A stretch of DNA of 38,054 nt, taken from positions 1-38,054 of the forward strand of contig NZ_AFPM01000112.1 in assembly GCF_000220565.1 (NCBI RefSeq), read 5' to 3'. Source of the DNA: Oceanicola sp. S124. GTDB taxonomy: Bacteria > Pseudomonadota > Alphaproteobacteria > Rhodobacterales > Rhodobacteraceae. The notes under the pieces are model-generated. The model made no database searches, had not been told where the DNA came from, and worked only from the letters and a program-made list of their open reading frames with translations. A program made the position numbers and the translations under genes. How positions within the stretch are numbered: the stretch's first letter is position 1; each line of letters opens with the position of its first letter. Below are positions 1 to 38,054 of the stretch, piece by piece.

Positions 1-176
1 ACCTGCCCCGCCGCCAGCGTGGCCAGCGCCGCCCGCGCCGACGAGCGGGTGCAGGCGTAGCGGTCCTGCAGGTCGATCTGGCGCAGCCATTCGCCGGGGC
101 GCAGCGCCCCCAGCAGGATGTCGCTGCGCAGCCGTTCGGTGACATCGGCGGCGGCGATGGTCTCGGTCTTGCTCAC
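1..176 (-). CDS. GntR-family transcriptional regulator, N-terminal part (cut by window edge)
   Basis: Only the first 58 codons are in the window. The reading frame opens with GTG at 174-176 and begins VSKTETIAAADVTERLRSDI. The segment that follows (LLGALRPGEWLRQIDLQDRYACTRS, in pieces) has the layout of a GntR winged-helix domain: a helix, the 'I..G.l.PG..L.e..La...g.sRs..R.AL..L' pattern, then the recognition helix. A GAGGAGAG ribosome-binding site lies just upstream. It is the last visible gene of the minus-strand hydrolase/ABC transporter operon, 11 bases after the ATPase stop, so it is probably the local regulator. The C-terminal ligand domain (FCD or UTRA) is outside the window, so the subfamily is not proven. 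The TTGG-N2-CCAA core of the palindrome at 5042-5059 favours an FCD type. Confidence 0.82.
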   Translation of the reverse strand, partial: MSKTETIAAADVTERLRSDILLGALRPGEWLRQIDLQDRYACTRSSARAALATLAAGQ

Positions 177-187
177 GTCCTCTCTCC

Positions 188-1261
188 TCAGCGGTCGGCG
201 GCGAAGACCACCGCATCCTGTTGCCGGATCCAGATCCGTCCCGCCCCGCGCGGCTGCGGCACCTCGACGCTCAGCCGGATCGCGGTGCCGGCCACATGGG
301 CCTCTTGTTCGAAGTGATCGCCCAGATAGCTTTCAGCCCCGAACTCCACGTTGATTTCAGACGCATTTTCGCACGGGGTGCAACTGACGAGATGCGGACG
401 CATTGCCAGAAGCTGATCGCCCGTCGCCAGCGCACCCGTCGGGGTGCGGCCGCGGATCGCCTGCCCGTCGGGCAGCGTGACGGTGCAGGCGCCCGGCTCG
501 GCCACGGCCTCGCCCTTGACCGCCAGCAGGTTGGCATTGCCGATGAAGCTGGCGGCGAAAGGGTGTTGGGGATCGGTGTAGATCTGTTGCGGCGTCCCCA
601 GTTGCACCACCTTGCCTCCACGCATGACGACGATGCGGTCGGACATGGCCAGGGCCTCGTCCTGGTCGTGGGTGACATAGATCGTGGTCAGGCCCAGTTC
701 GCGCTGGATGTCCTTCAGCCAGATCCGCGCCTGCTGACGCAGCTGCGCATCAAGGTTGGACAGCGGCTCGTCCAGCAGCAGCAGCGGCGGGCGGAAGACG
801 ATGGCGCGGGCCAGCGCCACGCGCTGCTGTTGCCCGCCCGACAACTCGCCCGGGTAGCGTTTCGCCAGCGGGCCCAGCTCGACCAGCTCCAGCGCCTCGG
901 CGATGCGGCGGCCGCGCTCGGTCGCGCCCACCCTGCGCAGCTTCAGCGCCATGCCGACGTTGTCCTCGACGCTCAGGTGGGGCCAGAGCGCGTAGCTCTG
1001 GAACACCACGCCGAAACCGCGCGCCTCGGGCGGCAGGTAGGCCCCGGTGGCGGCATCGGCCAGCACGCGCTCGCCGAAGGTGATGCGCCCGCCGGTCGGC
1101 TGGTCGAGACCGGCGACAGAGGCCAGCGTCGTCGACTTGCCGCAGCCCGAGGGGCCAAGAAGGGTAAGGAATTCGCCCTCCTGCACGGTGAGGTTGATGC
1201 CGTCGATGGCCAGCGCCTGGCCGTAGCGGCGCGAGAGGTCGGAGAGAACGAGTTCAGTCAT
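188..1261 (-). CDS. ABC transporter ATP-binding protein (FbpC/PotA type)
   Basis: This 357-residue protein is the ATPase of an importer for a small solute; it sits on the cytoplasmic face and drives the permease encoded just upstream. The Walker A motif GPSGCGKST is at residues 36-44, the signature LSGGQQQR near 140, the Walker B LLLLDEP near 160 and the switch histidine in VTHD near 195. The last 120 residues form the TOBE-type regulatory domain normal for the iron/putrescine/thiamine ATPases, and the length fits that family. The start codon overlaps the permease stop by 8 bases, so the two are probably translationally coupled. The substrate cannot be read from the ATPase. Confidence 0.93.
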   Translation of the reverse strand: MTELVLSDLSRRYGQALAIDGINLTVQEGEFLTLLGPSGCGKSTTLASVAGLDQPTGGRITFGERVLADAATGAYLPPEARGFGVVFQSYALWPHLSVEDNVGMALKLRRVGATERGRRIAEALELVELGPLAKRYPGELSGGQQQRVALARAIVFRPPLLLLDEPLSNLDAQLRQQARIWLKDIQRELGLTTIYVTHDQDEALAMSDRIVVMRGGKVVQLGTPQQIYTDPQHPFAASFIGNANLLAVKGEAVAEPGACTVTLPDGQAIRGRTPTGALATGDQLLAMRPHLVSCTPCENASEINVEFGAESYLGDHFEQEAHVAGTAIRLSVEVPQPRGAGRIWIRQQDAVVFAADR

Positions 1262-2984
1262 AGATCTTAACCTTGAAGAGGACGCGGGCGAGGATCAGCA
1301 GCACGGCGATCAGCACGATCTGGAAGGAGGCGAAGGCGGCCAGCGGCCCCACGTCCCCGTTGGTCCAGAGCGAGAGCATCGACACGCCCATGACCTCGAG
1401 CCCCGGGGCCATCAGGAAGATGGCGATGATGTAGGACTTCAGGTGGAAGACGAAGAGCAGGATGAAGCTGCCAAGAAGCGCCGGTTTCAGCAGCGGCAGC
1501 AGCACGATGCGCATCGCCCCCAGCCAGTCGGCGCCGACGGTGCGCGCGGCCTTGTCGAGGTCGCGGCCGATCTGCACGATGGCGGGCTGGATCACCCCGA
1601 GCGCCAGCGGCAGGGTCGCCATGACATAGGCCACGACGATGATGCCGATATTGCCGCGCAGCCAGCCCATCGGGGGCAGGATCACCGCGGCGTAGAAGAT
1701 GCCGAGGCCGGTGATCATGCCGGGCACGATGCGCGGCGAATAGGCCAGCGCCTCAAGCGTGCCGGCCCAGCGGAAGTCGGATCTCTGGATCACCAGCGCC
1801 ACCGCCACCGCCAGCAGCGTGCCGAGGCTGGCCGAAAGCAGCGAGATCTCAACCGTGTTCCAGATCGCGCGGATATTGGCCTCATCCGCGAAGAGCTTGG
1901 TGAAGTTGTTCAGGGTCAGCACCTTGGAAACCGGCACCAGCGGCGACAGGAACGAGGTGAAAGCGCGCAGGATGATGCCCGCGATCGGCACCACGACCGT
2001 CGCCAGAAGCACCGCGGCGAAGAGGCCCGCCAGCGGCCAGCGCAACTTGCCGAGGCTCAGCACCATGGGGCGGGTGCCCTTGCCCTTGACGGTCTCGTAG
2101 CGGTGGCCGTGGCGCAGCAGCAGGCGTTGCACGATCAGGGTCGAGCCGACCAGCGCCATCAGCAGCAGCGACGAGGCCGCGACCAGCCCGTGGTTCGGGT
2201 TCGAGGCCGCGATGCCCTCGCCGTAGAGGAAGGTCGACAGGGTGTCGATCCGCGCCGGCCGGGCGAGGAAGAGCGGGATCGATAAGGTCTCGACCGCGAT
2301 CACCAGATTCAGCGCCGTCGAGGTGATGATCGAGGGGATCATCAGCGGCAGGGTGACCTTGCGCAGCACCTGCAGCGGGCCGGCGCCGACGGTGCGGGCC
2401 GCGCTCTCCAGCGTCGCATCGACCGAGCGGACGGCGCCGTAGAGGCAATAGAGATAGGCCAGCGGGGCCTGGCTGATACCGGCGACGACGGACATGCCGG
2501 CGATGGAATAGAGGTTCCAGGGCGCGGTGCCACCCATCTGCTGCGCGATGGACTGGGTGATGAAGCCCGAGGGGCCGTACATCACGACCCAGCCCAGGGC
2601 GAAGATCAGGTGCGACAGGTAGAGCGGCCACATCAGCACGTCGCCCATGACCTTGCGCCCGGGCATGTCGGTGCGCCCGATCAGCAGGGCGGCGGCGATG
2701 CCCAGCACCTCGGCGATGACGACGCTGAACAGCGCGAACAGGCCGGTGGTCAGGGCGATGCGCCCGATACGCTCGTCGCGGACAAGCTGGGCGATATTGT
2801 CCAGCGTGAACTGCCAGCCCTCGGAGTAGAGCGGACGGTCGACGACCACCTGCAGCAGGATCGGCAGCGCGGGCGCCAGCATCAGCGCGGCGGTGATGGC
2901 GAAGATCAGCCACTGCGCCAGGCGCGCCCGGTCGAAGGGCGGCGCGGCGCCGGGGCTGGTTCCGGTGACAGGCAGGAGAGCCAT
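1254..2984 (-). CDS. ABC transporter permease, fused two-domain (FbpB-like)
   Basis: At 576 residues this is a double-length permease with two BPD_transp_1 domains, each about six membrane helices, as in FbpB and related iron, thiamine or 2-aminoethylphosphonate transporters. Each half carries an EAA-type loop with the ...G...l....lP...P pattern: 'AARTVGAGPLQVLRKVTLPLM' near residue 205 (first half) and 'AARTVGADWLGAMRIVLLPLL' near 490 (second half). The near-identical AARTVGA sequence in both halves shows the internal duplication. The ATG at 2984 is preceded by AAAGGA. It lies between the binding protein (56 bases upstream, with a strong stem-loop in the gap) and the ATPase (8-base overlap). 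The single chain replaces two separate permease subunits. Confidence 0.92.
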   Translation of the reverse strand: MALLPVTGTSPGAAPPFDRARLAQWLIFAITAALMLAPALPILLQVVVDRPLYSEGWQFTLDNIAQLVRDERIGRIALTTGLFALFSVVIAEVLGIAAALLIGRTDMPGRKVMGDVLMWPLYLSHLIFALGWVVMYGPSGFITQSIAQQMGGTAPWNLYSIAGMSVVAGISQAPLAYLYCLYGAVRSVDATLESAARTVGAGPLQVLRKVTLPLMIPSIITSTALNLVIAVETLSIPLFLARPARIDTLSTFLYGEGIAASNPNHGLVAASSLLLMALVGSTLIVQRLLLRHGHRYETVKGKGTRPMVLSLGKLRWPLAGLFAAVLLATVVVPIAGIILRAFTSFLSPLVPVSKVLTLNNFTKLFADEANIRAIWNTVEISLLSASLGTLLAVAVALVIQRSDFRWAGTLEALAYSPRIVPGMITGLGIFYAAVILPPMGWLRGNIGIIVVAYVMATLPLALGVIQPAIVQIGRDLDKAARTVGADWLGAMRIVLLPLLKPALLGSFILLFVFHLKSYIIAIFLMAPGLEVMGVSMLSLWTNGDVGPLAAFASFQIVLIAVLLILARVLFKVKIYD

Positions 2985-3003
2985 GGATACGTCCTTTCAC
3001 GGG

Positions 3004-3035
3004 GGGACCGGCGCCGGGGAGCGGGCGCCGGTCCC
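3004..3035 (-). promoter_or_regulatory. Intercistronic stem-loop between binding-protein and permease genes
   Basis: A perfect 12-bp inverted repeat, GGGACCGGCGCC and GGCGCCGGTCCC, encloses an 8-base loop directly after the binding-protein stop. There is no T-run after it, so it is not a full rho-independent terminator. Hairpins here in binding-protein operons commonly stabilise the upstream mRNA or cut read-through, making more binding protein than permease. That role is inferred. Confidence 0.7.
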
Positions 3036-3040
3036 TGGTC

Positions 3041-4132
3041 TCACATCTTGAAGGCTTCGCCCCAACGGGCGTTGAAGGCTTCGAAGTTGGCGACCATCTC
3101 GGGATCGTAGTCGACGAGGATCAGGTTCTCTTCGCCGCCGATGGCCTCGATCACGTCATCCAGCGAGAAGGCGTTCTCGCCCTCGGGTTCGACGCCCGGA
3201 CGGTAGGCCGTCAGGTTGCCGGCGGCGACACCGTACTGGCCCGCCTCGGACAGGACGAAGTCCAGGAAGACGCGGGCGGCCGCGGCATGCGGTGCGCCCT
3301 CGGTGATGCCCATGCCGCGCAGGAAGACCGGCGTGCCGTCCGAGGGGAAGGTCCAGCCCAGCACCTCGCCGAGGCCATCGCCCAGCTTGCCGAAGACCAC
3401 CGGGCCCGAAACGAAGAACGAGGAGGCCAGCTCACCCGTCAGGGTGCGCTCGATCATGCCGCCCGCGCCGCCGCCGGGGCGGGTCAGCGGACCAGCCGAG
3501 GCGAACCAGTCCCATGCGGCATCGCCGTGGAACTTGGCGAAGGCATAGCCGATCGAGCCGCCGAAGGCATAGCGCCCGTCATAGGTGCCGATCTTGCCCT
3601 CGAAAACCTCGGGGTGGGCGACGATATTGCCGAAGTAGTCCTCCATGGCGCTGACCTGCAGCTCTTCGGGCACGGTGATCTTGTTGTAGATCGTGACCAT
3701 CGGGTCGGCCGAGAAGGTATAGAGACCCGCCTCGGGGTAGGACCATTCCGGCAGGTTGGCCTGTTCGGGCGAGGCATAGTCGGCCAGGGTCCCGGCCTCG
3801 ACGGCGCGGATCCAGTCGGGGATCGAATTGGCGATGATCAGGTCGGCGCTTTCGACGCCGGTGCCGGTCTCGGCCTGGTAGCGCGAGAAGGCCTCCGAGG
3901 GGCCCATCTCGATGGATTGCACGTCGATGTCCGGGTAGGCCTCGTTGAAGGCCGCAACCACGGGGCCGAGGTTGGCATTCGAGAGGTTGGTGTAGATCAG
4001 CAGCGAGCCCTCGGTCTGGGCCTGGGCGATCAGTTCGGCATAGTCGGCGGGATAGCCCGCGGGCACCTCCTGCGCCTGGGCGGCAGAGGCGGCGAGAAGG
4101 GCGGCGGCCCCGGTGATCCAGTAACGGGTCAT
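3041..4132 (-). CDS. ABC transporter periplasmic substrate-binding protein (FbpA/AfuA-like)
   Basis: This 363-residue protein starts with a Sec signal peptide (MTRYWITGAAALLAASAAQA, cleavage probably after AQA near residue 20) and then a type II binding fold of the iron/AEP/polyamine group. Typical blocks are 'EGSLLIYTNLS' near 41, 'ADLIIANS' near 97 and 'PMVTIYNK' near 145. The adjacent Tyr-Tyr pair that binds iron in FbpA is not visible, so an organic substrate is more likely than ferric iron. The start overlaps the hydrolase stop as ATGA, with CAGGAG upstream. It is the second gene of the operon and feeds the fused permease. The coupled hydrolase suggests an ester- or amide-bearing substrate (inference). 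Confidence 0.88.
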   Translation of the reverse strand: MTRYWITGAAALLAASAAQAQEVPAGYPADYAELIAQAQTEGSLLIYTNLSNANLGPVVAAFNEAYPDIDVQSIEMGPSEAFSRYQAETGTGVESADLIIANSIPDWIRAVEAGTLADYASPEQANLPEWSYPEAGLYTFSADPMVTIYNKITVPEELQVSAMEDYFGNIVAHPEVFEGKIGTYDGRYAFGGSIGYAFAKFHGDAAWDWFASAGPLTRPGGGAGGMIERTLTGELASSFFVSGPVVFGKLGDGLGEVLGWTFPSDGTPVFLRGMGITEGAPHAAAARVFLDFVLSEAGQYGVAAGNLTAYRPGVEPEGENAFSLDDVIEAIGGEENLILVDYDPEMVANFEAFNARWGEAFKM

Positions 4133-4980
4133 GTGACACTCCTGTTGGTGGTCTGGATGGTGCTTGCTTTTTCTTCGTTCAGCCAGTCCCGCAGGATCTG
4201 CGCGGCAGCCTCGGCGCAGGGGGCAAGCCTGTGCCCCACGCCTGGAATTTCGGTGAAGATGACCGGCGTGCCATGGGCCGCAAGGTCATCGTGCAGGGCG
4301 CGGGCGCGCTCTTGCCGGCTGGCCCCGGCCAGCCCGGCCCGGGCGGCGCCGAAGCGGGTGCCGGGGGCGCGGTCGACAAGGCCCGCGGCGCGGTCCTCGG
4401 CGCCGATCAGGATCGCGGTGCGCAGCCGGGCCATCCCGGCAAGGTCGGGGCTTGCGCCAACCGCGGCCTCGGCTCCGGCCAGGCCGGGCCACCAGTCGAC
4501 ATCGGGGCGCAGCAGGGTGACGCCTCCGGGGGCCGCCAGGATCAGGCCGTCAAGCCGCGCGGCGCGGAACAGCGCGTAGCGCTGCGCGAACTGCGCCCCG
4601 CCCGAGAAGCCGAAGAGCCAGGTCCGCGCGGGCGCGGCCGGAAGCCGGGACAACGCATCGGCCAGTATCGCATCCATCAGCGCCAGGTAATCCGCCCCGC
4701 CCCCGGTCAGGAACTTGTAGTCATCGCCCGTGTCCTCGCCCCCGATCCGGGCGGGAAAGACCGGCGCCAGCAGGGTGACATCGCCCTCCATCCCCAGTCC
4801 CTCGACCAGCCCGCGCAGATCGCGGTCGCTGCCATGGGCGGCGATCACCAGCGGCGCGCCGGGCCGCTGCGAGGGCCGCAGCACGTAGCGCCACGGCGTG
4901 CCGGGCAGTCCCTCTACGGGCAGCCCGGCCAGCCGGTCTTCGGCGTCGTTCCGTGTCGCGGTGTCGTCTGGGGAAGTCAT
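4129..4980 (-). CDS. Alpha/beta hydrolase (esterase/PHB-depolymerase-like)
   Basis: Read from the ATG at 4980 (GAAAGG upstream) the protein has 283 residues. An in-frame extension to 5070 exists, but it runs through the promoter palindrome and lacks a ribosome-binding site. The fold is a serine hydrolase: oxyanion strand LVIAAHGSDRD near residues 44-54, nucleophile elbow GFSGG with Ser126, acid candidates in ILIGAEDRAAG, and catalytic His in PGVGHRLAP near 252. No signal peptide, so it probably acts in the cytoplasm on what the downstream ABC system imports. It is first in the operon and overlaps the binding-protein gene by 4 bases. The substrate is unknown; an ester or polyester oligomer is possible. 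Confidence 0.83.
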   Translation of the reverse strand: MTSPDDTATRNDAEDRLAGLPVEGLPGTPWRYVLRPSQRPGAPLVIAAHGSDRDLRGLVEGLGMEGDVTLLAPVFPARIGGEDTGDDYKFLTGGGADYLALMDAILADALSRLPAAPARTWLFGFSGGAQFAQRYALFRAARLDGLILAAPGGVTLLRPDVDWWPGLAGAEAAVGASPDLAGMARLRTAILIGAEDRAAGLVDRAPGTRFGAARAGLAGASRQERARALHDDLAAHGTPVIFTEIPGVGHRLAPCAEAAAQILRDWLNEEKASTIQTTNRSVT

Positions 4981-5041
4981 GCAGGGCCTTTCAGCAAGGG
5001 AGAGTCGGGGCGGCGGCGCCAATGGCGTCATCTTTGTCGCC

Positions 5042-5070
5042 CAAATTGGCACCAATTTGAGCCATGTCAA
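5042..5070 (-). promoter_or_regulatory. Promoter with palindromic GntR-type operator
   Basis: On the minus strand a perfect -35 hexamer TTGACA (5070-5065) is followed by the palindrome CAAATTGG-N2-CCAATTTG (5042-5059, 8-bp arms). The palindrome fills the spacer and runs into the -10 area, which has only a weak match. The TTGG-N2-CCAA core resembles FCD-type GntR operators. It lies 62-91 bases upstream of the first gene of an operon ending in a GntR gene, so autoregulated repression is the simplest reading. Confidence 0.68.
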
Positions 5071-5077
5071 ATTCTTT

Positions 5078-5092
5078 GCCGCCCGTGGCGGC
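5078..5092. other. GC-rich hairpin after the nitrilase gene
   Basis: GCCGCC-CGT-GGCGGC forms a 6-bp stem 14 bases past the nitrilase stop and 8 bases before the TTGACA of the next operon. There is no T-run on either side, so termination is only possible, not shown. Confidence 0.3.
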
Positions 5093-5105
5093 CACGGACC
5101 GGGCC

Positions 5106-5936
5106 TCAGGCTTCATGGGTCACCGCTGCCAGCACGCGGGTCTGCGACAGCACCGGCAGGCGGCGGCGGGTCTCGGCGACCTGTTCGGGGTCGATCTCGG
5201 CCAGGATCACGGCCGGCTCGTCTTCCGCCGCCGCCAGCACCTCACCCATGGGAGAGATGATGCGCGACTGCCCGAAGGTGGTGACGCCATCGCGGATGCC
5301 GCATTGCGCGGCGGCCACCACGTAGGAGCCGGTCTCGATGGCGCGCGCCTTCAGCAGGGTTTCCCAATGCAGTGGCCCGGTGATCGGCGAGAACGAGGCC
5401 GGGATCATCAGCACCGAGGCCCCTGCCCCGGCCAAAGCCCGGAAGAGATAGGCAAAGCGCAGGTCGTAGCAGATCGACAGGCCAAGCGTCAGGCCATCGG
5501 CCTCGCAGGTCACGGCCCCGCGTTCCCCAGGTGCCACGGCGCGGCTCTCGATGAAATCCCCGGCCCCGCCAAGCGCCACATCGAAGGTGTGCAGCTTGTC
5601 GTAGCGGGCCGAGATCCGCCCGTCGGGCGCGATCATGTGGCCCCGGTTCCAGGCCCGTCGGCCATCCTCGGTGCGCAGCAGAAGAGAGCCGGTGTGCAGC
5701 CAGATCCCCAGCTCGGCCGCCAGGTCGCGGCAGAGCGCCAGGGTCGTGTCCTCGGCCTCGGGCAGGCAGGTGGCGGGATAGGCCATCTGGTTCCGCAGCA
5801 GGATGTTGGCGGCCTCGGGCAGGCTGATCACCCGGGCGCCCCGCCCCGCGGCCTCGCGCACCAGGCGCGAAATCTCGGCGTTGTTGGCTGCCACATCGGC
5901 GGTGGAACACATCTGGATCGCGGCGAAACGGGTCAT
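5106..5936 (-). CDS. Carbon-nitrogen hydrolase (nitrilase superfamily amidase)
   Basis: This 276-residue enzyme hydrolyses a C-N bond, most likely an amide. The nitrilase triad is complete: Glu41 in SLPEA, Lys114 in RYDKLH and Cys156 in SICYDLRF. The length and the 'F.E.......G......V..GERG....' region fit the Nit/omega-amidase branch (NitFhit-like), not true nitrilases. The start at 5936 overlaps the pip stop as ATGA, with GAAAGG in the end of pip, so the two are almost certainly co-translated and share the lux-box promoter. Possible substrates include 2-oxo acid amides or deaminated glutathione as for Nit1, but the context points to an amide related to the Pip substrate or to the LuxR ligand (inference). 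Confidence 0.9.
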
Positions 5937-6838
5937 GCGCAGGCCCTTTCGAGGAAGCTGGCGACGGTGGCCATGCAGAGGTCATGTTCCTCGACATGGG
6001 GCATATGGCTGGACTTGCCCAAAAGCACCCATTCGGCGCCCGGGATCAGCTCGGCATAGGCGCGGGCGGCACGCGGGGTGGCCTCGTCGTGCAGGCCGGT
6101 CAGCACCAGGGTCGGGGCGGTGACCTGATGCAGGCGGTCCTCGATGGTCCAGTCCTTCAGGGTGCCGATGACGTGGAATTCGGTCGGGCCGTTCATCGTG
6201 TGATAGACCGTCGGATCGGCGGCGATGGCATCGAAGGTGGCGACCACCTCGGGCGGCCAGGGGTCCATGCGGCAGACATGGTTGCGATAGAAGACATCGG
6301 TGGCGGCAAGGTAGTCGGGATGCGCGAAATCGCCGGTTTGCTCGTAGGTCAGCAGCGTCTCGTGAATGCCCCCCGGCAGATCACGACGCAGGCGCAGCGC
6401 CTCTTCCACCCAGGTCGGGAAAGAGCTGGGAGAGTTCGCGATCACCAGCGCCTTCAGCCCCTGCGGGCACAGCACCGCATGTTCGGCCGCCAGCATGCCG
6501 CCCCAGCTCTGGCCCAGCAGGCAATAGCCGTCGCGGATGCTGAGGTGATCCAGCAGGGTGTCCAGCTCGGCCAGGAACAGCTCGACCGTCCAGAAATCCG
6601 CCCCCGCCTCGGGCAGGTGGGTCGAGAGGCCGTTGCCCAGCTGGTCGTAGTGCACCACGGCGCGCCCGGTCGCGGCCAGCGCCTTGTAGGCATCGACGTA
6701 GTCATGGGTACAGCCCGGGCCGCCATGGGCGATGACCAGCGGCGGCAAGGGGCTGCCCAGGTCTCCGGTCACCCTGTACCAGGTCTGATGGCCGCGGAAG
6801 GGGCAGAAGCCCTCCTGGGGGGTCACGTCTTGCGGCAT
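5933..6838 (-). CDS. pip: Proline iminopeptidase-family alpha/beta hydrolase
   Basis: The 301-residue protein belongs to peptidase family S33. HGGPG (residues 38-42) forms the oxyanion hole, YDQLGNG follows at 64-70, the nucleophile is Ser111 in GQSWGG, and the acid and base are the Asp of TGLHDEATP and the His of SSHMPHVEE. It would cleave N-terminal proline or small amino-acid amides in the cytoplasm. The ATG at 6838 has an AGGAG ribosome-binding site; a much longer in-frame reading to 7876 is rejected because it runs antisense through the aldolase gene. A near-consensus lux box lies 56 bases upstream. Pip genes with a lux box in the promoter are the known targets of plant-responsive LuxR solos, and such a LuxR gene is encoded 0.9 kb away. 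Confidence 0.9.
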
Positions 6839-6894
6839 CCGTTTCTCCTGTCGGTCGTTCGGCTGATCCTGCGCGATCGGTGCCCCGCCAGGTA

Positions 6895-6914
6895 AGCTGC
6901 AAGATCTTGCAGGG
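6895..6914. promoter_or_regulatory. lux box between pip and the aldolase gene
   Basis: AGCTGCAAGATCTTGCAGGG contains a perfect 16-bp palindrome (6897-6912) and matches 19 of 20 positions of the published lux-box consensus RNSTGYAXGATNXTRCASRT. Its centre is about 66 bases from the pip ATG and 60 bases from the aldolase ATG. Allowing the usual centre near -42, a transcript could start about 20 bases before either gene. It is the expected binding site for the LuxR-type protein at 7708-8397. Confidence 0.85.
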
Positions 6915-6964
6915 TGCCCGGGCTGCCACGCCCCGCTAGCCTGCGCCAAACAGCGGAGATCCCC

Positions 6965-7726
6965 ATGACCAGCCTGCGCCAGACACTGCTTGAGGGCACC
7001 CGCCTGCCCGGGGCCTTCCTCTTCCTCGGCAACCCCGATGTCGACGAGGTGATGGCCCTGGCCGGCTTCCCGCTGCTGATCGTCGACCGGGAACATGCCG
7101 CCGCCGACCTCTCGGGGGCGCTGCACGAGTTGCGGGCTATCCGCGCGGTCAGTGGCGCCTTCGTCATGGCGCGGGCCCGGGACGGCTCGGCGGGGGCGAT
7201 CAAGCCGCTGCTGGATGCGGGGTTCGACGGCGTGATGGTGGCCGATGTGCGCAGCGCCGCGCAGGCCCGTGCCATCGCCGAGGCCGCCCGCTATGCCCCG
7301 CTGGGCCGGCGGGGCGCGCAGTTCACCGTCTCGCGCGCTGCGCGCTACGGGGCCGACACGGATCACGCCGCCCGCGCCAATGCGGGGCTGCTGGTCGCGG
7401 TGATGATCGAAAGCCGCCAGGGCCTTGAGGCCATCGAGGAGATCGCCGCGGTGCCCGGCATCGACATGCTGTTCCTCGGCCCGCTCGACCTGACGACGGA
7501 CTACGGGACCTTCGGCGACCTCGCCTCTGCCGCGCTGGCCGATGCGCTGCGCGAGGCCGAGGCCCGGGTACGCGCCACCGGCTGCCTGCTGGGCGGCGCC
7601 TGCCTGCCGGGAGAAAGCCCCCAGGACCTTTTCGCGCGCGGTCACGTGCTGGTCAGCGCCACCTCGGATGTGGGCCTGCTGCGGGGGGCGGCGATGGCGG
7701 CGGCGGCTCAGGCGATCCAGCCCTGA
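6965..7726 (+). CDS. HpcH/HpaI-type class II pyruvate aldolase
   Basis: This 253-residue enzyme should catalyse metal-dependent reversible cleavage of a 4-hydroxy-2-oxo acid to pyruvate and an aldehyde. The active-site residues line up almost number for number with E. coli HpaI: His44 in DREHA, Arg70 in VMARAR, metal ligands Glu149 in MIESRQG and Asp175 in LGPLDL. The ATG at 6965 follows CGGAGAT; an upstream ATG at 6914 falls inside the lux-box region and is unlikely. It diverges from pip and shares the lux box, and its 3' end overlaps the LuxR gene tail to tail by 19 bases. The natural substrate is unknown. Confidence 0.88.
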
Positions 7727-8397
7727 CGCGTGGCGATGGCCACCGCATGGCTGCGGTTGCGCGCCCCCAGCTTCGCCCCTGCCGCCTGCAGGTGCTTGAC
7801 CACCATGCTTTCCGACCGGCCGAGCGCATGGGCGATCTGCTTGGCCGAGAGCCCCTCGGCGGTATGGGCCAGGCATTCGGCCTCACGCGGAGAGAGCGGT
7901 CCGCGATCCGGCGCCCGCCCGGCCGAGATCCGGTCCTGCAGGCGGAAGGCGTCCAGCGCGAAATGGGCCAGACGGTCGGCATCCGCCGGAGCATCGAGAA
8001 AGGCGCTGAGCGTGGCGAAGCCCCGCCCCGGCAGGTGCAGCGGCACGGTCATGCCGCGCCCCAGCCCCCAGGACAGCAATCGCTCGCGCACCTCGCCGAC
8101 ATCGGCGCGCGCCAGATCCGGCCCGATCTCCGAGGGCTCGCCGGCGTGGTAGCTCCAGTAGAACGGGTGCAGCAGCCGCGCCGCGCGACCCTGCACCGGG
8201 TCCGCCCGATAGAGCGCCCGCCCGCACCAGTCCTCCAGCAGCCGCTCGGCCGCGCCTCGGGCCTCGATCACCTCGGGCAGGGTGAAGCGCGCCGGGTCGG
8301 GCGAGAAGGGCACCGGGGAATAGTCATAGACCAGCCCCAGTACCCCTGCCCCCATGCGGGCCTGCAGGGCATCGACGTGGCGGGCGGCCGCGCTCAT
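7708..8397 (-). CDS. LuxR-family regulator with autoinducer-binding domain (plant-responsive solo type)
   Basis: The 229-residue protein has an autoinducer-binding domain (about 20-150) and a LuxR helix-turn-helix (about 165-225). Aligned without gaps on the DP pair of TraR (Asp70-Pro71 = Asp66-Pro67 here), Trp81 matches Trp85, while TraR Tyr61 is Trp57 and TraR Trp57 is Leu53. Tyr61 to Trp with a hydrophobic residue at 57 is the mark of the OryR/XccR/PipR group that senses plant compounds rather than acyl-homoserine lactones. DNA-binding residues Glu172, Leu176 and Gly182 match TraR Glu178, Leu182 and Gly188. The ATG overlaps the RraA-like stop as ATGA. No luxI-type gene is in the window. 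It probably acts at 6895-6914. Confidence 0.87.
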
Positions 8398-9074
8398 CCG
8401 GCGCGCTCTTCGGCGCTCAGTCGGGCGACCATCTCCGAGGCGCCGGACAGCTGGCCGATCTTCTCGCCCCGCGCGACCCCGGCGATGGTGCGGTCGGTCA
8501 GGGCCTGAAGCGCTTCGGCGCGGTCCAGCACGCCGGGCAGGTCGGCGGCGTGCAGGCTCACCACGCCAAGCGCATCGGCCAGCACCGCATCGCCCGGCAG
8601 CACCGGCACGCCGCCGACGCAGGCGGGCCGGTTCAGCGCCCCGCCCTGACCGGTCAGCCGCGTGGTCAACACGGCGGTGCCACGGCTGAAGACCGGCAGG
8701 CCGAGCGCCTGCAGCTCGGCGGTATCCGTGTGACAGCCGTCGATCACCACCCCCGCCGCGCCCGCATTGCGGATCGCCATGGCAACGCCGCCTCCCAGGC
8801 AGGCCGCCCGGGTATCGCCGCGCCGGTCGATGACCAGCACGTCTCCGGGCCGCAGCAGCCCCGCCGCATGGTGCAGCAGCGTCGAATCGAAGCCCGGCAG
8901 CGTCAGCGTCACCGCCGTGCCGACAAGGCGCGCCACCGGCCCGACCGGCGCGATCCCCGGATCCATCACCCCGCGGTCGAGGAAATGGCCCAGCAGGACG
9001 GTCTCGAAGGCCGCGAGGCGCGACAGGCGGTCGGCCGGCACGGGCTCTGGCATGGGGGCGATGGCATAGGTCAT
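8394..9074 (-). CDS. RraA-like / dimethylmenaquinone methyltransferase-fold protein (HMG/CHA aldolase family)
   Basis: The 226-residue protein has the RraA fold: 'G..vT..LPG' near 55, 'RPGDVLVIDRRGDTRAACLGG' (residues about 75-95) and 'AGAAGVVIDGCHTDTAEL' following. In active HMG/CHA aldolases the last block reads G.vRD, with Arg binding pyruvate and Asp serving the metal. Here the Asp is kept but the Arg position is Thr (CHTD), so aldolase activity is doubtful. The ATG at 9074 has GGAG upstream; a farther ATG at 9101 has none. The gene leads into the LuxR gene with a 4-base overlap, so both share one promoter facing the LysR gene at 9190. Confidence 0.78.
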   Translation of the reverse strand: MTYAIAPMPEPVPADRLSRLAAFETVLLGHFLDRGVMDPGIAPVGPVARLVGTAVTLTLPGFDSTLLHHAAGLLRPGDVLVIDRRGDTRAACLGGGVAMAIRNAGAAGVVIDGCHTDTAELQALGLPVFSRGTAVLTTRLTGQGGALNRPACVGGVPVLPGDAVLADALGVVSLHAADLPGVLDRAEALQALTDRTIAGVARGEKIGQLSGASEMVARLSAEERAG

Positions 9075-9138
9075 GGAAACTCCGGTCGTTTTCCCTATCA
9101 CGCACCGCCGCCCTGCCCCCGGTCCACTTGAATTAACG

Positions 9139-9164
9139 GATCAGGCCGATAGAATTTCCTGATC
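9139..9164. promoter_or_regulatory. Inverted repeat, probable LysR-type operator
   Basis: GATCAGG-N12-CCTGATC has perfect 7-bp arms and lies in the 115-bp divergent region between the RraA-like gene and the LysR gene, 26 bases before the LysR ATG. Position and spacing suit a LysR-type regulator controlling its own gene and its divergent neighbour. Confidence 0.55.
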
Positions 9165-9189
9165 ACCTGTGGCACCACCGGAGCGGCCC

Positions 9190-10122
9190 ATGCAGATCCA
9201 CAGCCTTCGCACCTTCTACTGGGTCACCCGGCTTTCCTCTTTCCGGCGCGCGGCGGAGGTGCTGAACATCTCGCAGCCCACGGTCTCGGCCCGCATCCGG
9301 GGACTGGAAGAAGAGCTGGGCGTCACCCTGCTGGACCGCACCGGCGGACTGGCCCTGACCGCGCCGGGGGAAGAACTGCTGGACTATGCCCGACAGGTGC
9401 TGCGCCTGACCGAGGACCTGTCCTTTCATCGCAGCCCCGACGTCCGCGCCACCCGTCTGCGCCTCGGCGCGAACGGCCCCGTGGCCGCAACATGGCTGAT
9501 GCCCATGGTCCGCGACCTTGAAACCCGCCACCCCGACCTGCGCCTCGAGATCGAGGTCAACCAGAGCGCCACCCTGCTGCGCCATCTCTCCTCGGGCCAG
9601 CTCGATATCGGTTTCGTCACCCCGGGCGCGGCGGCACCGGGGCTGCGCCTGACCCCGCTGGGCAGTTTCGCGATGACCTGGGTCGGCGCGGCGGGGCAGT
9701 TTCCCGGCCGGATGAGCGACGAGCAGATCGGCGCCTCTCCGATCATCGGCTACAGCTGGGATTCGCCGGTGCACGGCACCACCCATGCCCCCGCCTTCGG
9801 CCCCGGCCGCCACCACCGCTTCAGCCAGAGCGACAGCCTGTTCATGATGATCCGACTGGCGGTCGAGGGCGCGGGCCTCGCGCTGGTGCCCGAGGCGGCG
9901 GTGGCGCGGGAAGTGGCGCGAGGCGACCTCTGCCGGATCACCGCGGAAACCCCGCCGCAACCGCTGAGCCTCGCCGCCGCACAGCGCCGCGAAAGCCGGG
10001 GCGCCGCCGCCGAAAGCGCCCTGCGCTATGCGCTCGCGGTCAGCAGCACGACGACGGGCATGGCGGCGGGACCGGAAGAGACGAGACCGGAAAAGACGGG
10101 GATACCCCCGTTCAGCTCCTGA
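9190..10122 (+). CDS. LysR-family transcriptional regulator
   Basis: The 310-residue protein opens with the LysR helix-turn-helix (MQIHSLRTFYWVTRLSSF...AAEVLNISQPTVSARIRGLEEELGVTLLDR, in pieces) followed by a substrate-binding domain from about residue 90 ('TRLRLGANGPVA', later 'EGAGLALVPEAAVAREV'). The ATG at 9190 has GGAG 7 bases upstream; a farther ATG at 9169 lacks one. It diverges from the RraA-like/LuxR genes and shares the operator at 9139-9164, so that pair is its likely target. The last 20 residues are a Lys/Glu/Arg/Pro-rich tail beyond the usual fold, and the gene end overlaps the CocE hydrolase gene tail to tail by 11 bases. The effector is unknown. Confidence 0.9.
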   Translation: MQIHSLRTFYWVTRLSSFRRAAEVLNISQPTVSARIRGLEEELGVTLLDRTGGLALTAPGEELLDYARQVLRLTEDLSFHRSPDVRATRLRLGANGPVAATWLMPMVRDLETRHPDLRLEIEVNQSATLLRHLSSGQLDIGFVTPGAAAPGLRLTPLGSFAMTWVGAAGQFPGRMSDEQIGASPIIGYSWDSPVHGTTHAPAFGPGRHHRFSQSDSLFMMIRLAVEGAGLALVPEAAVAREVARGDLCRITAETPPQPLSLAAAQRRESRGAAAESALRYALAVSSTTTGMAAGPEETRPEKTGIPPFSS

Positions 10123-12022
10123 GCACCTGCAACTCAAGCACCGTGCCCTCGCCGAGATGCACGGTGTTGTGCGCCACGCGGCTGCCGCGCGCGGTGCCCT
10201 CGGGTTCCCCGGTGTTGAAGTTGATATCGTACTTGGGGAAGTTCGACGAGGAGATGTCCAGCCGCAGCCGGTGCCCGGCCTTGAACAGGTTCACCGTGGC
10301 GAAGGGGGTGATGGTGATCTCGAAGGCACCCTCGTCCGGCGCGACCAGCTCGGGACGGTCATAGCCCTTGCGGTAGCGCACCCGGAAGATGCCGTCGGTC
10401 ACATTCATCGCGTAGCCGCGCGGGTAGTCCGATGACGGAGGATAGACATCCACCAGCTTGGCGGTGAAGTCGGTATCCGGCGCATCGGTCGAAACCTTCA
10501 GGCGGATCGTCACCGGCCCCGCCACCAGCAGGTCCCCGGCCAGCGGCGCGGTCTGGAAGGACAGCACGTCGCGGCGCGCGATCAGCGGCATCCCGGGATT
10601 GGTGCAGCCGAAGAAGCGCGCATCCTCGGTCTGATCGAAGGCGCCCCCCTCGAAGATCGGCTCGCCCGAGGTCAGCGAACCGCCGATCGTCGGCACCGGA
10701 TTGACCGGGTCATAGGCATAGCCCATCTCGCCCGCGGCCGGGGTCGCCGACAGCGACATGTCGGGCGCCGGGTAGAGGCGCAGCGCCTCTGCCTCGGGGA
10801 TCGGCCAGTCGGAGGCCTCGATCCAGTGGCCGCCGTGATCCAGGTGCCCCTCGGGCGTCTTGCGGCCCGAACCGCCGCCCATGACGAAAAGGTGCACCCG
10901 CTCGTCACGCAGGCTCTCGGCCTGGTCCTGATCCTTCAGCCAGCGGGCGAAGAACTTCAGGCGGAAGGCCAGCCAGTCCTCGTCGACCTGGCCGTCGAAG
11001 ACCGCCGCGGGGCCGAAATCGACATCGCCGAAGATCCGGCGTGAACGGTTGCCATGGGTCCAGGGGCCCATGATCAGGGTCAGCGGCCGGGCGGCAGAGC
11101 CCTTGAGGCCGGTGTAATTCTCAAGCGTGGTCTGCACGTAGGCGTCATACCAGCTGGACATGAAGATAATCGGGATCTTCGGGAAATCGTGGTAATAGCC
11201 CGCTGCCCAGATGCCGGTCTTCTTCCAGAAGTCATCGAAGGTGCCGTGCTGCCACTGGTCCAGCAGGTAGCCCTCGTAATCGGGATCCCAGCGGACCGGA
11301 GAGCGGCCCCTGGTCCAGGGGGTGCGGGTCATCCAGCCGGCGAGGTCCTCGGCCTCGATGGCGCCCAGGACGGCGGGATCGGCCGCGGCAAGCGGCGCTT
11401 CCATGGCGCGATTGTAGGCCCAGGTGGCCTGTTTCATCTCGAGCGCGCCACCCTGGCGGATGCCGCAGGTGAAGGCGTTCGAGAAGCCGCCCGAGTCGAC
11501 CGCCATGCAGGCCAGTCCCGGCGGGTTCAGGCAGGCCATGGCCATCTGAACATGGGCGTCATAGCTCAGCCCCATGGTGCCGACGCGGCCATTGCCGAAG
11601 TCCTGCGCCGCGATCCAGACCATGCTGTCATAGCCGTCCTCGGCCTCGTTGAGGTACTTGGTGAAGCTGCCCTCGCTGTCGTAGCGGCCCCGGCAGTCCT
11701 GCCAGATCACCACGTAGCCCTCGGCGACCAGCTTGATGGCCAGTTCGGGGCGGCTGTAGGGGGTGGGGCGCGCCACGGAGAGCTCGGTCCGGGGCGTGCC
11801 CGCCTTGTCATAGGGCGTGCGTTCGAAGATCACCGGACGGGGCGCGGGATCCGCCCCGCCATCGGCGCCAGCCGGGCGATAGACATCGGTGGCAAGGCGC
11901 ACGCCGTCCCGCATCGCAACCATCACGTTGCGATGCACGACCACCCCCGGCGCAACCGGCTCGGCCGGCGTCAGGGAAGCTGTTTCAAGCAGGGTATCAG
12001 TGGGGGTGGTCATGGGGATCAT
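10112..12022 (-). CDS. CocE/NonD family hydrolase (X-Pro dipeptidyl-peptidase S15 type)
   Basis: This 636-residue serine hydrolase has the three-part CocE layout: an alpha/beta core opening with 'MRDGVRLATDVYRPA', nucleophile elbow GLSYDAH with the oxyanion tyrosine, a helical cap, and a C-terminal jelly-roll with 'GHRLRLDISSSNFPKYDIN' near 590. The usual motif is GxSYxG; here an Ala-His pair follows the Asp, a small variation. It would cleave esters or acyl-proline bonds of imported molecules; no signal peptide is seen, so it is cytoplasmic. The ATG at 12022 overlaps the binding-protein stop as TAATG; another ATG lies three codons later. It is the last gene of the peptide-type transporter operon. 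Confidence 0.88.
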   Translation of the reverse strand: MIPMTTPTDTLLETASLTPAEPVAPGVVVHRNVMVAMRDGVRLATDVYRPAGADGGADPAPRPVIFERTPYDKAGTPRTELSVARPTPYSRPELAIKLVAEGYVVIWQDCRGRYDSEGSFTKYLNEAEDGYDSMVWIAAQDFGNGRVGTMGLSYDAHVQMAMACLNPPGLACMAVDSGGFSNAFTCGIRQGGALEMKQATWAYNRAMEAPLAAADPAVLGAIEAEDLAGWMTRTPWTRGRSPVRWDPDYEGYLLDQWQHGTFDDFWKKTGIWAAGYYHDFPKIPIIFMSSWYDAYVQTTLENYTGLKGSAARPLTLIMGPWTHGNRSRRIFGDVDFGPAAVFDGQVDEDWLAFRLKFFARWLKDQDQAESLRDERVHLFVMGGGSGRKTPEGHLDHGGHWIEASDWPIPEAEALRLYPAPDMSLSATPAAGEMGYAYDPVNPVPTIGGSLTSGEPIFEGGAFDQTEDARFFGCTNPGMPLIARRDVLSFQTAPLAGDLLVAGPVTIRLKVSTDAPDTDFTAKLVDVYPPSSDYPRGYAMNVTDGIFRVRYRKGYDRPELVAPDEGAFEITITPFATVNLFKAGHRLRLDISSSNFPKYDINFNTGEPEGTARGSRVAHNTVHLGEGTVLELQVLRS

Positions 12023-13596
12023 TACTCGGCAGAGGTCACTTTTTGCGGCAGGGTCTGTTCGGACAGACCGGCGTCGATGGTCAGCCCGTCACGCAGGCCC
12101 CAATGCACCTTCTGCCAGTAGAGCGGCACGATCGGGGTCTCGTCGAAGACCAGCTTGGTGGCGTCTTCCAGCTTGGCGATGCGGGTCTCGGGGTCGAACT
12201 CCTGCAAGGCGTCGGCCAGGGCCGCGTCGAAGGCGGGCGAGGAGAAGCGGACGCGGTTGAAGGCGCCCTTGCCGGCCTCCTTGTCGTAGGTGTGCAGCAA
12301 GGACTGCAGGTTCGGCGCCGAGGTCGGCGTGGAGGAGCCAAGCGAGAAGACGAAGGCACCGTAGTCGCCCGCCGAGGCGGCCTTGGAGTAGACCGAGTAG
12401 GGCAGCGCTTCGACGCCGTTCACCTTCAGGCCACCGCGCGACAGCATCTGGCCAAGCGCCTGCACGAGGTCCCCGTCGCCGGGGAAGCGGTCGTTCGAGC
12501 TGTAGAGCGTCAGGCCGAAGCCATCGGGATAGCCGGCCTCGGCCAGCAGTTCCTTGGCCTTGGCCACGTCCGGCGTGTCGGCCGGCACATCGGCGTTGTG
12601 ACCGCCAAGCGCGTCCGGCACCAGCTGGCCCGCAGGCACGCCCGAGCCGCCAAGGATGCGATCCACGATCAGCTCGCGGTCGATCATCAGCGAGATCGCC
12701 TTGCGGACGCGGGCGTCCTTGAAGGGATTCTCAGCCAGCGGGTTGCCATCGAGATCGGTGACGGCCGGCGCCTGGTCGAAGCGCATCGACAGGCCCAGGT
12801 AGATCACCCGGCCCGAAGCCGTCGAGAAGACATGCATCCCGTCGGTGCCCTCAAGGCGCGCCACATCCTGCGGCGGCACCGCGTCGATCACGTCGACCGC
12901 GCCCGACAGCAGCGCCGCAACCCGGGCCGCGTCGTTCGAGATGTAGCGGATCTCGACCTCGTTGAACTCGGGCACGGTGCCCCAGTAATCGGCATTGGCG
13001 TGCATGGTCAGGGTCTCGCCCGGCTTCCACTCTTCCAGCACGTAGGGGCCGGTGCCGACGGCGGTGGCGGGCGACGAGAAGTCCTCGCTTGCCTTGCCCT
13101 CTGCGGCGGCCTTCGAGATGATGAAGACGCGGCCGATGTCCTCCATCAGCGCCGGGTTCGGCACGTTGGTGGTGATCTTGACGGTCAGGTCGTCAACGGC
13201 CTCGACGGTGGCCAGCGAGGACACCATGTCGGTGTAGGGCGCGGGCGAGTTCGGCACCTCGTCGGCGCGTTCCAGCGAATAGACCACGTCGGCGGCGGTG
13301 AAGGGCGACCCGTCGTGGAAGGTCACGCCTTCGCGCAGCTTCAGCAGCCAGGTGGTCTCGTCCTGGATCTCCCAGCTCTCGGCGAGGCCGGGGGAGACCT
13401 GGAGGTTCTCGTCGAAGGCCACCAGGCGGTCGAAGAACATGGTCGAGGTCATCTGGTTGTTGCCGGTCCGCGAAAACTGCGGGTCGATAGAGCTTTGCTC
13501 GGAGGCGCGGCCGATGGTCAGATCGGCGGCCCAGGCAGGCATCAGCCAGGTGGTGGACAGAAGGGCCGCAAGGGCGGCGGTCTTGGTCAGGCGCAT
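12022..13596 (-). CDS. Peptide-type ABC transporter substrate-binding protein (SBP family 5)
   Basis: The 524-residue protein has a signal peptide (MRLTKTAALAALLSTTWLMPAWA, cleavage about residue 24) and the family 5 hallmarks: 'WEIQDETTWLLKLREGVTFHDGSPFTAADVVYSLE' (residues about 72-106, in pieces), 'GTGPYVLEEWKPGE' near 165, and 'IVPLYWQKVHWGLRDG' near the C-terminus. It captures peptides, glutathione-like or other oligomeric solutes in the periplasm. It comes after both ATPase genes, 18 bases from the second, and before the CocE hydrolase, instead of leading the operon as is more usual. The substrate cannot be told from sequence alone. Confidence 0.92.
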   Translation of the reverse strand: MRLTKTAALAALLSTTWLMPAWAADLTIGRASEQSSIDPQFSRTGNNQMTSTMFFDRLVAFDENLQVSPGLAESWEIQDETTWLLKLREGVTFHDGSPFTAADVVYSLERADEVPNSPAPYTDMVSSLATVEAVDDLTVKITTNVPNPALMEDIGRVFIISKAAAEGKASEDFSSPATAVGTGPYVLEEWKPGETLTMHANADYWGTVPEFNEVEIRYISNDAARVAALLSGAVDVIDAVPPQDVARLEGTDGMHVFSTASGRVIYLGLSMRFDQAPAVTDLDGNPLAENPFKDARVRKAISLMIDRELIVDRILGGSGVPAGQLVPDALGGHNADVPADTPDVAKAKELLAEAGYPDGFGLTLYSSNDRFPGDGDLVQALGQMLSRGGLKVNGVEALPYSVYSKAASAGDYGAFVFSLGSSTPTSAPNLQSLLHTYDKEAGKGAFNRVRFSSPAFDAALADALQEFDPETRIAKLEDATKLVFDETPIVPLYWQKVHWGLRDGLTIDAGLSEQTLPQKVTSAE

Positions 13597-13614
13597 GGGT
13601 TGGCTCCTTGTTGG

Positions 13615-14673
13615 TCAGTCGATTGCGGGGATGTCGCCGGTCGTGACGCCGGCTTCGGAAAGTGGCCGCCCGGTGCCGCCATCGAGGTGGCAGGCAACGG
13701 AATGACCGGGGCTGGCCTGGGTCAGCGCCGGACGCTCGGTCCGGCACCTGTCCATGGCGAAGGGGCAGCGGGGGTGGAAATGGCACCCCTGCGGCGGGTT
13801 CACCGGCGAGGGGATTTCCCCCTTCACCGAGGAAAAGCGGTGGCCGCGCCGGTCGATCCGGGGGATCTCTTCCAGCAGGGCCTGGGTATAGGGATGGCGC
13901 GCCGCGTCGAAGATGCGGTCGGTGGGGGCGGTCTCGACCACCCGGCCGAGGTACATGATCACCACCCGGTCCGAGATGTAGCGCACCACGGACAGGTCAT
14001 GGCTGATGAAGAGCAGGGTCAGCGACAGCTCCTCGCGCAGCCGCACCAGCAGGTTGATCACCTGCGCCTGGATCGAGACATCCAGCGCGGCGATGCTTTC
14101 ATCGCAGATCAGGAAATCCGGGTTCACGGCCAGCGCGCGCGCAATGCCGATGCGCTGCCGCTGCCCGCCCGAGAACTGGTGCGGATAGCGGTTGGCCATG
14201 GCGGGATCGAGACCCACGAGCCCCATCAGCCGCTCGACCTCTGCCCGCACCTCGGAGCGTTTCACCAGCCCGTGCAGCCGGGGCGCCTCGCCAATGATGT
14301 CCACGACCTTCTTGCGCGGGTTCAGCGAGGACATCGGGTCCTGGAAGATGATCTGCGTGGCAAGGCGCATGGCGCGCGCCTCGGCGCCCTTCAGCTTGGC
14401 GATGTCCTTGCCGTCGCGGGCGACCTGACCGGAGGTCACCGGCAGCATGCCCGCCACGACGCGGCCCAGGGTGGACTTGCCGCAACCGCTCTCGCCCACG
14501 AGGCCCACGACCTCACCCTCGGCGATCTGCAACGACACGTCGTCCAGCGCATGGACGGTCGGCGGCTCCTCGGCCAGCCCGACGCGCATGGCAAGGCGCT
14601 CGGCCAGGTCGGTCTTGCGGCGGAAATGCTTGGTGACGCCCGCCACCTCGATCATCGGAGCGGTCCCGGTCAT
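13615..14673 (-). CDS. dppF: Oligopeptide/dipeptide ABC transporter ATP-binding protein (DppF/OppF type)
   Basis: This 352-residue ATPase has Walker A GESGCGKST at residues 60-68, signature FSGGQ, Walker B FLICDESIAALD and switch HD in FISHDLSV. The 20-residue insertion 'RKTDLAERLAMRVGLAEEPP' before the first core strand is common in OppF. The C-terminal oligo-HPY region carries cysteines (GCHFHPRC, then MDRC and VAC) like those that can hold an iron-sulfur cluster in this family. The start overlaps the dppD-type stop as ATGA. The symbol marks the family position only; the transported solute is unknown. Confidence 0.92.
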   Translation of the reverse strand: MTGTAPMIEVAGVTKHFRRKTDLAERLAMRVGLAEEPPTVHALDDVSLQIAEGEVVGLVGESGCGKSTLGRVVAGMLPVTSGQVARDGKDIAKLKGAEARAMRLATQIIFQDPMSSLNPRKKVVDIIGEAPRLHGLVKRSEVRAEVERLMGLVGLDPAMANRYPHQFSGGQRQRIGIARALAVNPDFLICDESIAALDVSIQAQVINLLVRLREELSLTLLFISHDLSVVRYISDRVVIMYLGRVVETAPTDRIFDAARHPYTQALLEEIPRIDRRGHRFSSVKGEIPSPVNPPQGCHFHPRCPFAMDRCRTERPALTQASPGHSVACHLDGGTGRPLSEAGVTTGDIPAID

Positions 14674-15647
14674 GCCATGGCCTCCTCTTCAAGCGGGTGG
14701 AAGCAGCGCCAGCCCCTGCCCTGTGCCTCGGTCTCGGCCGGTTCGGACAGGCAGGCCTCGGTGGCGCGGGCGCAGCGGGGGCGGAAAGGGCAACCCTCGG
14801 GGCGGCCAAGCGGCGGCGGCGCATTGCCGGGGATCTGGCGCAGCGGCTGGCCGCGGTCGTTCTCCATCGGCAGGCTGTCGATCAACCCGCGGGTATAGGG
14901 GTGGCGCGGGGTGTCCAGCACCTCGTCCACGGTGCCGCGCTCGACGATGCGGCCCGCGTACATGACGGCCACCTTGTTGGCGAGCTGGCCGACCACGCCC
15001 AGGTCGTGGCTGATCCAGATCAGCCCCATGCCCATCTCGCGGGTCAGGGTCTGCACCTCGGAGAGGATCTGGCTCTGGATCGTCACGTCCAGCGCGGTGG
15101 TGGGCTCATCCGCGATGATCAGATCGGGCTTGTGCAGCAGGGCGATGGCGATGGCGACGCGCTGGCGCATCCCGCCCGAGAACTCGTGCGGATAGGCGTC
15201 GATGCGTTCATCGGGGTGCGGGATGCCGACCTGGCACAGGGCGTCGCGGGCCTTGGCGCGGGCCTCGGCCTTGCTGACCTTGGCATGGGCGCGCACCGTC
15301 TCGATCATCTGGGTGCCGATGCGCAGAACCGGGTTCAGCGTCATCATCGGGTCCTGGAAGATCATCGCGATGCGGTTGCCGCGCAGGTCGCGCAACCGAC
15401 GCGGGCTGGCAGAGCGCAGGTCCTCGCCAAGGAAGCGGATGTCGCCCTCGACCACCCGGCCCGGCGGATCGACCAGACCCAGCAGCGAGAAGCCGGTGAT
15501 CGACTTGCCCGAGCCGCTTTCGCCGACCAGGCCCAGGATCTCGCCGCGCTCCAGCGTCAGGTCGACGCCATCCACGGCCTTGACGGTGCCTTTCGGCGTT
15601 TCGAACCATGTGCGCAAGCCGCGCACTTCCAGAAGGGGATCACTCAT
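14670..15647 (-). CDS. dppD: Oligopeptide/dipeptide ABC transporter ATP-binding protein (DppD/OppD type)
   Basis: The 325-residue ATPase has Walker A GESGSGKS at 42-49, signature FSGGM, Walker [13 protein letters not shown] and switch WISHD. The C-terminal region GCPFRPRC...EAC...RC has the four-cysteine arrangement typical of OppD/DppD proteins. It pairs with the next ATPase to form the nucleotide-binding heterodimer. The start overlaps the upstream permease stop by 4 bases, and its own stop overlaps the next gene by 4. Substrate specificity lies elsewhere. Confidence 0.93.
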
Positions 15648-16540
15648 TGCGCCAGCCTCGGGTTCAGGATTTCACGCAGGCGGTCGCCGACGATGTTGAC
15701 CGAGAAGACCAGCACCAGCAGCAGGAGGCCCGGGTAGACCGACATCCAGTAGAGCCCGGCCAGCATCACCTGGTAGCCGTTCGAGATCAGCAGCCCGAGC
15801 GAGGGCTGGGTGATCGGCAGGCCGATACCGAGGAAGGACAGCGTGGCCTCGGCGGCAATGGCGCTGGCGACCTGGATGGTGCCGATGACGATCAGCGGCG
15901 GCAGGCAGTTGGGCAGGATGTGCCCGCCCATGATGCGCCAGGCGGGGATGCCCAGGCAGCGGGCGGCCTCGGCATATTCCTTGCCGGATTCGACCAGCGC
16001 CGTGGCCCGGACCGCGCGGGCGAAATAGGCCCATTGCACGAAGACCAGCGCCAGGATCACCTTGCCGACGCCCTGCCCGAAGACCACCAGCACCATCAGC
16101 GCCACGAGGATCGTCGGGAAGCCCAGCATCAGGTCGACGAAGCGCATGATGAAACTGTCGAGGAAACCGCCCCGGTAGGCGGCGATCAGGCCAAGCGCCG
16201 TGCCGACCAGCATCGCCAGCAGACCCGAGGTCACGCCGACCGCCAGCGAGGTGCGCAAGCCATAGAGCATGGCCGAGAACATGTCGCGCCCCTGCCCGTC
16301 GGTGCCGAGGATGTAGGTCATCCCCGAATAGCCCTCGGACATCGGCGGCAGCTTGGCGTCGAAGAAATCGATCTCGTTCAGATCGTAGGGGTTCTGCGGC
16401 GCGATCAGCGGCGCGAAGATGGCCGAGAAGACGAGGATCAGGCAGATCACCGCCGCGATGGTCGCCTTGGGGCTGGAGAGCAGGCCACGCAGGATGCGCG
16501 CTGCCATGCTCTCGCTCTTGCGGAGGAAGGTCATGGTCAT
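15644..16540 (-). CDS. dppC: Peptide-type ABC transporter permease (DppC/OppC type)
   Basis: The 298-residue membrane protein has a short cytoplasmic N-terminus, a first helix ([21 protein letters not shown]), the periplasmic 'FGTDGQGRD'-equivalent [17 protein letters not shown] near 79-95 that marks OppC/DppC, and the coupling loop '[27 protein letters not shown]' near 197 (quoted by its ends: EAA-like AARCLG to ILPN). About six membrane helices. It overlaps both neighbours by 4 bases. Confidence 0.93.
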
Positions 16541-17508
16541 GATGCGCGGCTCCGGATGCGGGGATCGAGCAGCGAATAGAGCACGTCGACGATCAGGTTG
16601 ATGACGATGAACATCGCGACGATCACCAGGATGTAGGCAACGACGATGGGCCGGTCGAGCATGTTGATGCTGTCGATGATCAGCTTGCCGACACCGGGCC
16701 AGGCGAAGATCGTCTCGGTGACGACCGCGAAGGCGATGAGGCTGCCGAACTCGATGCCCAGCACGGTGACGATGGGGATCAGGATGGTCTTCAGCACATG
16801 CACGAAGAGGATGCGGCGCTCGCTGATCCCCCGGGCGCGGGCGTATTTCACGAAGTCCAGCGGCATGGTCTCCTGCACGCCGGTCCGGGTCAGGCGGATC
16901 ACCAGGGCGATCTGGGCCAGCGCCAGGTTGGTGGCGGGCAGCAGCAGGTGGATGAAGCCGTCCCAGGTGGCATAGCTGGTGCGGATGCCAAGGATGTCCC
17001 CGGTCTGGCCGCGCCCGGTCGAGGGCAGCCAGCCCAGCCAGACGGCGAAGATCATGATCAGCATCATGCCCTGCCAGAAGTTCGGCAGAGAGAAGCCCAG
17101 GATCGAGCCGGTCATGATCGACTCGTCCGTCACGCTGCCGGGCTTCACACCCGCGATCAGCCCCAGCGGGATGCCGAGGATCAGCGACAGGATCAGCGAG
17201 GTCGTCACCAGTTCCAGCGTCGCCGGCAGGCGCTCGAAGATCACGTCCAGCGCCGGGCGGTTGTAGACGAAGCTGCGGCCGAAATCGCCCTGCAGCGCCG
17301 AGGTGATGAAGTTCAGGTATTGCAGCGGCAGCGGATCATCGAGGTGCAGCGAGGCGGCAACCTGGGCGCGCTCGGCCATCGAGGCATCCGCGGGCAGCAG
17401 GATCTCGAGCGGATCGCCGATGGCGTAAACCCCGAGGAAGACGACAAGCGAGGTGATGAACAGGACCAGAATGGCCTGAAGTACCCGGCGGAGGATGAAG
17501 ACCGTCAT
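16537..17508 (-). CDS. dppB: Peptide-type ABC transporter permease (DppB/OppB type)
   Basis: The 323-residue permease opens with the family's N-terminus (MTVFILRRVLQAILVLFITS) and the 'GDP' motif (YAIGDPLEI), has 'DFGRSFVYNRP' near 94-104, and the coupling loop 'KYARARGISERRILFVHVLKT' near 222. About six membrane helices. It is the first gene of the operon, so the promoter lies in the 163-bp region shared with the LysR gene; AGGA precedes the ATG. Together with dppC, two ATPases, a binding protein and a hydrolase it forms a six-gene operon in which the four transporter-core genes overlap by 4 bases each. Confidence 0.93.
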   Translation of the reverse strand: MTVFILRRVLQAILVLFITSLVVFLGVYAIGDPLEILLPADASMAERAQVAASLHLDDPLPLQYLNFITSALQGDFGRSFVYNRPALDVIFERLPATLELVTTSLILSLILGIPLGLIAGVKPGSVTDESIMTGSILGFSLPNFWQGMMLIMIFAVWLGWLPSTGRGQTGDILGIRTSYATWDGFIHLLLPATNLALAQIALVIRLTRTGVQETMPLDFVKYARARGISERRILFVHVLKTILIPIVTVLGIEFGSLIAFAVVTETIFAWPGVGKLIIDSINMLDRPIVVAYILVIVAMFIVINLIVDVLYSLLDPRIRSRAS

Positions 17509-17598
17509 CGGGCGCCGTCCTGGCCCGGGTGGTCCGACATGTTCTGAGGCATGGCTTGCTGTGCTGTGTCCCTGTTTTCGGAACAGCTTGTGCGAAGA

Positions 17599-17624
17599 TT
17601 CTCATATATGCAATATTATGAGAA
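17599..17624. promoter_or_regulatory. Palindromic operator 1, dpp-type operon / LysR intergenic region
   Basis: TTCTCATA-N10-TATGAGAA, perfect 8-bp arms, in an AT-rich island between divergent genes. A TATTAT (17614-17619) on the plus strand and CATAAT on the minus strand inside the repeat could be -10 elements, so a bound regulator would cover the promoter. Probable LysR-type site. Confidence 0.62.
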
Positions 17625-17636
17625 ATATGCCCAAAC

Positions 17637-17655
17637 ATATGCGCAATTCGCATAT
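17637..17655. promoter_or_regulatory. Palindromic operator 2, dpp-type operon / LysR intergenic region
   Basis: ATATGCG-N5-CGCATAT has perfect 7-bp arms and ends 16 bases before the LysR ATG. Its centre is about 34 bases from that of operator 1, roughly three helical turns, as expected for paired LysR-tetramer sites (recognition and activation sites). Confidence 0.62.
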
Positions 17656-17671
17656 CCAAGCGGAGCCCAGG

Positions 17672-18574
17672 ATGCAGCTCAACCTTCTCGAAACCTTCCG
17701 CGTGGTGATGGAAAAGGGCTCGACCCTTGCGGCGGCGTCCGAGCTGGGGATCACCCAGTCCGCCGTGTCGCGGCGCATCGCCCAGCTTGAGGCAGAGCTG
17801 GACCTGGAGCTGTTCCTGCGCGACCGGGGGCGGCTGGTGCCGACGCGGGAATGCCATGCGCTGCAGGGGCAGATCTTCGGCATGGTCGACCGGGGTCAGC
17901 GCCTGCAGCATCTCGCGCGGGACCTGCGGCGGGGCAACTCCCCTGCCCTGCGGCTGCGGGTGGCGGTGCCTGCCAGCATGACGCTGTCGATCATGCCGCG
18001 CATCCTCAGCCGTTTCCTGGCCGAGAACGACCGCGTACAGGTCGAGCTGCACACCGGCCCCTATGACACCATCGAGCGCATGCTGCTGGACGACCGGGCC
18101 GAGCTGGGGTTCCTGCGCATCCCGATCCAGCGGGCGGGGCTGGCCATCCTGCCGACGATCTCGGCGCGCAGCGTCTGCGTGATGCCCGCCGGTCACCGGC
18201 TGGCCACCCGGGACGAGGTGAAGATGGAGGATCTGAACGGAGAGCCACTGATCCTGCTGGGGCGGATGCGCGCGCCGCGCCGGGATCTTGACGCGGCTTT
18301 CTGGACCGCCGGCCAGAGCCCCGTGGTGCGGATCGAGGCGCATTCGGTGATGTCGGCCTGCTCTCTCGTCGCCGAGGGGCTTGGCCTGACCATCGTCAAC
18401 GGTCTGATGGCGCGCGACTTCTCCCATCTGCCGGTGGTGCAGAAGCCAATCACCCCGGCGATGACCGACCGGTTCGCCTTCGCCTTCAACGCCGAGATGC
18501 CCCTGAGCCAGGCGGCGGAGAATTTCATTGCCTGCGCCAACGGCTTCCTCGAAGAGCTGCTGGCCGAGGGGTGA
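17672..18574 (+). CDS. LysR-family transcriptional regulator of the peptide-type transporter operon
   Basis: The 300-residue protein has the N-terminal helix-turn-helix (MQLNLLETFRVVMEKGSTLAAASELGITQSAVSRRIAQLEAEL, quoted in part: TLAAASELGITQSAVSRR) and a LysR effector domain from about residue 90. The ATG at 17672 has GGAG 7 bases upstream; in-frame codons back to 17495 cross the two palindromes and are rejected. It is divergent from the dpp-type operon, which is its probable target. A perfect hairpin follows its stop at once. Confidence 0.9.
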   Translation: MQLNLLETFRVVMEKGSTLAAASELGITQSAVSRRIAQLEAELDLELFLRDRGRLVPTRECHALQGQIFGMVDRGQRLQHLARDLRRGNSPALRLRVAVPASMTLSIMPRILSRFLAENDRVQVELHTGPYDTIERMLLDDRAELGFLRIPIQRAGLAILPTISARSVCVMPAGHRLATRDEVKMEDLNGEPLILLGRMRAPRRDLDAAFWTAGQSPVVRIEAHSVMSACSLVAEGLGLTIVNGLMARDFSHLPVVQKPITPAMTDRFAFAFNAEMPLSQAAENFIACANGFLEELLAEG

Positions 18575-18599
18575 TCCCGGCGCGATCCCCGCGCCGGGA
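18575..18599. terminator. Hairpin terminator between LysR gene and amidohydrolase gene
   Basis: TCCCGGCGCG-N5-CGCGCCGGGA has perfect 10-bp arms, begins right after the LysR stop codon and is followed on the plus strand by CTGGTTTTC. It sits between convergent genes and may serve both, though the T-run is short. Confidence 0.65.
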
Positions 18600-18634
18600 C
18601 TGGTTTTCAGACAGAGCGGTTCGGAAACCGGGGT

Positions 18635-19702
18635 TCAGATCTTGAAAACCTTGCGGGCCACGTCCTCGTAGAAGGCCTTCTTCGCCGCGTCGCTGACGTC
18701 CATGTGATCGAAGACGCCGACCTCTTCGGGCACGTACTGCCAGGGGTAATCCATGGCGTACATCATGCGATCCTGCCCGATCACCTCCTGGACAAACTTC
18801 ACCGGCGGGGCCCAGCCCACACCCGAAGAGGTGTAGTAGAAGTTGTCGATCAGGTAGTCCCAGGCGCGGCGCTTCAGCGGCTGCACGTTGGGATGGCGCC
18901 CGGTCTTCGAGATATGCCCGTGCATGTAGTCGATGCGATACAGCCAATAGGGCAGCGCCTCGCCGCAGTGGCCCAGGACGATGTTCAGCTTCGGGAAGCG
19001 GTCGAACAGCCCCGAGACCACCAGCCGCAGCGCATGCAGCCCGGTTTCGCAGGCGAAGCCGTAGACGGCGGCATCCAGGCAGCGCGGCAGGAAGGGGTCG
19101 ATCATGTCGGCGGGCGGCGTGTTGGGGTGCAGGTAGATCGGCACGTCCAGCGCCTCGGCCGCCTCGAAGAGGCCCCAGTACTTCTCGTCATCCAGGTAGA
19201 CGCCAAGGGTGTGGGAATTCAGGATGCCGCCGCGCAGGCCCAGCTTGGTCACGCCGCGTTCCAGCTCCTTCTCGGCCTCGCCGATGTCGAGCGGCGAGAA
19301 GGCCGCCAGCCCGACGAAACGGTCGGGATGGGCCGCCACGCCCTCGGCCAGCATGTCGTTGGCCATCCGAGCCAGCGCGGTGCCCTGGCTGGGCTCGAAG
19401 ACCTGCACGCCGGGGCTGGAGAGTGCCAGCACCGCCATGTCGATGCCGGCCGCGTCCATGTCGGCCAGACGCTCCTCGCCCAGCGAGGTGATGCGGCGGT
19501 TGTGCGCCCGGGCCTTCTCGGTCTCGGACTTGCCGAAGAAGCCCCAGAGGCTCTGGAAGCCAGGATCGCTGATCGAGCCGTCATCGAGGCCCTTGATGTA
19601 GAGATCCTTGATCTCGGCGGGCAGCCAGGCCTCTTCGGTGGCGATCCGCTTGTAGGGCGGATTGGGATTGCGTGGCGGCATCTCGGGATAGCGGTTGCTC
19701 AT
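18635..19702 (-). CDS. Amidohydrolase 2 family protein (ACMSD/aromatic decarboxylase-like)
   Basis: The 355-residue TIM-barrel protein has the metal-site pattern of non-oxidative decarboxylases: Glu-Glu-Ala at 23-25 (ATEEAWLP) where ACMSD proper has HxH, His192 in IYLHPNTPP, GHCGEALPYW at 244-253 and Asp318 in YAMDYPW. The EEA form occurs in salicylate, 2,3-dihydroxybenzoate and related decarboxylases, so decarboxylation of an aromatic or enoic acid is more likely than amide hydrolysis. The start overlaps the TRAP permease stop as ATGA, tying the enzyme to the imported substrate. Substrate unknown. Confidence 0.87.
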   Translation of the reverse strand: MSNRYPEMPPRNPNPPYKRIATEEAWLPAEIKDLYIKGLDDGSISDPGFQSLWGFFGKSETEKARAHNRRITSLGEERLADMDAAGIDMAVLALSSPGVQVFEPSQGTALARMANDMLAEGVAAHPDRFVGLAAFSPLDIGEAEKELERGVTKLGLRGGILNSHTLGVYLDDEKYWGLFEAAEALDVPIYLHPNTPPADMIDPFLPRCLDAAVYGFACETGLHALRLVVSGLFDRFPKLNIVLGHCGEALPYWLYRIDYMHGHISKTGRHPNVQPLKRRAWDYLIDNFYYTSSGVGWAPPVKFVQEVIGQDRMMYAMDYPWQYVPEEVGVFDHMDVSDAAKKAFYEDVARKVFKI

Positions 19703-21591
19703 GTGGTACGTCCTTCTTCAAGTGAACGGTTGGAGGGGCGCCCGCCGCTGCCCGCAACGCGGGTCAGCAGCCAGGCGACCGGAAGAGAGGCCAGCGCGCA
19801 GATCAGCGCCGGCAGGCTTGCAGGGGGCAGCACGGCGGTCAGGCCGCCGATGGCCAAGGCCAGGACACCGACCGCCAGCCGCCACGGCCCGCCGCCCCAG
19901 GCGCGACGGTTGGCCAGCACCTCGGCCAGCAGGAAGCCGGCGACCGCGACGGAAAGGGCCGAGACGGCGATCTCGTGCCAGCTGCCCTGCCAGACCAGCG
20001 CCGGGTTCAGCGCGAAGACGAAGGGCAGCAGGTAGGCGGTGACTGCCAGCTTCATCCCGGTCACCCCGGTCTGCCACATGTCCGACCCGGCGATGGAGGC
20101 CGCCGCGTAGCTGGCGATGGCGACAGGGGGTGTCAGCATCGACAGCAGGCCGAAGTAGAAGATGAACAGATGCGCGCTCATCTCGGCCACGCCGGCCTTG
20201 ATCAGCGCCGGGGCCAGCAGGACCGAGATCACCACGTAGACGCCGGTCGTGGGCATGCCGACGCCGAGGATCACCGCCAGCGCGGCGGTCGCCATCAGCA
20301 GCGCCAGCAACCCGCCCGCCGCCGCGATCTTGCCGAGCGCCAGGGTCAGCGCGAAGCCCAGTCCGGTGACATTGATCGTGCCGATGATCACCCCTGCCAC
20401 CGCGCTGACCAGGATCACCGGAACCAGCGTCTTGCCCGCGTCCGAGAGGATGCCCGCCCAGAAGCTGGCCGAAAGCGTCTCTCGCGGCGCGCGCAGCAGG
20501 TTCAGCGCCAGGGCCGCCAGCGCCGAGTAGAGCGCCGCCTTGCCCGGCCCGTAGCCCAGCACGAAGAGGAACCAGATCAGCACACCCAGGGGGGCCAGCA
20601 GCGGCCAGGCTCCGGGCAGCGTCGCCCGCAGGCGTGGCAGGGTCTCGCGCGGTTCGCCCTCGATGCCATGGGCGACGGCGTAGCGATCCACCTGGCGATA
20701 GAGCAGGTAATAGTAGAACAGCGCCGGCAGGAAGGCGGCAACGACGACCTCGCCGTAGCCCACCTGCAGGAACTCGGCGATGACGAAGGCCGTGGCCCCC
20801 ATCACCGGCGGCGCGATCTGCCCGCCGTTCGAGGCCACGGCCTCGATCGCGGCGGCATGGCGGGCCGGGAAGCCCGCCTTCTTCATCATCGGGATGGTAA
20901 CCACGCCGGTCGACATCACGTTGGCCACCGTCGAGCCCGACAGCGTCCCGAAGAGCGACGAGGCCAGGATCGCCACCTTGGCCGGCCCGCCCCGGCGATG
21001 CCCCATCAGCGACAAGGCCAGCCGGGTCATCGCATCCGATCCGCCCACGGCGGTCAGCACCACGCCGAACAGGATGAACCCCATGATCTGGTTGGCCGCC
21101 ACGTTCAGCACCAGCCCCGGCACGCCGTTGGAGTCGCTGTAGACGTAAAGCAGGTAGCGGGCGGGCTTCAGGTAGGCGCCCTCGAACAGACCCGGAGCCA
21201 GCCAGCCCCAGAAACCATAGGCCATGAAGACCGCTCCCAGCACCGCCAGCACCATGCCGCAGTGCCGCCGCGTGGCCTCGAGCATGCCGGCGATGGCGAA
21301 GACCGCCGGCAGCCACTTCTCGGGGCCCCGCAGATGCGCCGTCAGCAGCCAGTCCTCGTAGTTCCAGGCCAGCCAGAGCCAGCCCCCCATGGCCGCGAGA
21401 CCAAGGGCAAGGTCGGGCCAGCGCCAGGCGCCGGGCAGCGGGCGGGCGATGAGGCCCGCCAGCACCGCCAGGCCCAGGACGACGGCCAGGTACTGCTCGG
21501 TGATGACCACGGCACCCAGGCGCCCCGGCAGGTCGAGGATCCAGGCGATCCCCAGCACCGGAAGCGCCCCGGTGACGATCCGACTGATCAT
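19699..21591 (-). CDS. TRAP transporter fused permease subunit (TAXI type, small and large domains)
   Basis: The 630-residue protein is almost wholly hydrophobic with about 16-18 membrane helices. The first 150 residues match the small (DctQ-like) domain and the rest the large DctM domain, with signature blocks 'GTLSGSTVANVMSTGVVTIPMMKKAG' near 215-240 (core SGSTVANV), 'SNGGQIAPPVMGATAFV' and 'GMPTTGVYVV'. Fusion of both domains is the rule in TAXI-type TRAP systems. It couples uptake to an ion gradient rather than ATP. It starts 21 bases after the binding-protein stop and overlaps the amidohydrolase by 4 bases. Confidence 0.93.
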   Translation of the reverse strand: MISRIVTGALPVLGIAWILDLPGRLGAVVITEQYLAVVLGLAVLAGLIARPLPGAWRWPDLALGLAAMGGWLWLAWNYEDWLLTAHLRGPEKWLPAVFAIAGMLEATRRHCGMVLAVLGAVFMAYGFWGWLAPGLFEGAYLKPARYLLYVYSDSNGVPGLVLNVAANQIMGFILFGVVLTAVGGSDAMTRLALSLMGHRRGGPAKVAILASSLFGTLSGSTVANVMSTGVVTIPMMKKAGFPARHAAAIEAVASNGGQIAPPVMGATAFVIAEFLQVGYGEVVVAAFLPALFYYYLLYRQVDRYAVAHGIEGEPRETLPRLRATLPGAWPLLAPLGVLIWFLFVLGYGPGKAALYSALAALALNLLRAPRETLSASFWAGILSDAGKTLVPVILVSAVAGVIIGTINVTGLGFALTLALGKIAAAGGLLALLMATAALAVILGVGMPTTGVYVVISVLLAPALIKAGVAEMSAHLFIFYFGLLSMLTPPVAIASYAAASIAGSDMWQTGVTGMKLAVTAYLLPFVFALNPALVWQGSWHEIAVSALSVAVAGFLLAEVLANRRAWGGGPWRLAVGVLALAIGGLTAVLPPASLPALICALASLPVAWLLTRVAGSGGRPSNRSLEEGRTT

Positions 21592-21612
21592 GACAGCTCT
21601 CCTTCGCCGTAC

Positions 21613-22608
21613 CTACTGCAGGGCAGCGTCCCGGGCCGCGTTCTCCTCGGACCACAGGCCCTTGTCGGTGAAGAAGGCGACGGCGGCCGGGTGGTAGGGC
21701 ACCGTGTTGGTCGGTGCGGCCATCAGCTCCTGCGCGGCGGCGGCCAGCGGCGGGTAGTCCGCCTTCAGCCCCGGCAGCCCGTCGTAAAGCGCCGTCAGGA
21801 TCGCCGTTGCGTCCTCGTCCGACAGGTCGGCAGAGGTGGTCAGGTAGACGTCATAGGCCGAGACGGTCACGGGTTCGGTGATCTCGGGCATGCGCGGATT
21901 GGGAGCGACCTCCATCAGGTAGACCCCGTTGAAGAGATCGTTGATCGCGGCGCTCGTGGCGCTTTCGCCGGTGATCGACAGGTAGCGGATGCCGCCCGGG
22001 ATCGTCGCATGGGCCTGCTGGGTGAGCGGAATGCCGACGGCGACGCCGGTGGCATCCACCGCGCCCTCGGTCAGCGCCTCCATGCCCTGGGACAGGCCGG
22101 CGACGGTGACGCCCTCGACCGCCTCCAGCGACAGGCCACCGGCTTGCAGGATCGCGGTGTTCACCCGTCCGGTGGCCGCCTGGGCCGAGAGTTCGGTGAT
22201 GACCTTCTTGCCGGCCAGGTCAGCCACCTCGGTCATGCCGCTGTCGGCACGCACCACCAGCGCCTGGCGCAGCGGCCAGAGCCGGGCCAGCACGCGCATC
22301 CCCTCATAGGGGTCATTGCCGTATTCGCCGCGATACCAGGCCCCCACGTCGATCGACGAGTTCAGCCCCAGCGTCACCTCGCCCGCATCGATCAGCGGAA
22401 TGTAGACCGAAGACCCGGTGAAGGGCTGGACGGTCACCTGCCGCCCCAGGCTTTCCTGCAACGAGGCCGCGATACCGCCGCCGATGGTATAGTAAAGCGT
22501 GCCCTGCGGGTTGGTGCCCAGGGTGATGCGCCCCTGCGCGCCCGCCGGAGCGGCCATGCCGATGGTCGCGGCCACCGCGCAGGCGGCAGCCAGAAAACGT
22601 GTGATCAT
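21613..22608 (-). CDS. TAXI-family TRAP transporter solute-binding subunit
   Basis: The 331-residue protein has a signal peptide (MITRFLAAACAVAATIGMAAPAGA, cleavage about 24-25) and the TAXI N-terminal pattern 'ITLGTNPQGTLYYTIGGGIAASL', followed by 'VQPFTGSSVYIPLIDAGEVTLGLNSS' (both shortened here to their ends in meaning: G.NPQGT.YY..G and the S-S-V-Y-I-P turn). It is the first gene of a three-gene operon with an excellent AGGGAGGA ribosome-binding site. TAXI proteins bind glutamate, 2-oxo acids or other carboxylates; with the decarboxylase-like partner a carboxylated substrate is reasonable (inference). Confidence 0.92.
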   Translation of the reverse strand: MITRFLAAACAVAATIGMAAPAGAQGRITLGTNPQGTLYYTIGGGIAASLQESLGRQVTVQPFTGSSVYIPLIDAGEVTLGLNSSIDVGAWYRGEYGNDPYEGMRVLARLWPLRQALVVRADSGMTEVADLAGKKVITELSAQAATGRVNTAILQAGGLSLEAVEGVTVAGLSQGMEALTEGAVDATGVAVGIPLTQQAHATIPGGIRYLSITGESATSAAINDLFNGVYLMEVAPNPRMPEITEPVTVSAYDVYLTTSADLSDEDATAILTALYDGLPGLKADYPPLAAAAQELMAAPTNTVPYHPAAVAFFTDKGLWSEENAARDAALQ

Positions 22609-22658
22609 GATATCCTCCCTTGCCGGCGGCTCCCATCCGCCGGGAGGTCAGATTAGCA

Positions 22659-22704
22659 TTGATGAATTGTACGTTTTGATGAATGTTTGAGCGATATTCA
22701 TTCA
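22659..22704. promoter_or_regulatory. Repeats in the TAXI operon / LysR intergenic region
   Basis: TTGATGAAT occurs twice in direct orientation (22659-22667 and 22676-22684, 17-base period) and TGAATG (22680-22685) is answered by CATTCA (22699-22704). The cluster lies in the 108-bp divergent region next to the LysR gene and is the likely LysR-type operator. Confidence 0.5.
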
Positions 22705-22716
22705 AGGATTGCATGA

Positions 22717-23613
22717 ATGGCGCTGTCACATCTCACCCTCCGCCAGTTGCAGGCCATCCGGGCGATCTACGAGCGGGGCCAGATCTCGGCGGCGGCAGAG
22801 GCGCTTTCGGTGACCCAGTCCGCCGCCAGCGTCCTGCTGGGCCAGGCCGAGGCGACCCTTGGCACGCGCCTCTTCGACCGGACGACGCGGCGGGTGGCCC
22901 CGACCCAGGCGGTCGAGCAGATCATCGGCATTATCAACCGGATCCTCGCCGATGTCGCCTCGATCGACGCAGTGATGACCGACCTGAAAGAGCTCGAGCG
23001 TGGCGTCGTCCGGATCGCCGCCACCCCCGCCACCGGCATCGCCCTGCTGCCCCAGACGGTGCAGCGCTTCCTGGCCGCCCATCCCCGCATCCAGCTGGAC
23101 ATGAACGACTGCGCCCCGGATCAGTTCTTCAACCTGATCCGCGAAGAGAAGGTGGATTTCGGCGTCGGAATCCCCCCCTCGGACCGAAGCGACTTCGACT
23201 GGCGGGTGCTGCATCACGACCCGGTGCACCTGGTGTGCAACCGCGCCCATCCCCTCGCCCGGCGGCAATCGGTGCCCTGGAACGCGCTGGACGGCGAGCC
23301 GCTGATCCTGGCGCGGCGCAACTACGGTGTGCGCGACCAGGTCGAGGCGACGATCCGCGAGACGGGCGGCACCCCGAACCTTGTCAGCGAAATCGGCTTT
23401 CTCTATTCGGCGGAATGGATGGTGGCCTGCGGCATGGGGCTGGCCGCCTTCCCGGCGCGCCTGGCCCGGGCGATCCGCAACCCGGAGGTGGTGATCCTGC
23501 CGCTGGTCGAACCGCAGGTGACACGCACCCTGGCCGTCATCACCCGCCGGGGCCGCAGCCTGTCCTCCCCGGCACAGCGTTTCGTCGACATGCTGGCCCA
23601 CGACCTGCGCTGA
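22717..23613 (+). CDS. LysR-family transcriptional regulator of the TAXI-TRAP operon
   Basis: The 298-residue protein has a LysR helix-turn-helix (residues 5-64; ISAAAEALSVTQSAAS) and an effector domain from about 90, with 'NRAHPLARRQSVPWNALDGEPLIL' (shortened: NRAHPLAR and DGEPLIL) typical of the family. AAGGA lies 5 bases before the ATG. It diverges from the TAXI-TRAP-amidohydrolase operon and probably controls it. The effector could be the transported carboxylate, but nothing in the sequence tells which. Confidence 0.9.
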   Translation: MALSHLTLRQLQAIRAIYERGQISAAAEALSVTQSAASVLLGQAEATLGTRLFDRTTRRVAPTQAVEQIIGIINRILADVASIDAVMTDLKELERGVVRIAATPATGIALLPQTVQRFLAAHPRIQLDMNDCAPDQFFNLIREEKVDFGVGIPPSDRSDFDWRVLHHDPVHLVCNRAHPLARRQSVPWNALDGEPLILARRNYGVRDQVEATIRETGGTPNLVSEIGFLYSAEWMVACGMGLAAFPARLARAIRNPEVVILPLVEPQVTRTLAVITRRGRSLSSPAQRFVDMLAHDLR

Positions 23614-23655
23614 CAGGCCACCCCCTGGCCCAGCCGCACTCGGCCCAGCCGCCCG

Positions 23656-25137
23656 TCAGGCCGAGGCCGCACGAGGGCGTTCTGCCGCGGCGTCCTCCTC
23701 ATCCGAGAACAGTTCGACAAGGTCGCCCGCCACGTCGTCCCAGCGCCTGAGACGGGTGGCGGCGATCTTCGCCTCGAGCGCCTGGCGATGCGCCGGATCG
23801 GCGATCAGGCGACGGAAGGCCGCCGTCATGCTCTCGAGACTGCCGGCATCGCAGTATTCCACCAGCGCGCCGCCCACCTCGGGCATCGCGGAATTGTCGG
23901 CCACCACCGCCGTCTTGCCGAAATGCAGGCTTTCGCCGATCGGCAGCCCCCAGCCCTCGTAGAGACTGACGGTCGCGGTAAACAGGCAGTTCTCGTAGAG
24001 GTGGCGCAGTTCGGCATCGGTCGGTCGAGAAGCGAACTGGACCCAGCCGTCAAGATTGCCGGTCGCCGTCATCATGGCGTCGAAGTCGTCGTTCAGCCAG
24101 CCGCGCTTGCCGGCGAAGACCAGGCGCGGCATCTCCAGCCCCTCGTCCCGGCACAGCCGCTGCCAGACCTGGGCCAGCCGCCAGCTGTTCTTGCGCGATT
24201 CCACCGTGCCGACCACCAGCACATAGGGCACCTTGGTCAGGTTGAGGATCTCGCGCCGCATCAGAAGGGTGCGTTCCACCCGCCGCTTGTAGGGGCCGTC
24301 CGGGCCGTGGATCGCCCCTGGGGGCGACTCGGCGGCCGCGACGAATTCCTGTGCCAGCGGGACCGTATGCACCGGATGATCCGACCCGACCTCGACCAGG
24401 AACTCTTTCAGGTCGAGGGCCGTGTTGCGAGAATTGGCAAGGAACGCGCTGCAATAGTCCGGCAGGGTGCGCAGCCAGTGATAGAAGGCGGGCGCGAAGT
24501 CTCCGGCGATGTGCTCGGGTGTCTTTATCGGGATCAGGTCGTGGACCATCTGGGTGATCTCGACACCGTTGTCGCGATGGAGACGCCGCAGGGCCTGCTC
24601 CAGTCCGTCGATGGCCCAGGTGCCGCCCAGGACCACCAGCTGATCGCCGGGCCGGGCCTGCCCGAAGACCGAGCTTCGCGGAATTCTGCCCAGATCATAA
24701 TCCTTGTCGCGCGGAGAGGTGCCGGCCCGGAACGAGCGCCATTCCTCCAGCGTCGCCCCGGCCCGCAGGAAATGGCTCTCGTTGCCGCGATAGGCGTTCA
24801 GCAACCTCTGCGCGTAGTGGAACCAGTACTTTCCGCGATGGCTGCGATAGCGTTCCAGCGACGGAGCGGTGTTTTCCAGCAGCCGGACCTTGCTGCCGAA
24901 GAACACGGTGGAAAGCACGTCGTGGTCGAATTCCTCCATGTCTGCAACGAAATCCGAGGGCATCGCCAGGTAGTCCCGCCGCCCCTTGTCCCAGTAGCAG
25001 ACGCGGACCTTTTCGGAGCCGTAGCGCTGCACCATGCGTCGGATGACTTCGAAGGAGACGCGCTGGATCCCCGATATGGAGCTTTCCTTCTTGACGTAGA
25101 AAAGCACGTCGGTGATGTCGAAATACCGGGTTGTCAT
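23656..25137 (-). CDS. Glycosyltransferase, GT4/family 1 type
   Basis: The 493-residue protein ends in a GT-B glycosyltransferase domain: 'PYVLVVGTVESRKNSWRLAQVW' near residue 310 and the E-x7-E region 'YEGWGLPIGESLHFGK' near 415-430. The first 280 residues hold a family-specific acceptor domain. In-frame codons upstream to 25218 exist, but the ATG at 25137 gives MTTRYFDITD, which matches the MTTLYYDLSE start of the divergent paralogue; no strong ribosome-binding site is seen. It probably transfers a sugar in polysaccharide or glycan synthesis. Its gene faces away from a second glycosyltransferase joined to an ABC exporter. Confidence 0.87.
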   Translation of the reverse strand: MTTRYFDITDVLFYVKKESSISGIQRVSFEVIRRMVQRYGSEKVRVCYWDKGRRDYLAMPSDFVADMEEFDHDVLSTVFFGSKVRLLENTAPSLERYRSHRGKYWFHYAQRLLNAYRGNESHFLRAGATLEEWRSFRAGTSPRDKDYDLGRIPRSSVFGQARPGDQLVVLGGTWAIDGLEQALRRLHRDNGVEITQMVHDLIPIKTPEHIAGDFAPAFYHWLRTLPDYCSAFLANSRNTALDLKEFLVEVGSDHPVHTVPLAQEFVAAAESPPGAIHGPDGPYKRRVERTLLMRREILNLTKVPYVLVVGTVESRKNSWRLAQVWQRLCRDEGLEMPRLVFAGKRGWLNDDFDAMMTATGNLDGWVQFASRPTDAELRHLYENCLFTATVSLYEGWGLPIGESLHFGKTAVVADNSAMPEVGGALVEYCDAGSLESMTAAFRRLIADPAHRQALEAKIAATRLRRWDDVAGDLVELFSDEEDAAAERPRAASA

Positions 25138-25175
25138 CTGGAAACCGTAGCCTGTTCCTACTGCGGGCGGAATTC

Positions 25176-25202
25176 TTGACGCCTTTTGAGTGTCTCTATA
25201 CC
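25176..25202 (+). promoter_or_regulatory. Weak promoter candidate for the glycosyltransferase/ABC exporter genes
   Basis: TTGACG (25176-25181) and TATACC (25197-25202) are 15 bases apart, shorter than the ideal 17, in the 119-bp region between divergent glycosyltransferases. Suggestive only. Confidence 0.3.
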
Positions 25203-25256
25203 CGGTTCGGGGGAACAAGGCACCAGATCATCGGCGACGCTCCCGGAAAGGCCCCA

Positions 25257-26570
25257 ATGACGACGCTCTATTACGACCTGTCCGAGCAATTCCTCTCTTC
25301 GGGGATCAAGCTCAGATACTATGGCATCGCGCGCACCGTGATGGAAGTCGGCCACGAGCTTGCCGGGATCGACGCAGATGTGCGGTTCGTCATCTATTCC
25401 CCCGCCCATGAACGGTTTTTCGAGATCACGCCCCGGCTTGGCGCGGAAAGCCCCACCGGGGTCCTGGACCCCGGGTTGCCCGATGCGGCCACGCCCTACC
25501 GGATCCGCAACACCTTTCCCGGCGAAAACCCGCTGCGCGACTTCCTGCATCCGGCCTTCCGGCACATGGTGCGGCGCATAAATCTTCGGCGCTGGCGGCA
25601 TATCCCTGCCCAGAGCGTGCGCGAAGTCGACCTGCATGGGCAGATCCTCGTCTCTCTGGGACGGCCCAAGCTGCTGGCCGACTACCTGACGGCCCTCGAG
25701 CGGCGTGGCGAGAAACCCCGCCTGGTCCCGATGCTGCACGACATGATTCCGCTCTACGAGTTCGCCCTGTCGTCTTCGCCGGGGTTTACCAATACCTTCA
25801 GCCACGACAATGCGGTGGTCGTCGAGCGCTCGGAACGGCTGCTGGCCAACTCGGACTTCACCCGGCGCGAGATCCTGAAGATGGCGGCCGACGGCTACCT
25901 GCCCGCACCGCCTCCGATCGTGACGGTGCCGCTCTGCCACGAGCTGCGCCCGACCTCAGAGCCCGTCGTCAAGACCGGCCCGGACGAGCCCTACCTGCTT
26001 TGCGTCGGCATCCAGCGCGGACGGAAGAACCTGGAATGCGTGGTCGAGGCGATGCTGGCGCTGCATGAGGCAGGCCGTCCGGTGCCGCCGCTGGTGCTGG
26101 CCGGGGCGCCGCGCAAGCGCAACGACAGCTACCTGGCCGGGCCGCGTTTCGCCGCGATCCGTGACCGGATCCACCACGTGGTGAACCCCAACGAGGCCGA
26201 ATTGCGCCACCTCTACGAGGGCGCCCTGGCGCTGGCCATGCCCTCGCGGATGGAGGGGTGGGGCCTGCCCCTGGGCGAGGCGCTCTGGCTTGGCACGCCG
26301 GGCTTGGCCGCCGAGGGCAATGCCGCGCTGCACGAGGTCGGGCTTGACCTGGCAATCTACTTCGACGCCGAGGATCCGGCCGACCTGGCCGGGCATATCG
26401 ACAGGCTGCAGAGCGATGCCGAGGCGCGCGAGGCCCTGCGCCAGCGCATTCGCGCCGCCCGCCCGCGCCTGCGCAGCTGGCGCGACGTGGCCCGGGACCT
26501 GATCCGCGCCACGACCGGGCCTGACGGCCTCGGCCAACGGGACGCCCTGTCCGGGGCCGCCGCCGAATGA
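25257..26570 (+). CDS. Glycosyltransferase, GT4/family 1 type (paralogue of the divergent gene)
   Basis: The 437-residue protein has a GT-B C-terminal domain with 'PYLLCVGIQRGRKNLECVVEAM' near 242 and 'MEGWGLPLGEALWLGTPG' near 332-350 carrying the E-x7-E pair. GGAAAGG stands 4 bases before the ATG at 25257. The N-terminus MTTLYYDLSEQF and the overall block order match the divergent glycosyltransferase, so the two look like duplicated genes that have diverged. It overlaps the ABC exporter start by 4 bases (ATGA), linking sugar transfer to export. The product is unknown. Confidence 0.88.
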   Translation: MTTLYYDLSEQFLSSGIKLRYYGIARTVMEVGHELAGIDADVRFVIYSPAHERFFEITPRLGAESPTGVLDPGLPDAATPYRIRNTFPGENPLRDFLHPAFRHMVRRINLRRWRHIPAQSVREVDLHGQILVSLGRPKLLADYLTALERRGEKPRLVPMLHDMIPLYEFALSSSPGFTNTFSHDNAVVVERSERLLANSDFTRREILKMAADGYLPAPPPIVTVPLCHELRPTSEPVVKTGPDEPYLLCVGIQRGRKNLECVVEAMLALHEAGRPVPPLVLAGAPRKRNDSYLAGPRFAAIRDRIHHVVNPNEAELRHLYEGALALAMPSRMEGWGLPLGEALWLGTPGLAAEGNAALHEVGLDLAIYFDAEDPADLAGHIDRLQSDAEAREALRQRIRAARPRLRSWRDVARDLIRATTGPDGLGQRDALSGAAAE

Positions 26571-28369
26571 GACGGCCCGCCTTGAAGGACCTCCTGCCCG
26601 AACGTCGCAGCGAACGCGCGCCGCTGTTCTCGCCCCAGGACCGCAGCAACCTGTCGTGGTTCTGGAACAGCTACCTGAAGTCCAAATCGCTCTGGCTGCT
26701 CCTGGTGCTCGGCATGGTCACCCTGCAGGGCCTGGCCTACCAGCAGTTCATCAGCCTGACCGAGACCGGCTTGCGGATCATCTTCGAGAATGTGGACTAC
26801 GGCGGCCTTGTGCGGGTCTGCCTGATGGTGCTGGGCATCTTCAGCCTGCGCGCGCTGATGTCGCTGCTGGTGCCCTGGCTGTCGATCTGGCTGGCCAGCG
26901 ATGCGGTGATGCAGATGCGCCGCGACCTGGTCGACCACATGATGGTGCTCGACCTCGCCTTTTTCGAGCGCACCTCCTCGGGGGACATCATCCTGCGCCT
27001 GGTCAATCAGGCCGACGGGCTCAGCAACTTCGTCGGCCAGACCACCGTCGGCGCGGTGCGCGATGCCGCGACGGTGGCGATCATCTCGGGCTACCTGCTG
27101 TGGAAGTCGCCGCTGCTCTTCCTGGCCGCCGTGGTGGTGCTGCCTTTCATCCCGCTGGTGGTGCGCATCGTCTCGAACCGCATCAAGCAGGTGCAGCAGA
27201 CCGCCGAGAACGCCATGGGCGCCTACATGACCGGGCTGGAAGAAATGTCCAACGGCATGCGCACGGTGAAAATCTCCAACCAGGAGCCAGTCGAGCGCGC
27301 CCGGATGTTCCGCGCCATATCCGAGATCAAGGACCTGTCGATCCGACTCAGGCTGGCGCAGTCGCTGATCCTGCCGGTGGTCGATATCCTCTCGGCGCTG
27401 GTCTTCGTGCTGATCATCGGCGGCGGCGGCTACCTGGCGCTGAACGAGAACATCGCCCTCGACGGAGCCTCGATCGTCGGGTTCATGATCGGCGTGGCCC
27501 TGATCTTCGACCCTGCCCGCCGCGTCGCCAGCTTCTTCGTCGAGCTTCAGGCCAGCCTGGTGCTGCTGGACGGGGTGCACAGCCTGCTGCGCGAGCACCC
27601 GTCGATCACCAGCAAGCCCGGCGCGGTGACCAGCTTCGATGCCCATGGCGACATCGTCTTTGACGCGGTGGACTTCCACTACGACGGCAAGCCGCAGCTT
27701 TTCGACGGTCTCGACCTGACCTTCGAGAGCGGCAAGGTCACCGCCATCGTCGGCGCCACCGGTTCTGGCAAGACGACGATCCTCAGCCTGATGGCCCGCC
27801 TTTACGAGGTCGAGGGCGGAGCAGTGCGCATCGGCGGCACGCCGGTCGACCGCATCGAGGTGCCGGTGCTGCGCCAGAGCTTCTCGGTGGTGGCCCAGGA
27901 CATCGTGATCTTCAACGCCTCGATCTGGGAAAACATCCGCTACGTCCGCCCCGAGGCCAGCGAGGCCGAGATCTGGGATGCCGCCACCAAGGTCGGCATC
28001 GACAGCCTGATCCGCGAACGCGGCGACGCGCCTCTGGGCCCCAAGGGGGCGCAGCTGTCGGGCGGGCAGAAGCAGCGCGTCGCCATCGCCCGCGCCTTCC
28101 TGCGCAGCGCACCGATCCTGCTGCTGGACGAGGCGACCAGCGCGCTTGACCAGCGGACAGAGGAAAAGGTGCGCCGGGCGCTGGACGTGCTGTCGCAGGG
28201 CAAGACCACGGTGATCGTCGCACACCGGCTCTCGGCGGTGACCCATGCGGACAAGATCTACGTGCTCGACGAAGGGCGCATCGTCGAAAGCGGCTCTCAT
28301 GCCGAGCTGCTGGCAGAGGGCGGTCTCTATGCGGGAATGTACGGTGCGCAACGGCAGGGCTACCACTGA
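26567..28369 (+). CDS. ABC exporter, fused membrane and ATPase domains (MsbA-like)
   Basis: The 600-residue half-transporter has an N-terminal membrane domain of about six helices (40-320) and a C-terminal ATPase: Walker A GATGSGKTT at 396-404, signature LSGGQKQR at 497-504, Walker B ILLLDEATSALD at 517-528, and switch His in VIVAHRLS. It would act as a homodimer exporting a lipid, glycolipid or peptide across the inner membrane. With a glycosyltransferase overlapping it by 4 bases, a lipid-linked sugar is a fair guess. The 236 bases after its stop hold only a weak GGGGC-CTT-GCCCC hairpin without a T-run and no gene I can support. Confidence 0.9.
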   Translation: MRRPALKDLLPERRSERAPLFSPQDRSNLSWFWNSYLKSKSLWLLLVLGMVTLQGLAYQQFISLTETGLRIIFENVDYGGLVRVCLMVLGIFSLRALMSLLVPWLSIWLASDAVMQMRRDLVDHMMVLDLAFFERTSSGDIILRLVNQADGLSNFVGQTTVGAVRDAATVAIISGYLLWKSPLLFLAAVVVLPFIPLVVRIVSNRIKQVQQTAENAMGAYMTGLEEMSNGMRTVKISNQEPVERARMFRAISEIKDLSIRLRLAQSLILPVVDILSALVFVLIIGGGGYLALNENIALDGASIVGFMIGVALIFDPARRVASFFVELQASLVLLDGVHSLLREHPSITSKPGAVTSFDAHGDIVFDAVDFHYDGKPQLFDGLDLTFESGKVTAIVGATGSGKTTILSLMARLYEVEGGAVRIGGTPVDRIEVPVLRQSFSVVAQDIVIFNASIWENIRYVRPEASEAEIWDAATKVGIDSLIRERGDAPLGPKGAQLSGGQKQRVAIARAFLRSAPILLLDEATSALDQRTEEKVRRALDVLSQGKTTVIVAHRLSAVTHADKIYVLDEGRIVESGSHAELLAEGGLYAGMYGAQRQGYH

Positions 28370-28605
28370 GGGGCCTTGCCCCCCCTGCGTGGCGAGCGAA
28401 CCAGGGGCCCACGACGCGCGGTCCCGACCTCTGGTCCATGGCCGGGCCTGCTGATGCGCCCCGCCGCAGCCCCGGTCCGTGGCGCTTCATCCGCCCTGCC
28501 CCTCTGCCCGGCACGCAGGAGCTGACCTGCCTAGCCCAATGCGGCCGGGACGTAAGTTCGCTCAGAGACGACGGCCCGGCCGCAGGCTGTCCCCGGCCCC
28601 CCTGC

Positions 28606-30168
28606 TCAGACTGCCGAGCCGAGCGCCGACAGCACCTGCGGCAGCACCTCCGGCAGATCTTCTGCAATCAGACCGGGGCCGCAGCGCCGCCCTGCCTCGG
28701 CATGCAGCCAGGCCGCCTGCGAGGCGGCCTCGAACGGCGAGGCGCCACGGGCCAGCAGCCCGGTGATCAGCCCCGCCAGAACGTCCCCGGCCCCTGCCGT
28801 CGCCAGCCAAGGCGCGGCCCTCGGCCCCAGGGCCGCATGGACCCGCGCCGTACCGTCCGGCGCCGCGATCACCGTCGCCGCGCCTTTCAGCAGCACCACG
28901 CAGCCGGCCCGCTCGGCCGCCGCCCGCGCCGCATCCAGCGCCGAAAAGGCCGGCCCCGCCTCAGCCGGGCTGCGCAGGGCGCGGGCAAGATCGGGAAACA
29001 GCCGCGCGAATTCACCGCCATGGGGCGTCAGCACGACGGGGCGACCCCGCGTCGCCGCCAGCAGTTCTTCCGGCGCTGCCGCAAAGAGGCTCAGCGCATC
29101 GGCATCCAGCACCAGCGGCCGCTGCGCCTTCAGTGCCAGGGCAACCAGCGCCCGGGCGCGATCCTCAAGCCCCAGCCCCGGCCCCAGGCACAGCGCGTTG
29201 ATCCGGGGGTCCGACAGCACCTCGCGCAGCGCATCCGCATCGCCGACCCGCTGCAGCATCAGCGCGGTGACCTGGCAGGCGACCTCCTGCTGGGCCGAGG
29301 GCGGAACCCCCAGGGTGACCAGTCCGGCGCCAATCCGCAGTGCCGCCCGCGCCGCCAGCCGCGCCGCGCCGGTGCACCCTGGCCCACCGGTCAGCACCAA
29401 CGCATGTCCGTGCAGGAACTTGTGCCCCAGGACCGGCTTCACGGCCACCGCACGACAGTCCGCCGCTCCGACCAGCGAGACCAGGCGCCCGCCGGCCCGC
29501 TCGGCATCCCGCCCCCGGTCCAGGCCGATGTCGGCCACCACGAGGCGTCCGGTGATCTCTCCGCCCTCGTCCAGCACGTGGCCGGGCTTGGCGGTATGGA
29601 AGCTCACCGTCAGATCGACAGGATGCGGCGCCGGCCCCAGGACCCGGCCACTGTCGGCACAGAGCCCCGAGACGATGTCCACCGCAAGGCTGCGCCTGGC
29701 GCTTCGCGCCATCAGCGCCGCCAGGGCGGCCCATTGCTGGCCCACAGGGCGCGACAGCCCGGTGCCGAAGAGCGCATCCACCGAGAGGTCCGGCGCCTGC
29801 CGCGCCTGCAGGGCCACCGACAGCCTCTCGGGCGTCATGACAGGCCCGATCGCTTCCCAAAGCGCCAGCGCCCGCGCGGCATCAGCCCCCAACCGCGCGC
29901 GTTCCCCGGCCAGGGCCAGGCTGACCTGCCACCCCCGTTCGGCCAGACGTCGCGCCACGACGAAGCCGTCGCCCCCGTTGTTGCCCGGTCCGGCGAGAAT
30001 CGCCACCCGAGGGGCATTCACCCCGTAAAGCTCTGGCCAGGCGTCATAAATCTCGTTGACGACGGCCTCTCCCGCGCGTTCCATCAGCGCAGCGCCGCGC
30101 GTCTCTCCGGCCGCGATGGCCGCCTCTTCCACCGCACGCATCTGCGATCCGGTCAGCAAATTTGACAT
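28606..30168 (-). CDS. nnr: Bifunctional NAD(P)H-hydrate epimerase / dehydratase
   Basis: The 520-residue enzyme repairs damaged NAD(P)H hydrates. The N-terminal half is the epimerase (YjeF_N) with LAGPGNNGGDGFV at 59-71; the C-terminal half is the ADP- or ATP-dependent dehydratase (carbohydrate kinase-like) with 'LTPHGGEFARL' near 360 and ATAGAGDVLAGLI near 470. The ATG at 30168 has GGAAAG just upstream; in-frame codons up to 30258 are not needed for the fold. It faces away from glnB across 157 bp. The nnr-glnB-glnA order is common in Rhodobacteraceae. Confidence 0.95.
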   Translation of the reverse strand: MSNLLTGSQMRAVEEAAIAAGETRGAALMERAGEAVVNEIYDAWPELYGVNAPRVAILAGPGNNGGDGFVVARRLAERGWQVSLALAGERARLGADAARALALWEAIGPVMTPERLSVALQARQAPDLSVDALFGTGLSRPVGQQWAALAALMARSARRSLAVDIVSGLCADSGRVLGPAPHPVDLTVSFHTAKPGHVLDEGGEITGRLVVADIGLDRGRDAERAGGRLVSLVGAADCRAVAVKPVLGHKFLHGHALVLTGGPGCTGAARLAARAALRIGAGLVTLGVPPSAQQEVACQVTALMLQRVGDADALREVLSDPRINALCLGPGLGLEDRARALVALALKAQRPLVLDADALSLFAAAPEELLAATRGRPVVLTPHGGEFARLFPDLARALRSPAEAGPAFSALDAARAAAERAGCVVLLKGAATVIAAPDGTARVHAALGPRAAPWLATAGAGDVLAGLITGLLARGASPFEAASQAAWLHAEAGRRCGPGLIAEDLPEVLPQVLSALGSAV

Positions 30169-30208
30169 GTTCTTTCCAAAATGCACAAATTTGAGGCAAA
30201 ACGCCACT

Positions 30209-30232
30209 TTTTCACGCGGCATTTTCACGCGG
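30209..30232. repeat. Direct repeat in the nnr/glnB intergenic region
   Basis: TTTTCACGCGG occurs twice (30209-30219 and 30222-30232) with a 13-base period, 94 bases before the glnB start. It may be a regulator site, but no NtrC or sigma-54 consensus was recognised in the region. Confidence 0.45.
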
Positions 30233-30295
30233 TCTCTGGCCTCTCCCCCAGGTTTCACTTTAGTCGATTGTGAGCCCGCTGCGAAAGTGGTCTGA

Positions 30296-30664
<369 letters not shown>

Positions 30665-30691
30665 GAGACTCAAAACCGAAGGGAAAAGGGA

Positions 30692-32098
30692 ATGAGCAAG
30701 GACAAGGTTCTCAAGCAGATCAAGGATGAGGACGTCGAATACGTCGATATCCGCTTCACCGATCCGCGCGGCAAGCTGCAGCACGTCACCATCGTGGCCG
30801 ACCTGGTCGACGAAGACTTCCTGGAAGAAGGCTTCATGTTCGACGGTTCCTCGATTGCCGGCTGGAAGTCGATCGAAGCCTCGGACATGAAACTGATGCC
30901 CGACACCGAGTCGGCCTATCTGGATCCGTTCTACGCCGAGAAGACGCTGTGCCTGCACTGCTCGATCGTCGAGCCTGACACCAACGAACCCTACGAGCGT
31001 GACCCGCGCGGCACCGCGCTGAAGGCCGAAGCCTACCTGAAGTCCTCGGGCATCGGCGACACGGCCTACATGGGCCCGGAAGCGGAATTCTTCCTCTTCG
31101 ACAACGTCAAGTACCAGGTCGCCATGAACAAGGTCTCGTTCGAGGTCGACGCGCTGGACGCCGCCTGGAACACCGACACCGACTACGAGATGGGCAACAC
31201 CGGCCACCGTCCCGGCATCAAGGGCGGCTATTTCCCGGTCAACCCTGTCGATGACGGCCAGGACATCCGTGGCGAGATGCTCTCGACCATGAAGCGCCTG
31301 GGCATGAAGGTCGACAAGCACCACCACGAAGTGGCCTCCTGCCAGCACGAGCTGGGCCTGATCTTCGACAGCCTGACCAAGCAGGCCGACGAGCTGCAGA
31401 AGTACAAGTACGTCATCCACAACGTGGCCCAGGCCTACGGCAAGTCGGCAACCTTCATGCCGAAGCCGATCAAGGGCGACAACGGCACCGGCATGCACGT
31501 GAACATGTCGATCTGGAAGGACGGCAAGCCGCTCTTCGCCGGTGACAAGTATGCCGACCTCTCCGACGAAGCCCTGTTCTTCATCGGTGGCATCCTGAAG
31601 CACGCCAAGGCCCTGAACGCCTTCACCAACCCGTCCACCAACTCGTACAAGCGCCTGATCCCCGGCTTCGAAGCCCCGGTCCTGCGCGCCTACTCCGCAC
31701 GCAACCGCTCGGGCTGCGTGCGTATTCCGTGGACCGAATCCCCGAAGGCAAAGCGCGTCGAGGCCCGTTTCCCCGATCCGTCCGCCAACCCCTACCTGTG
31801 CTTCGCAGCCCTGCTGATGGCCGGCCTGGACGGTATCAAGAACAAGATCCATCCCGGCGAAGCCATGGACAAGAACCTGTACGACCTGCCCCCCGAAGAA
31901 CTGGCCGACATCCCGACCGTCTGCGGTTCGCTGCGTGAAGCCCTCACCGAGCTGGAAGCCGACATGGACTTCCTGCTGGCTGGCGACGTCTTCACCAAGG
32001 ACCAGATCGAAGGCTACATCGGCCTCAAGATGGAAGAGCTGGAAATGTACGAGCATACTCCGCACCCGGTGGAGTACGCGATGTACTACTCCTGCTGA
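30692..32098 (+). CDS. glnA: Glutamine synthetase type I
   Basis: The 468-residue enzyme makes glutamine from glutamate, ammonia and ATP in the cytoplasm as a dodecamer. All signatures are visible: FDGSSIAGW at 50-58, metal ligands MGPEAEFF at 127-134, [12 protein letters not shown] from 258, the '[13 protein letters not shown]' loop near 317, and the adenylylation site Tyr397 in KNLYDLPPE. The Tyr at exactly 397 shows the adenylylated (GSI-beta) type, controlled through GlnB and GlnE. AAGGGA precedes the ATG and a strong terminator follows. Codon use is cleaner than in the accessory genes, as for a highly expressed gene. Confidence 0.98.
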
Positions 32099-32122
32099 TC
32101 TCTCTCGGGACAGTGAGATCCA

Positions 32123-32151
32123 GGGGGGCGCCTTCGGGCGCCCCCCTTTTT
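32123..32151 (+). terminator. Rho-independent terminator after glnA
   Basis: GGGGGGCGCC-TTCG-GGCGCCCCCC is a perfect 10-bp stem with a UUCG tetraloop followed by five T, 25 bases after the glnA stop. Confidence 0.95.
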
Positions 32152-32975
32152 CGTGCCAACTGGGCCCCGATGTGCCGGCCTCATCTGCTGCCCCCGTCCG
32201 CTGGCCCCGTCCGTTGGCCCCATCCGCTGCCCCTGGCAAACCCTGCGCGTGCGCAGGCACATGACGGGAGCGTCGCAGGAGTCAGTCAGTCCGCTAAATT
32301 GCCGGGCGCTGCACGCTGGTCGGCGGCATGACGCACCGTGGCTCGCAGCTCCGGCTTGCTGCTCACCTCCAGGGCGCATCCGTCCGTCCCGCCGTCGGGT
32401 CACCACTCCCACGCCCCTGCAGCCTCTCCGGCCTGCCGATCCCGCTGAAAGTCCCGCCCCTGACGGGCCTCCCGGGCTGCGCACTCAAACGGTTCGCCCG
32501 AGGGCGAATCGGAATACGCCCTACCCGTCCGGATAGGTCGGACAGACCTTTGTCCACTTGCGATGCGGAAGAGCGTCAGGAACGTCGATTGTGACCGGAA
32601 GCGGCACGAATTGCGCCGAAAAGGTTAATTTCCCTGACACAATCGTGACATAATGCGGCGCGTTGCGGATTTGCAAACCCGGTTTTGCCTGTTCTTGACC
32701 CTCAATTTTCTGGCGGAGGTTGTGTGGGATTAACTCACTTCGCGTACATGCAAGATGCACGAAATCCGCAAACCATTGTTACTTAAATACATTCGACCGA
32801 TTTGTGGCAAAATAACGGCAATCCAAACACAGTATCGCCGCACTATGTCCAAATCTTGCCGAGTCCGGCCTAAATTCCCTAACCAAACCTTAATTCCCCG
32901 GGTTTCGGACCCAATTTCTCCTGATTCGAACCGCAGACTGTCCGTATCGAGAGCAAACCACCGAAAGACAGACCC
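32152..32975. other. Long intergenic region without a supported gene
   Basis: This 824-bp stretch lies between the glnA terminator and the gene at 32976. The first 430 bases are GC-rich and hold tandem repeats (32183-32234), a near-perfect palindrome CCTGCGC-N2-GCGCAGG (32242-32257) and a hairpin TTCGCCC-GA-GGGCGAA (32493-32508). The rest (about 32600-32975) is clearly richer in A and T than its surroundings. It holds an inverted pair TTGCGGATTT (32663-32672) / AAATCCGCAA (32762-32771). Several short open frames exist on both strands, but none has a ribosome-binding site or a recognisable protein. A long leader or promoter region for the downstream gene is possible. Confidence 0.6.
32183..32234. 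repeat. Four imperfect 13-bp tandem repeats
   Basis: The unit RTCCGCTGGCCCC appears about four times in a row: ATCTGCTGCCCCC, GTCCGCTGGCCCC, GTCCGTTGGCCCC, ATCCGCTGCCCC. It lies about 30 bases after the glnA terminator. Function unknown; such arrays can vary in copy number. Confidence 0.7.
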
Positions 32976-33983
32976 ATGTCTCATTCCGCCCAATGCCACC
33001 AGGCAGGCCTGATCTTCACGGACGACAGCGACGTGACGGTCGAGCAACTGCTGGAGCCGGTCAAATCCGTCCTCCGCGCCTTCGGGCAGCAGGGGGAAGC
33101 CGTCGAGGTCGACTTTGACCAGGCCTCCGTGGCCTCGCAGTCGATGCTGGTCGAGCTGCAGATCTTCGACGCCCCCGAGGCTGACCCCGATACCCTGCGG
33201 GTTCTCTCTTCCGGCCCGCGCACCCATCTTTCCGACGCTTCCCGCGAGGCGCTCGAGAACCCCACCTTCTGGGTTCATGTCTCGGTCTGCGAAACCGCCT
33301 ATGACGACCGCCGCCACCCCGAGGCTGCCAAGGCCATGCTGGCCGAGATCGTTCACCGGCTGATCGCCGAGACCTGCGCCCCCTTCGTTCAGTGGCTCGA
33401 CCGCGAGACCGTGCTGACCTCGGCGCGCTTCCAGTCGGCCTTCACGCCGATCTCGCTGCGCGACACCGACATCACCGCGCTGCATCACCCGATGCACCCG
33501 GCCCGCGTTGCCACCCCCGAAACCGCCACCATGGCCTCTCAACCCGTGCGCAGCTCCGTCGCGGCCGAGATCTTCCCCGAGATCCAGTCCGAGACCTCGC
33601 ATCTGGATGCCCGCTTCGACGCCCTGCGTGCCGAGCTGAAGGCACGCCGCCAGAATACCTGGGTCGGCACCGATCCGGCAGGGGTCACCGGCCGCTCCAT
33701 GGGCTCTGACGAAGAGCTGCGCGACATCTTCCGCGCCGAGATGGAGCTGGACGAAGAGGTCGACCCCAAGCGGCTGGAACATCGCGTCGCGACTTACACG
33801 GTCAATGCCACCGTCGCGCTGATCAATCCGCCGGTGGCTGGCGTCCTGCTAGCCTACAACATGATCCGTGGCGAGGACTTCCGCATCTCGACCCACGCGC
33901 TGACCCTGTCGACTGTCTTTGCCATCGTCGGCACCGGCGCCAGCCAGGTCATGGCCGACACCCTGGCGCTGCTGCCCCTCTGA
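32976..33983 (+). CDS. Conserved-looking protein of unknown function with C-terminal membrane helices
   Basis: I do not recognise this 335-residue protein. Residues 1-170 are acidic and compact with no known motif; 170-270 are rich in charge ('AELKARRQNTW', 'RAEMELDEEVDPKRLEHR') and may form helices. The last 65 residues contain two hydrophobic stretches (VNATVALINPPVAGVLLAYN and HALTLSTVFAIVGTGASQVM) separated by a short charged turn, so the protein may be anchored in the inner membrane with most of it in the cytoplasm. The ATG at 32976 has only a weak GAAAGA upstream. It stands alone, behind a long AT-rich leader, and is followed by a good terminator at 34049. Confidence 0.8.
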   Translation: MSHSAQCHQAGLIFTDDSDVTVEQLLEPVKSVLRAFGQQGEAVEVDFDQASVASQSMLVELQIFDAPEADPDTLRVLSSGPRTHLSDASREALENPTFWVHVSVCETAYDDRRHPEAAKAMLAEIVHRLIAETCAPFVQWLDRETVLTSARFQSAFTPISLRDTDITALHHPMHPARVATPETATMASQPVRSSVAAEIFPEIQSETSHLDARFDALRAELKARRQNTWVGTDPAGVTGRSMGSDEELRDIFRAEMELDEEVDPKRLEHRVATYTVNATVALINPPVAGVLLAYNMIRGEDFRISTHALTLSTVFAIVGTGASQVMADTLALLPL

Positions 33984-34048
33984 AGCGGCGGCCCCGGGCG
34001 GGCGCTCTCGATACCTCCTCCTTCGGACCTGAGATGGACGAAGTCTGG

Positions 34049-34077
34049 CCGCCTGTCCTCGCGACAGGCGGTTTTTT
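34049..34077 (+). terminator. Rho-independent terminator after the unknown gene
   Basis: CCGCCTGTC-CTCGC-GACAGGCGG has a perfect 9-bp stem followed by six T. It lies 65 bases beyond the stop codon, with a further small hairpin CTTCG/CGAAG (34021-34043) in between. Confidence 0.93.
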
Positions 34078-34122
34078 CTTTCCGACGCCGGTCAGGCCCC
34101 CGCAGGCGCGTGCAGGCCCGGG

Positions 34123-34875
34123 TCAGGCGGGCCGGCGGATCATGAACGTATGGATGCCGAAGGCCACGGCCCCGCTGCGCGGCAGGCGCCAGAGGCTCTG
34201 GCGTTCCGAGCGCAGAAAGGCACCCTCGCGCGGGTGACGCTCGGCACGGGTCAGGGTTTCGGACATCGGCACATGCAGGCCGGGATCGGCATAGACAAGG
34301 CAATTCGCCCGCCACAGGGGACGTCCCGCCTGCACCCCGTCGAACAGTCTCTGCACCCGTCGCGCCAACCCCTCGTCGTACTCGGGCACCGGCACGTGGA
34401 TGCGGATCAGCGGATGGCCGAATTTCTCGGCCAGCGTCCAGTTGGCAGGAAAGCAGAGCACGGCGCCGGTCAGCACATGTTCCTCGCCACGCTTCTCCAG
34501 CAGGCAGAAGTCCTGCTGCACCAGCCGCCCCAGCGTGGCCAGAGGATCGCCCCTGTCCAGCGGCACGCAGGCGCCGTCGGGCCGCGTCACCTGCCCCGCC
34601 GCAACCGCGTAATCCGGCCGCTGTCGCAGTGCCGCCAGCACCTCGTCCAGCAACTCCTCCGCCGCCGGGCGTGCCTCGTCCTGCAGGGCGATGACCCGGT
34701 CGCGGCGCCCGGCAATCAGCTGTTCGCGCAGGGCCATCTGCGCCGCGAAGGCGTCATCGACCAGGATCCAGTCCGCCGGATCCAGCGGCGCCATGCCCGG
34801 CAGCCGCTCGGGCGGCGCATAGGGCAACCCGGATTGCAAGATCGGCGGCTCGGCTGGTTCGAATTCGTCGCGCAT
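34123..34875 (-). CDS. DUF3445 family protein (heme-dependent oxidative N-demethylase-like)
   Basis: The 250-residue protein matches the DUF3445 pattern: 'RLVQQDFCLLEKRGEEHVLTGAVLCFPANW' (QQDFCLL and CFPANW are the key parts), 'EKFGHPLIRIHVPVPEYDE' in the middle, and 'SETLTRAERHPREGAFLRSERQSLWRLP' near the end (key parts ER and RSERQSL.RLP). Members studied so far include heme enzymes that remove N-methyl groups oxidatively. The ATG at 34875 with GAGG upstream is preferred over in-frame codons up to 35019, which run through the ArsR operators. It diverges from the ArsR gene. The substrate is unknown. Confidence 0.85.
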   Translation of the reverse strand: MRDEFEPAEPPILQSGLPYAPPERLPGMAPLDPADWILVDDAFAAQMALREQLIAGRRDRVIALQDEARPAAEELLDEVLAALRQRPDYAVAAGQVTRPDGACVPLDRGDPLATLGRLVQQDFCLLEKRGEEHVLTGAVLCFPANWTLAEKFGHPLIRIHVPVPEYDEGLARRVQRLFDGVQAGRPLWRANCLVYADPGLHVPMSETLTRAERHPREGAFLRSERQSLWRLPRSGAVAFGIHTFMIRRPA

Positions 34876-34985
34876 GGGGCCTCGCTGAGCTGGGTCGCAC
34901 GAGACTAGCGCCCTTCGCCGCCGCTGGCGAGCGGCTCCTCCCCCCGCCGGACCGTCTTTCGCAGCCCCGCCCGAATGGCAATCAC

Positions 34986-35001
34986 TTAGGTATTGACCTA
35001 A
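34986..35001. promoter_or_regulatory. ArsR operator 1
   Basis: TTAGGT-N4-ACCTAA, perfect 6-bp arms, overlapping a TTGACC (34993-34998) that fits a -35 element of the ArsR gene. The wider ATCACTTAGG (34981-34990) is repeated exactly at 35015-35024. Confidence 0.72.
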
Positions 35002-35019
35002 ATCACAAAGCGCGATCAC

Positions 35020-35035
35020 TTAGGCCCATGCCTAA
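35020..35035. promoter_or_regulatory. ArsR operator 2, spanning the start codon
   Basis: TTAGGC-N4-GCCTAA is the same palindrome type as operator 1, 34 bases downstream. The ATG at 35028 lies inside it. A protein bound here would block the start of transcription or the first bases of the gene. Confidence 0.72.
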
Positions 35036-35387
35036 CCAAAACCCCTCGATCGACCAGATGTTCTCTGCCCTTGCCGATCCGACCCGGCGGGCGGTGGTGC
35101 AGGCGCTCAGCCAGGGGCCCGCGACGGTCAGCCAGCTGGCGGCGCCCTTCGCCATGGCCCTGCCCTCGTTCACGCAGCACCTCGGGGTGCTGGAAGAAGC
35201 CGGGCTGATCACCTCGCGGCGGCAGGGCCGCGCCCGCCTCTGCGTCCTGAACGGCCCCGCGCTGCGCGACGCCGAAGACTGGCTGGCCGCGCACCGGCGC
35301 CAGTGGGAAGCCCGCCTCGACCGGCTGGAAGCCCACCTCGAGACCCTGAAACCCGCTGCCCCCGAAAAGGAGCCCTCTGATGACTGA
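35028..35387 (+). CDS. ArsR-family winged-helix transcriptional regulator
   Basis: The 119-residue protein has the ArsR helix-turn-helix: FSALADPTRRAVVQAL near 12-27, VSQLAAPFAMALPSFTQHLGVLEEAG near 43-68 (recognition helix PSFTQHLGVL) and the wing 'LITSRRQGRARLCVLN'. No metal-binding cysteine motif is present, so it is the type that pairs with SRPBCC proteins, not a metal sensor. The MPNQ start is typical for this type, but no ribosome-binding site precedes it and the ATG is inside an operator, which suggests a leaderless transcript. It overlaps the SRPBCC gene by 8 bases and probably represses its own operon. Confidence 0.9.
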   Translation: MPNQNPSIDQMFSALADPTRRAVVQALSQGPATVSQLAAPFAMALPSFTQHLGVLEEAGLITSRRQGRARLCVLNGPALRDAEDWLAAHRRQWEARLDRLEAHLETLKPAAPEKEPSDD

Positions 35388-35883
35388 CACCCCCGCCCCG
35401 TCCCCCTGGGCCGATGCAACGCTGTCGCGCGAGGTGGTCATCGCCCGCGTCGTCGATGCCGCGCCCCAGCTTGTCTTCGATGCCTGGACAGATCCCGCCC
35501 AGATCGTGCTGTGGTTCGGCCCAGCCGGGGTCGAGCTGACCACCCACCAGATCGACATCCGCCCCGGCGGGCTCTGGCGCTTCGACATGGTGGCACCCGA
35601 CGGCACCGTCTTCCCCAACCGCATGCGCTTCCTGCGCGTCGAGGCGCCGCATCTGATCGAGATTGAGCACGGCAGCGACCGCGACGACGACCCCGACCGC
35701 TTCCGCATGCTGGTGACCTTCGACGCCCAGGCCAACGGCAAGACCGTGATCACCCTGCGCCAGATGCACCCCAGCCCCGAGCGGCGCGCGGTGGTCATCG
35801 GTTTCGGCGCGGTGGAATACGGCGCCCAGACGTTGGGCAAGCTGGCAGCCCATGCCGAGGAACGCCGCCCTGCAATCGCCTGA
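35380..35883 (+). CDS. SRPBCC domain protein (AHSA1/START-like)
   Basis: The 167-residue protein is one AHSA1-type START fold: 'VIARVVDAAPQLVFDAWTDPAQIVLWFGPAG' at about 14-45 (core FDAWTDP), 'DIRPGGLWRFDM' near 62-73, and 'TLRQMHPSPERR' near 124. These folds bind hydrophobic small molecules. It is co-encoded with the ArsR regulator, with AAAAGGAG in the end of that gene. The pair is widespread; stress or ligand sensing is guessed but not settled. Confidence 0.9.
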   Translation: MTDTPAPSPWADATLSREVVIARVVDAAPQLVFDAWTDPAQIVLWFGPAGVELTTHQIDIRPGGLWRFDMVAPDGTVFPNRMRFLRVEAPHLIEIEHGSDRDDDPDRFRMLVTFDAQANGKTVITLRQMHPSPERRAVVIGFGAVEYGAQTLGKLAAHAEERRPAIA

Positions 35884-35900
35884 CAGGCGTTTGCGCAAGG

Positions 35901-35919
35901 GGGGCGTCGCTGACGCCCC
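35901..35919. terminator. Hairpin between convergent genes
   Basis: GGGGCGTC-GCT-GACGCCCC, perfect 8-bp stem, fills the short gap between the SRPBCC gene and the secreted protein gene. No T-run on either side, so termination is likely but not certain. Confidence 0.55.
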
Positions 35920-36537
35920 TCAGCGCAGCTCGAACCGGCTCACCGCGGCGATGGCCTTTTCCAGCTCTGCCATGGGCAGTGGCGGGCCGTGGTTCAGCGA
36001 GACGCGGCTGAAGGCCGGCAGGCGCTTCTCGTAGTAGTTCCGCACCAGCTCCCCCTCTGCGCTGATCACCGAGAACACCGCAACCTCGCCATATTCACGC
36101 CGCGTGAGATCGCGCGTGCAATAGATGGCGAACAGGGCCCGACCCTGCCCGACGGGCTGCAATTCCTGATAGATGGCCTCTTCGCAGGCCGTGGCGAATA
36201 TCCCGTAGATCCCTGAGATCGCCTCTTCCATCGCCACCCTGCCACGGCGCTCGGCGTAGATCGCATAGAGCTCGGACCAGTCCTCGAAGCGCTCGCCCTC
36301 GGGGATGTATTCGTAGATGAAGGTCTCGACGCCGTTGTTGACCCCCTGCTGCCGGAAGATCTCGACCTCTTGCTCGAAACCGCGTGACCGCACCCAGGGC
36401 GGCGGCGCGTAATGGGCGGTCCGGCTCCAGAGCGGGAGCTGCCATCGCGAGGGCGGCAGATCCTGCGCCGGCACCATCGGGGCCGGAAGGCCAAGCCAGA
36501 GGGCCACGAGAAGAGCGAGGCGGGGCAAAGGTATCAT
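35920..36537 (-). CDS. Small secreted protein of unknown function
   Basis: I do not recognise this 205-residue protein. It begins with a signal peptide (MIPLPRLALLVALWLGLPAP, cleavage about AQ at 24-25), so it is periplasmic or secreted. The mature part is mixed alpha/beta with two cysteines (ATACEEAIYQ and AIYCTRDL) that could form a disulfide, and aromatic-rich blocks 'VETFIYEYIPEGERFEDWSELYAIY' near 70-95 (core FIYEYIPEGE). No lipobox, no catalytic motif. It stands alone behind the bioY terminator. Confidence 0.8.
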   Translation of the reverse strand: MIPLPRLALLVALWLGLPAPMVPAQDLPPSRWQLPLWSRTAHYAPPPWVRSRGFEQEVEIFRQQGVNNGVETFIYEYIPEGERFEDWSELYAIYAERRGRVAMEEAISGIYGIFATACEEAIYQELQPVGQGRALFAIYCTRDLTRREYGEVAVFSVISAEGELVRNYYEKRLPAFSRVSLNHGPPLPMAELEKAIAAVSRFELR

Positions 36538-36609
36538 GGGCTAATCCGTAGGCTGAAAGCCCAAGTGAAGCATCCGCGGTGCAGGGCTGTAAAGCCGCGC
36601 CGCCAATGC

Positions 36610-36636
36610 AGAAGGGGCGCCCCGAAGGACGCCCCC
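36610..36636 (-). terminator. Terminator after bioY
   Basis: On the minus strand GGGGCGTCC-TTCG-GGGCGCCCC forms a 9-bp stem (one G-U pair) with a UUCG loop, followed by TTCT. It begins about 27 bases after the bioY stop. Confidence 0.78.
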
Positions 36637-36662
36637 TGCATTTCGTCGAACCTCTGACCGGC

Positions 36663-37268
36663 TCAGCCGCGGGCGCGGCCGACCAGTTTCCAGGCCATCG
36701 GCAGCACCAGGGCGGCCAGCGCCAGCTTCAGCGCATCGCCCAGGATGAAGGGGGTCAGGCCCCAGGCCAGGATCGGCTTGTCCCAGCCGTAGAGGCTGCC
36801 CAGCCAGGCCAGGCCGGGGATGTAAAGCACAACGTTGCCGATCAGCATCGCCAGCGCCATCCAAAGGACCGAACGGTCCCAGCCGCGACGCGCCAGCATG
36901 CCCAGCACGACGGTGGCCATGACATAGCCCAGCAGGTAGCCGCCGGTGCCGCCCATCATGTACTCGACGCCGTTCAGGTCGGCGGTCGAGGACTGGAAGA
37001 CGTCAAAGCCCAGCATGCCGATCAGCATGTAGCCCATGATCGTCACCAGGCCGAGGCGCGCGCCATAGGCGGCACCGATGCCCAGAACCGCGAAGGTGCC
37101 CATGCCGATGGCAACCGGAGAGCCCGGGACCGGCACCTGGATCTTGGCCATGATCGCCAGCAGGGCGATGCCCATGGCGACCAGCACGGCCTGTTTCAGG
37201 CGCAGAGCGGCACCCTCGGTGGGGCCGAAGGTCTCGCTCAGAACCTGTTTGTTCAGCGCGTGGGACAT
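36663..37268 (-). CDS. bioY: Biotin transporter BioY (ECF S-component)
   Basis: The 201-residue membrane protein has about six helices and BioY hallmarks: 'AKIQVPVPGSPVAIGMGTFAVLGIGAAYGARLG' near 41-72 (core VPVPGSPV), GGTGGYLLGY near 107-116 and 'PFILGDALKLALAALVLP' near the end. It takes up biotin alone or with the BioMN energising module, which is not in the window. The ATG at 37268 has GGAGAGGA upstream; longer in-frame readings to 37364 enter the operator region. A cluster of TGCAAA motifs lies 97-145 bases before the start. Confidence 0.93.
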   Translation of the reverse strand: MSHALNKQVLSETFGPTEGAALRLKQAVLVAMGIALLAIMAKIQVPVPGSPVAIGMGTFAVLGIGAAYGARLGLVTIMGYMLIGMLGFDVFQSSTADLNGVEYMMGGTGGYLLGYVMATVVLGMLARRGWDRSVLWMALAMLIGNVVLYIPGLAWLGSLYGWDKPILAWGLTPFILGDALKLALAALVLPMAWKLVGRARG

Positions 37269-37364
37269 GTGTTCTTCCTCTCCATATCCTCGGTGTTCAT
37301 TGCCACTGTGATGCCCGATGCCGGGCGGCGGCGCAAGTTTCTTGCAGATTTGCGACGGCTGCAA

Positions 37365-37413
37365 ATTGCAAAGTCACGGTTTGCAATGGGTCAAGCGGTG
37401 CAAACTCTGCAAA
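37365..37413 (-). promoter_or_regulatory. TGCAAA-rich operator upstream of bioY
   Basis: A perfect inverted repeat ATTGCAAA-N7-TTTGCAAT (37365-37387) is accompanied by more TGCAAA copies at 37360-37365, 37399-37404 and 37408-37413. The TTATCTATAA-like BioR box expected for alphaproteobacterial biotin genes was not found. TTTGCAA-type sites are known for short-chain fatty-acyl regulators (ScfR/RamB/PccR group). Confidence 0.65.
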
Positions 37414-37423
37414 GTCGGCGCCC

Positions 37424-37852
37424 TCAGGGACGCTGGCAGAGGCTTTCCATGCGGTAATCCTTGCGCGGGCCCGCGACCTCCCAGGTGACCTGCCAGCGCG
37501 GCCAGTCGGCAAAATCGTAGGCGGCGCGGTAGAGGTCCGGGGTGCAGAGATGCTCGGCCCGCGGTGCCGCGGCCATCGGATCGAAGGCATGAAAGAAGCG
37601 CCCGTCGTCGAAATGCACGGCGATCTCGACCCCCCGGGGCTGCCAGAGGTAGCGCCGCTCGGCGCGCAGCGGCGGCGCACTGCCATAGCGGATCTCTCCG
37701 GCTTCGGACCAGGTCCAGGCGCCGCCGTCCGGGCGCAGCTCGGCCTGGCCGGTGAACACCCCCGTCACCCCGCCCAGCCGGTCCTCGATCTGCCGCCGGA
37801 TCTGCCAGACCCCGGCGAAATCCGTGATATCGCGTCGCGCATTCCTGTCCAT
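37424..37852 (-). CDS. DUF6314 family protein
   Basis: The 142-residue protein fits DUF6314: 'DFAGVWQIRRQIEDRLGG' at about 11-28, 'GEIRYGSAPPLRAERRYLW' (core YG...L.AER.Y.W), FDDGRFFHAFD near 80-90, HLCTPDLYRAAYDF near 101-114 and GPRKDYRMES near 128-137. The fold is probably a small beta-barrel; function unknown. It starts at 37852 and diverges from purB. The bioY operator begins right after its stop, so bioY has its own promoter. Confidence 0.85.
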   Translation of the reverse strand: MDRNARRDITDFAGVWQIRRQIEDRLGGVTGVFTGQAELRPDGGAWTWSEAGEIRYGSAPPLRAERRYLWQPRGVEIAVHFDDGRFFHAFDPMAAAPRAEHLCTPDLYRAAYDFADWPRWQVTWEVAGPRKDYRMESLCQRP

Positions 37853-37889
37853 GGCGCAGGTCTAGCGCCTCGCCTGCCCCTGCGCCACC

Positions 37890-37918
37890 TTGTCCCCGCG
37901 CCGCCCCTCGCTTATGAG
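37890..37918 (+). promoter_or_regulatory. Promoter candidate for purB
   Basis: TTGTCC (37890-37895), a 17-base spacer and TATGAG (37913-37918), about 38 bases before the purB ATG. Confidence 0.5.
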
Positions 37919-37955
37919 GCCCACAAACGCTGCCTGGCCCGAAAGGATATCGCCG

Positions 37956-38054
37956 ATGATCCCTCGTTACGCCCGCCCCGAGATGACCGCCATCTGGGAG
38001 CCCGCGACCCAAGTTCCGCATCTGGTACGAGATCGAGGCCCATGCCTGCGATGC
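37956..38054 (+). CDS. purB: Adenylosuccinate lyase, first codons, with an apparent 1-base insertion (cut by window edge)
   Basis: The ATG at 37956 (AAAGGA upstream) opens MIPRYARPEMTAIWEPAT, the known N-terminus of PurB, which acts twice in purine synthesis. After codon 18 the frame should continue KFRIWYEIEAHACDA. These residues are encoded from 38011, but one base out of frame, because the run at 38008-38010 reads CCC where CC is expected. As written, the reading frame continues QVPHLVRDRGP to the edge. Either the extra C is a sequence error or this copy is broken. PurB is usually single-copy and needed, so an error is more likely. Confidence 0.85.
   Translation, partial: MIPRYARPEMTAIWEPATQVPHLVRDRGPCLRC

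Follow-up and report, generated by a model that had tools for sequence, protein, structure and literature searches.

A pip-linked LuxR solo and a conserved lux-type box in a putative amide uptake and hydrolysis block of Oceanicola sp. S124 and relatives

Introduction

What does a LuxR-type receptor respond to when it has an autoinducer-binding domain, no luxI beside its gene, and a proline iminopeptidase-family gene (pip) with a lux-type box in its promoter close by? The question is raised by a 38,054-nt stretch of Oceanicola sp. S124 (contig NZ_AFPM01000112.1), which is called the window here. An initial annotation read the locus as a plant-responsive signalling module. We weigh this reading against others, taking the gene block, the LuxR protein, the search for an AHL synthase and the candidate operator in turn.

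Results

A conserved gene block around luxR and pip

The genes follow the order LysR, rraA–luxR, hpaI and then pip–nitrilase–hydrolase–ABC importer, as follows.

188–1261, minus strand: ABC ATPase, PhnT2/PotA-like (under the PhnT2 and PotA cut-offs)
1254–2984, minus strand: ABC permease (84–94% identity in seven relatives)
3041–4132, minus strand: periplasmic binding protein of a ferric/aminoethylphosphonate (AEP)-like ABC importer
4129–4980, minus strand: alpha/beta hydrolase whose model resembles PahZ1/LpqC
5106–5936, minus strand: nitrilase-superfamily amidase, deaminated-glutathione-amidase/Nit2-like (under NCBIfam cut-offs)
5933–6838, minus strand: pip, proline iminopeptidase-family alpha/beta hydrolase (TIGR01250, 249.7 bits; cut-off 167.65)
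6965–7726, plus strand: hpaI, HpcH/HpaI-family aldolase (PF03328, 92.6 bits)
7708–8397, minus strand: luxR, LuxR solo of the pip-linked subfamily (Autoind_bind 41.7 bits, GerE 44.8 bits; Leu57/Trp61 in TraR numbering)
8394–9074, minus strand: rraA, RraA-like aldolase-family gene
9147–9165, no strand: TGAT...CTATC element in the LysR/rraA divergent promoter, possibly a LysR site
9190–10122, plus strand: LysR-type regulator, divergent to rraA–luxR in 8/8 loci

Several of these genes overlap: the nitrilase start with the pip stop, the rraA stop with the luxR start (an rraA–luxR operon) and the 3' end of hpaI with that of luxR. The closest PDB match of Pip is 7a6g and its motifs are present. No enzyme encoded in the block reaches an NCBIfam equivalog cut-off, and a Pfam and NCBIfam search at E 0.001 gave no match for the hydrolase at 4129–4980.

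The block was found in eight genomes counting the window's own, and six of the seven others are Rhodobacterales. A search of genome contigs contributed 12 loci (six with the block and six Pseudomonas luxR–pip loci), all of which were used, with L002 omitted from the hydrolase alignments as its range held a stop. Alignment of the LysR/rraA promoters of the eight loci showed the CTATC half of the element in eight and the TGAT half in seven. Among 394 family genomes, the LuxR and the importer binding protein co-occur in the same four; more widely, no more than 1.1 kb separates pip from luxR at 22 of the 23 loci examined, and in the exception luxR is 1.3 kb from the contig end. Mesorhizobium sp. 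Z1-4 is without the aldolase, and its luxR is directly adjacent to pip in the textbook luxR–box–pip order.

The layout is thus a conserved one and no local oddity. The initial annotation placed a LuxR with an autoinducer domain 0.9 kb from pip, which agrees with the measured 873 bp, and called the intervening aldolase non-standard. This is correct as a difference from the PAB/OAB standard, but the layout recurs in relatives. A larger unit had gone unnoticed, namely the rraA–luxR operon, the divergent LysR, the hydrolase and the ABC importer.

The LuxR protein groups with the pip-linked solos

The protein carries autoinducer-binding and LuxR HTH domains and, judged by its sequence, falls with the pip-linked solos of XccR/OryR/PsoR/PipR type and not with the AHL receptors: it has the Y61W exchange and groups with 12 pip-linked LuxRs (100/99). 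In the tree, eight AHL-type and 20 pip-linked LuxRs split at 100/99, and the module LuxRs form a clade (100/100) that joins the LuxR of Nitratireductor sp. OM-1 (98/95) within the pip-linked set. The other members of that set come from Pseudomonas protegens (the species of PsoR), other Pseudomonas, Rhizobium, Sinorhizobium, Phyllobacterium, Aureimonas, Rahnella and Nitratireductor, the sequences of OryR, XccR, NesR and PipR and of L087–L089 being left out. Trp61 is present in 20/20 pip-linked rows, the eight module LuxRs included, and Tyr61 in six of eight AHL-type rows. At residue 57 all eight module LuxRs have Leu, and the remaining 12 pip-linked proteins have Met or Trp; for PipR, PMC7301841 gives W57/W61. 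An 11-residue stretch of the recognition helix is identical in the eight module proteins.

The PAB/OAB pip-linked solos (XccR, OryR, PsoR, NesR, PipR, PsrR) share with the module a LuxR solo near pip, Y61W, D70/P71/W85, a lux-type box in the pip promoter and an ABC importer nearby, and an N-terminal YDYS/T-type motif is common to the pip-linked rows aligned here. The module differs from them in its Leu57, in the aldolase between luxR and pip (7/8 loci), in the rraA–luxR operon with its divergent LysR, in a ferric/AEP-like ABC importer (in three genomes also a TRAP importer) instead of Opp, and in the nitrilase and PahZ1-like hydrolase behind pip. The sister locus, on plasmid pOM-1 of Nitratireductor sp. 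OM-1 (L015), has homologous pip, nitrilase, hydrolase, ABC importer and GntR genes (42–68% identity), but it differs in having Met57 and attached peptide-type ABC genes, with no hpaI or rraA match and no site within two mismatches of CTGCAAGATCTTGCAG. We found no published description of such a LuxR–pip–nitrilase–aldolase module in the accessible parts of the open-licence literature, and a search on L-proline amide hydrolase yielded nothing useful. In a paper on the Nautella italica (seaweed pathogen) regulator VarR, 'proline iminopeptidase' appears in the reference list and nowhere else.

The same resemblances could point to a plant- or algae-responsive interkingdom module like that of OryR or PipR, in which a host-made signal would be the ligand and pip a host-interaction gene. 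Subfamily, luxR–pip linkage and the lux-type box at pip all match, and passages of PMC10134790 put the pip-linked subgroup in plant or terrestrial bacteria, with Rhodobacter among the genera. We nonetheless think this unlikely. Leu57 stands in place of Met or Trp, and instead of the peptide-type (Opp) permease, which 10 of 15 other pip-linked loci have no more than 3 kb from luxR, the operon here has an importer of a different class. In addition, five of the eight hosts belong to genera that are typically marine or coastal; among the module loci a source is stated for Roseicitreum only, Antarctic intertidal sediment. Given Leu57 in 8/8, the other importer class and these genera, the 'plant-responsive' part of the initial annotation is unsupported.

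The search for an AHL synthase

The genome of the window has a single PF00765 match, at 20.9 bits and under the cut-off. As a luxI candidate this protein, C220, was rejected: OlsB (ornithine N-acyltransferase) models match best, though under their own cut-offs, and the Pfam domain is GNAT. Because the assembly is 91.7% complete, the absence of luxI is strong but not absolute. Convincing luxI genes (at least 73 bits) exist elsewhere in five of the eight module genomes, in which an AHL may be the ligand. Roseicitreum has a weaker PF00765 match of 26.8 bits and Tritonibacter one of 22.4 bits (24.2–24.4 with neighbours), and in all seven other module genomes the PF00765 matches lie on other contigs or some 200 kb or more away.

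A solo that eavesdrops on AHLs, made by a luxI of its host or by neighbours, with pip and nitrilase as public-goods or quenching enzymes, would suit these five genomes. It would also suit the top structural matches of the protein (TraR, LasR, RhlR), the retained D70, P71, W85 and G113, and the two-domain make-up and HTH residues E178/L182/G188 shared with TraR, LasR, RhlR and SdiA. We hold it to be very improbable, since those receptors have W57/Y61 where the module protein has L57/W61, the tree places it apart from them, no luxI partner was found in the window genome and the synthase matches of the other genomes are remote from the block. The initial claims of a pip-linked LuxR solo and of no luxI-type synthase accordingly stand for the window genome, for which the preset refuting outcome, grouping with AHL sensors plus a luxI elsewhere, came out negative.

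A lux-type box between two predicted divergent promoters

The candidate operator and the two predicted promoters are as follows.

6866–6871, minus strand: −10-like hexamer CAGGAT of pip, spaced 25 nt from the palindrome core (predicted promoter)
6895–6914, no strand: lux-type box with a 16-bp perfect palindrome core (6897–6912), between the divergent hpaI and pip
6937–6942, plus strand: −10-like hexamer TAGCCT of the aldolase gene, spaced 24 nt from the palindrome core (predicted promoter)

The box reads AGCTGCAAGATCTTGCAGGG and, as initially noted, fits RNSTGYANGATNNTRCASRT, the lux-box consensus of the lux literature, at 19 of 20 positions. It is the sole match of at least 18/20 in a scan of the 38-kb window, and a first-order Markov simulation (60 simulations) gives an expectation of 0.033 matches of at least 19/20 per 38 kb. 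A 16-bp perfect palindrome is unremarkable as evidence alone (1.6 expected per 38 kb); what takes the box beyond chance is its conservation, as it aligns in the pip promoter of all eight loci, window included. It is exact in five and degenerate in two, with three changes in Celeribacter and five in Monaibacterium. Exact TGCAAGATCTTGCA has one copy in the 4.65-Mb genome, and a search allowing up to two mismatches returned 12 further places, each with two. The exact 14-mer has eight copies in the eight module genomes, six in pip/hpaI promoters and two in TRAP promoters. It also occurs in three of 292 sampled family genomes that are without the block (L097–L099), and there the surrounding 3 kb show no match to a protein of the module.

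The box is positioned to serve the aldolase gene as well as pip, which had been missed before; its centre is near −44 of the aldolase promoter. A TA-initial hexamer at identical spacing is present in all seven hpaI-bearing loci of the promoter alignment, and on the pip side, where CAGGAT is a weak match to TATAAT, a CA-initial hexamer stands at 25 nt in seven of eight loci and at 24 nt in one; the hexamers were spotted after alignment of related loci, so their spacing is no independent test.

The least probable reading, barely behind AHL eavesdropping, takes the palindrome for an operator that serves a different factor, such as the nearby LysR (in the block in 8/8) or GntR (behind the ABC genes in 6/7 relatives), and its likeness to a lux box for a coincidence; palindromes of this length are indeed expected by chance, but against it stand the 19/20 fit at pip, the closely similar TRAP copies, the separate and different conserved element between LysR and rraA, and the 12 other pip-linked loci, which have no site within two mismatches of the box 16-mer and whose LuxR recognition helices differ.

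Scanning the window loosely for half-sites (up to three mismatches) gave 47 matches against 22.8 expected, a number reached in 0/100 shuffles; these were set aside, being scattered and not including 6895.

Discussion

We consider it likely that the module LuxR is a clade-specific, AHL-synthase-independent solo of the pip-linked subfamily that acts as a local, substrate-responsive activator of amide uptake and hydrolysis. The LysR regulator would set expression of rraA–luxR, and LuxR would bind a small ligand other than an AHL, probably an amide or a compound derived from one, that could enter by the ABC (or TRAP) importer. The liganded dimer would then bind the conserved palindrome at 6895–6914 and, from near −44, may activate both divergent promoters, that of pip–nitrilase–hydrolase–ABC and that of the aldolase. 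Judging from the enzyme families, the proteins of the block would bring in the amide, hydrolyse it and split a hydroxy-oxo-acid product.

More tentatively, and with somewhat less than even confidence, we suggest that the LuxR–pip circuit is at root a nutrient switch, of which the 'plant signal' of OryR/PipR-type systems is a special case, the receptor sensing an imported amide that Pip degrades. Passages of a 2023 review describe the mode of action of Pip as unknown and report a close homologue of the HEHEAA transporter protein that fails to bind HEHEAA, by which other effectors are implied (PMC10134790). If the suggestion is true, a receptor of quorum-sensing type has been recruited in this clade to activate, in response to substrate, a whole uptake-and-catabolism module, comprising an ABC and/or TRAP importer, three amide/ester hydrolases and two aldolase-family genes, and nutrient sensing may be the more general role of a receptor family known for plant sensing. 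Here this receptor type goes with a defined set of enzymes, a different importer class and a single sharp candidate operator, and does so in genera not linked with plants as well, which makes the question of signal or substrate testable.

Homologues of the TRAP operon of Roseicitreum were found next to the block in three relatives. In all three a second box lies upstream of that operon, and two of these boxes are separated from the predicted start by 284 and 323 bp. For the TRAP-type genes of the window itself (19.7–22.6 kb), the window scan gave no box. One-mismatch sites also exist outside the blocks, and the Roseicitreum chromosome carries the 14-mer variant TGCAAGATGTTGCA.

The lux-type box and its gene block

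The box at positions 6895–6914, AGCTGCAAGATCTTGCAGGG, fits the degenerate lux consensus at 19 of 20 positions. The lux box proposed in the initial annotation is real; it is the sole such match within the window, and a first-order Markov simulation yields 0.033 expected per window. A 16-bp perfect palindrome by itself is not unusual (1.6 expected in simulation).

The window is one complete contig (C228; 38,054 bases) of a 4.65-Mb genome that is 91.7% complete, and its description as Rhodobacteraceae-like is correct, as the genome shares a family with G303 and G211, which match Roseicitreum antarcticum and Monaibacterium marinum. Genes for an ATPase, a permease, a binding protein, an alpha/beta hydrolase, a nitrilase-family amidase and pip run leftward, tightly packed in that left-to-right order, the first three encoding a ferric/aminoethylphosphonate-like ABC importer. 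hpaI points rightward. luxR and rraA point leftward, the stop of rraA overlapping the start of luxR, and a LysR gene is again on the rightward strand. Pip scores above the NCBIfam proline-iminopeptidase subfamily cut-off (249.7 versus 167.65 bits), with no equivalog passed. The best NCBIfam models for the nitrilase are deaminated-glutathione amidases, at scores well under their cut-offs, and its best structure matches are of the Nit2 type. Pip, the nitrilase and the aldolase carry what we take to be their active-site motifs. The alpha/beta hydrolase had no Pfam hit; its predicted model (mean pLDDT 76.8) most resembles PahZ1, which hydrolyses poly(aspartic acid), and LpqC; at 16–22% identity, this is a fold match only. 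The same contig holds a gene resembling the haem-dependent oxidative N-demethylase alpha subunit (34123–35019; PF11927, 172.5 bits). Two further regions of the window contain no lux box:

10112–17508: genes for a CocE/NonD-family hydrolase and an oligopeptide-type (Opp) ABC importer, directly beyond LysR
18635–22608: an amidohydrolase gene together with genes for a TRAP permease of the DctM type and for a binding protein resembling NMT1

Conservation and spread

Searching with the window proteins (tblastn), we found the order LysR, RraA, LuxR, pip, nitrilase, hydrolase, binding protein and permease at six genome loci and on a Roseicitreum plasmid, with the ATPase next after the permease in all seven relatives. 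hpaI separates luxR from pip in seven of the eight loci, the window included; in Mesorhizobium Z1-4 it is missing, and luxR, box and pip follow one another directly. The block is rare: LuxR matches at E ≤ 1e-40 occur in 4 of 394 family genomes, and binding-protein matches at E ≤ 1e-90 in the same four. A class-wide draw of 385 genomes gave four with LuxR matches at E ≤ 1e-18, namely the window's own, two with luxR-pip-Opp loci and one with luxR near a contig end. The plasmid location in Roseicitreum, together with absence of the block from the sole same-genus genome in the family sample, suggests horizontal spread. One record, 'Enemella evansiae TN21-6' (L002; G002:C44), bears an actinobacterial name and matches a genome of the window's own family, so its species label looks wrong.

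All eight promoters align at the box, which is preserved as an exact 16-mer in five loci and changed at one position in Roseicitreum, three in Celeribacter and five in Monaibacterium. Towards the aldolase gene, all seven hpaI-bearing loci have a hexamer beginning with TA at 24 nt from the box core; towards pip, a hexamer beginning with CA stands 25 nt from the core in seven of eight loci and 24 nt from it in the other. With these spacings the centre of the box would fall near −44 of each predicted promoter, about the position occupied by LuxR-type activators. Homologues of the Roseicitreum TRAP operon adjoin the block in three of seven relatives, each with a second box upstream of the predicted start (at distances of 142, 284 and 323 bp, one box with an altered centre base); the window's TRAP-type genes (19.7–22.6 kb) include a binding protein of another kind.

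Across the eight module genomes (the seven besides the window's being counted, as for PF00765 below, over nine genome entries with two duplicates, G002 = G394 and G211 = G397), the exact 14-mer occurs eight times, six in pip/hpaI promoters and two in TRAP promoters, and is absent from the Celeribacter and Monaibacterium genomes. Five of 295 sampled family genomes hold it. Two of these are module genomes; the other three, among 292 lacking the block, show no block-protein match in the 3 kb around the site. No site within two mismatches of the 16-mer was found at 12 other pip-linked loci, which fits their different recognition helices. Directly before the Opp genes of Nitratireductor sp. OM-1 (L015, position 8682) lies an imperfect palindrome, CTGTAAGTTCTTCCAG, with three changes relative to the module box, which may be a diverged operator.

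A second conserved element, TGAT...CTATC, lies in the divergent LysR/rraA-luxR intergenic region (9147–9165 in the window), with CTATC kept in eight of eight loci and TGAT in seven. It is a possible LysR operator, and its conservation suggests that LysR controls rraA-luxR expression.

Identity of the LuxR protein

The window LuxR has Autoind_bind (41.7 bits) and GerE (44.8 bits) domains. In Foldseek, its AlphaFold model (mean pLDDT 85.5, pTM 0.67) best matches TraR, LasR, RhlR, QscR and SdiA across almost its whole length; the TM-scores, about 0.4–0.5, show that the model differs from these structures in how its two domains are placed. Aligned with TraR of pTiBo542, all eight module LuxRs have L57, W61, D70, P71, W85, G113, E178, L182 and G188. 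The 12 other pip-linked rows all have W61, with M57 in six and W57 in six. Six of the eight AHL-type rows have W57/Y61; in the two Sphingobium rows, W57 is paired with F or V at position 61. Rows were classed as AHL-type by annotation (TraR), by adjacent AHL synthase genes (two Sphingobium, one Halomonas) or by a traM neighbour (one), and L021, L022 and L023 on our own reading only.

A phylogenetic comparison of the kind proposed in the initial annotation, with rows from all 12 loci of the genome-contig search and from 14 of 640 matching plasmid records, groups the window LuxR with the pip-linked rows, split from the AHL-type rows at 100/99 (28 rows). The module forms a clade at 100/100 with Nitratireductor OM-1 as its sister at 98/95; the tree keeps an outgroup with flagged long branches, whose joins are possibly false. 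It is well supported that this LuxR belongs to the pip-linked LuxR-solo subfamily, deviating at position 57.

The initial annotation saw no luxI in the window, and none was found in the window's genome (91.7% complete). The genome's other autoinducer-domain protein (C66, 99.6 bits) is encoded near an ORF read as EF-Ts, a neighbourhood listed for Rhodobacterales solos in PMC4338825. PF00765 matches in the seven other module genomes reach at least 73 bits in five and are borderline in two, so genomes carrying the module include some that have luxI and some that lack it.

PMC10134790 defines the PAB subgroup, gives W57M/Y61W and pip adjacency for it, places its members in plant or terrestrial environments and states that it is unknown how pip acts; PMC7301841 gives PipR as W57/W61 and describes PsrR with lux-like boxes. 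Holders of XccR/OryR-type proteins listed in PMC4338825 include Rhodobacter, Citreicella and Mesorhizobium, so pip-linked LuxRs were already known in these groups. In the literature searched, we found no account of the Leu57 clade, of the block that combines nitrilase, aldolase and ABC genes, or of the two-way box that pip and hpaI would share.

Putative mechanism and genes near luxR

The mechanism that we consider best is a putative one, in which LuxR would act as a substrate-responsive local activator of the block for amide uptake and breakdown. We judge the label 'plant-responsive' given in the initial annotation to be without support.

pip lies within 1.1 kb of luxR in 22 of the 23 loci carrying such a LuxR; the exception, G493, has no pip in the fetched stretch, where luxR is 1.3 kb from the contig end. 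A peptide-type ABC permease gene lies within 3 kb of luxR in 10 of 15 loci outside the module, with none at this distance in the Pseudomonas loci L009–L012 or in L089. Among the stretches searched at the eight module loci, such a permease occurs in the window alone, within its Opp operon beyond LysR; in Monaibacterium (L085), Opp-type genes lie farther away, flanking the opposite end of the block. Two alphaproteobacterial luxR-pip loci, L087 and L088, have three pip-family hydrolase matches and Opp genes.
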